Shown here: positions 1-64,000 of the stretch, in pieces | How positions within the stretch are numbered: position 1 is the stretch's first letter | How the letters are laid out: each line of letters begins with the position of its first letter | Assembly: GCF_014635245.1 (NCBI RefSeq) | Contig: NZ_BMCP01000002.1 | Location: 620,001 to 684,000, forward strand | DNA length: 64,000 nucleotides | Source: Agaricicola taiwanensis | Lineage (GTDB): Bacteria > Pseudomonadota > Alphaproteobacteria > Rhizobiales > Methylopilaceae | Direction of reading: 5' to 3' | Made by a program: the position numbers and the translations under genes | Notes under the pieces: generated by a model | The model's input: the letters and a program-made list of their open reading frames with translations, nothing else | Told to the model about the DNA's origin: nothing | Databases searched by the model: none

Positions 1-1
1 G

Positions 2-589
2 TTGCCGTTCAAGGATCCTGACGGCATGCGCCTGGCGTTCGCCGCCATCCCCGGCCTCACGCCATCAGACATGCCAGGAACCCCGGAGGTTCCTTCGGAG
101 CATGCCATCCTTGGTCTTCACGGAGTAAGTCTTCTGCTTGAAACGGCGAGGCCGACCGCTGCAATCCTGACCGATGTCTTCGGTTTTCGCGAGATCGGCC
201 GGGAGGGCGCGTTCATACGCTACAGAACGGGCAAGGGCGTCGGCAGCACGATCGACCTTCGGGAGGTCGGTGGCTTTCCCCGGGGCCGCTCGGGAAGGGG
301 TACTGTGCATCATGTAGCCTTCCGGGCGGCTGATGATCGCGAGCAGCAGGCTATGGTCGCCAAGCTTGTCGAGCAGCATGGCCGCCATGTCACAGAGCAG
401 AAGGACCGGAACTATTTCCGCTCCGTCTACTTCCGTGAGCCGGGCGGTGTGCTATTCGAAATCGCCACGGACGCCCCGGGCTTTGCGGTGGATGAGCCGG
501 CGGATCGCTTGGGCGAAGACCTGAAACTGCCGCCGGGTCTGGAAGAACATCGCGGCAAGATCGAAGCGGTTCTGCCCGCCTTGGACTGA
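2..589 (+). CDS. Ring-cleaving extradiol dioxygenase, VOC family (C-terminal part, cut by window start)
   Basis: This is the C-terminal 195 or so residues of a vicinal-oxygen-chelate protein of the LinE/PcpA/MhqO ring-cleaving dioxygenase type; the family is usually a little over 300 residues, so the N-terminal module lies outside the window. The frame is open from the first bases, so no start is called. Metal-ligand positions of the second module are visible: His in LHGVSLLLE, His in GTVHHVAF and Glu in GGVLFEIATD. Such Fe(II) enzymes cleave hydroquinone-type rings; some relatives are quinone/glyoxal detoxification proteins, so the exact substrate is open. A small protein and a thioesterase follow on the same strand. 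Confidence 0.75.
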   Translation: MPFKDPDGMRLAFAAIPGLTPSDMPGTPEVPSEHAILGLHGVSLLLETARPTAAILTDVFGFREIGREGAFIRYRTGKGVGSTIDLREVGGFPRGRSGRGTVHHVAFRAADDREQQAMVAKLVEQHGRHVTEQKDRNYFRSVYFREPGGVLFEIATDAPGFAVDEPADRLGEDLKLPPGLEEHRGKIEAVLPALD

Positions 590-614
590 TTTCACCGACT
601 GCATTGGATGACGT

Positions 615-824
615 ATGGCCGTTCGCGCCGATTTTTCAGATGAGGAATGGGAAGCCTTGCTTCGGGTAAGCCGCGGCTTGCCCGAAGCGGGGTTGGTTCC
701 AAGCGTTCTCGTCGATATTCTCGCCGACGCAGGAGTGGTGAGCCGTCGGGGGCGGAAACCTGTCCTCAGCGAGAAGGGGAAGCGGCTGATCCTGAAGGAG
801 AAGCAGTGGCACGGCCTGGGTTAG
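615..824 (+). CDS. Small hypothetical protein
   Basis: A 69-residue reading frame starting MAVRADFSDEEWEALL, 25 bases after the dioxygenase stop and on the same strand. It has no signal peptide or membrane segment. It looks helical with a charged C-terminus (RRGRKPVLSEKGKRLI), and its amino acid composition looks like a real protein rather than a shadow frame. No family recognised. The ribosome binding site is weak (GGATG about 5 bases upstream), so it may be translated by coupling to the upstream gene. Confidence 0.5.
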   Translation: MAVRADFSDEEWEALLRVSRGLPEAGLVPSVLVDILADAGVVSRRGRKPVLSEKGKRLILKEKQWHGLG

Positions 825-991
825 GGCGAGCCCTGCGCGCAGCTTGCCGGCATAGTGAAGGAAACCAGCAAAAACTGCCTGATTTATGAGATAATCCGGG
901 CCTTCCGTCGCCGCTTTGGACGTGCATTATAGGTCTACGCTTCAAGCGTCCCGACGTCTATCACCCCGCAAACCCTTTACAAGGGCGGCAG

Positions 992-1441
992 ATGCTTATG
1001 CAGGAGACCAGTGTGCAGGATCAGCCGCACTACAGCGGAAGTGCATTTCTCGAATTCGTTGGAACGCAGTTGGAGGAATGGCGCGACGGCTATGTGCGCA
1101 TCAGCCTTGAACTGAAGCCTCATCATCTCAACCGTGCCGGTGTCGTCCATGGTGGCCTCTTGTCAACGCTGATGGATCACGCGGGCGGGTTCTGCGGCCT
1201 GTGGTGCAGTGTGCCGGGAAACAGGCGCGTCGGCATGACGCTCTCGATGACCTGCAACTTCATCGCTCAAAGCAAGACCGGCGTGCTGACGGCTGTCGGC
1301 GAGCGCGTCAGAGGCGGCGGCAAGATCTATTTCTCCAAGACGGCAGTTTACACCGCCGACGGGCTTTTAGTGGCAACCAGCACGAATGTGCATCGCTACC
1401 GCTCGGGCAGTGAATCGGTCGAAGGCACGCCGCCCGCATAA
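992..1441 (+). CDS. PaaI-family hotdog thioesterase
   Basis: 149 residues with the hotdog-fold thioesterase signature of the PaaI/YbgC-like family: NRAGVVHGGLLSTLMD around residues 48-63, where the HGG and the later Asp belong to the active-site region. Members hydrolyse acyl-CoA thioesters, often phenylacetyl- or hydroxyphenylacetyl-CoA derivatives formed in aromatic breakdown. The ATG at 992 follows AAGGGCGG closely; a second ATG at 998 has better spacing and could be the true start. Its place between a ring-cleavage enzyme and a CoA-dependent catabolic operon fits release of stalled CoA esters. Substrate not predictable. Confidence 0.8.
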   Translation: MLMQETSVQDQPHYSGSAFLEFVGTQLEEWRDGYVRISLELKPHHLNRAGVVHGGLLSTLMDHAGGFCGLWCSVPGNRRVGMTLSMTCNFIAQSKTGVLTAVGERVRGGGKIYFSKTAVYTADGLLVATSTNVHRYRSGSESVEGTPPA

Positions 1442-1487
1442 GCGGCGACATCACGGCAGCTCTGGCGGCGGGGCGGCCATTCCATGA

Positions 1488-2588
1488 ATGGGCGGTTTCG
1501 TGCTCGCATCTACCGGACGATTCACGATCGCCATGCTGGTCGGCGCCTTGGGCGGCGCAGCGTTCTATGCGCTGGGGCTGCCTCTGCCCTGGACCTTGGG
1601 CGCCATGGTCGCATCGGCGGTTGTCTCCATCGCAGGCCATGATTTCGGCGTGCCACTCTCGGTCCGGGATTTCGCGCGCCCGGTGGTTGGCGTCATGGCG
1701 GGAAGCGCGTTCTCGCCCGCCGTCATCGCCTCACTCGCCGCCTGGTGGCCGGCCATCCTCGTGATGCTCGGATATACTCTGGTTACGATCTTCCTGGGCG
1801 GGCTGTTCTTTCGAAAGCTCGTCGGCCTCGATCGCACCACTGCCTTCTTCGCGTCATCGCCCGGAGGGCTGGCTGAACTGACGCTGCTTGGCGGTTCCCT
1901 GGGAGGGGACCTGCGGAGCCTTGTGCTAATCCATTCGATGCGGGTGGTCGTCACGGTGTTCTCGGCGCCCTTTATCGTGCAATTCTTGTCAGGGTTGCCC
2001 GTGGACCGCAGCAAGGCTGTGGTGGCTCACGCCACGGCAATGGGCATCACCGATGGTGTCATTCTTCTCGCGTGCGCGGTCTTGGGCTTTCTGATCGGCA
2101 GGAGATACCGCATTCCCGGCGGCGTGATGATTCCGGCACTGGTATTGAGCGCGATTGTTCATTCCCTGGATCTCACGGCCTCGTCGCCTCCGGATTGGCT
2201 GGTTGCTGCTGTGCAGGTCGTCATTGGATCACTGGCCGGCTCGCGTTTTTCCGGCGTGCGCTGGGCGGAAATGACAAAGACCATGGTCGGCGGCTTTGTC
2301 TGGTGCCTGGTGCTCATTGCCGGCGCTGTGGTCTCGGCGGAGATCTGTACGCTCTTTCTGGAACCACCAGCGGCCGCGTTGGCTCTTGCCTTCATGCCCG
2401 GTGGCATGGCCGAAATGACCCTGATCGCCTATGCGATCGGCTTTGAGGTCGCGTTTGTGGTGACCTGCCAAGTCTGCCGCATCACCTTTGTCTTCATCAT
2501 CTCTCCCGTCCTTTACAACCAGTTGAGCCGCGCGGGTGCAGAATCCCCGGCGGCCGGGAAAGGCAAGAACAAGGCCGGGAAAGGCTAG
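1488..2588 (+). CDS. AbrB-family integral membrane protein
   Basis: 366 residues, strongly hydrophobic, with roughly ten predicted membrane spans in two similar halves, each carrying a glycine-rich motif (ASSPGGLAELTLLGG in the first half, AFMPGGMAEMTLIAYAIG in the second). This duplicated PGG-AE motif is the hallmark of the AbrB-like membrane family, often mislabelled as an ammonia monooxygenase or transcription regulator; the real function is unknown, probably transport. The C-terminus ends in a short Lys/Gly-rich tail (GKGKNKAGKG). It precedes a LysR gene and a tricarboxylate transporter operon, a common neighbourhood for this family. Confidence 0.75.
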   Translation: MGGFVLASTGRFTIAMLVGALGGAAFYALGLPLPWTLGAMVASAVVSIAGHDFGVPLSVRDFARPVVGVMAGSAFSPAVIASLAAWWPAILVMLGYTLVTIFLGGLFFRKLVGLDRTTAFFASSPGGLAELTLLGGSLGGDLRSLVLIHSMRVVVTVFSAPFIVQFLSGLPVDRSKAVVAHATAMGITDGVILLACAVLGFLIGRRYRIPGGVMIPALVLSAIVHSLDLTASSPPDWLVAAVQVVIGSLAGSRFSGVRWAEMTKTMVGGFVWCLVLIAGAVVSAEICTLFLEPPAAALALAFMPGGMAEMTLIAYAIGFEVAFVVTCQVCRITFVFIISPVLYNQLSRAGAESPAAGKGKNKAGKG

Positions 2589-2667
2589 CGTCTTCGCTAT
2601 ATCGTTGTTTTTCTTAGCTTTTTTTGAATAAGGCTGGGCTGTTGTTCTTCGCTAATACGGCTGCATT

Positions 2668-2706
2668 CATAATGATTATGTCGGTTTCCCCATAAAAGGA
2701 TTATGG
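2668..2706. promoter_or_regulatory. Two palindromes upstream of the LysR gene, candidate operator
   Basis: Two palindromes share the half site CATAA: CATAAT-G-ATTATG at 2668-2680 and CCATAA-AAGGA-TTATGG at 2690-2706. Their centres are 24 bases apart, about two helical turns, and they end 58 bases before the LysR start at 2765. LysR-type regulators typically bind an A/T-rich dyad plus a second site, so autoregulation is a reasonable inference. Single CATAA half sites also occur ahead of the next operon (near 3753, 3820 and 3937). Confidence 0.5.
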
Positions 2707-2764
2707 CGCGCTCATGAACCGCGGTGATATCCTCCGGAAAAAATACAATATCGGAGGAAATATT

Positions 2765-3736
2765 ATGATCGCGATGAACCTGTTGCCCGGCATATCGGTG
2801 AACATGAACCTCCTGCAGGTGTTCATCCTGGTGGCGGAACATCTGAGTTTCAAAGAGGCGGCTGAGCGGGTTGGCCGTTCGCAGTCCGCCGTCAGCGCTC
2901 AGATCAAGCAGCTTGAAGACCAGCTTGGCGTTCCATTATTCTACAGGACGACGAGAAGCGTGGCGCTCACGCCTTATGGCGAGATACTCCTCAAAAGCGC
3001 GCGTCAGGGCATCAATGAACTCAATCTCGGTTTCAGGCGGCTGTTCGAGGCCGTCGATGTTCACAAGGGGCAGGTGACCCTTTCCTGCTCGCCCACCATC
3101 GCCGGCACGCGGCTTCCCGCCATCCTCAAAATGTTCGAGACGCAATACTCAGGTGTCAGGGTCGTGCTGGCGGAGTTGCCGCTGATCAAGATGACGGAGG
3201 CCATCCTCGCCGGTGATGTTGACTTCGGTGTCGGCCCGGTCTTTCCCTCCAGTCACAATCTGGAGTTTGAGCCTGTGCTGGAAGATCCCCTGATGGCGCT
3301 GGTACCCAGCAATTTTCCCGCAGCGGACAAGCCTTTCCTCACGGTGGACGAACTTGCGGAGATGCCCGTGCTGATGTCCACCAAGACCAGCGTAACCCGG
3401 CAGATCTTCGAGGCATCGGCAAAAAAATCCTCCGTCAGCTTCATAACCAAGTATCAGTGCACCCAGCATCAGACCCTCATTGCCATGGCGGAGGCGGGGC
3501 TGGGGATCGCTGTGCTTCCAAACACCGTGGCATCGCGCATCAGAACGTCCGGTGTCCGGGTTATCCCCCTCGCCAATCCGCGCATATGTCGCCAGGTCGC
3601 CATCATCACTGTTCGCGGCCAGAGGCTGCCCCCGGCGGCGTCACAGCTGGCAGACCTCATTCGAAAGAAAATCGATCTGCCCTTTGAAAGCGAGGTCATC
3701 CACCGAGGGGAGGTGGAGCTCGAAGCGGCGGGATAA
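2765..3736 (+). CDS. LysR-family transcriptional regulator
   Basis: 323 residues. The N-terminal winged helix-turn-helix is clear (LSFKEAAERVGRSQSAVSAQIKQLE), followed by an effector-binding domain of periplasmic-binding-protein fold (VTLSCSPTIAGTRLP onward). The frame is open upstream to 2714, but the ATG at 2765 has a strong ribosome binding site (GGAGG at 2753-2757, seven bases away). It is transcribed toward the TctCBA-crotonase-CoA-transferase operon and is the likely activator of it, responding to the substrate or an intermediate. A repeated CATAA palindrome lies just upstream of its own start. Confidence 0.9.
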   Translation: MIAMNLLPGISVNMNLLQVFILVAEHLSFKEAAERVGRSQSAVSAQIKQLEDQLGVPLFYRTTRSVALTPYGEILLKSARQGINELNLGFRRLFEAVDVHKGQVTLSCSPTIAGTRLPAILKMFETQYSGVRVVLAELPLIKMTEAILAGDVDFGVGPVFPSSHNLEFEPVLEDPLMALVPSNFPAADKPFLTVDELAEMPVLMSTKTSVTRQIFEASAKKSSVSFITKYQCTQHQTLIAMAEAGLGIAVLPNTVASRIRTSGVRVIPLANPRICRQVAIITVRGQRLPPAASQLADLIRKKIDLPFESEVIHRGEVELEAAG

Positions 3737-3789
3737 TTGTCCTGCAAAGCCGCATAATGGCGGAAATAAATTTGATTGATCACGAGGTG

Positions 3790-3835
3790 TATGCTGCTAG
3801 CCTTACCAAAACAAGGCAGCATAAGCCCTTGTTTC
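3790..3835 (+). terminator. Hairpin downstream of the LysR gene, possible terminator
   Basis: TATGCTG (3790-3796) pairs with CAGCATA (3817-3823), and inside it CCTT (3801-3804) pairs with AAGG (3813-3816) around an eight-base loop. It lies 53 bases past the LysR stop and is followed by a moderately T-rich stretch. It could end the LysR transcript or act in the leader of the next operon; the T tract is not strong. Confidence 0.4.
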
Positions 3836-3986
3836 TGTTCTGAGATACTTAATTCTCGCTTGTCTTATAAGTGCGTATCGGTCACTATTTCAAATATAAA
3901 AAAAGCAACTCGGGACCGAAGAACATCTGCAATAGACATAAATACGCGCCGCAAAGGTGCGATAATCTATCGGGAGGATAGATTCC

Positions 3987-4979
3987 ATGGTTGGAGGTTT
4001 CGACCGACGCTTTTCCTTAAGCCGTCGCCAAGTTCTCATGGCGGGCGCCGCTGTCGCGGCAACCCCGCTGATGCCCGGGTCCGCGTTCGCTCAAGCGGGT
4101 TTCCCCAGTGAAACCATCGAGCTTCTGGTGCATGCCGGCGCAGGCGGCGGCACTGATCTGACGGCTCACGCTCTCATTAACGGTGGACGCTCGGAACTGG
4201 GGTGGCAAATGGCCCTCGTCCGCAAAACCGGTGCTGGCGGCGCTGTATCGCACGATTATGCCCTGAGCAGACCGGCGGATGGCCATACGGTCATCGTCCT
4301 GACCAGCTCTCAGATCTCCATCATCGCTCGGGGCAAATCCCCGCTGAAGATAGATGATATCGCGGGTGTTGGCCGCGGCACGGTGGATCCGATCTATCTC
4401 ATGGTCGGTGCCAAGAGCCCTTATAAAACCGCTCAAGAATTTCTCGAGGCCGGGAAGAAAAAATCCATGAGCGTCGGTCTCGTCAGCATTGGCGGCGGCG
4501 ACCACATCACAACCTTCCTTCTGGCGAAGATGGCCGACATGCAGCCCATGCAGGCGGTGCCGATTTCCAGTGGCGGAGAGGTCGCAATCAATCTCGTTGG
4601 CGGGAATCTCGACAGCGGCATGATCGGCATCAGCGAAGCCGATGCTCAGATCCGTTCCAACGTTGTTCGGCCACTGATCAACTTCAGTGAGAACCGCTCT
4701 CCTGAGTTGCCCGATGTGCCGACGGCGAGGGAATTGGGCATCGACCTGGTGCGACCGACCCTGCGCGGCTTTGCCGTGCTGAAGAAAACGCCACCGGATC
4801 GCCTTCAGATACTCCGCGACGGCTTTGCCAAGGCAATGGCCGCGCAAAGTTACCAGGAATATCTGAAAAGCTCTGGCATTCCGCTCGATAGCGCCGCTTC
4901 CGGAGAGGTGTTCGAGCAGTCGATCCGCCGCGAGCACGATGAAGCCAAGCTCGCTCTGACAGAACTTGGCTTGATGTAG
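3987..4979 (+). CDS. Tripartite tricarboxylate transporter substrate-binding protein (TctC/Bug family), system 1
   Basis: 330 residues, periplasmic receptor of a TctABC transporter. The N-terminus has a twin-arginine-like signal (SLSRRQVLMAG, then a hydrophobic run and a cleavage site near SAFAQA). The mature protein shows the Bug-family pattern: IELLVHAGAGGGTDLTAHAL near the start, DGHTVIVLTSSQIS, and PDVPTARELGID in the C-terminal lobe. Start supported by GGGAGG at 3972-3977. It heads an operon with TctB, TctA and four catabolic enzymes, so its ligand is probably the substrate of those enzymes. Bug proteins bind organic acids, usually through their carboxylates; the exact ligand is not readable. 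Confidence 0.88.
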   Translation: MVGGFDRRFSLSRRQVLMAGAAVAATPLMPGSAFAQAGFPSETIELLVHAGAGGGTDLTAHALINGGRSELGWQMALVRKTGAGGAVSHDYALSRPADGHTVIVLTSSQISIIARGKSPLKIDDIAGVGRGTVDPIYLMVGAKSPYKTAQEFLEAGKKKSMSVGLVSIGGGDHITTFLLAKMADMQPMQAVPISSGGEVAINLVGGNLDSGMIGISEADAQIRSNVVRPLINFSENRSPELPDVPTARELGIDLVRPTLRGFAVLKKTPPDRLQILRDGFAKAMAAQSYQEYLKSSGIPLDSAASGEVFEQSIRREHDEAKLALTELGLM

Positions 4980-5110
4980 TCGCTGTGGCGATGCGCTCCA
5001 TGGGGCGCATCGCCAGCTGATCTTGCGCATCCCGGGGCTGCAGCACGTCTTCGAGCGATGCTTCGGGTTCGCAAGTTTCAGCCTGTTCGCACAAAGATTG
5101 GGCTTTCGTC

Positions 5111-5635
5111 ATGGATCACCACGACCGCCTTTCTGTTCCGGTAGCACCCGCTCCGCATCGCGCGCGGTCCCCGCGTTCGGCGCTTTACAACGACTATACG
5201 GTCGCCGGTATCATCATCGCGATCATTGCGGTCGTGTACTATCTCTCCACCCTGATCGAACAGGTGCCGGCCGGTCTTGCCCAGGGAATCCAGCCGGCCA
5301 GCTTTCCGCAGGGCGTTCTGGTATCGATCCTGGTGCTGCTTCTGCTCGCACTCTACGAGACGCGCGAGCAGGCGATGGAGGTGCCGGAGCCGGTGCCCGG
5401 TCTGGCCTATATGACCATGGCGGCGATGGTGATCTCCCTGGTGCTGGTGACCCAGGTGGATTTCTTCCTGGGGTTGATCGCTTTCGTGGTGGTCTGCGTG
5501 CCCTTATGGGGCATGCCGCGCCTGGGAATTGCGCTTCTTTACGCCCTTTGTCTGCACGCCGTGCTGTTTCTGCTGTTCTCAACCTTCCTGCGGGTGCGCT
5601 TTCCGGCAGGGCCGCTGACGAGCCTGTTTTCTTGA
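5111..5635 (+). CDS. TctB-family small membrane subunit, system 1
   Basis: 174 residues with four predicted membrane helices (for example YTVAGIIIAIIAVVYYLSTL and ALLYALCLHAVLFLLFSTFL). This is the small, poorly conserved subunit of tripartite tricarboxylate transporters, which associates with TctA in the inner membrane. It lies between tctC and tctA in the usual C-B-A order, 131 bases after tctC and 84 bases before tctA. The ribosome binding site is weak. Confidence 0.82.
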   Translation: MDHHDRLSVPVAPAPHRARSPRSALYNDYTVAGIIIAIIAVVYYLSTLIEQVPAGLAQGIQPASFPQGVLVSILVLLLLALYETREQAMEVPEPVPGLAYMTMAAMVISLVLVTQVDFFLGLIAFVVVCVPLWGMPRLGIALLYALCLHAVLFLLFSTFLRVRFPAGPLTSLFS

Positions 5636-5719
5636 GTCCCACGCGGCGCTGAACCAACCCATACTGAGGCGATTGCCTAAGCCCTCGGTTCGGCATTCTC
5701 CTCCAGGAGCAAGACACAC

Positions 5720-7264
5720 ATGGATGCCTTTCTGTCCGGCGTTTCGATCGTCTTTGATCCCTACAATTTCATGCTGATCATAATGGGTCTCCTGATCGGC
5801 ACAGTGATCGGAATCCTGCCCGGCATCGGCGCCACCATGACGACGGCTCTGCTGCTGCCCTTCACCATGGTGATGCAGCCGTTGCCGGCGCTGTCACTGC
5901 TCCTGTCGATCTATTGTTCCAACGCTTTCGCAGGCGCAATTTCGGCAATCCTGGTGAATGTACCAGGCTCGTCATCTGCCATGATCACCTGCATCGAGGG
6001 GTATCCGTTGGCAAAACGCGGGGAGGCTGGGCGGGCGCTTGGTGTGGCAACGGTCGCCGGCACCTTAGCCGGCATTTTCAGCGTCTTCGCCTTTCTCTTG
6101 GCGGCACCGCTTCTGGCGGGTGTGGCCTATCAGTTCGGTCCTCCGGAATATTTCGCGCTGATGCTGTTTGCGCTTTCGATGGTAGCTTCCATCAGCAACG
6201 AAGGATCGGCCAAAAATCTCATTTCGGCTGCCTTCGGCGTGCTGCTCGGCACGGTCGGCATCGACTTCGTCACCGGCGCGGATCGCTTCACCTTCGGCTA
6301 CATGGGCCTGAGCGAGGGATTCAAGGTGGTGCCGATCCTGATCGGCCTTTTTGCCATCACCGAGCTCCTGCTGCAGACGCACACGCTGCACATCGTGGTC
6401 GAGCGCGTTGCCATGAAGGCGATGAAGTTGCCGAGCCGTGACGACTATAAGAAGATCTGGAAGGCGATCCTCAGCGGTTCGGGGATCGGCACCTTTATCG
6501 GCATTCTGCCCGCCGAGGGCGGCACGGTGGCTTCCATCGTCGCCTACAACGAGCAAAAGCGCTGGTCGCGCAACAAGCACGAGTACGGCAATGGGTCGAT
6601 CGAAGGGCTGGCAGCGGCCGAAGCGGCGAACAATTCCGCAACCGGCGGCGCCATGGTACCAACCCTTGCCCTGGGGATTCCCGGAAGCGCCGTTACCGCC
6701 GTGATCCTCGTTGGTCTGACCGCCCAGGGCGTGCGTCCCGGCCCCTATCTTTTCGAAGAACAGCCCGAGTTCATCTACGCTATATTCGCCATCATGCTGC
6801 TGGCCAACGTGCTGTGGCTGTTCATGGGTCTTCTGGGCGCGAAGGTATTCGCGCTGCTGACGCTGCTGCCGAATGCGCTTCTCTGGCCGTCTGTCTTCGT
6901 TCTGGCTGTGGTCGGCTCTTATTCTCTGGATCAGAGCATGATCGATGTCTGGGTCATGCTGGGCTTCGGTATCCTCGGCTACTTCATGAAACGGTTCGGA
7001 TTTTCCGTGGTACCACTCGCCATGGGGTTGATCCTCGGCGGTATGCTGGAAACCTCGCTCAAGCAGTCGATGATCATCTTCCAACAGGATTGGTCGCTAT
7101 TCTTCGTCCGTCCGATTGTGCTGTTCTTCTTCGCCTGCACGCTCGTTGGCGTCTTCTCAGCCCAGATCTTCGGCTTCATTAATCGGCGGCGCGACCGCAA
7201 ACTGGGCCTGAACGGAGGCGGGGGCGCGCCCGCCGCACCTGTAATGCGGGATCCCGCAAATTGA
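5720..7264 (+). CDS. TctA-family large membrane subunit, system 1
   Basis: 514 residues, about twelve membrane spans, the translocating subunit of a tripartite tricarboxylate transporter driven by ion gradient. Characteristic TctA motifs are present: GTVIGILPGIGATMT near residue 30, the second glycine-rich repeat FIGILPAEGGTVASIVAY near 260, and EAANNSATGGAMVPTLALGIPGS near 300. Normal length. AGGAG at 5705-5709 supports the start. The following crotonase gene begins 35 bases after its stop. Confidence 0.93.
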   Translation: MDAFLSGVSIVFDPYNFMLIIMGLLIGTVIGILPGIGATMTTALLLPFTMVMQPLPALSLLLSIYCSNAFAGAISAILVNVPGSSSAMITCIEGYPLAKRGEAGRALGVATVAGTLAGIFSVFAFLLAAPLLAGVAYQFGPPEYFALMLFALSMVASISNEGSAKNLISAAFGVLLGTVGIDFVTGADRFTFGYMGLSEGFKVVPILIGLFAITELLLQTHTLHIVVERVAMKAMKLPSRDDYKKIWKAILSGSGIGTFIGILPAEGGTVASIVAYNEQKRWSRNKHEYGNGSIEGLAAAEAANNSATGGAMVPTLALGIPGSAVTAVILVGLTAQGVRPGPYLFEEQPEFIYAIFAIMLLANVLWLFMGLLGAKVFALLTLLPNALLWPSVFVLAVVGSYSLDQSMIDVWVMLGFGILGYFMKRFGFSVVPLAMGLILGGMLETSLKQSMIIFQQDWSLFFVRPIVLFFFACTLVGVFSAQIFGFINRRRDRKLGLNGGGGAPAAPVMRDPAN

Positions 7265-7299
7265 CTGCACACGATCATATGGGTTTGAGGAAAAAGAGC

Positions 7300-8094
7300 A
7301 TGCAACTGGATACCGACAAGGTCCTGGCCGAAAAACGAGACGGGATCGGCTGGCTGACCTTCAACAACCCCGAACGGCGCAACGCCATGAGCCTTGAGAT
7401 GTGGCGGGCCGTCGGAGTGGTGCTGGAAGATTTCGAGAAGGATCCCGACGTTCGCGTCGTGGTCATGACGGGCGCAGGCGGCAAGTCCTTCGTTTCCGGC
7501 GCTGATATCTCGCAGTTCGAGGACCAACGGAAGAATGCGGAGCAGGCGGAGGCCTACGCCAAGATCTCCGACGGCGCCAAGAAGAAGATGGCGACGCTGG
7601 AGAAGCCGCTCATCGCCATGATCCATGGCTTCTGCATCGGCGGGGGGCTTGGCATCGCAACATCAGCGGACATCCGCATTGCCACGGAGGATTCCCGCTT
7701 TGGCATACCGGCAGCAAAGCTGGGTCTCGCCTATGCCTTCGACAGCCTAAGGAAGCTGGTCGACCTCGTGGGCCCCGCTTTTGCCAAGGAGATCATGTTC
7801 ACAGGGCGGCGGCTGAATGCCGAGGAGGCTTTGCGCATCGGCCTAATCAATCGGGTCGTCCCGGTCGACCAGTTGGAAACGACGGTCAAGGAGATGGCGG
7901 CGGAGATCGCAGGCAACGCGCCGCTCACGGTGCGCTCGGCCAAGATCACCATCGACGAGGCGTTGAAAGATGTTTCGGCGCGCGACATGGCGCTGGTCGA
8001 GGAGAGCTTCAAGCGCTGTTTCGACAGTCAGGACTACGCCGAGGGCCGGCGCGCTTTCATGGAAAAGCGTACCCCAGCGTTCACCGGCGCCTGA
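7300..8094 (+). CDS. Enoyl-CoA hydratase/isomerase (crotonase) family protein lacking the catalytic glutamates
   Basis: 264 residues from the ATG at 7300, which has GAGG at 7287-7290; the frame is open further upstream. Crotonase fold is clear: the oxyanion-hole segments are GGKSFVSGADI (about 60-70) and HGFCIGGGLGIATSADI (109-125). In hydratases GGGCE and QPE supply two catalytic Glu residues twenty positions apart. Here both are replaced, by Gly118 in GGGLG and Ala138 in GIPAAKLG. It is therefore unlikely to be a standard enoyl-CoA hydratase; crotonase relatives also act as isomerases, decarboxylases, thioesterases or C-C hydrolases. Part of the TctCBA operon, next to a CoA-transferase that could make its substrate. 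Confidence 0.85.
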   Translation: MQLDTDKVLAEKRDGIGWLTFNNPERRNAMSLEMWRAVGVVLEDFEKDPDVRVVVMTGAGGKSFVSGADISQFEDQRKNAEQAEAYAKISDGAKKKMATLEKPLIAMIHGFCIGGGLGIATSADIRIATEDSRFGIPAAKLGLAYAFDSLRKLVDLVGPAFAKEIMFTGRRLNAEEALRIGLINRVVPVDQLETTVKEMAAEIAGNAPLTVRSAKITIDEALKDVSARDMALVEESFKRCFDSQDYAEGRRAFMEKRTPAFTGA

Positions 8095-8112
8095 GTGGGT
8101 CGAGGTCCGATC

Positions 8113-9237
8113 ATGGATGCAGCAGTCGATGCAGTGGTAATCGGAGCGGGAGTGGTGGGCCTCGCCATTGCCCGCAGCCTCGCCCAGGCCGGACTTGAGG
8201 TCGTTGTCCTCGAGGCGGAAGAGGCGATCGGCATGGGCACGAGCTCGCGCAACAGCGAGGTCATCCATGCCGGCATCTATTATCCCAAGGACAGTCTCAA
8301 GGCCCGCCTCTGCGTGGCCGGCAAAGCCATGCTCTATGACTATTGTCAGGACCGAGGCGTGCCGCACAAACGGCTCGGAAAGCTCATCGTGGCGACCGAG
8401 GAAGGTCAGCTTCCGGTCCTCGACGGCATAAAGGACAAGGCGGCGGCCAACGGGGTCACGGACCTGCGCGTGATCTCGGAGAAGGAGGCCATCGCGCTGG
8501 AGCCGGCCCTGCAGTGCGCCGGAGCCCTGGTGTCACCGTCCACCGGCATCATCGACAGCCATGCCCTGATGCTCGCCTACCTCGGCGATGCCGAGAACAA
8601 TGGCGCCGTCTGCGCCTTGAACAGTCCCGTCGGCGATATCACCGTCACAACGGGAGGCTTTGAGATCCGCCTTGAAGGCCAGGACTATGCCTTCTCATGC
8701 CGCTATCTTGTGAATGCGGCTGGGCTCGGCGCCCAGGAGATCGCGAAACGCTTAGAGGGCTTGCGGGCAGAAACCATCCCGCAGCTCCACATGGCCAAGG
8801 GAAACTATTACGCGCTGCGTGGCCGCTCGCCGTTCGGCCATCTGATCTATCCCGTACCCGAACCGGGTGGTCTGGGCGTGCACCTGACCTTGGACATGGC
8901 AGGCCAGGCCCGTTTCGGTCCTGATGTTGAATGGGTGGACCGGATCGATTATCGGGTCGACCCCACTCGCAGCGCCGCCTTCTACGCCGCCATCCGCCGC
9001 TATTGGCCCGCGCTTCGTGATGAATGCCTTGAACCGGCCTATGCCGGCATCCGCCCCAAGGTGGTGCCGCGCGGCCAATCGGACGCCGACTTCGTCATTC
9101 AGAGCGAAGCGGAGCACGGCGTCCCCAACCTCATCTGCCTTTACGGAATGGAGTCGCCAGGGCTGACGGCCTCGCTGGCGATCGCGGACTGGTGCCGCGA
9201 AAAGCTCCTACGTGCCGGAGTGGCTTCTGCAGCCTGA
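8113..9237 (+). CDS. FAD-dependent oxidoreductase, L-2-hydroxyglutarate dehydrogenase-like
   Basis: 374 residues of the DAO/glycine oxidase superfamily. The N-terminal Rossmann motif is [18 protein letters not shown] (about 6-24). The segment [17 protein letters not shown] is typical of L-2-hydroxyglutarate oxidase (LhgO) relatives, as is the C-terminal YAGIRPK region. Start at ATG 8113 with GAGG at 8102-8105, 18 bases after the crotonase. LhgO-type enzymes oxidise L-2-hydroxy acids to 2-oxo acids and pass electrons to the quinone pool or oxygen. In this operon a 2-hydroxy acid derived from the imported compound is the likely substrate; true 2-hydroxyglutarate activity is not proven. Confidence 0.85.
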
Positions 9238-9254
9238 GAAAGAGAGCACATCCA

Positions 9255-10487
9255 ATGGAACAGTCTGTCGAACAAATGACCAATGTGACGGCCACACCCG
9301 TGTCGGATCAACCGTTGCCTCTGGCGCGTTTCAAGGTGCTCGAACTCACCCTGGCGCGAGCCGGCCCAACGGCGGCAAGACATCTGGCGGACTGGGGCGC
9401 CGACGTGCTGCGGGTGGAGCCTCCCATGGCGCTGTCCAATGCCGAGGATTATACCGGTCGGCGCTTCGGCCCCGACCGGCTCAATCTCCACCGAAACAAA
9501 AAATCGATGACGCTGAACCTGAAGGAGCCGGAGGGCAGGGCGATCTTCATGAAGCTCGTCGAGCAGTCGGACGTCATCATCGAGAACATGCGCGCCAATG
9601 TGAAACATCGGCTGGGCATCGACTATGAGAGCGTCTCCAAGGTCAATCCGCGTATCGTCTACGGCAGCATTTCCGGCTTCGGCCAGACGGGCCCTTACAA
9701 GGATCGCGCCGGCGTCGACCAGATCGTGCAGGGCATGGCGGGCCTGATGTCCGTGACCGGTCATCCCGGGCAGGGACCCGTGCGGGCCGGCATTCCGGTG
9801 ATCGATCTTACCGCGGGCGGGTTCCTGGCCCAAGGCATCATGGTGGCGCTGCTGGAGCGGGAAGTGACCGGCAAGGGACGCTGGGTGCACACCTCTCTTC
9901 TGGAATCGATGATCGCCATGCTGGACTTCCAGGCCGCGCGTTACCTGATGGCCGGCGAAGTCGCCGGCCAGGCGGGCAACAACCATCCCACCAGCATCCC
10001 GACCGGCCTGTTCCCTGCATCCGACGGGCAGATCCTCCTGGGAGCTGCAGGGGACAGGCTCTGGATCCGGTTCTGCCAAGCGGCCGGTTGCGAGGAGTTC
10101 CTGACAGACGAGCGCTACAGCACCAGCGGGGCACGGCTGAAGAATCGCGATGAACTCAACGAGAAGATCGGACAGATCACCAAGCAGAAATCCATGCAGT
10201 ATTGGTTCGATGTTCTCAGCGAGGCAGGCGTTCCCTGCGGTCCGATCAACACCATCGACAAGGTGTTCGAGGACAAGCAGGTGCAGCATGTGGGCATGAC
10301 CATGGCGGTGCATCACGACACGCTTGGCGATCTGAACATGGTGGCCCAGCCTTACAACATCGAAGGACACGATAAATACATCCGCTGCGCGCCGCCCAGC
10401 CTCGGCGAGCAGACGGATGACGTCCTCAAGAGCTTGGGCTACACGCCTGAGCAGATCACCGATCTCCACGAGCGAACCATCGTCTGA
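9255..10487 (+). CDS. CaiB/BaiF-family (class III) CoA-transferase
   Basis: 410 residues. The N-terminal signature of the family is visible (KVLELTLARAGPTAARHLADWGADVLRVEPP), followed by NKKSMTLNLKEPEGRAIF and the conserved GQTGPYKDRAGVDQIVQGMAG. Class III enzymes move CoA between carboxylic acids using a catalytic Asp, here probably one of those in the region after NLKEPEG or at RAGVDQ; I cannot fix it by eye. Start at ATG 9255. Located between the flavoprotein and the hydroxy acid oxidase, it probably activates the imported acid to its CoA ester for the crotonase. Relatives include carnitine, formyl-CoA, succinyl-CoA:citramalate and itaconate transferases. Confidence 0.88.
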   Translation: MEQSVEQMTNVTATPVSDQPLPLARFKVLELTLARAGPTAARHLADWGADVLRVEPPMALSNAEDYTGRRFGPDRLNLHRNKKSMTLNLKEPEGRAIFMKLVEQSDVIIENMRANVKHRLGIDYESVSKVNPRIVYGSISGFGQTGPYKDRAGVDQIVQGMAGLMSVTGHPGQGPVRAGIPVIDLTAGGFLAQGIMVALLEREVTGKGRWVHTSLLESMIAMLDFQAARYLMAGEVAGQAGNNHPTSIPTGLFPASDGQILLGAAGDRLWIRFCQAAGCEEFLTDERYSTSGARLKNRDELNEKIGQITKQKSMQYWFDVLSEAGVPCGPINTIDKVFEDKQVQHVGMTMAVHHDTLGDLNMVAQPYNIEGHDKYIRCAPPSLGEQTDDVLKSLGYTPEQITDLHERTIV

Positions 10488-10550
10488 TCGTCAGGTCGCA
10501 GGTGGCGGGGGCGGGGTGCTGCCTCTGCAGACAGGGGAAGCAAAGCAAAG

Positions 10551-11804
10551 ATGGCGGGTATTTCCGTATCAACGCCTGGGGGCACTCAGACTTTCGAGAC
10601 AACCACCGCCACCTATGGCGGAAAGGTGGGAGGCGGCCCCAGACGGCTGCGTGGGGTGCTCGCGCTGGAAGATTTCGAAGCGCTCGCCAGAAAACATCTG
10701 CCACGGCCGATCCTCGACTATGTCGCGGGCGCGGCGGAGACCAATTTCTCCTTAAAGGACAATCGCGCAGCATTCGCGGACTATGGCTTCGTCACCCGTG
10801 TGTTGAGTGATGTGTCGAAGCGCTCCCAGGCCACCGAGCTCTTTGGCAAGACCTACGCCACCAGTTTCGGCATCGCACCCATGGGGCTCAGCGCTCTGGT
10901 GGCTTATCAAGGCGACATAGCGCTCGCCCGCGCCTCGGCGCAGCGCAACATCCCAATGATCGTCAGCGGTTCAGCGCTGACGCGGCTGGAAGATGTGCGC
11001 GAGGTGGCTCCAGACGCCTGGTTTCAGGCCTATCTGCCGGGTGATCCTGTAAAGATCGCGGCCCTGGTGCAACGCGTCGCGAACGCCGGTTATGAGACGC
11101 TCGTGCTCACGGTCGACACCGCAACGCGGGCCAACCGGGAAAACAACATTCGCGCGGGCTTCGCCACGCCGCTGCGCCCCAGCCTGCGTCTGGCGTGGGA
11201 CGGCGTCATCCGCCCGCGCTGGACGATCGGCACCTTCCTGCGCACGCTGGTGAAACACGGCGTACCGCATTTCGAGAATTCCTTCTCAACGCGGGGAGCA
11301 CCTATCATCTCGCGCAATGTGGAGCGTGATTTCAGCATGCGCGACCATCTCAACTGGTCGCATTTGCGCGAGATCCGGCGGCAGTGGAAAGGCAATCTGG
11401 TGGTCAAGGGCATCATGGGCACCGAAGACGCCAAGGTCGCACGCGCCGAGGGTGCCCAGGGCATTATCGTATCGAACCACGGCGGCCGGCAACTCGACGG
11501 AACCGTGTCACCGCTGCGTGTCCTGGAGCGGGTGGCCTCGGTCGCCGGCGACATGACGGTCATGATGGACGGCGGCATCCGGCGCGGCACTGATGTTCTG
11601 AAGGCGAGGGCACTCGGCGCCCGCTTCGTCTTCGTGGGAAGGCCCTTCCTATGCGCGGCCGCCATTGCCGGCGAGGTGGGCGTGCGGCATGCCATCGACA
11701 CACTGTCCAACGAGATCACGCGGAACATGGCGCTGATCGGCATCAACAGTCTGGACGAGATGTCCCGTGACTTCCTGGTGCCGGTCCGGCAGCAGCAGGT
11801 GTAA
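10551..11804 (+). CDS. FMN-dependent alpha-hydroxy acid oxidase/dehydrogenase (LldD/glycolate oxidase family)
   Basis: 417 residues of the (S)-2-hydroxy acid dehydrogenase family. FMN- and substrate-binding elements: ALEDFEALARKHLP and DYVAGAAETN at the N-terminus, LVVKGIMGTEDAKVARAEGA with the flavin lysine, SNHGGRQLDG with the catalytic His and substrate Arg, and DGGIRRGTDVLKARALGA plus FVGRPFL for the phosphate. It converts L-lactate, glycolate, mandelate or similar 2-hydroxy acids to 2-oxo acids. It is the last gene of the seven-gene transport/catabolic operon, converging on the liv operon from the other strand. The operon thus encodes two unrelated 2-hydroxy acid oxidising flavoproteins. 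The N-terminal 30 residues before the domain are Gly/Thr-rich. Confidence 0.87.
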   Translation: MAGISVSTPGGTQTFETTTATYGGKVGGGPRRLRGVLALEDFEALARKHLPRPILDYVAGAAETNFSLKDNRAAFADYGFVTRVLSDVSKRSQATELFGKTYATSFGIAPMGLSALVAYQGDIALARASAQRNIPMIVSGSALTRLEDVREVAPDAWFQAYLPGDPVKIAALVQRVANAGYETLVLTVDTATRANRENNIRAGFATPLRPSLRLAWDGVIRPRWTIGTFLRTLVKHGVPHFENSFSTRGAPIISRNVERDFSMRDHLNWSHLREIRRQWKGNLVVKGIMGTEDAKVARAEGAQGIIVSNHGGRQLDGTVSPLRVLERVASVAGDMTVMMDGGIRRGTDVLKARALGARFVFVGRPFLCAAAIAGEVGVRHAIDTLSNEITRNMALIGINSLDEMSRDFLVPVRQQQV

Positions 11805-11830
11805 CGGCGAGAAAGCCGCCACCCGGCCGG

Positions 11831-12472
11831 TCACTGCGAGATCGGCTCCATTACGATGGCGGGGCGGCCGCTGATGATGGTGTTGTCCAGCATATCGAGG
11901 CGATCCTGCCCCCAGAAGGGTTCGTCGCGATAGAAGTAATAGGGCGCGCCAAAGAGCTGGCGGTCGATGGCTTCCCGGGTCAGGGCTTGTTCCTGCTCAT
12001 GCAAGGCAGCTTCATCCGACCGCTCCAGCAGGGCCCGGCCATTCAGACCGTTCTGATCGGCAAGACGCACGAGGGTGTCCGGATCCGCGATGTTCAATTC
12101 ATCCGCCCAGACCGCCTTCAGGCCGGCGTGGACGAAGGTGCTGACGTCTGCGCCATCGGCTATTGCGGCCAGGAGCATCCGATGTCCGAGCGAGGGATCG
12201 GCAGGATAGAACTTGGGATGGAGGAGCAGCGGGATGCCGCGAATATCGCGCCACCTCTGCATCTCGACCAACCGGTAAGCCTGGCGCTGCGGCGGCCGTT
12301 CCTTGACTGGTTTGCCGCCCCCGGCGGCGAAGACCTGCAGAAGGTTGATGGGCTTGAATATGACCTCTGCATCGTGACGCCGCACGAGATCCTGGAACAC
12401 GCGGCTGCCTATGTAGGACCAGAGGGAGATGAAGCTGAAGTAGTATTCGATCCTGGGGCGGGTCTCGGTCAT
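11831..12472 (-). CDS. 2-hydroxychromene-2-carboxylate isomerase-like, DsbA-family fold
   Basis: 213 residues. The N-terminal IEYYFSFISLWSYIGSRVFQ matches the start of glutathione-dependent 2-hydroxychromene-2-carboxylate isomerase (NahD), whose usual motif is FDFxSPxSY; here the Ser and Tyr are kept while Asp and Pro are changed. The middle GRALLERSDE and the C-terminal LFGAPYYFYRDEPFWGQDRLDML are typical of the family (canonical GVFGVPTF.. WGQDRL). The naphthalene-pathway enzyme isomerises a ring-fission product; homologues act on unknown aromatic intermediates. It is the last gene of the livKHMGF operon, four bases after livF, which hints that the transporter handles an aromatic acid. Confidence 0.8.
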   Translation of the reverse strand: MTETRPRIEYYFSFISLWSYIGSRVFQDLVRRHDAEVIFKPINLLQVFAAGGGKPVKERPPQRQAYRLVEMQRWRDIRGIPLLLHPKFYPADPSLGHRMLLAAIADGADVSTFVHAGLKAVWADELNIADPDTLVRLADQNGLNGRALLERSDEAALHEQEQALTREAIDRQLFGAPYYFYRDEPFWGQDRLDMLDNTIISGRPAIVMEPISQ

Positions 12473-12475
12473 TGA

Positions 12476-13195
12476 TCAGGTTCCCATATAGGCGGCGAGA
12501 ATGGACGAATCGGCCGCGATGACGTCGGAGGGCCCGTTACGCACGGTGCGGCCCTGATCCATGATGTAGACATGGTCAGCCAGCTCCAGGGCGATGCCGA
12601 CATCCTGTTCGACCACAAGCAAGCTTGCGCCGTCGGCCCGCACGCGGTGGAGCGTTTCCACGAGCTGGTCGACGACCGCCGGCGCCAGACCCAGCGAAAG
12701 CTCGTCGATCAGCAGCAGTCTGGGGGCCGCCATCAATCCGCGCGCGATGGCACACATCTGTTGCTCGCCGCCGGACATGGTGGTCGCATCCTGGCGGCGG
12801 CGCTCGGCCAGGCGTGGGAAGAGATCGTACATCCGCTCCAGATCGGCTCTGATGGCGGCCTTGCCATCCTGGCGCCGATAGGCGCCAAGCAGCAGATTGT
12901 CGTGCACGGAGAGCCCCGTGAAGAGCCGCCGGCCCTCCGGCACATGAGCGATGCCATTGTCCACGAAGTCACGCGGCGACGCGCCGGCAAGATCGCGGCC
13001 GCCGATGACGATGCTGCCGCGAAGCGGACGCAGAAGCCCGGAGAGCGCGCGCAACAGCGTGCTTTTTCCCGCGCCGTTCGAGCCGATCAGAGCCGTTGTC
13101 GTGCCATGCCGGACGACAAGATCCGCCGACCACACAACCTGAACGTCGCCATAGGCGACTTCCAGGCCCTGGACGTCCAGCAGGATCCCGCTCAT
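12476..13195 (-). CDS. livF: Branched-chain/aromatic acid ABC transporter ATPase LivF
   Basis: 239 residues, one of two ATPases of a HAAT-type importer. Walker A GSNGAGKST, signature MSGGEQQM, Walker B LLLIDELSLGLAP and the LivF-type ending are all intact. Start overlaps the livG stop (ATGA), indicating translational coupling. The family imports branched-chain amino acids, amides, urea or aromatic acids; the isomerase gene directly downstream favours an aromatic or related acid. Confidence 0.92.
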   Translation of the reverse strand: MSGILLDVQGLEVAYGDVQVVWSADLVVRHGTTTALIGSNGAGKSTLLRALSGLLRPLRGSIVIGGRDLAGASPRDFVDNGIAHVPEGRRLFTGLSVHDNLLLGAYRRQDGKAAIRADLERMYDLFPRLAERRRQDATTMSGGEQQMCAIARGLMAAPRLLLIDELSLGLAPAVVDQLVETLHRVRADGASLLVVEQDVGIALELADHVYIMDQGRTVRNGPSDVIAADSSILAAYMGT

Positions 13196-13944
13196 ATGCC
13201 GGCTCCTGCCATCCGCTCGGCAAAGCGGCGGCCGAGATAGGCTTCGACGACCGTTTCATCGCTCAGGACCTGAGCAACCGGACCATCGGCGATCAACCGG
13301 CCGTGGTGCAGAACGATGACGCGTTGCGCGGTCCGGGTCACCACCTTCATCAAATGCTCGATGAGGAAGATGGTGATGCCTCTGTTGGCGATCGAGGCAA
13401 TGAGTTCGAGCGCGTTATCGATCTCGGCGGGATTGAGGCCGGCGTTCACCTCATCAAGCATCAGGAGCTTCGGACGCAAGGCCAGACTCTTTGCGAGCTC
13501 CAACCGCTTGCGGCCGGCGAGCGTGAGGGCGGAGGCGGGCTTTCCCGCCTGATCCGCGAGGCCGCAGAACTCAAGGTGATGCGCGGCCGCGTCCCGCGCT
13601 TCTGCGATGGAGGCCGCACCACCTGCGAAAAGTGCGGCGGCAGTCACATTTTCAAGCACTGTCATCGCGGGAAATGGCTGAACCACCTGAAATGTCCGCG
13701 CGATGCCGAGCCGGGCGATGCGGTCCGGCCTTTCGCGCTTGATGGATCGACCGGAGAAGGTGATGTCGCCTTCGTCGGCCTTGTGGACGCCGGTGATGAC
13801 ATTGACGAGCGTTGTCTTGCCGGCGCCGTTCGGCCCGATGAGGCCCACGATCTCGCCGGGTGCCAGGGCCAGGTTGATGTTATCCAGCGCAACGAGGCCG
13901 CGGAAGCGCTTCGTCACGCCCGTGATCTCCAGCAGAGGCCTCAT
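13192..13944 (-). CDS. livG: Branched-chain/aromatic acid ABC transporter ATPase LivG
   Basis: 250 residues. Walker A GPNGAGKTT, Walker B LLMLDEVNAGLNP and the C-terminal LivG extension ending VVEAYLGRRFAE are present. The signature region reads ALTLAGRKRLELAKSL instead of the common LSYGQQRRLE, a variant I would still expect to be active because the Walker motifs and catalytic Glu are intact. Overlaps livM by four bases at its start and livF at its end. Confidence 0.92.
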   Translation of the reverse strand: MRPLLEITGVTKRFRGLVALDNINLALAPGEIVGLIGPNGAGKTTLVNVITGVHKADEGDITFSGRSIKRERPDRIARLGIARTFQVVQPFPAMTVLENVTAAALFAGGAASIAEARDAAAHHLEFCGLADQAGKPASALTLAGRKRLELAKSLALRPKLLMLDEVNAGLNPAEIDNALELIASIANRGITIFLIEHLMKVVTRTAQRVIVLHHGRLIADGPVAQVLSDETVVEAYLGRRFAERMAGAGI

Positions 13945-14885
13945 GACGGCTGTCTCCTGCGGGTCAGGAGGTGGAAAAGGCCGCGGCCGCGAATCTCACT
14001 AAGGCCACCCGGCAGGAACAGAACGAGCAGCACGACCATCAGGCCGAGAATGCCGGCGTGAAACTCCAGAAGATTCCGCCAGAGCAGTTCCTCCAGCGCA
14101 AGATAGGTGAATGCCCCAAGCAGCGGCCCGAAGATGGTGCCGACACCGCCCAGCAATGCCATGAGGATGGGCTTGATCGAGAGCGCCCCATCATAAACGT
14201 CCGTTGGGTCGATGTAGGTGACCCATGACGCATAGACCCCGCCGACGAACCCGACGAAAAGGCTGGACAGCATGAAGCCGAATGTTTTCGCCTTTCGGGT
14301 GTCGACGCCGATGATCTGCGCGGCGTCCTCGTTCTGGGCGATGCAGCGCAGTGCCATGCCAAGTCTTGACCGGTCCAGCCAGATCGTGGCGGCCAAAGCG
14401 ATGGCCGCGAGACTGAGCATGGCGACCAGGTAGAATTGGGCCTGACCGATGACGCTGCCATCGATCAGCGGCAGGTTGATCCCCATGCCTCCGCCGGTCA
14501 CATCTGTCCATGAGTTCGTCAGCTCGCGCAGGACTTCCGCGACGACGAGGCTGGCGATGGCGAAGTAGCGGCCGCGCAGGTGAAGAATGGCCGTGCCCAG
14601 GAGACCGGCAAAGAGGGCCGCAACAGCGCCGGACAGCGCCACCGCAACGGGAAGCGGAAGCCCGGCATTCTGGCCGACAGCGGTGATATAGGCACCCAGC
14701 CCGAAGAAGGCGGCGGTGGCAAAGGAGGGATAACCGGCAAAGCCGCCGATGATGTTCCACGACAGGGCGAGCGTTGCGTACATTCCGAAGATCGTCGCAA
14801 GGCGGATCACATAGGCGTCAGCCTGAGCCAGTCCGAAAATGGCCAGAACCGTCGCAGCGGCGATAAGGACGAGGCGCAGCGTCAT
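13941..14885 (-). CDS. livM: Branched-chain/aromatic acid ABC transporter permease LivM
   Basis: 314 residues, about eight to nine membrane spans, with the LivM-type loop GRYFAIASLVVAEVLRELTN and the cytoplasmic coupling segment DRSRLGMALRCIAQNEDAAQ. GIDVRRTYAIAF-like sequence of the family appears as GVDTRKAKTFGFMLSS. It forms the membrane channel with LivH. Coupled to neighbours by four-base overlaps. Confidence 0.92.
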   Translation of the reverse strand: MTLRLVLIAAATVLAIFGLAQADAYVIRLATIFGMYATLALSWNIIGGFAGYPSFATAAFFGLGAYITAVGQNAGLPLPVAVALSGAVAALFAGLLGTAILHLRGRYFAIASLVVAEVLRELTNSWTDVTGGGMGINLPLIDGSVIGQAQFYLVAMLSLAAIALAATIWLDRSRLGMALRCIAQNEDAAQIIGVDTRKAKTFGFMLSSLFVGFVGGVYASWVTYIDPTDVYDGALSIKPILMALLGGVGTIFGPLLGAFTYLALEELLWRNLLEFHAGILGLMVVLLVLFLPGGLSEIRGRGLFHLLTRRRQPS

Positions 14886-15748
14886 GCGAAGCCCCGTTTG
14901 CCGAGAAGGCCGGATGGACGGACGGCCAGGAGCAGGATGAGCAGCAGGAAAGCGAGCGTCATGGCATGTTCGGGGCCGAGGAACAGCGCACCAAAGCTCT
15001 CGATGATGCCAAGTGCGAAACCGCCGAGCACGGCTCCTGGAATGCTGCCGAGCCCGCCGAGCACGCAGATGACGAAAGCCTTGCCGAGATAACCCGCGGA
15101 CGCGACCGGCGAGATTGGGAAGATCACGCTGAGGAGCGCGCCTGCGCAGCCTGCCATGAAAGCACCCAGACCAAAGGCGATCGCATAGGTGCGGCGTACG
15201 TCGATGCCCAGGAGAGCCGCTGCATCACGGTCCATCCGCACGGCGATGATGGCGCGGCCGAGCTGCGTTGTGCGCAGTAGGAGCGCGAGAAGGCCGATGA
15301 GGATCAAACCGATGACGGTGGCATAGATCCGGTCGGCGGGCACCACGATCGCACCGAGATCAAACACACCCAGCGGTGGGTCAAGCAGCACCTTGCGATA
15401 ATCCGCGCTGAACAGGGCCAGCATGGAATTGTCGAGGAAGAGATTGAGGCCAAAGGTCAGCAGCAGGGTGATGAGGAAGGGTCGTGCCATGACGTGATTG
15501 ATCACCAGGCCCTGCACACCCGCGCCCAGAACGAACAGGACCGCTCCTGCGACAGGCGCGAAAAGCAACGGATTGATGCCCCACTGCTGATGGGCGAAGA
15601 AGGCGAGGTACCCGCCGAGCACGATCAGTGAGCCGTGGAGGATGTTGATCACGCTCAGCACGCCCCACACCAGCGAAAAGCCCACGGCGATGCAGGCGTA
15701 GAGACCGCCCACCGCCAGACCGTTGACGAAAACCTGCAACCACAGCAT
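14882..15748 (-). CDS. livH: Branched-chain/aromatic acid ABC transporter permease LivH
   Basis: 288 residues, about eight membrane spans. N-terminal VNGLAVGGLYACIAVGFSLVWGVLSVINILHG and coupling-helix segment LGRAIIAVRMDRDAAALLGI are classical LivH features. First permease of the operon, 55 bases after the binding-protein gene. Confidence 0.92.
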   Translation of the reverse strand: MLWLQVFVNGLAVGGLYACIAVGFSLVWGVLSVINILHGSLIVLGGYLAFFAHQQWGINPLLFAPVAGAVLFVLGAGVQGLVINHVMARPFLITLLLTFGLNLFLDNSMLALFSADYRKVLLDPPLGVFDLGAIVVPADRIYATVIGLILIGLLALLLRTTQLGRAIIAVRMDRDAAALLGIDVRRTYAIAFGLGAFMAGCAGALLSVIFPISPVASAGYLGKAFVICVLGGLGSIPGAVLGGFALGIIESFGALFLGPEHAMTLAFLLLILLLAVRPSGLLGKRGFA

Positions 15749-15803
15749 CGGGGATCTTCCTCAGCACGCCGCACCGTTTCCAGTGCGGCGCCTCGTTTGT
15801 CTG

Positions 15804-17003
15804 TCAGTTTTGCGGGGCGGTGCGGAATTCGCTGGTTGCGATTTCCTGGGGTACCACGACCTCCACCTTGCCGTTCTGTATTTGCAGCACGGGCGGAACA
15901 TACGAGTTCGCAATACCCGAAGGGGCGAATGAGATCGGGCCGAAGAAGGTCTTGAAGCCACCCTTCTGAAGCTCGGTGCGGACCTTGTCATGATCGGTCG
16001 AGCCGGCCCGTTCGATGGCAAGCTGCAGAACCACGCCGACCGCAGCGCCGGAGGCCTGGGTGAAATCGGGCTCCGAGCCATACTTCTGCTTGAACAGTTC
16101 GACGAACTTGGCGGAGGAGCCGAAAACATCGTCGCTCTGATATTTCACGACGGGGTGAAACCAGCTGGCCGTGGTCACATTCTCGGCGAGGGGGCCGACG
16201 GCATCGATCCATTCCTGATAGGCCGGGCCATTGATCAGGGTGAAGACGCTGCCACTGATCCTGAGGTCCGCCGCCTGTTTGCGCACGGTGATGAGATCAT
16301 TGATGTAGCCGGTGACAATGATCCAGTCAGGGTTGGTCGCCCGAAGCTGCGTCAGTGCCGAGGCATGATCGAGCGTGCCGATGGCATACTTTTCGAAGAA
16401 AACAACCTCGAGGCCGCGCTTCTTGGCGCTCTTCTCGAACTCGTTCGCCAGGGAAAGCGGATAGAGATCGTTGCGTGCGAGGATGGCAACCCGCTTGGCA
16501 TCCGGCAGCTTGGTCTTGACCAGCTCGGCGATGGGTTCGCTGAAGGTGCTGTTGTCGGTATAGACCCCGAAGAGGTTCTTGTAGCCTTGATCAAAGACTT
16601 CGACCGACGAGGCGGAAGAGGCGATCATAGGCACGCCGTATTTCTCCGCCACCGCGCTGGTGGCCTTGGTTGCGCCGGAGCCGAAGGGCGAGAAGAGGAA
16701 GTTCACCTTGTCGTCGGTGATGAGCTTTTCCGCCAGCTGAATGGCACGAGGCGTCGCCGACTGATAATCATAGTAGCGCAGCTCCACCTTCAGCTGCTGA
16801 TCGCCGACCTTGATGCCGCCGGCGGCATTGACCTGGTCCTGCCAGAGCTCATAGCCCTGCTTGAGCTTGGTTCCTTCGGGCGACAATGCACCCGTGACGG
16901 GCAGGGGCGCTCCGATGAGGAGCTTATCCTGTGCGAAAGAGGATGTGCTGCCCGCAGCGGCCAAAACGAGACCTGCGAGCAGCGGGCGAATGCCGAGCTT
17001 CAT
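15804..17003 (-). CDS. ABC transporter periplasmic substrate-binding protein, LivK/amide-binding family
   Basis: 399 residues with a Sec signal peptide (MKLGIRPLLAGLVLAAAG, cleavage near SSFAQD). The mature protein has the type I periplasmic-binding fold: LLIGAPLPVTGALSPEG at the start, LFSPFGSGATKATSAVAEKYG for ligand contact, and VAILARNDLYPLS. I chose the ATG at 17003 over the one at 17012 because AGGG then lies about nine bases upstream instead of touching the start. This is the first gene of the livKHMGF-isomerase operon and defines the substrate, which cannot be read from sequence. Confidence 0.87.
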   Translation of the reverse strand: MKLGIRPLLAGLVLAAAGSTSSFAQDKLLIGAPLPVTGALSPEGTKLKQGYELWQDQVNAAGGIKVGDQQLKVELRYYDYQSATPRAIQLAEKLITDDKVNFLFSPFGSGATKATSAVAEKYGVPMIASSASSVEVFDQGYKNLFGVYTDNSTFSEPIAELVKTKLPDAKRVAILARNDLYPLSLANEFEKSAKKRGLEVVFFEKYAIGTLDHASALTQLRATNPDWIIVTGYINDLITVRKQAADLRISGSVFTLINGPAYQEWIDAVGPLAENVTTASWFHPVVKYQSDDVFGSSAKFVELFKQKYGSEPDFTQASGAAVGVVLQLAIERAGSTDHDKVRTELQKGGFKTFFGPISFAPSGIANSYVPPVLQIQNGKVEVVVPQEIATSEFRTAPQN

Positions 17004-17046
17004 GATATGCATCCCTGAAGGTAATCTGAGTGATGTGACAGAGGTG

Positions 17047-17210
17047 CACGTTGGCAGCCTGCCGTTCGGGCGAGCGGCTGCCGAACCACTTCAGCCAAGG
17101 GCGTCTTGGATGTGCACGCGACCATTTAACTTCATTTTCATGTACTATGTAGAATTCACCTATTGATATCAGGAATAATAACGTTGTCTACATGAAACAT
17201 GCGTGTTTGA
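17047..17210 (-). promoter_or_regulatory. AT-rich promoter region of the liv operon with an inverted repeat
   Basis: This gap upstream of the substrate-binding gene is clearly more AT-rich than its surroundings. It holds ATGTAGA (17147-17153) and its reverse complement TCTACAT (17187-17193), centre to centre 40 bases, plus AAACA-TGCG-TGTTT at 17195-17208. Regulator binding here is an inference; no local regulator gene is adjacent to the liv operon. I did not find a convincing -35/-10 pair. Confidence 0.35.
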
Positions 17211-17255
17211 TCGCGGCCATCACTGACCGTAAAATCACTCACCGATGTTCCGATG

Positions 17256-19286
17256 TCAGCCGAGCCAGCGGGGCAAATTCACGAGCTGCTGCAGAAGGCC
17301 GGCCGGATAATAGAGATTAAGCACATGGGCCATGACGGCGAGGATGGCGACGAGACCTCCCGCCAGAAGTGCGTTCCGCCACAGCGGCCGGCCTACCAGC
17401 ACGGTGGTGAAGGCGAAAATGAAGCCGGCGATTGCCAGTGAAAAGCCCACCAGAGCCACGCCTGCGAGCAACCCTCCGAACCACATCAGGAAATAGAGGT
17501 TGCTGTGGCGGGTCACGACATCCGACTGCTCATGATCGGTCATGACGGTCCGCTCTTTCGTGCTGAAGATCTGGAAGCCGAGGATCGGCACCAGCAGCGC
17601 AAGGCTGGCAAAGCCGGCGATCAGCGGAAAGATGCCACCGAGCTCGCTGAGCTGAAACGAGCGATAGAGGAACATGACGACGACGCCGACTAGGATGAGC
17701 GTGAAGAGGATCTGTGGGCTCCGCACCATCAGGGATGGAGCCGGTGGTGCGGTGTTGATGTCGTAGCGAACGGCAATGACCTCATCGGCCCCCGTCGAGG
17801 CTTCCTGCGTCCCCGCGCCCATGTTCCTGCGGCCCCAGAAGACGGCGGCGACGGAGAGGAGGGCGAGGGCTGCGATCACGATCACGCCTGGGCGCTGCAA
17901 AAAGCTCCAGCCATAGACCTGCATCGCGCGGTAGACGGAGGATTCCAGTCCGTTGGACAGAACAAAGCCGATGAGAAGCGCAGGGCGGGGCCAGCCGAAG
18001 CGCTTCATGTAGACGCCTATGATTCCGATCACGGTCAAGGCGATCAGATCATTCCAGCTTCGGGTTGCCTGGAAGGCACCGAAGAACAGGATCGCCACCA
18101 TGAGAGGAGCGATCAAGGCGTAGGGCACCGTGGTCACGCGTGCCATGGGATTGGCGAGGAGAAAGCAGGCCCCGGCGCCGAGGATGTTGGCGATCGCGAG
18201 CGACCAGATAATGGTGAAGGTGATGTCGAGGTTGGAGGAGACCATTGCCGGACCGGGCTGGATACCGATCAAGACAAAGCCGCCGAGGAGGATGGCCATG
18301 CTGCCGGAGCCCGGGATGCCGAAGAGCAGCGTCGGCACGAGCGAGCCGCCGGTGACCGCATTATTGGCGGCCTCCACGCCGATCACGCCGCGGACATCGC
18401 CTTTGCCGAACTGCGATTTGTCACGGCTGGTCTGGACGACGTGACCGTAGGTGATCCACTCCGCAGCCGAAGAGCCGAGGCCGGGCAGCATGCCGATCAG
18501 CGCCCCCAGGGCAGACGTCCGCAACACCAGCCAGCGATGCCGGATGGTGTCTCGCAATCCGTGCATCCAGCCTTTGCCGAGCTGGCCTGTCTCTGAAATC
18601 GTGATGTGATGGCGCAGGAGATCGATGACTTCAGGCAGCGCGAACAGCCCAAGGCCGAGGATGACCAGAGGGATGCCGTCGCCGAGATAGATGGTGCCAA
18701 AGGTCATCCGGAACTCGCCGGTGGCCGGCGCTCCGCCGATCGTGCCGGCGAGCAGGCCCATGGCGCAGGCGGCGATGCCCTTGAGCGCGCTTTTGCCGGT
18801 GAGTGTGCCAACGACCGTCAGCGCGAAGATGGTGATCATCATCAGTTCGCCAAAGCCGACCGAGAGGATGATGGATTTCGCGCCGAAGACTGCGAAGGTA
18901 AGCACGAAAGCTCCGAAGACGCCGCCGATCATGGAGGCCGTGAAGGCGGCCGAGAGCGCGCGCGCGGCTTCGCCGCGCCGTGCCATGGGAAAGCCGTCGA
19001 GCACAGTCGTCTGGCCACCGGCGGAACCGGGGATCGCCATGAGGATGGCCGGAAGCGTGTCGGATGTGTTCAGCGGTGCCAGCATGCCGATCATCATGGC
19101 CAGCGCCATGCTCGCTTCCATGTCGAAGGTGAAGGGCAGCAACAGCGAGAGCCCAGCGATACCGCCGAGCCCGGGAAGGATGCCGACGATCAGGCCGATG
19201 ACAACCCCGAGGAGCAGCATTCCAAGGTGGTGGAACGTGAAGAGATTGACGAGCGCGGGAAGGACGGCATCGAGGATGGTGGCCAT
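17256..19286 (-). CDS. TctA-TctB fusion membrane protein of a tripartite tricarboxylate transporter, system 2
   Basis: 676 residues from the ATG at 19286; the upstream 40-residue extension of the frame does not resemble TctA. Residues 1 to about 495 are a complete TctA: GVVIGLIVGILPGLGGIAG near 20, AIPGSAGGQTTVLDGFPMARRGEAARAL near 75, and EAANNAVTGGSLVPTLLFGIPGSGSMA in the middle. After a soluble linker (GRRNMGAGTQEASTGADE) comes a TctB-like unit from about residue 523 with four hydrophobic segments, beginning ILFTLILVGVVVMFLYRSF and ending AHVLNLYYPAGLLQQL. No separate tctB exists beside it. Lies 74 bases downstream of its tctC. Confidence 0.85.
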   Translation of the reverse strand: MATILDAVLPALVNLFTFHHLGMLLLGVVIGLIVGILPGLGGIAGLSLLLPFTFDMEASMALAMMIGMLAPLNTSDTLPAILMAIPGSAGGQTTVLDGFPMARRGEAARALSAAFTASMIGGVFGAFVLTFAVFGAKSIILSVGFGELMMITIFALTVVGTLTGKSALKGIAACAMGLLAGTIGGAPATGEFRMTFGTIYLGDGIPLVILGLGLFALPEVIDLLRHHITISETGQLGKGWMHGLRDTIRHRWLVLRTSALGALIGMLPGLGSSAAEWITYGHVVQTSRDKSQFGKGDVRGVIGVEAANNAVTGGSLVPTLLFGIPGSGSMAILLGGFVLIGIQPGPAMVSSNLDITFTIIWSLAIANILGAGACFLLANPMARVTTVPYALIAPLMVAILFFGAFQATRSWNDLIALTVIGIIGVYMKRFGWPRPALLIGFVLSNGLESSVYRAMQVYGWSFLQRPGVIVIAALALLSVAAVFWGRRNMGAGTQEASTGADEVIAVRYDINTAPPAPSLMVRSPQILFTLILVGVVVMFLYRSFQLSELGGIFPLIAGFASLALLVPILGFQIFSTKERTVMTDHEQSDVVTRHSNLYFLMWFGGLLAGVALVGFSLAIAGFIFAFTTVLVGRPLWRNALLAGGLVAILAVMAHVLNLYYPAGLLQQLVNLPRWLG

Positions 19287-19360
19287 GTGACAGCGATCCG
19301 GACAATAGGGAACAGGCGCGCCGTCCGGTGGAGACGGCGCGCAGAAGACAGCTGAGTTGT

Positions 19361-20485
19361 TCAGAGGTCGATCTTGAAGCGCTGCTTCAGCCAGTCCGTC
19401 ACCCATTTGCGGGCTTCAGGAGTGATCGAGGTGGCGGTGACAAGGCTCTTGCGGGCCGCTTCGCCGGTCAGTTGCGGGTAGGTGCCGATGAACTCGCCGG
19501 ACTCCGCCTTGAAGTCTTTGTCCTCGACCAGATCGGCCGCAGCGGCATTGTAGGCCGCGACCACGTCCTCGGGTGTTCCCGCAGGAAGCACCAGGGCCTT
19601 GGAGCTCATCACCGAGAGATGGAACAGTGCGAGCCAGGCATCGTATTCCGTGCCGGAGGGTTTCTTGCCATGAATGATCTCATAGGCCTCCACCCAGCTG
19701 GGAAGGTCCGGGAAGTTGGGATCGCGGACGATCTCGCCATTGGCGTCGGCATAGCCCATGGTGAACAGCGGCACGGCGGTGCCGGCGTCAATAAGCGGCT
19801 GCGCCATCTGCTTATAGGCGGAGGTCACATCGGCGTTGAGGGTCAACTCGCCGCGCTGAAAACCGAGGTGCTGATCGCCACCGTCGGTGCCGAGCACCGG
19901 TTTGACGTTGACGCCGAGGAGCTCCAGCGACAGCAGCGTCGGCATATCGCTGCCGGTCGGGTTCTGCAGGCCCATGAGCAGTTCGCCCTTGTAATCCTTC
20001 AGACCCTCAACGTTTTTGATGCCGGTCTGGGAATGGACATAGATCACCTTTCCCATGGGAGAACCGATGAAGGCGATCCAGCCTTCGGGTTTGAACTGGA
20101 TGTTGGGATCGGTGCTGCGCAGCGTTGAGGTGAGGGTTGTGCTGGTGGAGGCGACGGCGAAGTGCGTGCCGTCTTTCGCGGCGTTGGCCTCGAACCAGTT
20201 GGCACCGTTGACGGAGCCGCCGCCCGGGATGTTGCGAATGACGATGGTGGGCTCGCCCGGCAGTTTCGGCGCCAGCACGCGGGCCATATAGCGGGTGTAG
20301 GTATCTGCTCCGCCGCCTTCGCCGAAAGGTACGACGGCTTCGATGCGTTTCCCGCTGAAGTCGGCGCTCTGAGCACTTGCTGCGCCCGCTGATGCTGCCA
20401 GTCCCAGACCCCCAACGAGCAGGCCAGTCAATGGCATTATCTTGGATTTCTGAATAACTGTGCAGAATTTCTGATAGATCTTCAT
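19361..20485 (-). CDS. Tripartite tricarboxylate transporter substrate-binding protein (TctC-like), system 2
   Basis: 374 residues, longer than the usual 320-330. Signal peptide at the N-terminus with a hydrophobic core (GLLVGGLGLAASAGAASAQS). Mature protein starts KRIEAVVPFGEGGGADTYTRYM, the TctC pattern, followed by VIRNIPGGGSVNGANWF, and ends in a C-terminal helix region with FKAESGEFIGTYPQLTGEAA. Strong ribosome binding site GGGAGGG just upstream of the ATG. This receptor belongs to a subfamily distinct from systems 1 and 3. Divergent from the 713-residue orphan gene. Confidence 0.82.
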   Translation of the reverse strand: MKIYQKFCTVIQKSKIMPLTGLLVGGLGLAASAGAASAQSADFSGKRIEAVVPFGEGGGADTYTRYMARVLAPKLPGEPTIVIRNIPGGGSVNGANWFEANAAKDGTHFAVASTSTTLTSTLRSTDPNIQFKPEGWIAFIGSPMGKVIYVHSQTGIKNVEGLKDYKGELLMGLQNPTGSDMPTLLSLELLGVNVKPVLGTDGGDQHLGFQRGELTLNADVTSAYKQMAQPLIDAGTAVPLFTMGYADANGEIVRDPNFPDLPSWVEAYEIIHGKKPSGTEYDAWLALFHLSVMSSKALVLPAGTPEDVVAAYNAAAADLVEDKDFKAESGEFIGTYPQLTGEAARKSLVTATSITPEARKWVTDWLKQRFKIDL

Positions 20486-20671
20486 TTTTCCCTCCCGTAT
20501 GTATGATTATTACCTTGAGGCTAGGGCTCTGCTTGTTGTTTTACAAGCTGAATGCAAGCCGTTATTGCAGATAACTGATGACGAACACGCGCTGACATGC
20601 TTGTATGTGGCGGGCAGCTCTCAGCTGCCTCCGATCTGTTGCTGGTATTTCGATATTTGTGAGAAGTATGT

Positions 20672-20701
20672 CCCAGGCGTCTGGGTCCCTTGGACCCTGG
20701 G
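20672..20701 (+). promoter_or_regulatory. Overlapping, mutually exclusive hairpins upstream of the orphan gene
   Basis: CCCAG at 20672-20676 can pair with CTGGG at 20681-20685 or with CTGGG at 20697-20701. The second choice encloses GGGTCC-CTT-GGACCC (20683-20697), whose left arm overlaps the first CTGGG. Three arms competing in this way resemble an attenuator or other switching leader. It ends 53 bases before the start at 20755. No T tract follows, so rho-independent termination is not indicated. Purely inferred from base pairing. Confidence 0.35.
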
Positions 20702-20754
20702 CTCCTGAAAGCAGGCCTTGCCCACTGTTCGTCCAGATCGATGGAGGGGAGTCC

Positions 20755-22896
20755 ATGCGTGTCAGAACAATCGCATCGCTCAACGGCACCGCGGCTCGTT
20801 TTGCAAATGGGCTGGTTACACTTCCGAACGGCCACGAATTTCCCCCGCCTCAACTTCTGCAGAACGATACTGTTGGCACAGTCGCCAAATTCCTGAAGCT
20901 TGATGATGAAGCCTTGAAGCAAGTGCTTGGAGGCTTCGGTTCTGCGGTCAGCCTAGCCTCCGGAATGGTGGGGGTGGGCGGGGCCGTTTTTGGCGCGATG
21001 GAATTATATGAAAAGTTTTTCGGGGGCGGCGGCGAAATCAAACAGGTCCTGAAGGCCCTCGATCAAATACAAGCTAAGCTGGATGGCCTCTATACTTATT
21101 TCGAACTCAGGGAGCTTGAGCAGCAGCGTAGGGCCAGAGATCGCTGGAATGGTGTATGTGCCCGGGCAGAGTCGACTCTCAACACAGTAAGGCGGTCTCG
21201 TTCTTCCGCCGATCTCGAGGCCCTGACACAAGAGCTGAAGAATCTCCACGACATCTTGCTGGAGATGTTGAGCGTCGATAAGATCCCCTACAACCGGAAC
21301 ACCTATACGTCGGTTGATGCTGCCGCAGGGCAATGGGTCGATGCTGCTCGCCCTCCATGGCTGCGCCGCGCCGATAAGGGCGAAATCAAACTTGTTACCA
21401 ATCTGGCCGATCGCATCTGGGATGCTGGCTGGTTCCTGGCGGTTCTTGGTCGAGCACTCATTCTTTTCCCGATCGTGATGAGGATGGTCGAACCGGGCGC
21501 GCGTTCCACCGAGTGGGAGCGTGGCCTCGTGGTCAACCTCCGGCAGCACCTCGCCACCTTCCTCGCAAACTGGGAAAACAGCATCATTGTGAGTGACCCA
21601 GCCGCCTGGATAAATCCCGGCGGCCGCATGTCGAGCCCCTTTGAGCGGGCACCCGTCTTCATCGCGGTTGGTGCAGTCGATCCGACCAGCGGCATTTCGA
21701 TGCTCGATTTGGGCTGGGGATTGGGCCAGATGAAGATCGAAAGTGGTTTCGACTGGAGCATCTCCGCCAGCGGTGTGCCGGACTGGACTCGCGTGTTAAA
21801 TCCCGATGAAGCTCTCCATGCAGCGATCGTCCGGCAGTCGGCGCTGCATTTTGAACTCAAGAAAGCCTGCGGAATCTATAAGCTGGCAGAACTGGAACGA
21901 ACCCTCGGGGAGTATCTCTCGCATTTCGAAGGCTCGGATTTCGTGGTCCTCCCGGATGCCAAGTTCAAGCTGCTCTCGCCCATAGAGCGGGGGGACAGCG
22001 GTGTGCGGCCACAGATTACCGACGGTTTGGCGCGATATTTCAGGCCTAGGCGGGATTACGCCGGCACCCGCTTCTATCAGGAGACGGAAAAACGCATCGT
22101 TTTCGATATCGCCCGGCGGGCCGATCGATCCCAGATCCAGCTCGGCTACAGACTGAAGATCGGGGGGATGGTGATCGATCTGGTGGAGTTTACGGCGGCT
22201 CCGGCGATAGGTACTCCCGTTGAGATTTTCCCTGAACAGACGATCCAAAGGTCGCTTTCGGGCCCTCTGGAAGTCTTCGATTGCTTTCAGGCTGCGGCCA
22301 TGTCGGCGGCGCAGGAGGATACGTTCGAGCAGGAGGGATCCGTCGCTGGCGTTCCGCGCGCTTTCGTAAACGGACGCCCGGGGGATGTTGCCCTTGATCT
22401 CCAGATCAAGCTTTCCTTCGATCCTTTTGGAGCAAGCCCGAACGCAGCGGGCAGGGTGGAACTGGCCATAGCCAATCGTTCGCCGCGGGAGTTTCCGGGA
22501 GCAATCGCGCTGGATGTTCAGGTTCTCGAGAAGCGATACCGCTTCGATTCGCTCAGCGACCAGATTGGGCATGTCGAATGGGGCGTGGCGGATCAGCTGA
22601 CGGTTCACATGGTTCCGAGCTTCGTCATTATCGACCGAGACTTTTTCGAGGATCTGGATGCAGCCTTCCACGCGATGCTTCGCGACATAAAGGGGCTGCA
22701 GGACCGTTTCACGTTGCAGGATCTGATCGATCAGGGCATCCCGATTGGCCCGGAACCGGAACCTGATCCACGTTGGCGTGCAATCTGGTTCGACCGAAGC
22801 GCGCAATGGGCGACAAACTTCATGCATGCGGCCGAGCGCGCTTTCCCGGTTGAGTTCGCCCAGGAATTGGCCCGGCGTCAGGTACCGACCCTCTAG
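20755..22896 (+). CDS. Orphan 713-residue protein, unrecognised; helical N-terminus with glycine-rich hydrophobic hairpin
   Basis: I do not recognise this protein. The ATG at 20755 follows a strong GGAGGGGA (20743-20750); the frame is open 50 codons earlier without a good start. There is no signal peptide. Around residues 59-90 is a glycine-rich hydrophobic stretch (GSAVSLASGMVGVGGAVFGA, then MELYEKFFGGGG), followed by about 75 residues of likely coiled coil (LKALDQIQAKLDGLYTYFEL onward). A second hydrophobic helix is WFLAVLGRALILFPIVMRMV. The C-terminal half looks beta-rich. A helical bundle with an amphipathic or hydrophobic hairpin recalls alpha pore-forming toxins, but I see no diagnostic motif. 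It stands alone between a transporter operon and a DUF2161 gene. Confidence 0.7.
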   Translation: MRVRTIASLNGTAARFANGLVTLPNGHEFPPPQLLQNDTVGTVAKFLKLDDEALKQVLGGFGSAVSLASGMVGVGGAVFGAMELYEKFFGGGGEIKQVLKALDQIQAKLDGLYTYFELRELEQQRRARDRWNGVCARAESTLNTVRRSRSSADLEALTQELKNLHDILLEMLSVDKIPYNRNTYTSVDAAAGQWVDAARPPWLRRADKGEIKLVTNLADRIWDAGWFLAVLGRALILFPIVMRMVEPGARSTEWERGLVVNLRQHLATFLANWENSIIVSDPAAWINPGGRMSSPFERAPVFIAVGAVDPTSGISMLDLGWGLGQMKIESGFDWSISASGVPDWTRVLNPDEALHAAIVRQSALHFELKKACGIYKLAELERTLGEYLSHFEGSDFVVLPDAKFKLLSPIERGDSGVRPQITDGLARYFRPRRDYAGTRFYQETEKRIVFDIARRADRSQIQLGYRLKIGGMVIDLVEFTAAPAIGTPVEIFPEQTIQRSLSGPLEVFDCFQAAAMSAAQEDTFEQEGSVAGVPRAFVNGRPGDVALDLQIKLSFDPFGASPNAAGRVELAIANRSPREFPGAIALDVQVLEKRYRFDSLSDQIGHVEWGVADQLTVHMVPSFVIIDRDFFEDLDAAFHAMLRDIKGLQDRFTLQDLIDQGIPIGPEPEPDPRWRAIWFDRSAQWATNFMHAAERAFPVEFAQELARRQVPTL

Positions 22897-22975
22897 CGGA
22901 ACCTGCAGGGCATGAGGTTCAAGGAGGCGCTGATCGTGCTAGCCTGTCGTCATCGATTCCCGCATATCCGGTGCA

Positions 22976-23644
22976 ATGGAAACTGCGCTTTACCAGCCCG
23001 TGAAGGGTTTTCTTGAACGTGCCGGATACAGCGTCAAGGGCGAGATCGGCGGCTGCGACCTTGTCGGGCTTTCCGACGGCGAGCCGACGCTGGTGGTGGT
23101 GTGCGAGCTCAAGATGAGCTTCAATCTTGAGCTTGTTCTGCAGGCGGTCGATCGTTGTGCTGTCGCCGACGAAGTCTGGATCGCGGCACGTGTTTCCAGA
23201 AAGGGCAGGGGCCGCGAGGCCGACCGCCGTTATCGCGACCTTTGCCGCAGGCTCGGCATCGGCATGCTTGGGGTTGCCGACAACGGCGAGGTCAGCATGA
23301 TCGTCGCGTCCACATCGCCCATGCCGCGAACCAACGCCAGGCGGAGATCCCGCCTTGTGGAGGAACATCGCAAACGGCGCGGTGATCCGACAGCCGGCGG
23401 CGGGACCAAGGCGCCCATCATGACAGCCTACCGCCAGCAGGCGCTCGTCTGTGCGGCCGCGCTTGCGCAAGGGTGCTCGCGGCCGGCGGACTTGCGTCCA
23501 CACGTCTCGAAAGCTGGACGCATCCTCCTCGACAATGTCTATGGCTGGTTCGAGCGCGTGGACCGGGGCAGCTATGTTCTGACCGACACCGGGCGAGCCG
23601 CCCTTGAACGTTGGCCGCAGGATCATCTCTCGATCGGTGCTTGA
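22976..23644 (+). CDS. DUF2161 family protein, putative PD-(D/E)XK-type phosphodiesterase
   Basis: 222 residues. The N-terminal half has a nuclease-like core: a buried strand ending in Asp (GEIGGCDLVGLSDGEP), then VVVCELKMSFNLELVLQAVDR, which fits the D...E-x-K pattern of the PD-(D/E)XK fold. After a basic linker (RTNARRRSRLVEEHRKRRGD) there is a small C-terminal winged-helix-like region (KAPIMTAYRQQALVCAAAL). This layout matches DUF2161, common in alphaproteobacteria, of unproven function. Seventy-nine bases after the orphan gene on the same strand; co-transcription is possible. Confidence 0.75.
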   Translation: METALYQPVKGFLERAGYSVKGEIGGCDLVGLSDGEPTLVVVCELKMSFNLELVLQAVDRCAVADEVWIAARVSRKGRGREADRRYRDLCRRLGIGMLGVADNGEVSMIVASTSPMPRTNARRRSRLVEEHRKRRGDPTAGGGTKAPIMTAYRQQALVCAAALAQGCSRPADLRPHVSKAGRILLDNVYGWFERVDRGSYVLTDTGRAALERWPQDHLSIGA

Positions 23645-23668
23645 GCCGCTCGCGGCAAGGGCTCCGAT

Positions 23669-24592
23669 TTAGAGATCGATGACATGAGCGGGCCAGGGGT
23701 TTCTCCCGTCCCGTAGCCAGTGCAGCGTGTCGGACCAGAAGCCGCTCGCGTGGCTGTCGTGGAACAGGTTGAAATGACCGATCGCCTGCCGGCCATAGTC
23801 AACGGGCTGCAGCAGAACCATTGTCCGCTGCGCGTTCGTGTAATAGCCGAGCGTGCGGCGGACAGCCGGCACGGTGCCAAGTTCATCGTCCGAAACCGAG
23901 ACGGCCAGGATCGGCGCCTTCAAGGCCTTCATGCGCGCAAGCGCTTCCTGCCGCTCCGCATGCGGATGACTGCGCTCGAAGCGGGATCTGCGAAAACTCC
24001 ATTCAAGAGCAACGCCAGCCGGCAGATCCTCCAGCCATCCCAGTCTTCGGCCGGGAAAATAGCCCAGACATGCGGTAGCGGCGGGCATTGCGACATGCCA
24101 CTTCAGGAACAGGGCTAGTCGCCGGTGCGGCGCATAGTCCCTCCACCAGGCATATTGCGCCCCCACCGTAAGCATCCGATCGATCAACGGCGCACTCCCG
24201 GCCAGGCCCGGCAGGAAGCCGCCGACGCTATGTCCGACGACGGTTAGCGGAGCATGCGGCCGGTGCTCGCGCATGTATCGCAAGGCGGCATCGAAATCCT
24301 GTTCGCCCCAATCGCGCCAGCGATAACCGCAGCCCCTCAACCGCTCAGGACGCGACAGGCCGATGCCGCGATAATCATAGGTGAGCACGTCGAAGCCGTG
24401 ATGCGCGAGGAACCGGGCATAGCGGTGGTAGTAGCTGGCGAGCACACCGGTCGCTGGATTGATGATCACGCTGCCGAGCGGATCCCGTATCTCTGCCGGC
24501 CAGAGATGACCGCGGATGGCGACACCATCGCGGCATGTGAAACCAACCGGGTGTCCTCGGAGCGTTGCGAGGGAAGGAGCGGCTTCGTTCAT
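23669..24592 (-). CDS. Alpha/beta-fold hydrolase
   Basis: 307 residues, no signal peptide. Alpha/beta-hydrolase elements in order: VIINPATGVLASYYHRYARF, DVLTYDYRGIGLSRP, nucleophile elbow GHSVGGF (Ser about residue 122), acid candidate in SVSDDELGT and the His in IGHFNLFHD near the C-terminus. It resembles serine aminopeptidase/lysophospholipase-type hydrolases whose substrate is not predictable. Convergent with the DUF2161 gene and divergent from the GntR regulator. Confidence 0.82.
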   Translation of the reverse strand: MNEAAPSLATLRGHPVGFTCRDGVAIRGHLWPAEIRDPLGSVIINPATGVLASYYHRYARFLAHHGFDVLTYDYRGIGLSRPERLRGCGYRWRDWGEQDFDAALRYMREHRPHAPLTVVGHSVGGFLPGLAGSAPLIDRMLTVGAQYAWWRDYAPHRRLALFLKWHVAMPAATACLGYFPGRRLGWLEDLPAGVALEWSFRRSRFERSHPHAERQEALARMKALKAPILAVSVSDDELGTVPAVRRTLGYYTNAQRTMVLLQPVDYGRQAIGHFNLFHDSHASGFWSDTLHWLRDGRNPWPAHVIDL

Positions 24593-24766
24593 ATCGTCAG
24601 GTTAAGCTGCGTCAGCCGCTGGCGTATATTCATACATTTGGCCAATCAGCCCGACCTTGCCCGACTTGCTGGCGCAGCGGGAGTTCGCCGTAACGCCCAG
24701 GCAATAAATAACGTCCAGTTCCACAGCCACGAAGAAATCAACAGCCTGCGCTCGTCGGCCAACTGC

Positions 24767-24818
24767 TTGACAGAACCGTTCTAAACAGGTCACACCTGTC
24801 AACACAGAAAACTGTCAA
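24767..24818. promoter_or_regulatory. Repeated CTGTCAA sites and a dyad upstream of the GntR gene, candidate operator
   Basis: The heptamer CTGTCAA occurs at 24796-24802 and 24812-24818 and, inverted, as TTGACAG at 24767-24773. Between them is the perfect dyad ACAGGT-CAC-ACCTGT (24785-24799). All lie within 70 bases upstream of the GntR start at 24837. GntR/FCD regulators bind short dyads in their own promoters, so this is a likely autoregulatory site controlling the regulator-aconitase-transporter operon. Confidence 0.55.
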
Positions 24819-24836
24819 CAGATGGTGGGAGAGCGA

Positions 24837-25529
24837 ATGCTAGTGCAGGGCACGATTGTTGCGCATCCGTCGCTCAGCGATCAGGCATTCGCGGCCATCG
24901 CCGACGCCATCGCGCAGGGTGTGATCGCGCCGGGTACGCGCATCAAGGAAGCAACGATCGCCCGCGATCTCGGTATCAGCCGCGGTCCCTTGCGTGAGGC
25001 GTTGCGCCGGCTTGAGAGCCACCGATTGGTCGAGCGCCGGCCTGGTCTTGGCGCCTTCGTGACCTCGCTGTCGCTGGATGATCTGGATGACCTCTTTCAA
25101 ATGCGCGAGGTTCTTGAAGGGGCGGCTTGCAGCTTAGCGGCAAGCCGCATCTCGGACGCGGGCATAGCCGAACTGCAGGGGCTGCTCGACCGGCATGGCA
25201 ACGTTCTGGCCGCCGAAGGTCAGTACCGCCAGCTCACATCAGATGACGATTTCCACTTCTGCATCATTCGTGAGAGCGGCAGCCGGCGGCTGTTCCACAC
25301 GCTGTGCTCCGAACTCTATCTCCAAATTCGCATGTACCGCTTCTGCTCGTCGTCCAAGCCAGGGCGGGCAGAGATGGCAATGCAGGAGCACCGCGACATC
25401 GTTGCGGCCATTGCCGCGCGCGACGCCAGGAAAGCCGAGGAAGCCATGAGGACCCACATCGCCAACGCCCGCAAGAACCTCATGTGGACCGCTCCCGAAG
25501 CTCCGCAACCGCTTAGCCTGCGCGGCTGA
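24837..25529 (+). CDS. GntR-family transcriptional regulator with FCD effector domain
   Basis: 230 residues. N-terminal winged helix-turn-helix with the GntR signature (GTRIKEATIARDLGISRGPLREALRRLE), then an all-helical FCD domain (FADR C-terminal type) containing DLFQMREVLEGAACSLAA, DDDFHFCIIRESGSRRLF and a metal/effector His in MQEHRDIVAAI. FCD regulators often sense organic acids such as citrate, gluconate or lactate. Start chosen at 24837, five bases after GGGAG; a second ATG at 24822 is possible. It is 36 bases upstream of the aconitase gene and likely represses the operon it heads. Confidence 0.9.
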   Translation: MLVQGTIVAHPSLSDQAFAAIADAIAQGVIAPGTRIKEATIARDLGISRGPLREALRRLESHRLVERRPGLGAFVTSLSLDDLDDLFQMREVLEGAACSLAASRISDAGIAELQGLLDRHGNVLAAEGQYRQLTSDDDFHFCIIRESGSRRLFHTLCSELYLQIRMYRFCSSSKPGRAEMAMQEHRDIVAAIAARDARKAEEAMRTHIANARKNLMWTAPEAPQPLSLRG

Positions 25530-25565
25530 CAATCGAACGACAAGACCACGGCTGGAGGCCGGAAC

Positions 25566-28298
25566 ATGCATCAGGATGAATTCAGGGTAATGCGCAGCTT
25601 CGATGCCGGTTTCGGCCGTGAGGGGCAGCTCTATTCCCTGCCGGCCGTGGCCAAAGTTGGCTACCCTAACCTGGCGCGCTTGCCCGTCTCGATCCGCATC
25701 CTGCTTGAATCCGCTCTGCGCAACCATGACGGCAGCACGGTGACCTCGGCGCATGTCGAGGCGCTCGCCGGTTGGGTTCCGAATGGCGTACGCGATGAAA
25801 TTCCTTTCAGCGTCGCGCGAGTGGTGCTGCAGGACTTCACCGGAACGCCGCTCGTCTGCGACCTGGCGGCCATGCGGTCGGCGGCCGTGCGCTTAGGCAA
25901 ATCGCCGGATCTCGTCGAGCCGCTTGTGCCGGTGCAACTGGTCATCGATCATTCGGTGCAGATCAACGAAAGCGGCACGCAGAACGCCATCCGCCGCAAC
26001 ATGGAACTCGAATATGAGCGCAACCGTGAGCGCTACGAGTTCTTCAAGTGGGGCACCCAGGCTTTCAATACCCTGACAGCGGTGCCACCAGGCTTCGGCA
26101 TCATCCACCAGGTCAACCTCGAGGCTCTGGCCAAGGGCGTGTTCGAGCGCGACGGCGTCTATCTGCCGGACACGCTCGTCGGCACCGACAGTCACACCAC
26201 CATGATCAACGGCATCGGCATCGTTGGCTGGGGCGTGGGCGGCATCGAGGCGGAATCCGCCATGCTGGGCCAGCCGGTCTATATGGTGGCGCCCGATGTT
26301 GTTGGTGTGCATCTGACAGGCGCATTGCGCGAGGGCGTCACCATCACCGATGCGGTGCTGCTCATCACCGAGAAGCTGCGACAGACCAAGGTCGTCGGTA
26401 AGTTCGTGGAGTTTTTCGGCGAAGGTGCCGCGAACCTCACGGCCATGGACCGCGCCACGATCGCCAACATGGCGCCGGAGTATGGCGCCACCATGGGCTT
26501 CTTCCCGGTGGACGATCAGACCGTGGCCTACTATCGCGCGACCGGACGGACGGAAGAAGAGATTGCGGCTCTGCAGGGCTACTATAAGGCTCAGGGTCTT
26601 TATGGCTGCCCCGCTGCCGGTGACATCGATTACTCCGCCGTGGTCGAGATCGACCTGTCCTCCATTCGCCCCAGTGTCGCCGGTCCGAAGCGCCCGCAGG
26701 ACCGCATCGATCTGGCGGAGGTGTCCCGCCGCTTTGACGAGCTCTATTCCGCGCCCGTTGCATCGGGCGGCTATGGCAGGACCTCCGACATCGATCATCG
26801 CAGTGTTGTGAGCCCGGCGGTGACGACCGAGGGCAGCATGGCACTGGCGCTGGACGTGGCGGCGGACAGCCCGCCCGATCTTGGCCATGGCGACATCCTG
26901 ATCGCGGCCATCACCTCCTGTACCAATACCTCCAATCCCGAGGTGCTGCTCACGGCGGGTCTCCTCGCCCGGAAGGCGGTCGAGCGCGGACTGTGGGTTT
27001 CACCGTGGATCAAGACCTCCTTCGCTCCAGGCTCGCGGGTCGTCACCGATTATTTGGGTGCGGCGGGCCTGCTGCCCGCACTGGAACAGCTGGGATTCGG
27101 CGTGGCGGCCTATGGCTGCGGTGTCTGTGCCGGCAACAGCGGACCGCTCGAGCCTGCCATCGACGCCACCATAGCGCGCGATGATCTCGTCTGCGCGGCC
27201 GTACTCTCGGGCAACCGCAACTTCGAGGCGCGCATCCATCCCGCGCTGAGGGCGAACTTCCTCATGAGCCCACCGCTGGTCATCGCCTATGCCATCGCAG
27301 GCTCGGTACGGGTCGATCTGTTCAAGGACGCACTGGGTACGGATCCAGACGGAGCACCTGTCACCCTGGCGGATATCTGGCCAACCCCTGCAGAGATCGA
27401 TTCCATCAGGCACTTTGCCAACGACCCGGAAGCCTTCCGCAAAGTCTATGCCGACAAGGAGAAGGGCGGGGCGCTTTGGGATGCGGTGGAGAGCCCTGTT
27501 GGCGCGACCTATCCCTGGCCGCACTCCACCTACATAGCCGAGCCGCCGCTGTTCGAGGGCTTTACCGAAGAGGTGGTGCCGCCGGCGCCGGTGTCCGGTG
27601 CCCGCATTCTGGCGATCCTGGGCGATTCCATCACCACCGATCACATCAGTCCGGCCGGCATCATCAAAACGGACTCCCCCGCAGGCCGATGGCTGCAGGA
27701 GCGCCAGATCGCGCCGGCCGAATTCAACACCTACGGCACCCGGCGCGGCCAGCACGAGGTCATGGTGCGAGGCACCTTCGCGAACGTCCGGCTGCGCAAC
27801 CTGATGCTGCCGGGATCGGAAGGCGGCGTCACCGCGATGCAGCCCAGCGGCGAGGTCATGTCGATCTTCGACGCCTCCGAGGCCTATCGCAAGACGGCCA
27901 CGCCGCTCGTCATTCTCGCCGGCGAGGAATATGGCCAGGGCTCCAGCCGCGACTGGGCCGCGAAGGGCACCTTCCTGCTCGGCGTGCGCGCCGTGATCGC
28001 CCGCAGCTTCGAGCGCATCCATCGCTCCAACCTGATCGGCATGGGGGTGCTCCCTTGCCAGTTCATGCCCGGCGAAAGCGCCCAGAGTCTCGGCCTCGAC
28101 GGCAGCGAGGTGATCTCAATCGATGGCATGACGGAAGAGATTGCGCCGCGCTCTATTCTGCGCATGACGGCCGTCAAACCCGACGGCTCGGTGATCTCTG
28201 CCGACGTTCAGGCGCGCGTCGATAGCGCCATCGAGACCGAATACTTCCGGCATGGAGGCGTGCCGAAATACGTGTTGCGGAAGCTGCTCTTTTCATAA
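25566..28298 (+). CDS. acnA: Aconitase A-type hydratase, divergent paralogue
   Basis: 910 residues, the normal AcnA/IRP1 length and domain order. Core motifs: VDHSVQ-like VIDHSVQINESG, LVGTDSHTTMINGIGIVGWGVGGIEAE, SCTNTSNPEVLLTAG carrying the first cluster Cys, then YGCGVCAGNSGP with the second and third, and swivel-domain GEEYGQGSSRDWAAKG with the active-site Ser-Ser-Arg. Usual AcnA has GCTTCIGNSG; here the Cys pair is kept but the neighbours differ, so this is probably a specialised paralogue. It may act on citrate/cis-aconitate, or on methylcitrate, homocitrate or tricarballylate-related acids. Operon: GntR regulator upstream, TctCBA downstream. GGAGG precedes the ATG. Confidence 0.87.
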   Translation: MHQDEFRVMRSFDAGFGREGQLYSLPAVAKVGYPNLARLPVSIRILLESALRNHDGSTVTSAHVEALAGWVPNGVRDEIPFSVARVVLQDFTGTPLVCDLAAMRSAAVRLGKSPDLVEPLVPVQLVIDHSVQINESGTQNAIRRNMELEYERNRERYEFFKWGTQAFNTLTAVPPGFGIIHQVNLEALAKGVFERDGVYLPDTLVGTDSHTTMINGIGIVGWGVGGIEAESAMLGQPVYMVAPDVVGVHLTGALREGVTITDAVLLITEKLRQTKVVGKFVEFFGEGAANLTAMDRATIANMAPEYGATMGFFPVDDQTVAYYRATGRTEEEIAALQGYYKAQGLYGCPAAGDIDYSAVVEIDLSSIRPSVAGPKRPQDRIDLAEVSRRFDELYSAPVASGGYGRTSDIDHRSVVSPAVTTEGSMALALDVAADSPPDLGHGDILIAAITSCTNTSNPEVLLTAGLLARKAVERGLWVSPWIKTSFAPGSRVVTDYLGAAGLLPALEQLGFGVAAYGCGVCAGNSGPLEPAIDATIARDDLVCAAVLSGNRNFEARIHPALRANFLMSPPLVIAYAIAGSVRVDLFKDALGTDPDGAPVTLADIWPTPAEIDSIRHFANDPEAFRKVYADKEKGGALWDAVESPVGATYPWPHSTYIAEPPLFEGFTEEVVPPAPVSGARILAILGDSITTDHISPAGIIKTDSPAGRWLQERQIAPAEFNTYGTRRGQHEVMVRGTFANVRLRNLMLPGSEGGVTAMQPSGEVMSIFDASEAYRKTATPLVILAGEEYGQGSSRDWAAKGTFLLGVRAVIARSFERIHRSNLIGMGVLPCQFMPGESAQSLGLDGSEVISIDGMTEEIAPRSILRMTAVKPDGSVISADVQARVDSAIETEYFRHGGVPKYVLRKLLFS

Positions 28299-28363
28299 AC
28301 CGCAGCCGCCCAAGAGATCCCGGCCATTCGGGCCGAGCGATAACAACAATCGGAGGAATGAGA

Positions 28364-29338
28364 ATGTCGCTTTCAACCTTTACCCGCCGCACGGCCATCG
28401 CGGCGTTCGCCTTGGCTGGCCTCGCGATCGCCATGCCGGCCCGGGCCGAACTTTCCGGCCTTGAGATCCTCGCCCCGTCCAATCCAGGCAGCGGCTGGGA
28501 TCAGACCGCACGCGCGCTGCAGAGCGTGCTGGAAGCCAAGAAGCTTGCGGGCCGTGTCCAGGTGCTGAACGTCGGTGGCGGCGGCGGGACCGTCGGCCTC
28601 GCCCAGTTCGTCACCACCAAGGGCCGCCGCGATGACGCGCTGATGCTGTCGGGCCTCGCCATGGTCTCGGGCGTGCTCATCAACCAATCGGCTGTGACGC
28701 TGGATCAGGTTCGTCCGCTCGCCCGTCTCATTGGCGAATATGAAGTCATCGTGGTGCCGAAGGATTCGCCGATCAAGAGCCTCGAAGACCTCATGGCCAA
28801 GTTCAAAGCTGATCCGAAATCGGTGTCCTGGGGTGCAGGATCGGCCGGCAGCGCCGATCATCTCCTCGTGGGCATGATCGCGGAAGCGGCCGGCGTTGAC
28901 CCCGCCGGCATCAACTACATCGGCCATTCCGGTGGCGGCGAAGCGCTGGCGGCGATTCTCGGTGGTCATGTCACCGTGGGTGTCAGCGGCTACCAGGAGT
29001 TCGCTTCGCAGATCAAATCGGGCGATCTGCGCGCGCTGGGCATTTCCGCAGCAGCCAAGGTCGAGGACATCGATGTCCCGACCTTCAAGGAGCAGGGGCT
29101 CGACATCGAATTCGTCAACTGGCGCGGCATCATGGCACCCGAGAAGATCAGCGACGCCGACTTCAAGGTTCTGGCTGACGTCATCGACCAGGCCGCCAAA
29201 AGCCCCGAATGGGCCGAAGCGCTGAAAACGCGTGGTTGGATCGGCATGTATCAGCCGGAGGCCGAGTTCGTTCCCTTCCTGAAGCAGAACCGGGCTGAGA
29301 TCGAAAAGGTGCTGAAGAACATCGGCCTCGTGAAGTGA
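28364..29338 (+). CDS. Tripartite tricarboxylate transporter substrate-binding protein (TctC family), system 3
   Basis: 324 residues. I chose the second ATG (28364) because GGAGG at 28352-28356 is seven bases away, versus one base for the ATG at 28358. Signal peptide with a basic start (MSLSTFTRRTAIAAFALAGL) cleaved near MPARAE. Mature start LEILAPSNPGSGWDQTARAL is characteristic of the citrate-type TctC subgroup, with GGGGGTVGLAQFV and PTFKEQGLDIEFVNWRG further on. The aconitase directly upstream suggests citrate, aconitate or a related tricarboxylate as ligand. Confidence 0.9.
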   Translation: MSLSTFTRRTAIAAFALAGLAIAMPARAELSGLEILAPSNPGSGWDQTARALQSVLEAKKLAGRVQVLNVGGGGGTVGLAQFVTTKGRRDDALMLSGLAMVSGVLINQSAVTLDQVRPLARLIGEYEVIVVPKDSPIKSLEDLMAKFKADPKSVSWGAGSAGSADHLLVGMIAEAAGVDPAGINYIGHSGGGEALAAILGGHVTVGVSGYQEFASQIKSGDLRALGISAAAKVEDIDVPTFKEQGLDIEFVNWRGIMAPEKISDADFKVLADVIDQAAKSPEWAEALKTRGWIGMYQPEAEFVPFLKQNRAEIEKVLKNIGLVK

Positions 29339-29398
29339 TCGCGCGGGCCCGCCGCGCCGCGGTGGGCCCGCCATCTCCTTGCGGAACAGGATCCCGTC

Positions 29399-29869
29399 AT
29401 GAAAAGTCTTCGCGCCTACCGCATCGGCGGCCAGGTCATCGCGCTCGCAACCGTTGCCGCAGGCATCGCCGTGGTGGCCGCCACCTCGCAGATAAACGTC
29501 TCGCCGGTCTATGCAGCCGCGGGGCCGCAGCTCTTTCCCTATCTCATCGGCGGGGCAACGATCCTGATCGGCCTGATCGCGATGGTGGAGGCTTTTCGTG
29601 GCACCTTGGCGCCTGACGGCGAACTGGAGCTCGATCTCCTGCCAGCCGGCATCATGGCGGGCGGGCTTCTGTTGCAGATCTTCACCATCGAGCCCCTGGG
29701 ATGGGTGCCCTCGACGACGGCACTGTTCATGGCCGGTGCAATGGCCTTCGGGAAGCGCAACCTGCTGCTGGATTTCGTGGTGGGCCTGACGCTGAGCATC
29801 ACCACGCTGCTCGTCTTCGACCGATGGCTCGGCCTCCGCCTCCCGTTCGGCAATCTCTTCTTCGGCTGA
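29399..29869 (+). CDS. TctB-family small membrane subunit, system 3
   Basis: 156 residues with four hydrophobic segments (IGGQVIALATVAAGIAVVAA, LFPYLIGGATILIGLIAMVEAF, LPAGIMAGGLLLQIFTIEPLGW, and the last one VVGLTLSITTLLVFDRWLGL). The ending RLPFGNLFFG is a common TctB terminus. Sits between tctC and tctA in the standard order, 60 bases after tctC. Confidence 0.87.
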   Translation: MKSLRAYRIGGQVIALATVAAGIAVVAATSQINVSPVYAAAGPQLFPYLIGGATILIGLIAMVEAFRGTLAPDGELELDLLPAGIMAGGLLLQIFTIEPLGWVPSTTALFMAGAMAFGKRNLLLDFVVGLTLSITTLLVFDRWLGLRLPFGNLFFG

Positions 29870-29919
29870 TCGCCAGCTTTTGCCGTCTACCGCCTTAAGT
29901 ATTCTGATCGGTACCTCTG

Positions 29920-31419
29920 ATGGACACCTTCGCCTCACTGCTTCACGGCTTTGCCATCGCGCTCACTCCCTACAACCTGATGTGGGCCTCAGTCGGTGTC
30001 ATCATGGGAACCGCTATCGGCGTGCTGCCTGGCATCGGGCCGGCGCTCACCGTGGCGCTCCTGCTGCCGGTCACCTTCCAGCTCGATCCGACCTCCGCTT
30101 TCATCATGTTCGCCGGCATCTACTACGGTGCCGTCTATGGTGGCTCGACCACGGCGATCCTTCTCAACACGCCGGGCGAAAGCGCCAGCATCGTCACGGC
30201 ACTCGACGGCCATGCCATGGCCCGCACGGGCCGGGCTGGTGCTGCACTGGCAACGGCCGCGATCGGCTCCTTCGTTGCGGGCACCATCGGCACGCTGGCG
30301 TTGACCTTTGTCGCTCCGTTCATGGTCAAGGTGGCCCTGCGCTTCGGGCCCGCCGAATATTTCGCATTGATGGTGCTGGCGCTCGTCACGGTTACGGCTG
30401 TGCTTGGCTCGTCGCTGATCCGCGGCCTCATCAGCCTCATGGCCGGCCTGATGCTGGGCCTCGTCGGCATCGACATTCAGACCGGGCAGACACGCTTCAC
30501 CTTCGGCGTGCCTGAGCTTCTCGATGGCATCGACATCGTGGTGGTGGCGGTTGGCCTCTTCGCCGTGGGCGAAACCATCTATGTGGCGACCCGAGCGCGC
30601 TATGAAACGGAAGAGTTGTACAAGATACGCGGTTCGCTCTGGATGACGCCGGTGGAATGGGCGCGCTCTTGGAAGCCCTGGTTGCGCGGCGCCTTCATCG
30701 GCTTTCCCTTGGGGGCGCTGCCGGCGGGTGGCTCGGAGATCCCGACCTTCCTGTCCTACCTCACGGAAAAGCGGCTCGCGAAGAACCCGGAGGAGTTCGG
30801 AAAGGGCGCCATTGAAGGCGTCGCAGGTCCGGAGGCGGCCAACAATGCCTCCGCCGCCGGTGTGCTCGCGCCCATGCTGGCACTGGGTCTGCCCACCTCG
30901 GCCACGGCGGCGGTTATGCTGGCCGCGCTGCAGCAGTATGGCCTGCAGCCGGGACCGCAGCTGTTCCAGAACAATCCCGAACTTGTTTGGGGCATGATCG
31001 CCAGCCTTTACATCGGCAACGTCATGCTGCTGGTGTTGAACCTGCCGCTTGTCGGCATCTGGGTGAAGCTCCTGTCGATTCCTCGGCCCTGGCTTTACGC
31101 AGGCATCCTGGTCTTTGCTTCGCTCGGCACCTACACGCTGAACAACAATGTGGTGGACCTCGTCATTCTCTGGGTGATCGGTCTTGCGGGCTTCGGGATG
31201 CGCGTTTACGAGATTCCTGTCGCGCCTTGCATCGTGGCCCTCATCCTGGGCCCGATGGCTGAGCAGCACTTCCGCCGTGCTTTGATGATCGCGCAAGGCG
31301 ATCCCTCGGTCTTCTTCACCCATCCGCTTTCGGCAGCGATTCTTGCCATTGCCGCGCTCCTGCTGTTCGTTCCTATGGTGCTGCGGTTGCGGCAACGGCA
31401 AAAAATGGCTGTAGCCTGA
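29920..31419 (+). CDS. TctA-family large membrane subunit, system 3
   Basis: 499 residues, about twelve membrane spans. TctA motifs: [40 protein letters not shown], the mid-protein [19 protein letters not shown] and [21 protein letters not shown]. It forms the ion-coupled channel with TctB. Last gene of the GntR-aconitase-tctCBA operon. Confidence 0.93.
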
Positions 31420-31514
31420 TCATTGAATGGTCCTTTCGCGACGCCCGCCGTGCGGACAAAGCCGCTGCATGTTGCTATGACCGCCGGCCAAAACGACGGG
31501 ACCACGAGCGCAAG

Positions 31515-32048
31515 ATGTTCAGACCTGAAGAAATTCTTGTCCTGACCGGGGCACCCGGTTCAGGCAAAACGACCGCCTCGAAGAGAATCGCGCAATTGCC
31601 CGGCAGCCCGAAGGTCCACCTGCATTCGGACGACTTTTGGCATTTCATCAAGGCAGGTTCGATTCCGCCCTGGCGTCCCGAGGCCCACGGCCAGAATGCC
31701 ACGGTGATCGACGCGGTGTCCGATGCTGCTGCCCGCTATGCGAAAGGCGGCTACTTCGTGCTGGTGGATGGCATCATAGGCCCTTGGTTTCTGGACGCCT
31801 TCCGAAATATCGAAGCGGTCTTGCACTATATCGTCCTTCGTCCGGATCTGGAGGAAGCCATCAGACGATGCCGCGAACGGGGCGGCACCACCCTTTCAGA
31901 TTCGGTCCCGATTTCTGCTCTGCATCAGCAGTTCGGGAATTTGGGCGCATTGGAGGGCCATTCGCTGTCGGTGGCAGGTTTGAGCGTTGACGAAACCTGC
32001 GACGCGATCGGTGAGGCGGTGGAAAGTGGGCATTTCAGGTTGCGGTAG
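31515..32048 (+). CDS. Small P-loop kinase-like ATP-binding protein
   Basis: 177 residues. Walker A is LTGAPGSGKTTASKRI (about 11-26), followed by a short kinase-like fold: HLHSDDFWHFIK (Asp pair typical of gluconate kinase, zeta toxin and phosphotransferase relatives), GGYFVLVDGIIGPWFL as the second strand with Asp, and a lid-like RPDLEEAIRRCRERGG. Probably transfers phosphate from ATP to a small molecule. I found no antitoxin-like partner. It stands alone between the TctA gene and nrdJ. Confidence 0.75.
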   Translation: MFRPEEILVLTGAPGSGKTTASKRIAQLPGSPKVHLHSDDFWHFIKAGSIPPWRPEAHGQNATVIDAVSDAAARYAKGGYFVLVDGIIGPWFLDAFRNIEAVLHYIVLRPDLEEAIRRCRERGGTTLSDSVPISALHQQFGNLGALEGHSLSVAGLSVDETCDAIGEAVESGHFRLR

Positions 32049-32154
32049 AGCTGAGAGCCTTGAGGGAGAATATTCGATCAAAGCTCGAAACCGTTATCTG
32101 ACATTTTCGCTCTATTTATGGGTTCTGGCTCTGCGGTGATGCTTGCTGCATGGA

Positions 32155-32191
32155 CGGCAGAAAAGCAAAGCAGGGCGCTGCTGCGCCCTGC
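32155..32191 (-). terminator. Rho-independent terminator of nrdJ
   Basis: A perfect nine-base-pair stem, GCAGGGCGC (32170-32178) and GCGCCCTGC (32183-32191), closes a four-base loop. On the minus strand it is followed by TTTGCTTTT. It lies about 28 bases past the nrdJ stop. Confidence 0.85.
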
Positions 32192-32218
32192 CATTGTTCT
32201 GTCGACGCTTTCGAAGTC

Positions 32219-35200
32219 TCAGCTGCAGCCGCTCGTCGAGCCACAGGTGTCGCACTTCAGGCAGGTGCCGTTGCGCACCATGGTGAAGTTGCCGCATTCA
32301 GAGCAGCTTTCTCCCTCATAACCCTTCAGCCTTGCCTGGGCGCGGCGCTCGGCGGCCTTGGCCTTGGCGTCCTGCTCGGGAGCCGGCTCCTCATGCTGGG
32401 GCAGGCGGGCGAAGGCAGCTTCGATCTCGCTCTTTACCGCTTCCTGTGCCTTCAGCGCCGTCGCGCCTTCCGTGCGGATGCCGGTGGCGCTTCCGCCGAT
32501 GGCGGTCACGCCGGCACTGCCGGACATGAGGGTCAGGCCCTTGGCCTTCTGGCCGCGCAGGAGACCGTGGGAGACGGGGCTTGCGGCCGGAGCCTTGCCC
32601 TCGTCGACGCCCTGGCCCATGGCCGTGGCGCCGATGTCCTCCGGTGCCACATGAGCGAGGTCATGGCGCTGCAGGTAGGAGATGGCGAGTTCGCGGAACA
32701 CGTAATCGAGGATCGATGTCGCGTTCTTGATGGCGTCATTGCCCTGCACGAAGCCGGCGGGTTCAAACCGCGTAAAGGTGAAGGCATCGACATATTCATC
32801 GAGCGGCACGCCGTACTGCAGGCCGAGCGAGATGGCGATGGCGAAGTTGTTCATCAGCGAACGGAAGGCGGCGCCTTCCTTGTGCATGTCGATGAAAATC
32901 TCGCCCAAGCGGCCGTCATCATATTCGCCGGTGCGCAGGTAGACCTTGTGTCCGCCGACAATGGCCTTCTGGGTGTAGCCCTTGCGGCGGCTCGGCAGCT
33001 TCTCGCGTTCGCGGATCCGCTCCACGCGCTCGATGACCTTCTCCACGATCTTCTCGGCCATGACGGCGGCCTTGGCGGCGGCCGGCTGGGCGGCGATGGC
33101 CTCGGCGATCTCGTCGGCGTCATCGTCCTCATCGGCGATGAGCTGGGAATTCAGCGGCTGGGAGAGCTTGGAGCCATCGCGATAGAGCGCATTGGCCTTC
33201 AGCGCCAGGCGCCACGAGAGCATGTAGGCTTCCTTGCAGTCCTCGACCGTAGCCTCGTTCGGCATGTTGATGGTCTTGGAAATGGCGCCCGAGATGAAAG
33301 GCTGCGCCGCTGCCATCATGTGGATGTGGCTTGCGACCGAAAGAAAGCGCTTGCCGGTGCGGCCGCAGGGGTTGGCGCAATCGAACACCGGCAGATGCTC
33401 GGCCTTCAGGTGCGGTGCGCCTTCCACCGTCATGGCGCCGCAGACATGGGTGTTGGCGGCCTCGATGTCGGCCTTGGAGAAGCCAAGGGCGGAGAGAAGA
33501 TCAAAGGCGGGATCTTCCAGTGCTTCCGGCGAGATGCCGAGCTTGCCGGTGAGGAACTCGTCGCCGAAGGTCCAGCGGTTGAAGGCGAACTTGATGTCGA
33601 AAGCCGACTTCACGGCCGCCTCGGCCTTGGCGATGGCGTCTTCGGTGAAGCCCTTGCTCTTGAGGGTCGTCGGGTTGATGGCCGGCGCCTGACCGAGCGA
33701 GCCATGGCCCACGGCGTAGGCCTCGATCTCGGCGATCTCGTTTTCGCGATAGCCCAGGGTACGAAGCGCTTCCGGCACGGCGCGGTTGATGATCTTGAAG
33801 TAGCCGCCGCCGGCGAGCTTCTTGAACTTCACCAGTGCGAAGTCCGGCTCGATGCCGGTGGTGTCGCAATCCATGACGAGGCCGATGGTGCCCGTCGGGG
33901 CGATCACGGTCGCCTGCGCATTGCGGAAGCCGTGCAGGATGCCGAGCTCGGAAGCGAGATCCCAGGCCGCCTTGGCGCGTTCCACCAAGAGGCCACCGAA
34001 GTCGCCGAGCGAGGCGCAGGACTTGTGGTCCAGCGGGACGGGCAGAGTGTTGAGGCCCTCGTAACCCTTGGTCTCGCCATAGGCGGCACGGCGATGATTG
34101 GAGATAACGCGCAGCATGTGCTCGCGGTTGGGGCCATAGCCGGGGAAGGCCCCCAGCTCACCCGCCATCTCGGCACTGGTGGCATAGGCCACGCCGGTCA
34201 TGATCGCGGTGAGGGCGCCGCAATAGGCACGGCCCTGATCGCTGTCGTAGGGGATGCCCGAGGTCATCAACAGCCCGCCGATGTTGGCATAGCCGAGACC
34301 AAGCGTGCGGTAGCGATAGGACAGTTCGGCAATCTTGCGCGACGGGAACTGCGCCATCATCACCGAGATTTCGAGGACGATGGTCCAGAGCCGCACGGTG
34401 TGCTCGTAACGCTCAACGTCGAAGGAGCCGTCGGCGTTGCGATACTCCAGGAGGTTGATGGAGGCGAGGTTACAGGCCGTGTCGTCGAGGAACATATATT
34501 CCGAGCACGGGTTCGACGCGTTGATCGGGCCGGAGGCCGGGCAGGTGTGCCAGTCGTTGACCGTCGAGTGATACTGCACGCCGGGATCGGCCGAGGCCCA
34601 GGCGGCGTAGGAGATCTGCTCCCACAGCTCCGCGGCCTTCAGCGTCTTCTTCACCTTGCCGTTCGAGCGATAGGTGAGATTCCAGTCGCCATCCTCTTCC
34701 ACAGCCTTGAGAAAATCGTCCGTGACCCGAACCGAATTATTGGAGTTCTGGCCGGAGACGGTGAGGTAGGCTTCCGAGTCCCAGTCGGTGTCATAGGTGT
34801 CGAACTGGATATCGGTGTAGCCCTGGCGGGCGAACTGCATCACGCGCTTGATCAGATTGTCCGGCACGAGACCCTTGCGGGCGGCCTTGATCTCGCGCTT
34901 CAGCACGGGGTTCTTCTCGGGCAGGAAGCAGTCATCGCCCGGGCCCTCGCAGTTCACGCAGGCCTTGAGGATCGCCTTGAGGTGCTTCTTGACGATCTTG
35001 GATCCGGTGACGAGAGCGGCGACCTTCTGCTCTTCCTTCACCTTCCAGTTTACATAGGCTTCGATGTCGGGATGGTCGACGTCGACCACCACCATCTTGG
35101 CGGCGCGGCGGGTGGTGCCGCCCGACTTGATGGCACCGGCGGCGCGATCGCCGATCTTGAGAAAGCTCATGAGGCCGGACGAACGACCGCCACCGGAGAG

Positions 35201-35935
35201 CTTTTCGCCGTCACCCCGCAAGGCCGAGAAATTGGTGCCGGTGCCGGAGCCGTATTTGAACAGGCGCGCCTCGCGCACCCAGAGGTCCATGATGCCGCCC
35301 TCGTTGACGAGGTCGTCCTCGATGGACTGGATGAAACAGGCGTGCGGCTGCGGGCGCTCGTAGGACGACGGGGAGGGCGCGGCATCGCCGGTCTTGTGGT
35401 CGACATACCAATGGCCCTGGCTGGGGCCATCGATGCCATAGGCCCAGAACAGGCCGGTGTTGAACCACTGCGGGCTGTTGGGCGCCACTTTCTGGGCCGC
35501 CAGCATGTAGCAGAGCTCGTCATAGAAGGCGCGGGCATCGGCTTCTGAGTCGAAGTAGTTGCCCTTCCAGCCCCAGTAGGTCCAGGTGCCGGCAAGGCGG
35601 CTGAAGACCTGACGCGCGTCGCGCTCCGAACCGGTGCGCTTGTCCTCGGGCAGTTTCGCCAGCGCCTTGTCATCAGGCACCGAACGCCACAGCCAGGAGG
35701 GAACGGTCTCTTCCTCGACACGCTTCAGCGTGGCGGGCACGCCGGCCTTGCGGAAATACTTCTGCGCGAGGATGTCAGAGGCCACCTGGCTCCAGCCGGC
35801 GGGCACCTGGATATCGTCGAGCTTGAAGACCGTGGACCCGTCCGGATTGCGGATCTCGCTCGTAGCCGAACGAAATTCGATGGACGCATAGGGTGACTGT
35901 CCTTCAACCGTGTATCGGCGTTCGATCCGCATCAT
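32219..35935 (-). CDS. nrdJ: Vitamin B12-dependent (class II) ribonucleoside-diphosphate reductase
   Basis: 1238 residues, normal for the large alphaproteobacterial NrdJ. It makes deoxyribonucleotides using adenosylcobalamin and works with or without oxygen. Visible features: conserved N-terminus YSSI-like [20 protein letters not shown], radical-site segment [21 protein letters not shown]-type region ([11 protein letters not shown]), the specificity/phosphate loop [20 protein letters not shown], and a C-terminal zinc-ribbon with CSECGNF and CLKCDTCGS thought to relay electrons from thioredoxin. GGAG precedes the ATG. Regulation is probably through NrdR: a NrdR-box-like palindrome lies about 280 bases upstream. 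A strong terminator follows. Confidence 0.95.
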
Positions 35936-36215
35936 TCAGCTCCAAAGTCAGGGCCGAAGGCCCCGCCGGCAGCGCCGGCTCTGTTCCCGCATTGCCCGGC
36001 CGTGGCTGGGCGGTTCTCTTGGCTCGTCTGACGGAGCGGCAAAAGGCATGCGCTGCATCATCTGCAGCGACGCCCTGGCGCTCAGGATCAGGAACCAGCG
36101 AGAACGACGGCCCCCAGCTCATCGTTGCACGCTCAATGTCCCCGGAGGCTAGGTCGAGTCGTCAGGCAAGGCAACGACCGAAAAACCACACATGGGGCAT
36201 CGCGTCCCTCTTTCC

Positions 36216-36229
36216 CACTATATTTAGTG
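36216..36229 (-). promoter_or_regulatory. NrdR-box-like palindrome upstream of nrdJ
   Basis: CACTATATTTAGTG matches the core of the NrdR box (consensus ACACwATATaTwGTGT) with six of seven half-site positions symmetric. On the minus strand it contains TATAGT, which could be the -10 element, so repressor binding would block the promoter. Usually two boxes occur in tandem; I see only one good copy. It would leave a leader of about 275 bases. Confidence 0.6.
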
Positions 36230-36447
36230 ACTCCGGAATGATGAATCGAGTCTTAACGTTTCGAAACATCAACGAATTGATAGACGCACCCTGCGCCGCC
36301 CCATACCCTCCTGTGAAGCTCTCTTCGGCTGTGGTTCCTGTGGAGAGCGGGTACAAAAAATCGGAGCGGCTCCGGCAACGCGTGGACTCCGTAGGTGGCG
36401 CGCCTTCCCGAATGTGGAAGCTCCATGTGCGCAGCGATTGATAACCA

Positions 36448-36461
36448 TTTGCAATTGCAAA
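36448..36461. promoter_or_regulatory. 14-base perfect palindrome upstream of the CDF metal exporter
   Basis: TTTGCAATTGCAAA is a perfect palindrome ending 68 bases before the exporter start. TGCAA-rich dyads are typical of Fur/Mur-type and related metal regulators in rhizobia, so metal-dependent control is plausible; the protein that binds is not established. Confidence 0.45.
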
Positions 36462-36529
36462 GATCTTTGTTGTGCGGGAGTGGCCCAAGAGCTATGCGGG
36501 CGCCATTCTCATCATGAGAGCAGGGCCGC

Positions 36530-37417
36530 ATGAACCGAACCTCATATATCGCGTTTGCCAGCATTCTGGTCGGTTGCGCCGTGCTGGGGCTCAAGATGTT
36601 GGCCTTTTGGCTGACCGGATCAGTCGCACTCTATTCCGATGCGCTGGAGAGCGTAGTCAATGTGGCGACCGCCATCGCGACCGCCGCCGCCGTCCGCTAC
36701 AGCGCTCTGCCGCCTGACAGCAATCATCCCTACGGCCACCACAAGGCGGAATATTTCGCTGCCGTCCTCATCGGCGTGCTCATCATCCTCGCTGCGGCTT
36801 CCATCTTGCACGAGGCATACTATGCCTTCCATTCGCCGCGGCAGATCGAGGCGCCTGCTCAGGGCCTCGTCGTCAACGGCATTGCCGGCGTCATCAACCT
36901 GATCTGGGCGCAGATCCTCATCCGGTATGGCCGCAAGCATCGTTCACCCTCTATGGCGGCGGACGGCCGCCACCTCATGACGGATGTCCTGTCATCGGCT
37001 GGTGTGATCATCGGCATCGCCCTGGCGATCGCGACCGGTTGGCAGCAATTGGATGCCGTGCTGGCCGCACTCGTTGCGCTCAACATTCTGTGGTCGGGCT
37101 GGCAAGTGATGCGGGAATCCGTCGCCGGTCTCATGGATGTTGCGGTGCCGCCCGAACTGCTCGACCAGATCCGCGGCATCATTGCGGCGGAAGCGAATGG
37201 CGCCATCGAGGCTCACGACGTTCGCACCCGAATCGCCGGCAGCGCCACCTTTGTCGACTTTCATCTGGTGGTGCCCGGCGACATGACGGTGACCTGTGCG
37301 CACGACATCTGCGACCGGGTGGAGCAGGCGTTGAAGCGGGAGGTGCCGGGCTCGACCATCAGCATCCATGTGGAGCCTGAGAACAAGGCGAAGCATGCCG
37401 GCATCGTGGTGGTTTAG
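36530..37417 (+). CDS. Cation diffusion facilitator (CDF) metal transporter
   Basis: 295 residues with six membrane spans and a cytoplasmic C-terminal domain. The first metal-site helix reads YSDALESVVNVATA and the second, in helix 5, is GRHLMTDVLSSAGVI with the HxxxD pair. In zinc/iron exporters such as FieF the first helix has DxxxD; here the aligned pair is E and N, as in a common CDF subgroup. The histidine-rich loop is short (HPYGHHKAEYF). It exports divalent metals (Zn, Fe, Co or Mn; not determinable) in exchange for protons. Monocistronic, with a perfect palindrome upstream. Confidence 0.9.
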   Translation: MNRTSYIAFASILVGCAVLGLKMLAFWLTGSVALYSDALESVVNVATAIATAAAVRYSALPPDSNHPYGHHKAEYFAAVLIGVLIILAAASILHEAYYAFHSPRQIEAPAQGLVVNGIAGVINLIWAQILIRYGRKHRSPSMAADGRHLMTDVLSSAGVIIGIALAIATGWQQLDAVLAALVALNILWSGWQVMRESVAGLMDVAVPPELLDQIRGIIAAEANGAIEAHDVRTRIAGSATFVDFHLVVPGDMTVTCAHDICDRVEQALKREVPGSTISIHVEPENKAKHAGIVVV

Positions 37418-37497
37418 CCGCGCCTGCGGCGTCCGTTCGCTGGACATGGCGGCCGGCCGAAGCCATAGTCCGCCCAACATTCGGAGGCCTTTCTGGC

Positions 37498-37890
37498 ATG
37501 GGTATGTTTACCGAGATTTTTGCCTGGTGGACCGGCACGACCATCGGCACGCGCTTCTTCACCTGGCGCAAGGGCACGTTTGTGGGCGAGGACGAGTTCG
37601 GCACGAAGTATTATCAGGCCGATGTGCCGCCGCTGGGCGACCGGCGCTGGGCGGTTTATGCCAACAATTGGGAGCCGTCGCAGGTGCCTCCGGGCTGGCA
37701 CGCCTGGCTCCATCACACGGTGGACGTGCCGCCTTCGCAGGAGGACTATGTCCCGCGTGAGTGGCAGAAGGCCCATCGGCCGAACATGACGGGCACGGCC
37801 GGCGCCTATCGGCCGAGCGGCTCAACTCTGGCCAGCGGCCAGCGCCCGAAGGCGACCGGTGATTACGAAGCCTGGAGCCCCGGCCGATGA
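37498..37890 (+). CDS. NADH:ubiquinone oxidoreductase NDUFA12-family accessory subunit
   Basis: 130 residues, homologue of mitochondrial complex I subunit NDUFA12 (B17.2), found in alphaproteobacteria. Family signature: GTRFFTWRKGTFVGEDEFGTKYYQ, then RRWAVYANNWEPSQVPPGWHAWLHH, and the C-terminal PHRPNMTGT-like sequence HRPNMTGTAGAYRPSGS. It associates with the peripheral arm of complex I and helps assembly. Its stop overlaps the start of the methyltransferase gene (ATGA), suggesting coupling. Confidence 0.92.
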   Translation: MGMFTEIFAWWTGTTIGTRFFTWRKGTFVGEDEFGTKYYQADVPPLGDRRWAVYANNWEPSQVPPGWHAWLHHTVDVPPSQEDYVPREWQKAHRPNMTGTAGAYRPSGSTLASGQRPKATGDYEAWSPGR

Positions 37891-38660
37891 CGGCAGCTTC
37901 CGTGGCGGGCGCGCAGACATGGTCTGCCGCAAGCTACGACAAGAACGCCCGCTTCGTCTCCGATCTCGCGGGAGATGTGCTCGGCTGGCTTGATGCCCAG
38001 CCGAGAGAGCGCATTCTCGATCTCGGCTGCGGCGACGGCGTTCTGACCGAGCACCTGGCGAAGAACGACGCTTCCGTCGTTGGTGTCGACTCCAGCGAGG
38101 ATTTTGTCGCGGCGGCCCGCGCGCGGGGCGTCGATGCACGGATCGGTGACGGTGAGGCGCTCGCCTTCGATGCGGAATTCGATGCGGTCTTTTCCAACGC
38201 GGCCCTGCATTGGATGACGAAGCCCGAGGCGGTGATCGACGGGGTCTTTCGGGCGCTGAAACCCGGCGGGCGGTTCGTTGCCGAATTTGGCGGCCATGGC
38301 AATGTCGCCGCCATCGTGACGGCCCTGCGGGCCGTGGGGCAAGCACGTGGCGGAGATCTTCGCCTTGCCAATCCCTGGTTTTTCCCCACGCCGGCGGAAT
38401 ATCGCACGATGCTCGAGGCACGCGGTCTTGCCGTGGAACGTATCGGGCTCTACCCGCGCCCGACGCCCCTGCCGACGGGAATGGCGGGATGGCTCTCTAC
38501 CTTCCGCGCACCTTTTTTTGATCAGTTCGGCAAAGATCGCGAGGCGGCGGTGTCGGAGGTCGAAGCTTTGCTGGGTGCCTCGCTGCGCGACCGTTCTGGA
38601 AACTGGACGGCCGACTATGTTCGTATCAGGGTGCATGCCTCAAAGCCTGCTGCGGCGTGA
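37887..38660 (+). CDS. Class I SAM-dependent methyltransferase
   Basis: 257 residues. SAM-binding motif I is ILDLGCGDGVLTEHLA (about 46-61), acidic motif II VVGVDSSEDFV, and motif IV FDAVFSNAALHWM, where the NAALHWM matches the trans-aconitate/biotin-type methyltransferase group. The C-terminal half (FFPTPAEYRTMLEARGL) resembles Tam-like enzymes. Substrate unknown. It overlaps the NDUFA12 gene by four bases; the pairing raises the possibility of a role linked to complex I, but this is only positional. Confidence 0.82.
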   Translation: MTAASVAGAQTWSAASYDKNARFVSDLAGDVLGWLDAQPRERILDLGCGDGVLTEHLAKNDASVVGVDSSEDFVAAARARGVDARIGDGEALAFDAEFDAVFSNAALHWMTKPEAVIDGVFRALKPGGRFVAEFGGHGNVAAIVTALRAVGQARGGDLRLANPWFFPTPAEYRTMLEARGLAVERIGLYPRPTPLPTGMAGWLSTFRAPFFDQFGKDREAAVSEVEALLGASLRDRSGNWTADYVRIRVHASKPAAA

Positions 38661-38697
38661 TTCTCGCCAAGCCCCTGCCGTAATCTCGCGTCACGAC

Positions 38698-39150
38698 ATG
38701 ATTTTTCTCCTGCACCGCGTCGTTCTCATGCTTCCACGCCTTCGGCCCGCCGCTTTCACCCTGGGATTTCTCTCTTTTACTGTGATGGCTGCTTCCGCGC
38801 AGGAGCGGATCCAGAACCCGATCGCGATCTTCGCGGGGCTGGACAAGATCACCGGGCGTATCGTGCAGTTCGATGTGGCGGTGAATGAGACGGTGCAATT
38901 CGGCGCGCTGCAGGTGACGCCGAAGACCTGTTTGACCAACCCTCCGACGGAGACGCCGGAAACGGTCGCCTTTGTCGAAGTGGATGAGATCACGCTTCAG
39001 AAGGAAACTAAGCGCATTTTTTCCGGCTGGATGTTCGCCTCCAGCCCGGGCCTCAACGCCGTGGAACATCCCATCAATGACGTTTGGCTGATTGAGTGCA
39101 AGGGCGGCGCGACACCGGCACCTCCGGACATTCCCCCCGTCGGCCAGTGA
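38698..39150 (+). CDS. DUF2155 domain-containing secreted protein
   Basis: 150 residues from ATG 38698 (140 from ATG 38728, also reasonable). It has a signal peptide (FTLGFLSFTVMAASAQE) followed by the DUF2155 domain: FAGLDKITGRIVQFDVAVNE, FGALQVTPKTCLTNPP and IFSGWMFASSPGLNAVEHPI with two cysteines (TPKTC and LIECKG). These small periplasmic proteins are restricted mainly to alphaproteobacteria and have no known function. Convergent with aat, as often seen in the order. Confidence 0.85.
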   Translation: MIFLLHRVVLMLPRLRPAAFTLGFLSFTVMAASAQERIQNPIAIFAGLDKITGRIVQFDVAVNETVQFGALQVTPKTCLTNPPTETPETVAFVEVDEITLQKETKRIFSGWMFASSPGLNAVEHPINDVWLIECKGGATPAPPDIPPVGQ

Positions 39151-39828
39151 TCAGTCGCGGGACGGACGCAGCACGGAGAGGGCGGCACGGCCACTGATGC
39201 CTTCCCTTGGCCAGACATCGAAGTTGCCCTGAACAGTCAGTGCCTGCTGCAGGCGTTGGTGATACTCGGCCTTCTTCAGCTCGATGGCGCCGAAGGTGCG
39301 CAGGTGATCCGTGACGAACTGCGTGTCGAGCAGCACAAAGCCGCCCGCCTGCAGCCGCGCCGCAAGATGCACCAGCGCAACCTTTGAGGCGTCGGTGACG
39401 GTGTGAAACATGCTCTCGCCGAAGAAGGCGCCGCGCAGCCGGACACCATAGAGGCCGCCAACCAGCGTTCCGTTCCGGTAGGCCTCAACGGTGTGGCAGT
39501 GCCCGGCGTCAAAAAGATCGCCATAGAGATTGCGGATGCGCCGATTGATCCAGGTCTTGCGCCGTCCGGCCGCCGGGCGGGCGCAGCCATCGATCACCGC
39601 CTCGAAGTCGTGATCGACGCGCATCTCGAAGTGATCCGAGCGAATGGTTCGTGCCATCCGGCGAGAGAGGCGGAACTCCTCCAGCGGCAGGATTCCGCGC
39701 AGCTCCGGCTCGATCCAGTAGAGGCCGGGATCGTCCGCGCTTTCGGCCATGGGAAAGATGCCGCAGGCGTAGGCTTTCAGCAGCACCTCGGGCGTAATTT
39801 CTACCAGTACGTCGTCGATACGGGTCAT
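39151..39828 (-). CDS. aat: Leucyl/phenylalanyl-tRNA--protein transferase
   Basis: 225 residues. It adds Leu or Phe to proteins with N-terminal Lys/Arg, marking them for ClpAP under the N-end rule. Motifs: [11 protein letters not shown] (about 19-29), [28 protein letters not shown]-like [18 protein letters not shown] and [15 protein letters not shown]. The substrate-binding residues of the GNAT-like fold are in place. It starts 55 bases after accC in the same orientation and is probably the last gene of a unit running from aroQ. Confidence 0.93.
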
Positions 39829-39882
39829 GCCTCAACGATAAGACGAAAACGCCGTCCTCGTCATGTGCGAGATCGCGGACGC

Positions 39883-41238
<1,356 letters not shown>

Positions 41239-41256
41239 CAGAGTGCCGCCTAACGC

Positions 41257-41715
41257 TTATTCGATGATGACGAGAGGTTCGCCGTATTCGACCGGAGAGC
41301 CGTCTTCGACGAGGATTTCCTTCACCGTGCCAGCCTTGGGTGCCGGGATCGCATTCATGGTCTTCATGGCTTCGACGATGAGGATCGTCTGGCCAGCCCG
41401 TACCTCGGTCCCAACCTCCACGAAGGGCTTGGCACCCGGTTCCGGCGCCCGATAGGCCGTGCCGACCATCGGAGACAGAAGGGCGCCGGGATGTTTGGCG
41501 GGATCACTCGGTGCCGCAGCAGCGGCGGCGGGTGCCGTAGCTGCCGCCGTAGGGGCCGCGGCGGGAACGGAAATGGTCGTTGCGCCCACGGTCCGCGCGA
41601 CACGAATGCGCAGATCGTCGTTTTCGATCTCGATCTCCGTGAGATCAGTCTCCGTGAGGAGATTGGCCAGTTCGCGGATCAAATTCTGATCGATGGTAGG
41701 ACGCTCGTTCGACAT
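41257..41715 (-). CDS. accB: Acetyl-CoA carboxylase biotin carboxyl carrier protein
   Basis: 152 residues from the ATG at 41715, which shares its A with the aroQ stop (TGATG), indicating coupled translation. N-terminal helical segment ([21 protein letters not shown]), an Ala/Pro-rich mobile linker (about 48-75), then the biotinyl domain with the biotinylated lysine in EAMKTMN. It shuttles carboxybiotin from AccC to the carboxyltransferase. Confidence 0.95.
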
Positions 41716-42170
41716 CACTTTTTTCCTTGGAAGCCGGAGGTGGCGAGCCCGGCGAGGGCATCCAGGGCCAGCTCATAGCCTTTGGAGCCGAGCCCGGCGA
41801 TGACGCCACGCGCGACCGGTGAGATATACGAATGCCGGCGGAAATCTTCCCGCGCATGCACATTGGACAGATGGACCTCGATCACGGGAGCTGCGATCGC
41901 CGCGATGGCATCGCGCAGGGCGACAGAGGTATGCGTGTAGGCACCGGGATTGAAGATGATGCCGGCGCTCTTCCCCGCTTCCTGAATCCAGTCGACCAAT
42001 TCGCCCTCGTGATTGGATTGCCTGCAATCGAGGTCGAAGCCGATCCGTTCCGCATGATCCCTTAGGCGTGCCTCGATGTCCGCCAAAGTCTCCCGGCCAT
42101 AGACCTCGGGCTCGCGGGTGCCGAGCAGATTCAGGTTAGGGCCGTTGAGGACAAACAGAGTCGGGCGCAT
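41715..42170 (-). CDS. aroQ: 3-dehydroquinate dehydratase, type II
   Basis: 151 residues, dodecameric type II enzyme of the shikimate pathway. Motifs: [20 protein letters not shown] at the N-terminus with the catalytic Tyr in the lid, [33 protein letters not shown] and [15 protein letters not shown] with the catalytic His. First gene of the aroQ-accB-accC unit. Confidence 0.96.
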
Positions 42171-42240
42171 GCGTCTGGCGCTTTCGGGAAAGCTTCCGGG
42201 GGAGCCTAGATGAAGGCGTTCTTATACGTGCTGCTTTTCA

Positions 42241-42266
42241 CGAAAAAAAGCCGCGCAACAGCAAAA
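42241..42266 (-). terminator. T-rich tract after the DsbA-like gene, weak terminator candidate
   Basis: A run of seven T on the minus strand follows a short G/C-rich sequence (GCTGTTGCGCGGC) capable of a four-base stem, just past the stop at 42271. The stem is short, so rho-independent activity is uncertain. Confidence 0.3.
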
Positions 42267-42270
42267 TCCC

Positions 42271-43143
42271 TCAGGAACAGGTTGCCTTGCCGCAACTGCG
42301 GACATTATCCACCGCCTGCTTCAAGGCTTTGACGCCAATGGCGCCCGGCAGGATGTCTTCTCCAACGATATAGCTTGGTGTGCCGCTGATCCCCAAGGCC
42401 TGGGCCAACTGATGGCTTTCCCGGATATAGGCCTCGGTCTCGGCAGAATCCGCATCAGCGATCAAATCCTGCGCGTTGAGACCAAGCCCCTCCGCAATCT
42501 TCAGCGCCGCCTCTCCATTGGCCTGGCCCTCGCTGCCGAGAAGGGCGCGATGAAACTCGGCGTATTTTTCCGGAGCGCTGCGATGCACGGCGATGGCGAC
42601 GCGCGCGGCCTGGACCGATTCTTCTCCGAGGACCGGAAACTCCTTCAACACGACCTTCAGCTTCGGATCCTGTTCGATCAGGGTGTTGAGGTCGGACAAT
42701 GCCTGCCGACAGAAGCCGCAGTTGTAGTCGAAGAATTCGACCAGCGTCACATCACCTTCAGGGTTGCCAAGTTCCATCTGAAGCGGGGAGGAGAAGATCT
42801 TCGGCTTCAGATCCGCCATGGCCACCTTCGCGCGTTCCTGCTGGGCCGCCTGCTCCTTGGCCTGGAGAGCTCCGGCCATGTCACGCAGGAGTTCGGGATT
42901 GGCCAGCATGTATTCGCGAACGATGGTCTCAACAGCCGTTCGGTCGATGGGCGCGGGTTGAGGCGAGGGGGCCCCCTCGGGCGCAGCGACGACCGCCGAC
43001 AACTGGCCAGGCTCCTGCGGGCTTTCCATGGCCTGCTGCGCCTTGGGAAAGGTCACTTCCATCTGGCCGGTGGCGACCGCCCAGGCCGCCACGCCAACGA
43101 TTGCTATGGCGGCCAGGCTCACCATTTTGCTTTTCACGGACAC
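42271..43143 (-). CDS. DsbA-family periplasmic thiol oxidoreductase
   Basis: 290 residues, GTG start with GAGAGG six bases upstream. An N-terminal signal anchor (VSLAAIAIVGVAAWAVATG) is followed by a Pro/Ala-rich linker and a helical segment (IVREYMLANPELLRDMAGAL), then a DsbA/thioredoxin fold with the redox motif YNCGFCRQAL (CGFC) and the cis-Pro loop ISGTPSYIVG. An extra pair of Cys at the C-terminus (RSCGKATC) is a variation seen in the Com1/DsbA-like group. Probably forms or reshuffles disulfides in envelope proteins. Next to the M48-TPR protease in the same orientation. Confidence 0.88.
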   Translation of the reverse strand: MSVKSKMVSLAAIAIVGVAAWAVATGQMEVTFPKAQQAMESPQEPGQLSAVVAAPEGAPSPQPAPIDRTAVETIVREYMLANPELLRDMAGALQAKEQAAQQERAKVAMADLKPKIFSSPLQMELGNPEGDVTLVEFFDYNCGFCRQALSDLNTLIEQDPKLKVVLKEFPVLGEESVQAARVAIAVHRSAPEKYAEFHRALLGSEGQANGEAALKIAEGLGLNAQDLIADADSAETEAYIRESHQLAQALGISGTPSYIVGEDILPGAIGVKALKQAVDNVRSCGKATCS

Positions 43144-43183
43144 AGCACGCCTCTCTTTTCAACGATTCGGGATCGGCCGGAGA

Positions 43184-44599
43184 CTAATCCATCTGCGGCG
43201 GCTTGTAGCTCACTATATCATCGGCCTGGAGCCAGCTTGGAGAACCCGTCGGCAGCCGTGTCTTGGCACGCGCGGCGAGCTGTTTTGCAAGACGGATGTC
43301 TCCTTCGCGAAACGTCGCCTGGGCCGAGGCCACATCCGCGCGCGCGTTGTCACCGGTCCGGCCATAGGCCATGGCGAGAACACGATAGGCGGCTGGAACA
43401 TCCCGCTCATAGGCCATCGCGCGATTGATCTCCGCGATCGCGCCTTTGTAGCTGCCGGTCGCGACGAGAGCCTGGGCGAGCATGATGCGAATGAGTGCGG
43501 CAGGGCGTTCGGGCGCCAGTGCAACAGCCTTCTGCAAGGGCGCGACGGCCTCGCGCGGACGGCCACCCTCCAGGTAGGCCTGGCCTTTGAGTTCCCAGAA
43601 ATAGGGGTTTCCCGGTTCCTGCCGGATCAACTGGTCGATCTGCTGAATGGCGGGGTCGACCGGCCCGAAGCGGTAGGCGCTGATGGCCCGCGCGTAACGT
43701 GCGGGCATGCTCGTGTCCCGGGACGGATAGGCGCGGGCGATGGATCCCGCGTCCTTCAGGAAGCCGATGGTCTTAGCCTGCGCCATGGCGTGGCGATAGC
43801 GCAGAATGTCGGGGTCCGCCTTGTTGTAGGATGGGCTTTTCTTTGCCAGCGCCTCGAGGTTCGCGATACGGTCGCGCGGCATCGGGTGGCTCTGGGCATA
43901 AGGATCGGAATAGCGCGCGGAGAACATCGACTGGTCCGCGAACCGCCGGAAGGTGTCGATCATGCCTTTTGCCGACTGTCCGGACTTGGCGAGGTAGGAC
44001 ACCGCCGCCTGGTCGGCCGCCTGTTCCAGCGCGCGGACATAGGAGAGCATGTCCCGCTTGGCCACAGCCTGCGGCGCCAGCATGGCGCCCGTCGCGCCCG
44101 CGCCGACGTTGCCGGCGCCCGCGGCACCCGCGCCGGCGACGGCCGCCATGCCCAGGAGCATGGCGATGATGGCGCGGGTCTGTGCCTCGGCCATGCGTTG
44201 GCGTGTGCTTGCCAGATGTCCGCCGGCGATATGGCCGGTCTCGTGGGCGAGCACCCCGATCAACTGGTTGGGCGTCTCCGATTGCAGCAGGGCGCCCACA
44301 TTGACGAAGATCCTCTGGCCGTTGGCGACAAAAGCGTTGAAGCTGAAGTCGCGGATCAGGACGATCTCGGTGGCTCCCGCCCTGACGCCGGCCGCCTTGA
44401 AAATCGGCGCGGTGTAATCGCGCAGCAGTTCCTCGATCTCGGCATCACGGACGGGTACCAGCCGGCTCTTGCTGGATTTGCCCTGGTCCTGCGCGGCAAC
44501 GGGCAGGCTGGCGCTCATGACCGCGGCAGCCGTCACAAGGGCGATCATCCTGCGAAGGCCGCCGGTTTTCGGCTTGCGGGCGTGGGGGGAGCGCGGCAT
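43184..44599 (-). CDS. M48 family metalloprotease with TPR repeats (BepA/YfgC-like)
   Basis: 471 residues from ATG 44599; the frame is open much further upstream but that part is antisense to the aminotransferase. Signal peptide MIALVTAAAVMSASLPVAAQ. Zinc site GVLAHETGHIAGGHLAS (HExxH) and the third ligand Glu in RALEQAADQAA. C-terminal tetratricopeptide-like repeats (YFWELKGQAYLEGGRPREAV and following). BepA-type proteins check outer-membrane protein assembly in the periplasm. A glycine/alanine-rich insertion (AVAGAGAAGAGNVGAGATGA) follows the catalytic site and may be a membrane-associated hairpin. Divergent from the aminotransferase. Confidence 0.9.
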   Translation of the reverse strand: MPRSPHARKPKTGGLRRMIALVTAAAVMSASLPVAAQDQGKSSKSRLVPVRDAEIEELLRDYTAPIFKAAGVRAGATEIVLIRDFSFNAFVANGQRIFVNVGALLQSETPNQLIGVLAHETGHIAGGHLASTRQRMAEAQTRAIIAMLLGMAAVAGAGAAGAGNVGAGATGAMLAPQAVAKRDMLSYVRALEQAADQAAVSYLAKSGQSAKGMIDTFRRFADQSMFSARYSDPYAQSHPMPRDRIANLEALAKKSPSYNKADPDILRYRHAMAQAKTIGFLKDAGSIARAYPSRDTSMPARYARAISAYRFGPVDPAIQQIDQLIRQEPGNPYFWELKGQAYLEGGRPREAVAPLQKAVALAPERPAALIRIMLAQALVATGSYKGAIAEINRAMAYERDVPAAYRVLAMAYGRTGDNARADVASAQATFREGDIRLAKQLAARAKTRLPTGSPSWLQADDIVSYKPPQMD

Positions 44600-44662
44600 A
44601 CCCCGCTCATGGAGAGCGACCGTGGCATTGGTAAGGCCGCGAAAGCCCTCAAGGAGTGTGCC

Positions 44663-45847
44663 GTGACTGACGCCGTTCATCCTCGTATCCTCAAGGCGCT
44701 GCGCGCCGAAGTCAGCCCCTTTCTCGCCATGGACGTCATGGCTGCGGCCCGTGACAGGCTGGAGGCCGGCGGACGCGTTATGCGCATGGAGATCGGTGAG
44801 CCGGGATTCCCGCCGCCGCGTCTGGCGGTCGAGGCAGCGCAGCGAATGCTCGCCGAAGGCGGAACCATCGGTTATACGGATGCCCTGGGATTGCCGCAGC
44901 TCCGCCGCCGCATCGCGCGTCACTACAAAGACGCCTACGGGCTCACTGTCGCGCCAAGCCGCGTTGCCGTCACGATCGGCTCGTCCGGCGGTTTCATTCT
45001 GCTGTTCCAGGCGCTGTTCGATCCGGGAGACCGGGTTGCCATCACGATGCCGGCCTATCCTCCCTACCGCAACACCTTGAAGGCGCTCGGAATCACGCCC
45101 GTCGAGATCCCAACGCGCGAGTCCACGCGCTGGGCTCTGACGGCGGAACAAGTTGAAGAAGAACACGCGCGCGAGCCGTTGAAGGGCGTTCTCGTCATGA
45201 GCCCGGGAAATCCGACAGGGACCGTCATCGATGCCGCCACTTTCAGGCCGCTTGCCGAAACGTGCCGACGTCTTGGAATTCACCTGATTTCGGACGAAAT
45301 CTATCATGGACTGACCTATGATGGCGTGACCGCGCAGACCGCTCTTGCTTTCTCCGATGAGGCGATGGTGGTCAACAGTTTCTCCAAATACTACGGAATG
45401 ACGGGCTGGCGCATCGGCTGGCTGATCTTACCCGAAGATTTGGTGCGCCCCATCGAGCGGCTTGCTCAAAATTTCTTTATCTCCGCCCCGATGCTCAGTC
45501 AGGTCGCGGCTCTCGCCGCCTTTGACGCAACAGACGAGCTTGAGGAGCGCCGCGCTGCTTATGCGCGCAACCGCGCGCGGTTGATCGATGCCTTGCCCGC
45601 GATGGGTCTTGATCACTTCGCACCTCCGGATGGCGCCTTTTATCTTTATTGCGACGTGGGTCGGCTCACCAATGACAGCCTCGCCTTTGCAAGAGCCATG
45701 CTCGCCGAAACAGGCGTTGCCGCGACACCCGGGGTCGATTTCGACCCGCAGCAGGGCGGGCGGTATCTGCGCTTCTCCTTCGCGGGAGCGGAAGCCGATG
45801 TTGAAGATGCCATCACCACTCTCGGGGCATGGCTAAAGCAGCGTTAG
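44663..45847 (+). CDS. PLP-dependent class I/II aminotransferase
   Basis: 394 residues from the GTG at 44663, which has AAGGAG at 44651-44656. Fold type I aminotransferase: MRMEIGEPGFPPP, PLP-phosphate and ring contacts in GSSGGFILLF and SPGNPTGTVID, aspartate in LISDEIYHGLTYDG and the catalytic Lys in NSFSKYYGMTGWRIGWL. Similar to aspartate/aromatic or LL-diaminopimelate-type enzymes; substrate uncertain. The open frame extends far upstream only because of GC-rich antisense sequence. Confidence 0.88.
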   Translation: MTDAVHPRILKALRAEVSPFLAMDVMAAARDRLEAGGRVMRMEIGEPGFPPPRLAVEAAQRMLAEGGTIGYTDALGLPQLRRRIARHYKDAYGLTVAPSRVAVTIGSSGGFILLFQALFDPGDRVAITMPAYPPYRNTLKALGITPVEIPTRESTRWALTAEQVEEEHAREPLKGVLVMSPGNPTGTVIDAATFRPLAETCRRLGIHLISDEIYHGLTYDGVTAQTALAFSDEAMVVNSFSKYYGMTGWRIGWLILPEDLVRPIERLAQNFFISAPMLSQVAALAAFDATDELEERRAAYARNRARLIDALPAMGLDHFAPPDGAFYLYCDVGRLTNDSLAFARAMLAETGVAATPGVDFDPQQGGRYLRFSFAGAEADVEDAITTLGAWLKQR

Positions 45848-46012
45848 CGGGCAGCTGTGTTTTCGCCGCGCAGTATATTCAGACGTTAATCCTGCTTGGC
45901 TTGAACCAGCATGGAAGGTTTCAAGCGTAACAATTCATTTAGGCGGCGACCCGTTAGCTCTCCTGCGAGGCGCAGAACGCGCTACTCGAAATCTGCTATG
46001 CGAGAGAGCACC

Positions 46013-46405
46013 ATGAAGAAGTCATGGCATTCCTTGACCTTTGCCCTGGTCGCAGGTCTGACGGTCCTTTTCCCGCCCGCGAGCCGGGAAGCACAAGCCG
46101 CACAACTGGTTCTGTTCGAAGGCAGCTGGTGTCCGACCTGTCGCTACTGGAACAAGACGGTAGCGCCCAACTACGCCACCAATGACGTCGGCCGTCTGGC
46201 GCCACTGCGCCGCGTCGAGATCGGCACTCCGCGCCCGGCCGGCCTCGATAAGCCGAATGTCGGGACAATTTTTGCCGTCCCGACATTCGTGGTGATGGAA
46301 AAAGGGCGCGAAGTCGGCCGGATCGAGGGCTTCACCACTGAAAAGCACTTCTGGCGGAGACTCGGAAACATCCTGTCCAGCCAGAAGCTCGCCGGTCGTA
46401 AGTGA
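46013..46405 (+). CDS. Periplasmic thioredoxin-like protein (SoxS/SoxW type)
   Basis: 130 residues from ATG 46013 with GAGAGA at 46002-46007. Signal peptide (SLTFALVAGLTVLFPPASREAQA), then a short thioredoxin-like domain with redox motif SWCPTCRYWNK (CPTC) and the cis-Pro loop AVPTFVVMEKGREVGRIEGF. Probably a periplasmic thiol-disulfide protein; resembles SoxS, which keeps sulfur-oxidation carriers reduced, but no sox genes are near. Convergent with rne. Confidence 0.83.
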   Translation: MKKSWHSLTFALVAGLTVLFPPASREAQAAQLVLFEGSWCPTCRYWNKTVAPNYATNDVGRLAPLRRVEIGTPRPAGLDKPNVGTIFAVPTFVVMEKGREVGRIEGFTTEKHFWRRLGNILSSQKLAGRK

Positions 46406-46416
46406 GGCTCAAGTGA

Positions 46417-46444
46417 GTATGCGCCCGGTGAAGGGGGCGCATAC
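46417..46444. terminator. Hairpin between convergent genes (thioredoxin-like and rne)
   Basis: A perfect ten-base-pair stem, GTATGCGCCC (46417-46426) and GGGCGCATAC (46435-46444), around an eight-base loop. It lies 12 bases past the thioredoxin-like stop and 3 bases past the rne stop. There is no T tract on either side, so it may act as a 3-prime end stabiliser or with Rho rather than as a classical terminator. Confidence 0.55.
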
Positions 46445-46446
46445 CT

Positions 46447-49086
46447 TCAGGACTTGCCGAAGATCCTGCGCTGCCACCATCCTCCGCGCGCAGGTGCTGC
46501 CGGCTTCTCAGGGTCATTGTCCTGGGGAGATTCGGCGCTGGGGGCCGGGGAGGACGGGGCCGTCTGCGCCGTCGCTGATTCAGCGTCGGGTGCAGGCGCC
46601 TCCACGGTTTCCACCGAGGTCTCCGTTGGCGCTTCGGCGTCAGTTTTCTTCCGGCGGGGCGCGCGTTTACGTGCGGGTTTAGCGGCCGGGACCGGTTCTT
46701 CTTCGACAATTTCGGCAGCGGGCGCTTCGGGCACGGTTTCCGGCTGCACGGGCTGTTCGGTGACCGTCACAGGTGCCGTGCCCATGGCCACGGCTTCCGT
46801 GATGGGTTCCTCGCCACCCTGTTCGGCCAGACCGGTCTCGCCCGTTGGCGATTCGGCCCCAGCCTCGGTGGTGGCATCCTCCTCGCGTCGGTTACGGCGT
46901 CCGCCACGGCGGCCACGACGGCGACGCTTCCGGCCTTCCGATGTCTCACCTTCTTCCGGATGACCGGCTTCCGCCTCTGTGGCTTCGTCCTCGCCAAGGT
47001 CATCCCGGTCATCGCTGACAATCGCGTCATGCTGTTCCCGCGGGACGGCATCGGCCTGCTGACCGCCATTGCCACCGCGCCGTCTGCGGCGCCTGCGGCG
47101 CCTGCGTCCCCCGGTGTCCTCGCCGCCGTAAGGTTCCGTTTCGCCGGAGGCTGTATCCTCGCTCTCACCTTCAGCTGCTTCAGCAGCATTGGGCTCAGCG
47201 TCATCGATCTCGGGTTCGATGGTCTCGATCTGCACCGCGGTCACGCGGCCGGCCGGACGGTTGGAAGCCTCACCCTTCTCAATGACAAGATGCGTGTTCA
47301 CCGCCAAGGCTTCATCAGCGCTGAACAGGATGGTCACGCCGAAACGGTCCTCCAGCTCGTGGAGATGGGCGCGCTTCTGATTGAGGACATAAAGCGCCAC
47401 GGCACCGCGCGTGCGGACATTGAGATTATGTCCGGGATTGCGGAGCAGGAATTCCTCGACCATGCGCAGCACGTGAAGCGCAACGGATGGAACGGCACGA
47501 ACGATGCCAGCGCCGGCGCAATGCGGGCAGATCTCGCTGGAGCTCTCCAGCACGCCGGTGCGGATGCGCTGGCGCGACATTTCCAGCAGCCCGAAGTGGG
47601 AAATGCGCCCGACCTGCAACCGCGCGCGATCGTGTTCGAGGCATTCCTTCAGCTTCTTTTCGACGGCCCGATTGTTTCGGGTTTCCTCCATGTCGATGAA
47701 ATCGACCACGATAAGACCCGCGAGATCGCGCAGGCGGAGCTGCCGCGCCACTTCCTCGGCGGCTTCGAGGTTGGTCTTGAGCGCCGTATCCTCGATGTTG
47801 TGCTCGCGCGTGGACCGACCGGAGTTCACGTCTATGGCCACCAGAGCTTCGGTCTGGTTGATGACGATATAACCGCCCGATTTCAGCGTGACCTGAGGTG
47901 AGAACATCGCATCGAGCTGGCTCTCGACACCATATTTGGTGAAGATCGGCGTCGCCTCGCGATAGGGCTTCACATTCTTGGCATGGCTCGGCATGAGCAT
48001 GCGCATGAAGTCCTTGGCGTCCTTGTAGGAGCTGTCGCCCGCAACCAGGACCTCGTCGATGTCCTTGTTGTAGAGGTCACGGATGGCCCGTTTTACCAAT
48101 GAGCCCTCTTCGTAGACCAGCTTGGGCGCAACGGAGGAAAGGGTCATCTCCCGGACGGTCTCCCACATGCGCAGGAGGTATTCGAAGTCGCGCTTGACCT
48201 CGGTCTTTGTGCGGTTGGCGCCGGCGGTGCGCAGGATGACGCCCATTCCCTCCGGCACTTCCAGGTCCGTGACGATCTCCTTCAATCGCTTGCGGTCCTG
48301 CGCGCTGGTGATCTTCCGGCTGATACCGCCGCCACGGGCGGTGTTCGGCATGAGAACGCAGTAGCGGCCTGCGAGGGACAGGTAAGTCGTCAGAGCGGCG
48401 CCCTTGTTGCCGCGCTCTTCCTTTACGACCTGAATCAGCAATACCTGACGCCGCTTGATGACTTCCTGGATCTTGTAAACGCGACTGCGGCGTTCGCGCC
48501 GCGAAGGCAGCTCTTCCAGCGCGTCGTCGGAACCGACCGAATCGACCTGATCGCTGTCATCGTCACCGTCAGCATTGTCTTCGGGCGCGGCGTCATCCGC
48601 CGCCTCTTCCGCGACCGGTGACGCGTCGACCTGCTCGGCGGGTTCAACGCCACTCGCCTGATCTTCGCCTCCGACTGGCGCCTCTTCGGTCAGCGTCTCG
48701 TCTGAAGGCATGTCCTTGGCGGCATTGCGTTCCTTGCCGCGGCCGCGACGACGGCGTCCGGAGTTGCCCGCGTTCTGCTCTTCCTCGTCCCTCTGCTCGG
48801 CGCGCTCGTCTTCTTCGAGCAGGGCCTGGCGGTCCGCGACCGGAATTTGATAATAATCAGGATGAATTTCGCTAAAGGCGAGGAAGCCATGGCGGTTGCC
48901 GCCATATTCCACGAAAGCGGCCTGCAGCGAGGGCTCCACACGGGTAACCTTCGCAAGATAGATATTGCCGCGCAACTGCCGGCGGCTGGCGCTTTCGAAA
49001 TCAAACTCCTCGATACGATTCCCACGGACCACCGTGACCCGGGTCTCTTCCGGGTGGGTGGCATCGATCAGCATCTTGTTGGCCAT
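46447..49086 (-). CDS. rne: Ribonuclease E
   Basis: 879 residues. Essential endonuclease for mRNA decay and rRNA processing. The catalytic half has the S1 domain with a long acidic/basic insertion after about residue 85 (typical of alphaproteobacteria), NTARGGGISRKI for the 5-prime sensor, catalytic Asp in VAIDVNSGRST and VVDFIDME, and the zinc-link CPHCAGAG. The C-terminal third is disordered: a run of ten arginines near residue 660, acidic blocks, a second basic patch (RRGRRGGRRNRR), and a conserved tail ending RGGWWQRRIFGKS, presumably a degradosome scaffold. A long leader precedes it. Confidence 0.95.
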   Translation of the reverse strand: MANKMLIDATHPEETRVTVVRGNRIEEFDFESASRRQLRGNIYLAKVTRVEPSLQAAFVEYGGNRHGFLAFSEIHPDYYQIPVADRQALLEEDERAEQRDEEEQNAGNSGRRRRGRGKERNAAKDMPSDETLTEEAPVGGEDQASGVEPAEQVDASPVAEEAADDAAPEDNADGDDDSDQVDSVGSDDALEELPSRRERRSRVYKIQEVIKRRQVLLIQVVKEERGNKGAALTTYLSLAGRYCVLMPNTARGGGISRKITSAQDRKRLKEIVTDLEVPEGMGVILRTAGANRTKTEVKRDFEYLLRMWETVREMTLSSVAPKLVYEEGSLVKRAIRDLYNKDIDEVLVAGDSSYKDAKDFMRMLMPSHAKNVKPYREATPIFTKYGVESQLDAMFSPQVTLKSGGYIVINQTEALVAIDVNSGRSTREHNIEDTALKTNLEAAEEVARQLRLRDLAGLIVVDFIDMEETRNNRAVEKKLKECLEHDRARLQVGRISHFGLLEMSRQRIRTGVLESSSEICPHCAGAGIVRAVPSVALHVLRMVEEFLLRNPGHNLNVRTRGAVALYVLNQKRAHLHELEDRFGVTILFSADEALAVNTHLVIEKGEASNRPAGRVTAVQIETIEPEIDDAEPNAAEAAEGESEDTASGETEPYGGEDTGGRRRRRRRRRRGGNGGQQADAVPREQHDAIVSDDRDDLGEDEATEAEAGHPEEGETSEGRKRRRRGRRGGRRNRREEDATTEAGAESPTGETGLAEQGGEEPITEAVAMGTAPVTVTEQPVQPETVPEAPAAEIVEEEPVPAAKPARKRAPRRKKTDAEAPTETSVETVEAPAPDAESATAQTAPSSPAPSAESPQDNDPEKPAAPARGGWWQRRIFGKS

Positions 49087-49657
49087 GAAGAACTCTCTTG
49101 GGCGCGCCCCGGGTCCGCATCGCGAATCCCTGCATGATGCAGGTTTCGTCAGGGTGTTGGGCGCGAATGGGGGATGGATTGAAGAATGAGAGGCTGGACG
49201 TCATGGCCGGCGACGCGGAGCGAGCGCGGAATCCGCAACTGGAGCTCTGCGTGAGCGACACCATCCTGAACAACCTCGTTGCAAACGCCACCGACTGATG
49301 ACGTGAAAAGGCGATTGGCCGAACAGTGGATATCAAGCGCCGGCACAATATCCGGTCTGCCACGTCGGCGCTGCCTGTTGTCAGTAGGCAAACGTCGGAA
49401 CCCTTTGTTCAGGCCTTTGTATCCTTGGCGTCCGCGCGCGCCATTTCCGCAGGTTAACCCTGAGCGCGCGTCGATTCCGCAATGGACACCATTATTTCAT
49501 AAGAGCCGCGTTGATCTTTGACAAGCGGCAAGAGCAACTGTTGCGCGCGCGCCACATTAATCATTGCAACTGAATGAGACGTCTTTAGATCGGGTTAACC
49601 CTCGTCGCCATAGTAGGCTAGGGCTACACTCCGGAAGCATTCGATTGAGGAGGGCGC
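49087..49657. other. 571-base divergent intergenic region between rne and amiC
   Basis: No convincing reading frame. It holds the long rne leader on the minus strand and the amiC promoter on the plus strand. A CpG-rich alternating stretch (CGCGCGCGCC around 49434-49442 and 49543-49552) occurs twice. I see no known RNA family by eye. Confidence 0.55.
49496..49524 (-). promoter_or_regulatory. rne: Candidate promoter of rne
   Basis: On the minus strand TTGTCA (49519-49524) and TATGAA (49496-49501) are separated by 17 bases, a good match in spacing and a partial match in sequence to a sigma-70 type promoter. It would give a leader of roughly 400 bases before the rne ATG, comparable to the autoregulated leader of enterobacterial rne. 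Confidence 0.4.
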
Positions 49658-50881
49658 GTGAGTCGGATCGGGATCATCGCGAGGTGCGCACGGGTCACGG
49701 CGGTGTTGATCGCCGTGTGGTCGACGTCGCTTCCGGTTGCGGCTTCCGACCGGATCTCGGCGCTCGATGCCAGGGTTGGGGGCGACGCCAAACAGACCCG
49801 CCTTGTCGTCGATCTCAGCAATTCGATCGAGACGCCGCGCTTCTTCACTCTAGCTGACCCTTACCGGGTTATCATCGATCTCCCTCAAATCGCCTTCCAG
49901 TTTTCCGACAAGGTGGGGCATGAGGGCAGGGGTCTCGTCTCCGCCTTCCGCTACGGGCTTATCGCGACGGGGCGCTCACGCATCGTGATCGATACGGCGA
50001 AGCCGGTCCACGTCGAGAATGTTTCCGTCGTCGAGGCCTCGGAAGGACAACCTGCCCGTCTGCTGGTTGATCTCGCGCCGACGACTCGCGGCAAATTCCT
50101 GGCCTCGGTCTCGGCTCCCGGATCGGAAGCTGCGCCCCGCCGCAAGGTCGAGGCGCCCAAAGCGGGTGACACGCGGCCCGTAGTCGTGATCGACCCCGGA
50201 CACGGCGGGATCGACTCCGGCGCCTATGGTGCAGGCGGGGTCAGCGAAAAAAGCATCGTGCTCCAGGTCGCCCATATGCTGCGCGAGAAGCTGGAGGATG
50301 GAGGCAATTACCGCGTTGTCATGACGCGTGAGGATGACACCTTCATCCCGTTGGGCGAGCGTGTGCGTATCGCTCGTGAAGCCGGCGCCCAGCTCTTCAT
50401 GTCGATTCATGCCGATTCGCTGTCGGCGTCTAACGGTGTTCGGGGCGCGACGATTTACACGCTTTCCGACCGTGCCTCCGATGCGGAAGCGGCGTCACTG
50501 GCGGACAAGGAAAACCGGTCGGACGCCATTGCCGGTGTCGAGTTGCCTGAAGAACTCGACGATGTCGCCGGCATTCTCATAGATTTGATGCAGCGCGAGA
50601 CGCGCAGCTTCTCATCGCGCCTCTCTCAGAGCCTCGCGTCCTCGTTGCGCCATGTCGTGCGTTTGAACAAGAACCCGCAGCGCTCCGCAGGTTTCCGGGT
50701 GCTGCGTGCGCCGGATGTGCCCTCTGTCCTGGTGGAACTCGGATATATGTCGAGCCAGCAGGATCTGAAGCTTCTGCAGTCGGATGAATGGAGGAAGAAG
50801 GCGACGGAGGCCATGATGAAGGCGGTTGATGAATTCTTCGGACGCAAGGTGGCATCGGATGCTGCCCGAAAAGTGAATTGA
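49658..50881 (+). CDS. amiC: N-acetylmuramoyl-L-alanine amidase (AmiC type)
   Basis: 407 residues, GTG start with GAGGAGGG upstream. Signal peptide at the N-terminus, an AMIN domain (TRLVVDLSNSIETPRFFTLADPYRVIIDLP) for septal targeting, and a zinc-dependent Amidase_3 domain: VVIDPGHGGIDSGAYG with the first His, ekSIVL-type Glu in GVSEKSIVLQVAHML, FMSIHADSL with the second His and the C-terminal VLVELGYMSS with the catalytic Glu. It cleaves septal peptidoglycan during division. Conserved upstream of the PBP1A gene in this order. Confidence 0.93.
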   Translation: MSRIGIIARCARVTAVLIAVWSTSLPVAASDRISALDARVGGDAKQTRLVVDLSNSIETPRFFTLADPYRVIIDLPQIAFQFSDKVGHEGRGLVSAFRYGLIATGRSRIVIDTAKPVHVENVSVVEASEGQPARLLVDLAPTTRGKFLASVSAPGSEAAPRRKVEAPKAGDTRPVVVIDPGHGGIDSGAYGAGGVSEKSIVLQVAHMLREKLEDGGNYRVVMTREDDTFIPLGERVRIAREAGAQLFMSIHADSLSASNGVRGATIYTLSDRASDAEAASLADKENRSDAIAGVELPEELDDVAGILIDLMQRETRSFSSRLSQSLASSLRHVVRLNKNPQRSAGFRVLRAPDVPSVLVELGYMSSQQDLKLLQSDEWRKKATEAMMKAVDEFFGRKVASDAARKVN

Positions 50882-51009
50882 CGGTAAGGACCTTTCGAGC
50901 GCCGTAATTTCATCATAAACCGGCATCAGGCCGTTGGTATGGTTTGCGCTGACGAGTAGATGCGCGACCGCCGGTTCCCCCGGCCTCTGCTTTCAGGATA
51001 TATTACCCT

Positions 51010-53487
51010 ATGCGCTTGCTTGTGCGTTTCTTCGCCTTTCTGTTCGCCACGGGAGCGATTCTCGGCATCGTCGGCGCAGCCGTCGTAGGTTACGTGCTCT
51101 GGCATTACTCGCAGGATCTTCCTGAGTACGCCGCGCTGGAAAATTACGAGCCGCCGGTGATGACGCGGCTTCATGCTACCAACGGCAGCCTGATCGCCGA
51201 ATATGCCAAGGAGCGACGGCTGTTCCTGCCGATCCAGGCTATTCCCGATGTGATCAAGCAGGCGTTCCTCTCCGCAGAGGACAAGAACTTCTATGATCAC
51301 AACGGCATCGATCCCGTCGGCATCATGCGCGCCGTGATCATCAACTTCGAAAATCGCGGGCGTAACGTGCGCCCGCAGGGCGCCTCCACTATCACGCAGC
51401 AGGTCGCCAAGAACTTCCTTCTCACCAACGAGACTTCGCTGGACCGGAAGATCAAGGAGGCCTTGCTCGCCGTGAAGATCGAGCAGGCGCTGAGCAAGGA
51501 CCGCATTCTCGAACTCTACCTCAATGAAATCTATCTCGGCTTCGGGTCCTACGGCGTCGCCGCAGCGGCCTTGCTCTATTTCGACAAGTCGGTGAACGAA
51601 CTGACGATCCCCGAGGCGGCCTATCTCGCGGCCCTGCCGAAGGCGCCCAACAACTACCATCCCTTCCGCGAGACCGAGCGTGCCATCGAACGCCGCAACT
51701 GGGTGATCGACCGCATGGTCGAGAATGGCTACGTCACGGCCGCCGATGGCGCGGAGGCCAAGGAAACGCCGCTCGCGGTTACAGCGCGCCCCACCGGTGC
51801 TCACATCTATGCAGCAGAATATTTCGCCGAGGAGGTGCGCCGGACGCTTTACGAGCGCTACGGCGAAAAAGGTCTCTACGAGGGCGGGCTGTCGGTTCGC
51901 ACTTCGCTCGATCCGCAGTTGCAGGAGATGGCGCGTGCGGCACTGGTCGCCGGTCTCATTCGTTTCGACGAGGCTCGGGGATGGCGCGGGACGGAACAGA
52001 AGATCGACGTTTCCGGCGACTGGGGCGTCGCTCTGGCGGAGATCCCGGCGCTCAGCGACGTGCGACCTTGGCGGCTGGCGGTCGTTCTCGATACCTCCGG
52101 CGGTGAGGCCATCATCGGCCTTCAGCCGCTGCGCGAGAACAACGGCTCCATCGTGCCTGAACGTGAGCGGGGCACCATTCCACTCAAAGGCATGGCCTGG
52201 GCGAAATGGGCAACGGGTCCCAAGCGGGGGGCGGCGGTTAAGTCGGCGAGCCAGATTCTGGAGCCGGGCGATGTGATCTATGTCGAGCCTCTCGGCAAGG
52301 ACGAGGAGGCGGGCACCTATCGGCTGCGTCAGGTGCCGGAAATATCCGGCGCGCTCGTCGCCATGGACCCCGCCACCGGCCGTGTCCGCGCCATGGTGGG
52401 CGGCTTCAGCTACGATCAGAGCCAATTCAATCGTGCAAGCCAGGCACTGCGCCAGCCGGGGTCATCGTTCAAGCCGCTGATCTATGCCGCGGCGCTCGAT
52501 AACGGCTATACGCCATCCTCCGTCGTACTGGACGGGCCCGTGGAAATCAGCCAGGGGCCGGGTCTCGATACATGGCGGCCGGAAAACTACTCCGGCCAGT
52601 TCTACGGACCCCAGACGCTGCGGTTCGGGATCGAGAAGTCGCGCAATGTCATGACGGTCCGCCTTGCGCAGGACATGGGCATGCCGATCATCTCCGAATA
52701 TGCCCGCCGCTTCGGCGTTCATGAGGACCTTCCGCCCTTCCTGTCCATGTCGCTCGGCGCGGGCGAGACCACGCTGCTGAAAATGGTCGCCGGCTATTCG
52801 GTCTTCGCCAACGGCGGCAAGAAGGTCGCACCGACCTTGATCGACCGCATCCAGGATCGATACGGCCGTACCGTCTACAAGCATGATGAACGCGACTGTA
52901 ACGGCTGCCGGGCAACGGCCTGGCTTGGTCAGCAACCGCCGACGCTGATCGATAACCGGGAGCAGGTGCTCGACCCGATGACGGCCTATCAGATGACGTC
53001 GATGCTGGAGGGTGTCGTGCTGCGGGGTACGGGCACCGCGCTCAAGGAAGTCGGCAAGCCCATCGCCGGCAAGACCGGAACGACCAATGACTATAAGGAT
53101 GCCTGGTTTGTCGGCTTCTCACCCGACCTCGCGGTGGGCGTCTATCTTGGTTATGACCAGCCCAGAAACATGGGGCGCGCAGCCACCGGCGGCGGCATTG
53201 CCGCTCCCGTGGTGAAGGACTTTATGAAGCTGGCCCTGGCCGACGAGCCGGCGACACCTTTCCGCGTGCCTGAGGGCATTAAACTGATCCGCATCAACCC
53301 GGTGACGGGCATGCGCGCCGGTCCTGGCGAGAAGCGCGTCATCCTGGAGGCTTTCAAGCCAGGCACTGCGCCGCCCGACAGCTATTCGGTGATCGGTCAG
53401 GCGAATACGGAATATCAAGGTGAGCCGATCGACGTGAGCCCGGAGGCGGGCGACGCGATCCGATCAGGTACCGGCGGCCTCTACTGA
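51010..53487 (+). CDS. mrcA: Penicillin-binding protein 1A
   Basis: 825 residues, bifunctional peptidoglycan synthase. N-terminal membrane anchor (FFAFLFATGAILGIVGAAVV), glycosyltransferase domain with the catalytic Glu in SAEDKNFYDHNGID and RPQGASTITQQVAKN, then an OB-like insertion, and the transpeptidase domain with the active-site Ser in QPGSSFKPLIY, SRN in KSRNVMT and KTGTT in AGKTGTTNDYKDAWFVG. The OB-fold insertion is large, as usual for proteobacterial PBP1A. Follows amiC; a strong terminator lies downstream. Confidence 0.95.
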   Translation: MRLLVRFFAFLFATGAILGIVGAAVVGYVLWHYSQDLPEYAALENYEPPVMTRLHATNGSLIAEYAKERRLFLPIQAIPDVIKQAFLSAEDKNFYDHNGIDPVGIMRAVIINFENRGRNVRPQGASTITQQVAKNFLLTNETSLDRKIKEALLAVKIEQALSKDRILELYLNEIYLGFGSYGVAAAALLYFDKSVNELTIPEAAYLAALPKAPNNYHPFRETERAIERRNWVIDRMVENGYVTAADGAEAKETPLAVTARPTGAHIYAAEYFAEEVRRTLYERYGEKGLYEGGLSVRTSLDPQLQEMARAALVAGLIRFDEARGWRGTEQKIDVSGDWGVALAEIPALSDVRPWRLAVVLDTSGGEAIIGLQPLRENNGSIVPERERGTIPLKGMAWAKWATGPKRGAAVKSASQILEPGDVIYVEPLGKDEEAGTYRLRQVPEISGALVAMDPATGRVRAMVGGFSYDQSQFNRASQALRQPGSSFKPLIYAAALDNGYTPSSVVLDGPVEISQGPGLDTWRPENYSGQFYGPQTLRFGIEKSRNVMTVRLAQDMGMPIISEYARRFGVHEDLPPFLSMSLGAGETTLLKMVAGYSVFANGGKKVAPTLIDRIQDRYGRTVYKHDERDCNGCRATAWLGQQPPTLIDNREQVLDPMTAYQMTSMLEGVVLRGTGTALKEVGKPIAGKTGTTNDYKDAWFVGFSPDLAVGVYLGYDQPRNMGRAATGGGIAAPVVKDFMKLALADEPATPFRVPEGIKLIRINPVTGMRAGPGEKRVILEAFKPGTAPPDSYSVIGQANTEYQGEPIDVSPEAGDAIRSGTGGLY

Positions 53488-53507
53488 TCATCCTTCATCG
53501 AATGAGT

Positions 53508-53544
53508 GGCCGGAGGCGCGTGTGTCTCCGACCTTTTCTTTTTT
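53508..53544 (+). terminator. Rho-independent terminator of the amiC-mrcA unit
   Basis: CGGAG (53511-53515) pairs with CTCCG (53526-53530), extended by two G-C pairs across one mismatch, and is followed by TTTTCTTTTTT. It begins 20 bases past the PBP1A stop. Confidence 0.75.
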
Positions 53545-53628
53545 GGCTGTTGTTGGCGCCGAGACTGGATTTCCGACGTCATCTCGACTACCCACGCAGC
53601 CGAACATCCGTTTTGCGGCAAGGACATC

Positions 53629-54760
53629 ATGCGCGCTGAAATCGTCAACACCGTAGAAGAGCTTAAGCAGTCAGTCGGGCTGCTGAGGAGGCATCTTTGA
53701 CTGGGATCAGGCCCAGCTTCGCCTCTCCGAACTGAATGCTCTTTCCGAGGATCCGGACCTCTGGAACGACCCCGAGAACGCGCAGAAGCTCATGCGCGAG
53801 CGCACGGAGTTGGAAGATGGTATCGAGAGCATCAAACGTCTGGAAACCGAACTTGCCGACAGCATCGAACTGATCGAGATGGGGGAGGCCGAAGGCGATG
53901 AGGCTATCGTCGCCGATGCCGAGGCTGCCATCAAGGCGCTCGCCGAGGAAGCGGCGCGCCGCCAGATCGAATCCCTCCTGTCAGGCGAAGCCGACGAGAT
54001 GGACACCTATCTTGAGGTCCACCCCGGCGCCGGCGGCACCGAAAGCCAGGACTGGGCCGAAATGCTCCTGCGCATGTACACGCGTTGGGCCGAACGGCGG
54101 AAGTTCAAGGTAGAGATGATCGACCATCAATATGGCGATGGTGCCGGAATCAAGTCGGCAACGCTGCTGATCAAGGGTCGCAACGCCTATGGCTGGCTCA
54201 AGACGGAAGCTGGCGTGCATCGGCTCGTGCGCATCTCCCCGTTCGATTCGAACGCGCGGCGCCAGACGAGCTTCGCCTCGATCGACGTTTATCCTGTTGT
54301 CGATGACCGCATACAGATCGAAATCGACGAGAGCCAGGTGCGCGTTGATACGATGCGCTCAGGCGGCGCCGGCGGACAGCACGTGAACAAGACAGAATCG
54401 GCTGTGCGCCTGACGCATATCCCGACCGGCATCGCCGTTGTCAGCCAGGGCGACCGGTCGCAGCATAAGAACCGCGCGACGGCATGGAACATGTTGCGAG
54501 CCAAGCTTTATGAGCTTGAGCTGAAGAAGCGCGAGGAGCAAGCCGCAGCCGATCAGGCGGCAAAGACCGATATCGGCTGGGGCCACCAGATCCGATCCTA
54601 CGTGCTGCAGCCCTATCAGATGGTCAAGGATCTCCGCACCGGTATCCAGTCGACCAGCCCGCAGGATGTTTTGGACGGCGATCTCGACCCCTTCATGGAG
54701 GCCTCGCTGGCGCAGCGCGTCTATGGCGGTGGTCCCGACGCCGTCGAGGACGTGGAGTAG
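53629..54760 (+). CDS. prfB: Peptide chain release factor 2, with programmed +1 frameshift
   Basis: RF2 recognises UGA and UAA stop codons. The coding region is in two frames: codons 1-23 at 53629-53697, then an in-frame UGA at 53698-53700, and the rest in the +1 frame from GAC at 53699. The shift site CTT-TGA-C is preceded by AGGAGG at 53686-53691, three bases upstream, exactly the autoregulatory arrangement of bacterial prfB. The product is about 376 residues. The stop-recognition tripeptide SPF ([11 protein letters not shown]) and the hydrolysis motif GGQ ([13 protein letters not shown]) are intact. It is not a pseudogene. Confidence 0.96.
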
Positions 54761-54779
54761 GAGACAGCCGAGGCGGCGG

Positions 54780-55988
54780 TCAGCGCTCGATGGTTGCCGC
54801 CATACGTCCCGCTTCGATGAAGGCCGTCGGATCGAGCGGCTTATCGTTGCGGCGGGTCTCATAATGCAAGTGGGGCCCCGTGGAGCGGCCGGTGCTGCCG
54901 ACATAGCCGACAAGCTGGCCTGCCTCGATACGAGCGCCCTCCTGAACGGCGATAGACGACATATGAGCGTAGCGGGTCGTCAGGCCATGATCATGTGCCA
55001 CTTCCACCATCAGACCATAACCACCGTTGCGGCCAGCCTCGGCAACGCGGCCGGAGGCGGTTGCATGGATAGGGGTGCCGGCGGGAGCGCTGAAGTCGAT
55101 ACCTGAATGAAAGGCGGGACGGCCGAGAAAAGGATCCATCCGCGAGCCGAAGTCGCTCGACATCGTCTTGACCTTTGCCGGCATGCCGATCGGAATGCTG
55201 GTCAACCCCTGACGAAGCTGTTGCACATCTGCGAGCGTGAGCCTGATGCGCTGCATCCTGACGTCGGAGCTGTCGCCGTCAGGCATTTCGATGAAGGGGC
55301 CGCCGATGCCGGCGCGCACGTCAGAAGGCGGCACGCCAATGTGATTATAGACCACCTCAAGAGAGGTCTTTTCCACGGCGGTTCGGGTTTCCAATGTGGC
55401 CAGAAGATTCTCCTGGGAGGCCCTGAGGCGATGATATCCCGTCTCGGCCTGCTCGAACCGCGATGGCAGTGACCTTCGTGATGATCGCCAAGGGAAGCCC
55501 AGGCTGGCGGTTACGATCGGCTCTCCGTCATTATGAAACGACAGGTCTTCCGGCTGTTCGGATCCATCGTTCAGCGGGCGCGGTTTAGGCATGGATGACT
55601 GGGCGTTTCTCTCGCCTTTCAGCGGGGAAACCGGAGCGGCGCCCACAAGTTTTGCCACCGCGTCCTGACGCTCCTGGAGTTCCGCCTGAAACTGGATCAG
55701 CGCATCGAGTTTCGCGCCAAGCATGGCTTTCTCCGCCAATCCGGCGGTGCGGATCTGCTCCATGTTGCGACGAAGTTCAGCGAGGCGCGTTTCGTAATCC
55801 TCCTGCATCGCCTTGTGCCGAGCGGCGAACTGCAAGAGGACATCGTCCTTGAAGAGGATGTATCCGGCGGTCGCCATGGACCAAGCCAGCGCACCACCGA
55901 TGATCACCAGGATCCCGAGGGTCTGGCCAAGGCTCAATGAGAACTGGAGTCGCCGACGCGAGATGCGATTGGCGCGTCTGTTGGTCAT
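54780..55988 (-). CDS. M23 family peptidase (LytM-type murein hydrolase or activator)
   Basis: 402 residues. N-terminal membrane anchor (LGQTLGILVIIGGALAWSMA), a coiled-coil region (EDYETRLAELRRNMEQIRTA onward) and a C-terminal M23 domain with HSGIDFSAPAGTPIHATASG, the TRYAHMSSI loop and GSTGRSTGPHLHYETR. Zinc ligands are His in HSGID (with Asp) and His in HLHYE, so it may be catalytically active rather than an EnvC-type activator. Acts on periplasmic peptidoglycan. Convergent with prfB. Confidence 0.9.
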   Translation of the reverse strand: MTNRRANRISRRRLQFSLSLGQTLGILVIIGGALAWSMATAGYILFKDDVLLQFAARHKAMQEDYETRLAELRRNMEQIRTAGLAEKAMLGAKLDALIQFQAELQERQDAVAKLVGAAPVSPLKGERNAQSSMPKPRPLNDGSEQPEDLSFHNDGEPIVTASLGFPWRSSRRSLPSRFEQAETGYHRLRASQENLLATLETRTAVEKTSLEVVYNHIGVPPSDVRAGIGGPFIEMPDGDSSDVRMQRIRLTLADVQQLRQGLTSIPIGMPAKVKTMSSDFGSRMDPFLGRPAFHSGIDFSAPAGTPIHATASGRVAEAGRNGGYGLMVEVAHDHGLTTRYAHMSSIAVQEGARIEAGQLVGYVGSTGRSTGPHLHYETRRNDKPLDPTAFIEAGRMAATIER

Positions 55989-56071
55989 GGAAAGCCCCCG
56001 AAGCGGTCCGCGAGGAAATGCCGACCAACAGCAGGAGGCCCTACCGTGGTTAATATTGCGTAAGTTCCGCC

Positions 56072-56539
56072 TTACAGCTCCCGGGCCGCCTTAAGGGTTT
56101 CCTCCGCGTGGCCTTCAACGGAGACCTTCGGCCACACCTGGGCGACGGTGCCATCGGTGCCGATCAGCACCGTCGTACGCTCGATGCCCATGAACTTGCG
56201 ACCGTACATGCTCTTTTCGACCCAGACGCCATAGTTTTCCAACATCTCGCGCTTCTCATCGGAGGCGAGAGTAAGGCCGAGGTCGTGTTTCTTTTTGAAT
56301 TTCTCATGGCTTGCCACCGAATCGGCGGAAACTCCGATAATGACGGTATCGGCCTTTTCAAATTCGCCCTTCAGACGATTGAACGCGATCGCCTCCCTGG
56401 TACAGCCGCTCGTGTCGTCCCTGGGATAGAAATATAGCAGTACCTTGTGGCCCCTCAGACCGGAGAGGCTGACATGGCCACCACCGTCTGTCGGGAGGGT
56501 GAAGAGAGGCGCTTTGTCGCCAGCCTCGATTGTAGCCAT
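56072..56539 (-). CDS. bcp: Thioredoxin-dependent peroxiredoxin, BCP type
   Basis: 155 residues from ATG 56539, which has GGAAGGA seven bases upstream; the frame is open further. Reduces hydroperoxides. The peroxidatic Cys is Cys46 in DDTSGCTREA. The resolving Cys five residues later in E. coli Bcp is Ile51 here and there is no other Cys, so this is a one-cysteine type needing an external thiol. Divergent from the AsmA-like gene. Confidence 0.9.
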   Translation of the reverse strand: MATIEAGDKAPLFTLPTDGGGHVSLSGLRGHKVLLYFYPRDDTSGCTREAIAFNRLKGEFEKADTVIIGVSADSVASHEKFKKKHDLGLTLASDEKREMLENYGVWVEKSMYGRKFMGIERTTVLIGTDGTVAQVWPKVSVEGHAEETLKAAREL

Positions 56540-56606
56540 TGTCACGATCCTTCCGGGATTGATGGCATTTGTGTTCCTGAGTGCCGCATATGGCGGCGGA
56601 TGAAAG

Positions 56607-59600
56607 ATGGACGGCAAGACACGCGCGTCAACGGAAAGCTTGCGCAAATTCAGGCGCCGCCTGCTGGCCCCCGTGTGGACAGGCGGAACCGCGCTTGCCG
56701 CAAGCGTGCGCGCGAGGGTGCGCAGGCTGCACCTGAGCCGCTCGGAGCGGTGGCGGCGGCGGGCGCTCTATTTTACAGGCGGTGTTCTTGCCATTCTCGG
56801 TGCCGGCTATGCCATGCTGTTGTGGACGCCGCTGCCTCTGTCCGTCGTCACGCCGCGCATTACGGCCGCCCTGCAGCAGCGACTGGGTCCTGGATTTGAG
56901 GCCTCGATCGGCAGCGCGCGGCTGGACCGGGACGACCAAGGCTCCGCTGTCAGGCTCAATGATTTCGAGATCCTCGATCCTGATGGACGCGCGGTCCTCG
57001 CCGTGCCGCGGGTCATGGTCAGTCTCGAACGCTCCGACAAGGGCTTTTTCAGCTTCGGCTTCGGAGCCCCCAAGCGGGTCGAGATCGAAGCACCTCGCGT
57101 GTCTTTGAGAATCGAGGAGGAGGGGGGAGTCCTTCTATCGGGTGGCGAGGAACTGGCGGTGCGTGTGCCGAGCGTCTCTGTCCAGGACGCCGCAGCCAGG
57201 CCTGTCGCCGAACTGGTGGCCGCCCTGGATACGGTTCTGGGGCCTGGAGGCCCGTTATCGGCTCTCGAAAGCATCACCATCAGCGATGCTCATATCGCCG
57301 TCGACGATCGCCGGAATGGCTGGAGCGAAGCAATCAGCGACGTCGAGGGAACATTCGTCCGCCGTGTCGACGGCGGCCTTACAGCAAGCCTGACGTCGAC
57401 CCGCCCAGACCAACGCTGGTCGGCCTCCGCCACACTGAACGGCATGCCCGGTGATGAAAGGTCGCTCGATCTAGGATTCGAGAATATCAACGTCGGACGA
57501 GTACTGCAGAGCCTGCGGCCGAATGCCGGCCAGGAATTGCAGGGGCGACTTTCCGGACATCTTTTCGCAGGCCTCGGCAGTGACGGAAAACCGCATGCCT
57601 ATGAGGTGAGGCTGGATGTTGCGGGCGTCGTTGCAGGCAATGCCGACAACATCCTTCGTCTCGACGCTCTGAAGCTCGAAGCACGTTGGGATTTTCGCAA
57701 CCCGCGGATTTCGGTTCGAAACCTCAGCCTCAATTCCGGTTGGGGCCGGGGTCAGTTGGTCATGGAGGCGGTGCCGATCGATACGGCTGATCCCAACGGC
57801 GGATGGCGGTACAATGTCGCCGGGCAGGACGTGGTGCTCAACACCGCGACAGGCCAGGCGCCTGTCTATTTCTCGGCCATTTCCGGCGACGGCCATCTGG
57901 ATGTGAGAGCAAAGAAGGCGGGCATCAATCGCCTGCAGCTTTCAAGCCCGACCATCAATCTGGCAGGCTCTGCGGCGCTTGACTGGAACGGCGAGAAGCC
58001 GATCCTGGACACATCCATCGCCGGCGTGCGTGTGCCCGTCAGCGCACTTCTCAGCCTCTGGCCTCCCATGCTGGCGCCGCGAACCCGGGGGTGGATCGCG
58101 ACCAACATTCAGACCGGCATTGCCGAAGATCTCGTCTTCGCCGCGCACGGCCCTCTTGTGATACCGCCGCCCCCGCCGGATCAGCCGCGCCCCCGCATGG
58201 ATGTGGCGCTGGACGCCCAGGTCACCGGAGTGGAAATGTCGCCGGCGCGTCTGCCGCTAGCGCTCACTCAAGGGCATGGAACCATCCATGTCGCCAATCA
58301 CAGGCTCAAGGTGAACATCGAAGGCGGTCAGTTGTCCTCGCCTGGCCGCGGCACGATCGACGTCATGCCCTCGGATGCGAACATCGCCAATCTCATACCG
58401 CGCGATCCCGAGGTTGATCTCCGTGTGAATGTGAAGGGCGAAGCCGCCACCACGGGTCGCGTGCTTTCCAGCATCGATCCCGCCGCTTCCGTTGCCTTCT
58501 TCGACAAGATAGGCGGAGGTGAGCTGATCGGAGAGGTTCGCCTGCGCGCTCGATCTCAGCCCGGCGGTAAGCTGGAGATACTCGGGAAAGCGGCCCAGTT
58601 CGAGACCGAAGACCTGTCCATTCCCGATGTTGTCGGACCCCTCGACCTGGGAAAGGGTGATTTCAAGATATCGCTGGATGACGCTGCCACGGAGGTGCAG
58701 GGCGATGCCACCCTCGGTGGCGCGCCGGTCTCGATCAGCGCACGGATAGTGCGTGTGGACAACAAGATGGGTGCTACCACCATCAACGTCACAGGCGATC
58801 CCTCCCGCATCGAGGGCATGAAAGCCATGGCCGGTATTTCAGGCTCCGCGGCCCTCAGGCTGCAGATGGCATCGCCCGATACCATCGATGGCGCGACCGT
58901 CGAGGCTGATCTTTCGGGGACACGCATCGATATCGGCGCAGCAAGCGCCACCAAGGCCGTCGGTCAGCCCGGCCGTCTCTCCTTCACGGTGCGCAAGCAA
59001 GACGCCGGGATCGTGCTTGAACAGCTTGATCTGGATGCAGCCCCCATCGCGGCCAAGGGCCGCATCGAGTTCGACCGAAACGGCGGATTGTCACTTGCGC
59101 GCATGGATACGGTCCGGCTGTCGGCGGATGATGATGCCCGTCTGGACGTGACGCCGGCTAGTGGCGGCCTGAAGTTCACCCTTCGGGGCGAAGCGCTCGA
59201 TGTTCGTCCTTTCATTCGCGGTATCCGCGGTCGATCTTCCCCGTCGACCGGAGACATCACGGTCGATGCGAAGCTGGAACGGGCTGTTGCCTTCAACAAT
59301 GAGGCGCTGAGGGATGTATCCTTCAGCATGTCGCGTCGGGGAGGCCGTCTGCGCGCCTTGACGCTCGAGGCTGTTCTGGGTGCGGGGAAAGTCACGGCGC
59401 GCATGAGCGAGGGCGCGCAAAGGGACATCCTCGTTGAATCAAATGATGCCGGTGCACTGCTGCGCGGCTTCGACATCTACCGACGGATGCGAGGCGGTGG
59501 ATTCGAGCTCGTCGCGCCCTCGGACGGTGCAGGCCAGGGATTTATGGCCATAAGGGATTTCTCCATCGTCGACGAAAAGGCCCTGGCTTCCGTCACCGCC

Positions 59601-60020
59601 GGTCGGCGGGAAGGAAACCAGCTGGTCGTCAACTTCTCGAAGGCACGCGTCGCCTTCCGGCAGGAGCAGGGAAGCCTGCTCATTCAGGAATCGGCCGTAT
59701 GGGGACCGGATATCGGTGCCACGCTGGATGGTGCGCTTGATTTTGCCAGTGACAGCATGAGCCTCACCGGCACGTTCGTTCCCGCCTATGCGCTCAACAA
59801 CTTTTTCGCGCGTATTCCCATCATCGGCGCTCTCCTGGGAGGAGGGCAGTACGAGGGATTGGTGGGGGTGACGTTCAAGGTCGAGGGGCCCATCGGCAAT
59901 CCAACCCTGAGCGTCAATCCGGTATCCGCGGTCGCTCCGGGCTTCCTGAGGAAGCTGTTTGAATTCCGCAACCAGGACCCGAGCGTGCGCCCCGGCGGGC
60001 AGGCGGGCGCACCAGGCTGA
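56607..60020 (+). CDS. AsmA-like/YhdP-type envelope protein
   Basis: 1137 residues. One membrane helix near the N-terminus (ALYFTGGVLAILGAGYAMLL) anchors a very large periplasmic part made of repeating beta segments, with an AsmA/DUF3971-like N-terminal region and the C-terminal AsmA_2-like domain (LTGTFVPAYALNNFFARIPIIGALLGGG, FKVEGPIGNPTLSVNPVSA). Such proteins resemble bridge-like lipid transfer proteins and YhdP-family proteins take part in phospholipid transport to the outer membrane. Function here is inferred from family only. Lies 67 bases from the divergent bcp start. Confidence 0.85.
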   Translation: MDGKTRASTESLRKFRRRLLAPVWTGGTALAASVRARVRRLHLSRSERWRRRALYFTGGVLAILGAGYAMLLWTPLPLSVVTPRITAALQQRLGPGFEASIGSARLDRDDQGSAVRLNDFEILDPDGRAVLAVPRVMVSLERSDKGFFSFGFGAPKRVEIEAPRVSLRIEEEGGVLLSGGEELAVRVPSVSVQDAAARPVAELVAALDTVLGPGGPLSALESITISDAHIAVDDRRNGWSEAISDVEGTFVRRVDGGLTASLTSTRPDQRWSASATLNGMPGDERSLDLGFENINVGRVLQSLRPNAGQELQGRLSGHLFAGLGSDGKPHAYEVRLDVAGVVAGNADNILRLDALKLEARWDFRNPRISVRNLSLNSGWGRGQLVMEAVPIDTADPNGGWRYNVAGQDVVLNTATGQAPVYFSAISGDGHLDVRAKKAGINRLQLSSPTINLAGSAALDWNGEKPILDTSIAGVRVPVSALLSLWPPMLAPRTRGWIATNIQTGIAEDLVFAAHGPLVIPPPPPDQPRPRMDVALDAQVTGVEMSPARLPLALTQGHGTIHVANHRLKVNIEGGQLSSPGRGTIDVMPSDANIANLIPRDPEVDLRVNVKGEAATTGRVLSSIDPAASVAFFDKIGGGELIGEVRLRARSQPGGKLEILGKAAQFETEDLSIPDVVGPLDLGKGDFKISLDDAATEVQGDATLGGAPVSISARIVRVDNKMGATTINVTGDPSRIEGMKAMAGISGSAALRLQMASPDTIDGATVEADLSGTRIDIGAASATKAVGQPGRLSFTVRKQDAGIVLEQLDLDAAPIAAKGRIEFDRNGGLSLARMDTVRLSADDDARLDVTPASGGLKFTLRGEALDVRPFIRGIRGRSSPSTGDITVDAKLERAVAFNNEALRDVSFSMSRRGGRLRALTLEAVLGAGKVTARMSEGAQRDILVESNDAGALLRGFDIYRRMRGGGFELVAPSDGAGQGFMAIRDFSIVDEKALASVTAGRREGNQLVVNFSKARVAFRQEQGSLLIQESAVWGPDIGATLDGALDFASDSMSLTGTFVPAYALNNFFARIPIIGALLGGGQYEGLVGVTFKVEGPIGNPTLSVNPVSAVAPGFLRKLFEFRNQDPSVRPGGQAGAPG

Positions 60021-60032
60021 GGCCCCGGTGCT

Positions 60033-61289
60033 TCAAACCGGCTTCAGCAGCACATGCTTCTTCCTGCCGAGCGACAGCTTGATCACACCTTCGCCCGTGA
60101 GATCGGCCTGGGTCAGCACAGCGCGTTCGTCCGCGATGACGATGTCGTTGACGCGAAGACCGCCGCCTTTGACCTGACGCCGTGCTTCTCCATTGGAGGC
60201 CACAAGACCGGCCTTTTCGGCAAAAGCGGCGAGGACGCCGATACCTTCGACAAGCTCACCCCTCGCGATCTCGATCGTCGGCAGATTTGCCGACAGCGCC
60301 CCTTCCTCGAAGGTCGTGCGGGCCGTGGCAGCGGCTTCCTCCGCGGCGGCGCGGCCGTGAAGGAGGGCAGTTACTTCCGTCGCCAGGATCTTCTTCGCCT
60401 CGTTGATTTCCGCTCCACCGAGCGCGCCGAGGCGGGCGATCTCGTCCAGCGGCAGCTCCGTATAAAGCTTCAGGAAGCGGACCACGTCGGCGTCTTCGGT
60501 GTTGCGGAAGTACTGCCAGAACTCGTAGGGGCCGAGGAGATCGGCATTGAGCCAGATGGCTCCGTTGGCGGTCTTGCCCATCTTTCCACCGGAGGCGGTG
60601 GTCAGGAGCGGCGTTGTCAGCGCGAAAAGTTCAGCATTATCGGTGCGGCGGCCAAGATCGATACCGTTGACGATGTTGCCCCATTGATCCGATCCGCCCA
60701 TCTGCAGGCGGCAGCCATAACGCCGGTAGAGCTCCGTGAAGTCATAGGCCTGGAGGATCATGTAGTTGAACTCCAGGAAACTCAGAGACTGCTCGCGATC
60801 GAGGCGCAGCTTCACGCTGTCGAACGACAACATGCGGTTGACCGAGAAATGGCGCCCGTAGTCGCGCAGGAAATCGAGGTAGTTGAGATCGCACAACCAA
60901 TCGGCATTATTGACCATCAGCGCGTCATTGGGGCCGTCGCCGAAATCGATATAAGTGGCAAAGACCTTGCGGATGCCCTGGAGGTTCTCCTCAATCTGTT
61001 CGTCAGAAAGCAGCTTGCGCGCCTCATCCTTGAAGGAGGGATCGCCGATCCGGCTCGTTCCTCCACCCATGAGTGCGATGGGTCGCCCGCCCGTTTTCTG
61101 AAGCCAGCGCAATGCCATGATCTGCATGAGAGAGCCGACATGGAGGCTGGTCGCGGTGGCATCAAATCCGATGTAGCCTGAAAATCCGGACTGCGCAGCG
61201 GCCGCATCGAGACCCGCTTCATCTGACATCTGGTGGATGAAGCCGCGTTCGGACAGAATGCGGAGGAAATCGGAGCGGTGGGCGGTCAT
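60033..61289 (-). CDS. tyrS: Tyrosyl-tRNA synthetase
   Basis: 418 residues, class I synthetase of TyrRS type. HIGH-like motif is [11 protein letters not shown] (about 47-57) and the KMSKS-like motif is [13 protein letters not shown]. Tyr-binding region [16 protein letters not shown] and [15 protein letters not shown] is intact. C-terminal S4 RNA-binding domain ([20 protein letters not shown]). It ends 12 bases from the AsmA-like stop; divergent from anmK. Confidence 0.96.
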
Positions 61290-61372
61290 CGTCAGGTCTT
61301 CTGGTTCGTTACAGGGGAAGCAAGAGCCGGTCCTGTATCAGGTTCGGCACCAAAGTTCACGGGGAGTTGCTG

Positions 61373-62503
61373 TTGCGCGCACTTGGATTGATGAGCGGTA
61401 CCTCCCTTGACGGCGTGGATATAGCTGTTCTTGAGACGGACGGGGACACGATCGAAGCCTTTGGGCCGACCGGATACCGGCCGTATAGCCAGATTGAGCG
61501 CGCGATGCTGCAGGATGCCCTCGCTGAGGCCATCTCGCTGACAGATCGGACCGCCAGGCCAGGCGTCCTCGCCTGCGCCGAGACAATGATCACTGCGGCA
61601 CATGCGGAGGCCGTGGAAGCCTTCCTCAAGGGGCATGGTTTGATGCCTCGCGATATTGATGTGGTGGGCTTCCACGGGCAGACCGTTCTGCATCGACCGC
61701 AGGCGCGGCTGACCGTTCAGATCGGCGACGGGCACGCTCTTGCCAGCAGGCTCGGTATCACCGTGGTTGGAGATCTTCGCGCCGCCGATGTGGCCGCGGG
61801 CGGCCAAGGCGCTCCCCTGGTGCCGGCCTATCATCAAGCATTGGTGCAGCGGCTCGGGCTTGCGGGCCCGATTGCCGTCCTCAATCTCGGCGGGGTCGCC
61901 AATGTCACGCTGGTTGACGATGGGGCCGCACCGCGTGCCTTCGATCTTGGTCCGGCAAACGCGCTTCTGGACGACTTCATGAAGGAGCGGACAGGCGAGG
62001 GTTTCGACCGGGATGGCTTCACCGCCGCCGCGGGCGAAGTCGACGAGGAGGCACTGGCGCGACTGTTGCGCCACCCCTTCTTTGATCAGCCGCCGCCGAA
62101 ATCCCTGGACCGGAATGATTTTCGGGCCTGGACGGACGAGCAGGGCGGACTTTCCGAAGTCACGCTGGAGACCGGGGCGGCAACGTTGACCGCGTTGACC
62201 GCAGCCGGCGTTGCCGTCTCACGACGGTTCATGTCCTCTGCGCCCCGGCTCTGGGTCGTCGCTGGCGGGGGTACACGCAATCCAACGCTGATGGCCATGC
62301 TGTCGGAGCGCCTCGCGCCAGCCGAGGTCACTGCCGCCGATGCCCTCGGATTTCCGGCTGACTATGTGGAAGCGCAGGCTTTCGCCTATCTGGCGGTGCG
62401 GGCCCTGCGCGGGCTGCCTCTGACATATCCTTCAACGACCGGCGTGCCGTCGCCACTGACAGGCGGCGTCATCTTCAAGGCGGATACGCTTGTGCGCATT
62501 TAG
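61373..62503 (+). CDS. anmK: Anhydro-N-acetylmuramic acid kinase
   Basis: 376 residues from the TTG at 61373, six bases after GGGGAG; a TTG at 61367 and an ATG at 61391 are alternatives, but the family begins near ALGLMSGTSLDGVD. Converts anhydro-MurNAc from cell-wall turnover into MurNAc-6-phosphate. Motifs: GLMSGTSLDG for ATP phosphate, GFHGQTVLHRP, LNLGGVANVT and AFDLGPANALLDDF, and VAGGGTRNPTLM for nucleotide binding. Normal length. Confidence 0.94.
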   Translation: MRALGLMSGTSLDGVDIAVLETDGDTIEAFGPTGYRPYSQIERAMLQDALAEAISLTDRTARPGVLACAETMITAAHAEAVEAFLKGHGLMPRDIDVVGFHGQTVLHRPQARLTVQIGDGHALASRLGITVVGDLRAADVAAGGQGAPLVPAYHQALVQRLGLAGPIAVLNLGGVANVTLVDDGAAPRAFDLGPANALLDDFMKERTGEGFDRDGFTAAAGEVDEEALARLLRHPFFDQPPPKSLDRNDFRAWTDEQGGLSEVTLETGAATLTALTAAGVAVSRRFMSSAPRLWVVAGGGTRNPTLMAMLSERLAPAEVTAADALGFPADYVEAQAFAYLAVRALRGLPLTYPSTTGVPSPLTGGVIFKADTLVRI

Positions 62504-62529
62504 AAAAAGGCCGGGGATTATCCCGGCCT
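62504..62529. terminator. Terminator between anmK and the hydrolase, strong on the minus strand
   Basis: GGCCGGG (62509-62515) and CCCGGCC (62522-62528) form a stem closed by a six-base loop. The minus strand continues with TTTTTC, a good terminator for the hydrolase gene. On the plus strand only TCTT follows, so termination of anmK would be weaker. Confidence 0.75.
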
Positions 62530-62535
62530 CTTAGC

Positions 62536-63192
62536 TCAGACCATGGTTTCGCCGATGGCGGCGAGGCGCTTGTCGACATAGCGACCCACCGATTCGACAA
62601 GTTCATCGGTCTTGTTCTCGAAGAAGTGGTTCGCGCCGGGAATGACGTCCTGGTCGATGACGATCCCCTTTTGGGTCTTCAGCTTGTCGATCAGGTTCTG
62701 GACATCCTTTGGCGTGGCCACCCGATCTTCATCGCCATGGACGAAGAGGCCGGACGAGGGGCAGGGCGCAAGGAACGAGAAATCGAAGCGGCCTGCCGGC
62801 GGCGCAACGGAGATGAAGCCCTCGACCTCCGGCCGACGCATCAGAAGCTGCATGCCGATCCAGGCTCCAAAGGAGACACCGGCGACCCAGCAGGCACGCG
62901 ATTCGGGATTGATGGTCTGCACCCAGTCCAGCGCGGAGGCGGCATCGGACAGCTCATCCTGACCATGATAGATGCCCTGGCTGCGTCCAACGCCGCGGAA
63001 GTTGAAGCGCAGCACCGCAAATCCACGTTCGGCGAACATGTAGTAGAGTTGATAGACGATGGGATTGTTCATCGTGCCGCCGAATTGAGAATGCGGGTGC
63101 AGGATGATTGCGATGGGCGCCGTCTTCTTCTTGGCAGGATGATAGCGGCCTTCGAGCCGTCCGGCGGGGCCGTTAAAAATCACTTCGGGCAT
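62536..63192 (-). CDS. Alpha/beta-fold hydrolase
   Basis: 218 residues from ATG 63192 (MPEVIFNGPAGRLEGRYHP); an open upstream extension looks non-conserved. Alpha/beta-hydrolase features: IILHPHSQFGGTMNN with an HPH oxyanion-hole region, VLRFNFRGVGRSQG, nucleophile elbow GVSFGAWIG, acid candidate in FVHGDEDRVA and the His in IPGANHFFENK. This DUF-like small hydrolase is commonly found next to the SUF iron-sulfur genes in alphaproteobacteria. It is divergent from the cysteine desulfurase, and the two share an intergenic region with an Irr-type box. Confidence 0.87.
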   Translation of the reverse strand: MPEVIFNGPAGRLEGRYHPAKKKTAPIAIILHPHSQFGGTMNNPIVYQLYYMFAERGFAVLRFNFRGVGRSQGIYHGQDELSDAASALDWVQTINPESRACWVAGVSFGAWIGMQLLMRRPEVEGFISVAPPAGRFDFSFLAPCPSSGLFVHGDEDRVATPKDVQNLIDKLKTQKGIVIDQDVIPGANHFFENKTDELVESVGRYVDKRLAAIGETMV

Positions 63193-63232
63193 AGTGTCTC
63201 TACTCGTCTTGCCGGATGCCGGCGCTCTCAAA

Positions 63233-63260
63233 CGTGGGCGAATTTGGGCTTTCGCCCACG
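63233..63260. repeat. Ten-base-pair perfect inverted repeat in the hydrolase/desulfurase intergenic region
   Basis: CGTGGGCGAA (63233-63242) and TTCGCCCACG (63251-63260) form a perfect hairpin with an eight-base loop. No T tract follows. It sits in the leader of the minus-strand hydrolase, 41 to 68 bases upstream of its ATG. Function unknown. Confidence 0.5.
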
Positions 63261-63271
63261 GGCAACAGGTG

Positions 63272-63286
63272 TTAGAACTGTTCTAA
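63272..63286. promoter_or_regulatory. Irr-type iron control element upstream of the cysteine desulfurase
   Basis: TTAGAA-CTG-TTCTAA matches the iron control element (TTTAGAA-N3-TTCTAAA) bound by the iron regulator Irr in rhizobia. It is 114 bases upstream of the desulfurase start and 80 bases upstream of the divergent hydrolase. Irr acts when iron is low, so the iron-sulfur genes are probably iron-responsive. A further dyad GCCTG-TAGAATT-CAGGC lies at 63304-63320. Confidence 0.6.
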
Positions 63287-63399
63287 GCAATTCACGCACT
63301 CAAGCCTGTAGAATTCAGGCGCGAGGCGCGGAACGTCGCGTTCTAGCATAGATGGCAAGGCTACTGACAAGCGCCAGTGGCCAAAAACAGATTTTGATC

Positions 63400-64000
63400 A
63401 TGGCAAGCCCAAGAATTTATTTCGACCATAACGCTACGGCGCTTCTGCGCCCGGAGGCGCGTGTGGCCATGATCGCGGCTTTGGATATGCCCGGAAATGC
63501 TTCGGCCATTCATGCCGAGGGCCGGATTGCGCGCGGTGCGGCCGAACGCGCACGCGAGGCAGTGGCGAGCTTGTGCGGCGCCGAAGCCAAGAATGTGACC
63601 TTTACCAGCGGCGCTACCGAAGCGCTGAGCCTGGCGCTGTCGCCCCATTGGCAGGATGGCGCCGAGAAGCCGCCGCTTGACGCGCTTCTGATCTCCGCGA
63701 CCGAGCATTCCGCCGCCCTCCAGGGCCACCGTTTCCCGGCAGAGGCCGTCGAGGTTCTGCCGGTCGCCCGGGACGGCCGCATCGAACTCGATGCACTGGA
63801 CGAGGCATTGGCACGCCGTCCTGGTCAGCGGATCATGGTGGCCCTGCAAACGGCAAACAATGAAACCGGGGTGCTTCAGCCAATAGGTGACGTGGCGGCC
63901 CGCGTGCACGCGGTGGGTGGCCTCATGGCCGTCGATGCTGTCCAGTCCGCCGGCAAGATGACCCTTGATATCAGGGCGATGGGTGCCGATCTCCTTATAG
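63400..64000 (+). CDS. Cysteine desulfurase (NifS/IscS family), cut by window end
   Basis: The first 200 residues of a PLP enzyme that takes sulfur from cysteine for iron-sulfur clusters. It begins MASPRIYFDHNATALLRPEA, the classical class V start (YFDHNATA), and includes the PLP-phosphate TSGATEALSLAL, HSAALQ with the conserved His that stacks on PLP, and QTANNETGVLQPI with VDAVQSAGK approaching the active site; the PLP Lys lies beyond the window. In alphaproteobacteria this gene usually opens the sufBCDS operon, and the Irr-type box upstream agrees. Confidence 0.92.
   Translation, partial: MASPRIYFDHNATALLRPEARVAMIAALDMPGNASAIHAEGRIARGAAERAREAVASLCGAEAKNVTFTSGATEALSLALSPHWQDGAEKPPLDALLISATEHSAALQGHRFPAEAVEVLPVARDGRIELDALDEALARRPGQRIMVALQTANNETGVLQPIGDVAARVHAVGGLMAVDAVQSAGKMTLDIRAMGADLLI

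Follow-up and report, generated by a model that had tools for sequence, protein, structure and literature searches.

The analysed stretch of the Agaricicola taiwanensis genome, a window of 64,000 nucleotides, contains between positions 3987 and 11804 a co-directional set of genes on the + strand in the order TctC, TctB, TctA, crotonase, FAD oxidoreductase, class III CoA-transferase and FMN hydroxy-acid dehydrogenase (Table 1). The four enzyme reading frames lie where the first-pass annotation had placed them (7300–11804), on the same strand directly behind the transporter genes, and are separated by gaps of about 18, 17 and 63 bp. Their products and those of the transporter genes score above the cut-offs of the Pfam families ECH_1, DAO, CoA_transf_3, FMN_dh, TctC, TctB and TctA, and the tripartite tricarboxylate transporter is complete with all of its subunits. 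A LysR-family protein encoded upstream of tctC probably regulates the operon. The AbrB-type membrane protein encoded further upstream has a 49% identical copy in the homologous locus of Roseitranquillus (L038), and AbrB-type genes are found near genes of tripartite transporters in this locus and, by annotation, in two further loci of relatives (L166 and L167). Scans for promoters and terminators gave no more signals than shuffled sequence, and the G+C content of the gene set (0.616) shows no contrast to that of the window (0.620).

Table 1. Genes of the operon and its upstream region, with positions counted from the first nucleotide of the window.
Feature	Position	Strand	Model and score
AbrB-type membrane protein, possible associate	1488..2588	+	PF05145, 248.4 bits vs 29.2
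LysR-family regulator	2714..3736	+	PF00126 and PF03466
TctC, periplasmic solute receptor of tripartite tricarboxylate transporter	3987..4979	+	PF03401, 84.6 bits vs 27
TctB, small membrane subunit	5111..5635	+	PF07331, 33.2 bits vs 29.1
TctA, large membrane subunit	5720..7264	+	PF01970, 485.8 bits
Crotonase, NF004781/PRK06127 family	7300..8094 (ATG)	+	NF004781, 393.2 bits vs cut-off 291
FAD-dependent oxidoreductase, DAO family, LhgO superfamily	8113..9237 (ORF opens with GTG at 8095)	+	PF01266, 225.6 bits
Class III (CaiB/BaiF) CoA-transferase	9255..10487	+	PF02515, 377.1 bits vs 23.3
FMN-dependent alpha-hydroxy-acid dehydrogenase/oxidase	10551..11804	+	PF01070, 405.3 bits

The distinct properties of the crotonase are reflected in its alignment with PaaF, CaiD, MenB, PaaG and ScpB of E. 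coli. The catalytic glutamates of enoyl-CoA hydratases, Glu144 and Glu164 in the rat enzyme, are both replaced, with Gly118 and Ala138 residing in the columns of the respective residues of PaaF and CaiD, while the oxyanion hole is preserved in Ala68 and Gly115, as the first-pass annotation had described. The backbone NH groups of this hole presumably correspond to those of Ala98 and Gly141 in the rat enzyme. The PGxGGTQRL-type loop of hydratases is replaced, and the AlphaFold2 model of the protein has a pLDDT of 92.8. The enzyme is not a one-off, since both glutamates are likewise missing in every one of the 110 non-redundant relatives compared, which are 45.7–74% identical to the crotonase of the window. 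Residue 138 is an alanine throughout this set and residue 118 is never a glutamate (60 Ala, 32 Gly, 8 Asn, 4 Ser, 4 Gln and 2 Leu), with none of the relatives carrying the hydratase glutamate at either site. The oxyanion positions are retained in 106 (Ala68) and 108 (Gly115) of the 110 sequences, and Ser71 and Arg126 (110 each) as well as Arg77 and Tyr145 (109 each) are invariant or nearly so, the single exception at position 145 being a cysteine in the relative L164. An earlier set of relatives showed the same pattern, with Ala138 and Tyr145 in 128 of 128 sequences and Glu118 in 0 of 128. Judged from these alignments, the double loss is a trait of the whole group of relatives and not the oddity of a single gene.

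This group carries the name 'enoyl-CoA hydratase' in NCBIfam (NF004781/PRK06127), and all 38 scanned members of the alignment match the model, at 1e-88. Because the relatives too lack the catalytic glutamates, this label is probably wrong. In the literature searched we found no characterised member of the family, no paper containing the string PRK06127 and no published pathway matching the gene set; likewise, no close characterised hydratase emerged from the searches made. Of 385 genomes sampled from the host's class, 84 contain matches to the group at E ≤ 1e-70, among them the Agaricicola genome, which encodes 11 further crotonase matches, 7 of them examined here as paralogues.

Asp184 of the CoA-transferase aligns with an aspartate in 10uh and 9br7, solved relatives of the enzyme, and we take this conserved residue of class III enzymes to be the nucleophile. 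The best of 7 matched models, that of succinate-glutarate CoA-transferase (NF052585), scores 286.6 against a cut-off of 750. The model of the L-carnitine CoA-transferase CaiB (NF002914) is equally below cut-off (134.3 vs 413), which agrees with the earlier decision to set a carnitine-type route aside. A CoA-transferase gene is located at most 4 kb from the crotonase gene in 79 of the 110 relatives, and among 75 close pairs the two genes share a strand in 74 and the CoA-transferase is upstream in 71. The evolutionary distances of both proteins co-vary, with a Mantel r of 0.54 that was reached in 0 of 1000 permutations and to which a shared species history may contribute. The four enzymes do not constitute a conserved pathway set, as only this pair is kept. 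Besides Agaricicola, transporter, crotonase, CoA-transferase and FMN enzyme are found together only in Roseitranquillus, where the set is 62–78% identical (TctA 78%, TctB 52%) and arranged in another gene order. The flavoproteins and the transporter are local additions to the conserved pair.

Both flavoproteins belong to hydroxy-acid-type enzymes at the level of the superfamily, and to this extent their initial designation as 'LhgO-like' and 'LldD-like' stands, whereas the specific identities do not, with the scores of the LhgO and lactate dehydrogenase models remaining under cut-off. For the FAD enzyme, whose closest solved chain is 3dme (454 bits), the LhgO model NF008726 scores 219.7 against 299, with its best stretch covering residues 6–271. 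For the FMN enzyme, whose closest solved chain is the (S)-mandelate dehydrogenase 6bfg (251.7 bits), the lactate dehydrogenase models NF033901 and PRK11197 score 230.3 against 550 and 256.6 against 376, respectively. With translation starting at the ATG at 10551, this protein would carry an N-terminal extension of about 30 residues. Within 4 kb of the crotonase gene, each flavoenzyme is found in a single one of the 110 relatives, the FMN enzyme in Roseitranquillus and the FAD enzyme, with 60% identity, behind the pair of CoA-transferase and crotonase in L195. Homologues of the FMN enzyme (58.8% and 60.1% identical) directly follow glaH, whose product makes L-2-hydroxyglutarate, in two plasmids. 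In Agrobacterium vitis and Rhizobium, other homologues are located beside Tct genes, and the neighbouring genes listed there include neither a CoA-transferase nor a crotonase. The closest plasmid relative of the FAD enzyme resides among surface-polysaccharide genes in one record, a context that tells little.

Several established routes were considered for the locus. The itaconate route (Ict-Ich-Ccl), which had also been set aside initially, would involve a citramalyl-CoA lyase, and no HpcH_HpaI domain was detected among the ten proteins scanned in the operon region. A glutarate route via GlaH was rejected, with PF08943 absent from the Agaricicola genome and detected in the E. coli control. A malonate route was rejected as well, since MatB-like ligases are not enriched near the pair (4 of 110 relatives within 4 kb, against 8 of 110 at greater distance); among the four near ones, that of L167 alone is a close MatB (68%), the others being 25–31% identical, and the close MatB homologue of L182 adjoins a usual malonyl-CoA decarboxylase.

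A relation of a different kind concerns methylmalonyl-CoA decarboxylase. In an ungapped stretch extending from the oxyanion glycine, Tyr145 falls on Tyr140 of E. coli ScpB, a residue to which we ascribe, as an assumption, a role in the active site. Tyrosine is found at this column in none of the 7 examined paralogues and is also absent from PaaF, PaaG, CaiD and MenB. ScpB (YgfG; 1ef8, 6n92) shares with the window crotonase the fold, the aligned tyrosine, the lack of a glutamate at the second position and an adjoining CoA-transferase gene. In contrast to the family, it keeps the first glutamate as Glu113 and has His66 in the oxyanion hole in place of Ala68, and its neighbour ScpC is a propionyl-CoA:succinate CoA transferase, presumably of class I, encoded beside a mutase gene, whereas the enzyme of the window is of class III. 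The model of methylmalonyl-CoA decarboxylase (NF008506) assigns 173.3 to the crotonase, under its cut-off of 257 and exceeded by several hydratase models. Two further solved crotonases without an assigned function, 4wcz from Novosphingobium (Gly/Pro/Tyr at positions 118/138/145, Z 32.9 in structure comparison) and 4olq from Hyphomonas (the same protein as 5c9g; Ser/Pro/Tyr, Z 34.8), share with the window crotonase the absence of glutamate at either site and the tyrosine, but they are only 34–35% identical and contain a proline instead of an alanine at position 138, as part of a ScpB-like TP..LG..Y string. Their entry titles name only a putative enoyl-CoA hydratase/isomerase. ScpB is not among the 50 matches listed by Foldseek or VIA-align, which carries no weight.

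In phylogenetic reconstructions, ScpB and the family were joined in the first FastTree tree and in the first careful tree (89/89, after four near-identical Bradyrhizobium rows had been dropped), and by one split with a support of 75/83 when all columns were used and three duplicate rows removed. With the motif columns left out, a single clade of both was neither found nor rejected (p-AU 0.4, on the earlier sequence set). Later trees, to which 4olq, 4wcz and 4k2n were added and from which five long-branched rows were removed, did not unite them with or without these columns. Common descent with ScpB is therefore not claimed, as the early joining dissolved upon both changes. Because the trees force repeated changes of the tyrosine label, at least 2 on the starred branches of the later all-column tree and 4 without the motif columns, the tyrosine shared by ScpB and the NF004781 family may be convergent. 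A search at 1e-70, carried out without a positive control, detected no relatives of ScpB in 299 genomes of the phylum, and at 1e-30 8 plasmid records match.

From these observations, we tentatively propose that the operon serves to break down an organic acid taken up by the cell, a (hydroxy)dicarboxylate being the most likely candidate, whose CoA ester would be cleaved by the crotonase, probably by decarboxylation. The gene content of the operon supports the CoA-thioester route behind a dedicated transporter that had been suggested initially. In such a route, the tripartite transporter would import the substrate, both flavoenzymes would oxidise a 2-hydroxy acid of the route, perhaps of the 2-hydroxyglutarate type, and the CoA-transferase would pass CoA from succinyl-CoA or from the CoA ester of the product to the diacid. 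In the crotonase, the oxyanion hole would then bind the carbonyl of the thioester, and a bond adjacent to the enolate so formed would be broken. The most likely chemistry of this step would be decarboxylation, given that no glutamate is required as a base and that the conserved Tyr145 is located at the place of Tyr140 of methylmalonyl-CoA decarboxylase. In L166 and L167, consistent with this proposal, a malonyl-CoA synthase is encoded one gene away from CoA-transferase and crotonase, whereas it counts against the proposal that neither flavoenzyme is part of the conserved pair. As part of the same tentative proposal, the transferable unit would be the pair of CoA-transferase and crotonase, combined with different transporters and acid-converting enzymes across bacteria. 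A wider generalization, which we consider rather unlikely, would see in the NF004781 crotonases a class of CoA-ester decarboxylases that is widespread and has gone unrecognised, forming with a class III CoA-transferase a two-gene cassette that converts a diacid and an acyl-CoA to a diacyl-CoA and subsequently releases CO2; in this case, many genes annotated as 'enoyl-CoA hydratase' would be misnamed.

Other chemistries would account for parts of these data. Unlikely in our judgement is that the CoA ester undergoes a beta-elimination (as C-S or C-O lyase) or an isomerisation of a double bond or epimer, for which a residue distinct from the two glutamates, such as Tyr145, would serve as acid or base. 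One or both glutamates are also missing in crotonases that do not belong to the family, as seen in the columns of PaaG and MenB, and Variovorax paradoxus TBEA6 employs comparable kinds of genes for 3,3'-thiodipropionate. Against this reading, no acyl-CoA dehydrogenase was found in a Pfam scan of the operon's proteins, and the authors of the work on the Variovorax crotonase Ech-20 could not demonstrate its activity (PMC6370202). It is improbable that the crotonase hydrolyses the thioester to release an acid or, by a retro-Claisen cleavage of a C-C bond, opens a 2-oxo CoA ester. The superfamily includes hydrolases (PMC1431709), and a 2-oxo acid produced by the flavoproteins could be a substrate, but hydrolysis would waste the freshly transferred CoA unless a C-C bond is broken, it would leave redundant the separate PaaI-type thioesterase encoded behind the pair in L166 and L167, and no catalytic Glu/Asp pair was identified in the protein.

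Still less probable appears an ordinary hydratase or dehydratase that relies on other residues, in which case the NCBI name would be right. Hydratase models provide the best NCBIfam scores after NF004781 (PRK06144 with 241.8 and PRK05809 with 222.0 bits), and in Foldseek and VIA-align comparisons the crotonase model falls among hydratases and crotonases without assigned function. Against this stand the absence of both glutamates in all relatives together with the replaced loop, and the precedent of AcuH from Roseovarius nubinhibens, where changing either glutamate to alanine abolishes all activity (PMC5651017). The glutamate losses and this precedent also support the expectation of the first-pass annotation that the enzyme would not be an ordinary hydratase. 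A separate objection concerns the unity of the operon: flavoproteins and conserved pair might serve two different acids and share only the transporter operon, as suggested by the rarity of either flavoprotein near the pair and by the FMN homologues of Agrobacterium vitis and Rhizobium, which occur beside Tct genes. We regard such a division as quite unlikely, given that FMN enzyme, TctABC, CoA-transferase and crotonase recur in Roseitranquillus in changed order and that the FAD enzyme is found behind the pair in L195.

The curated hydratase label is carried by a group in which all relatives examined lack both catalytic glutamates, and if the proposed decarboxylation is correct, bacteria would possess an added CoA-dependent route for diacids of the malonate or glutaconate type. 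Since the crotonase is often paired with a CoA-transferase, its function could be assayed simply with two proteins, and Tyr145, being nearly invariant, is a target for mutagenesis.

Among known systems, a CoA-transferase is paired with a crotonase, as in the window, in AcuN/AcuK for acrylate and in CaiB/CaiD for carnitine, with CaiB being of class III. Different from the window crotonase, which has neither, both glutamates are present in CaiD and required in AcuK (also termed AcuH; PMC5651017). With the GlaH-LhgO pathway of glutarate, the locus has in common the LhgO superfamily and the FMN homologues following glaH in two plasmids, but GlaH is absent from the genome and the LhgO model remains under cut-off. 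In Variovorax paradoxus TBEA6, Ech-20 (VPARA_05520) is needed for growth on 3,3'-thiodipropionate and stabilised by TDP-CoA, with beta-elimination as one of two proposed variants of the route (PMC6370202); Fox (VPARA_05580) is a 2-hydroxy-acid dehydrogenase, and a TctC encoded elsewhere in the genome (VPARA_44430) is required for the same growth (PMC6370202, PMC8102459). The resemblance to the window concerns the kinds of genes, in growth-essential crotonases, CoA activation, a flavin-dependent 2-hydroxy-acid dehydrogenase and uptake by TctC, and the route differs in the sulfur-specific genes mdo and acdA, in acyl-CoA dehydrogenases and in the distant tctC gene. That a crotonase fold can decarboxylate in the absence of these glutamates is illustrated by PksI, which acts on 3-methylglutaconyl thioesters (PMC7501309), although its dependence on a histidine counts against the proposal for the window crotonase. 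The two-gene cassette considered above would finally resemble the combination of formyl-CoA transferase and oxalyl-CoA decarboxylase, but with a crotonase acting as decarboxylase.

The genes surrounding the crotonase form a real operon, in which, as described in the first-pass annotation, crotonase, CoA-transferase and two flavoproteins are found behind a transporter, at the places assigned there; all of them are on the plus strand. The gaps between crotonase, FAD enzyme, CoA-transferase and FMN enzyme measure about 18, 17 and 63 bp. The same annotation had noted the replacement of both hydratase glutamates next to an intact oxyanion hole. Gly118 and Ala138 occupy the columns where PaaF and CaiD of E. 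coli carry glutamate, the oxyanion residues Ala68 and Gly115 are present, and together with the gene set these features confirm that observation in full. Adjoining the operon on the opposite strand (window 11831-17012) is a gene for a DSBA-fold protein, followed by genes whose translations look like those of a branched-chain amino acid ABC transporter.

Operon and upstream regulator in the window
Feature	Position	Strand
LysR regulator	2714-3736	
TctC	3987-4979	+
TctB	5111-5635	+
TctA	5720-7264	+
Crotonase	7300-8094	+
FAD oxidoreductase	8113-9237	+
Class III CoA-transferase	9255-10487	+
FMN alpha-hydroxy-acid dehydrogenase	10551-11804	+

The loss of the glutamates is common to a widespread group of crotonases that carries a doubtful name. 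Among the best 25 of the 73 NCBIfam models matched, only NF004781 (PRK06127, 'enoyl-CoA hydratase') exceeds its cut-off (393.2 bits vs 291), and all 38 members of our alignment A1 match this model at 1e-88. Relatives came from three sources: genome contigs (the best 80 of 250); 385 genomes of the class, of which 84, counting that of the window, have a match at 1e-70; and plasmids, with 28 records at 1e-50. An alignment of 128 homologues shows Ala138 and Tyr145 without exception and Glu118 in none. A non-redundant set of 110 relatives, obtained from 207 anchors sharing 45% identity or more with the window crotonase by dropping those at least 80% identical to a kept one and leaving out the window itself, retains Ala138, Ser71 and Arg126 in every case, Tyr145 (once Cys) and Arg77 in 109 and Cys112 in 107, with position 118 occupied by Ala (60), Gly (32), Asn (8), Ser (4), Gln (4) or Leu (2). 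Five of six distant relatives (38-43% identical) group with the family, all with Tyr145, with Gly, Ala, Ala, Ser or Pro at 138 and, in one, Glu118; the sixth, from Halomonas (40%), keeps both glutamates and groups elsewhere. It is very unlikely that the window crotonase acts as an ordinary hydratase. In Variovorax paradoxus VAI-C (L163, 8786-9562), the CoA-transferase/crotonase pair is directly followed by another, highly divergent crotonase, whose residues at 118, 138 and 145 are Asp, Ala and Tyr.

As likeliest reaction we tentatively consider decarboxylation, since the alignment with the E. coli methylmalonyl-CoA decarboxylase ScpB is ungapped between the oxyanion glycine and residue 145 and places Tyr145 on Tyr140 of ScpB, since solved crotonases of unassigned function (4olq/5c9g and 4wcz) lack both glutamates and contain the same tyrosine, and since decarboxylases of this fold are known in ScpB and in PksI, reported to be histidine-dependent and to act on 3-methylglutaconyl thioesters (PMC7501309). 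At this position the tyrosine is absent from PaaF, PaaG, CaiD and MenB and from each of the seven paralogues inspected, out of 11 additional matches in the genome. The closest structure to an AlphaFold2 model of the protein (pLDDT 92.8) is 4k2n (Z 35.5, rmsd 1.5 over 261 residues), with Glu, Ile and Met at 118, 138 and 145, followed by 4olq (Z 34.8). The trees weigh against decarboxylation. A split uniting ScpB with the family appears in all-column trees (75/83 in one, 89/89 in another), depends on the motif columns and is gone without them, yet it is not rejected (p-AU 0.4); family and five distant relatives remain one clade (24 rows, 99/99). After addition of 4olq, 4wcz and 4k2n and removal of five long-branched rows, a minimum of two changes of the tyrosine label is imposed by the starred branches of the all-column tree; the tree without motif columns needs four, one of them imposed by its starred branches. 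A simple reading of these repeated changes is that family and ScpB converged on the same tyrosine, which would then lend weaker support to a function.

The conserved unit consists of CoA-transferase and crotonase. In 79 of 110 neighbourhoods a relative of the window's CoA-transferase lies no more than 4 kb from the crotonase, as against seven with one further out; six loci end less than 1300 bases upstream of the crotonase. Close pairs share a strand in 74 of 75 cases and place the CoA-transferase upstream in 71, so that the window and a locus of Roseitranquillus sediminis, where it is downstream, show a minority arrangement. The distance matrices of both proteins correlate (r 0.54, reached in none of 1000 permutations), as could also result from shared species history. 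The best NCBIfam match of the CoA-transferase, succinate-glutarate CoA-transferase, stays below its cut-off (286.6 vs 750); its best solved relatives are 10uh (named formyl-coenzyme A transferase) and 9br7 (succinate--hydroxymethylglutarate CoA-transferase), and these likenesses in sequence make a dicarboxylic acid a plausible acceptor. Three loci (L041, L042, L047) contain two tandem CoA-transferase genes ahead of the crotonase, possibly encoding a two-subunit transferase, and in L120 the complete pair occurs twice in succession. In Sphingobium sp. CFD-1, a strain associated with carbofuran breakdown, a plasmid carries the pair (L165, 8001-9977) surrounded by genes for acyl-CoA dehydrogenase, fumarylacetoacetate hydrolase and VOC proteins.

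The remaining neighbourhood varies among relatives and includes ABC, TRAP and tripartite tricarboxylate transporters, GntR regulators, amidases and aldolases, among others. Within 4 kb of the crotonase, the FMN enzyme is found in one of 110 relatives, the Roseitranquillus locus, and the FAD enzyme likewise in one (L195, 60% identical), where it lies downstream of the pair on the same strand (8582-12785), the only such case in this set. Roseitranquillus holds the single near-complete copy (identities: crotonase 74%, CoA-transferase 75%, FMN enzyme 68%, TctA 78%, TctB 52%, TctC 62%, AbrB-type 49%); a relative of the FAD enzyme was not found in this locus. None of 17 other genomes of the window's own family contains the crotonase at 1e-60, which implies gain in Agaricicola taiwanensis or loss in the others; the base composition of the set gives no sign of recent arrival.

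The context of the FMN enzyme hints at oxidation of 2-hydroxy-dicarboxylates. On plasmids of Paraburkholderia sprentiae and Cupriavidus basilensis, relatives (58.8% and 60.1% identical) directly follow the glutarate 2-hydroxylase gene glaH, a place taken in E. coli by lhgO (PMC6265302). Others follow TctABC in A. vitis and, beyond a stretch without listed gene, TctCB in Rhizobium. In these glaH/oxidase gene pairs (L185, 6872-9125; L241, 4897-7125), the oxidase, about 60% identical to the window's, is a candidate for a second, non-LhgO type of L-2-hydroxyglutarate dehydrogenase. In the window's genome, glaH/GlaH is absent.

The open-licence literature searched yielded no characterised member of NF004781. 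Genes of comparable kinds serve the breakdown of 3,3'-thiodipropionate in Variovorax paradoxus TBEA6, where growth on this compound is reported to require Ech-20, a crotonase that may or may not belong to the family, and a TctC encoded elsewhere in the genome (PMC6370202, PMC8102459). CoA-transferase/crotonase pairs are likewise found in AcuN/AcuK and CaiB/CaiD. However, AcuK (AcuH) is reported to require both glutamates (PMC5651017), and CaiD contains both, whereas the window crotonase has neither.
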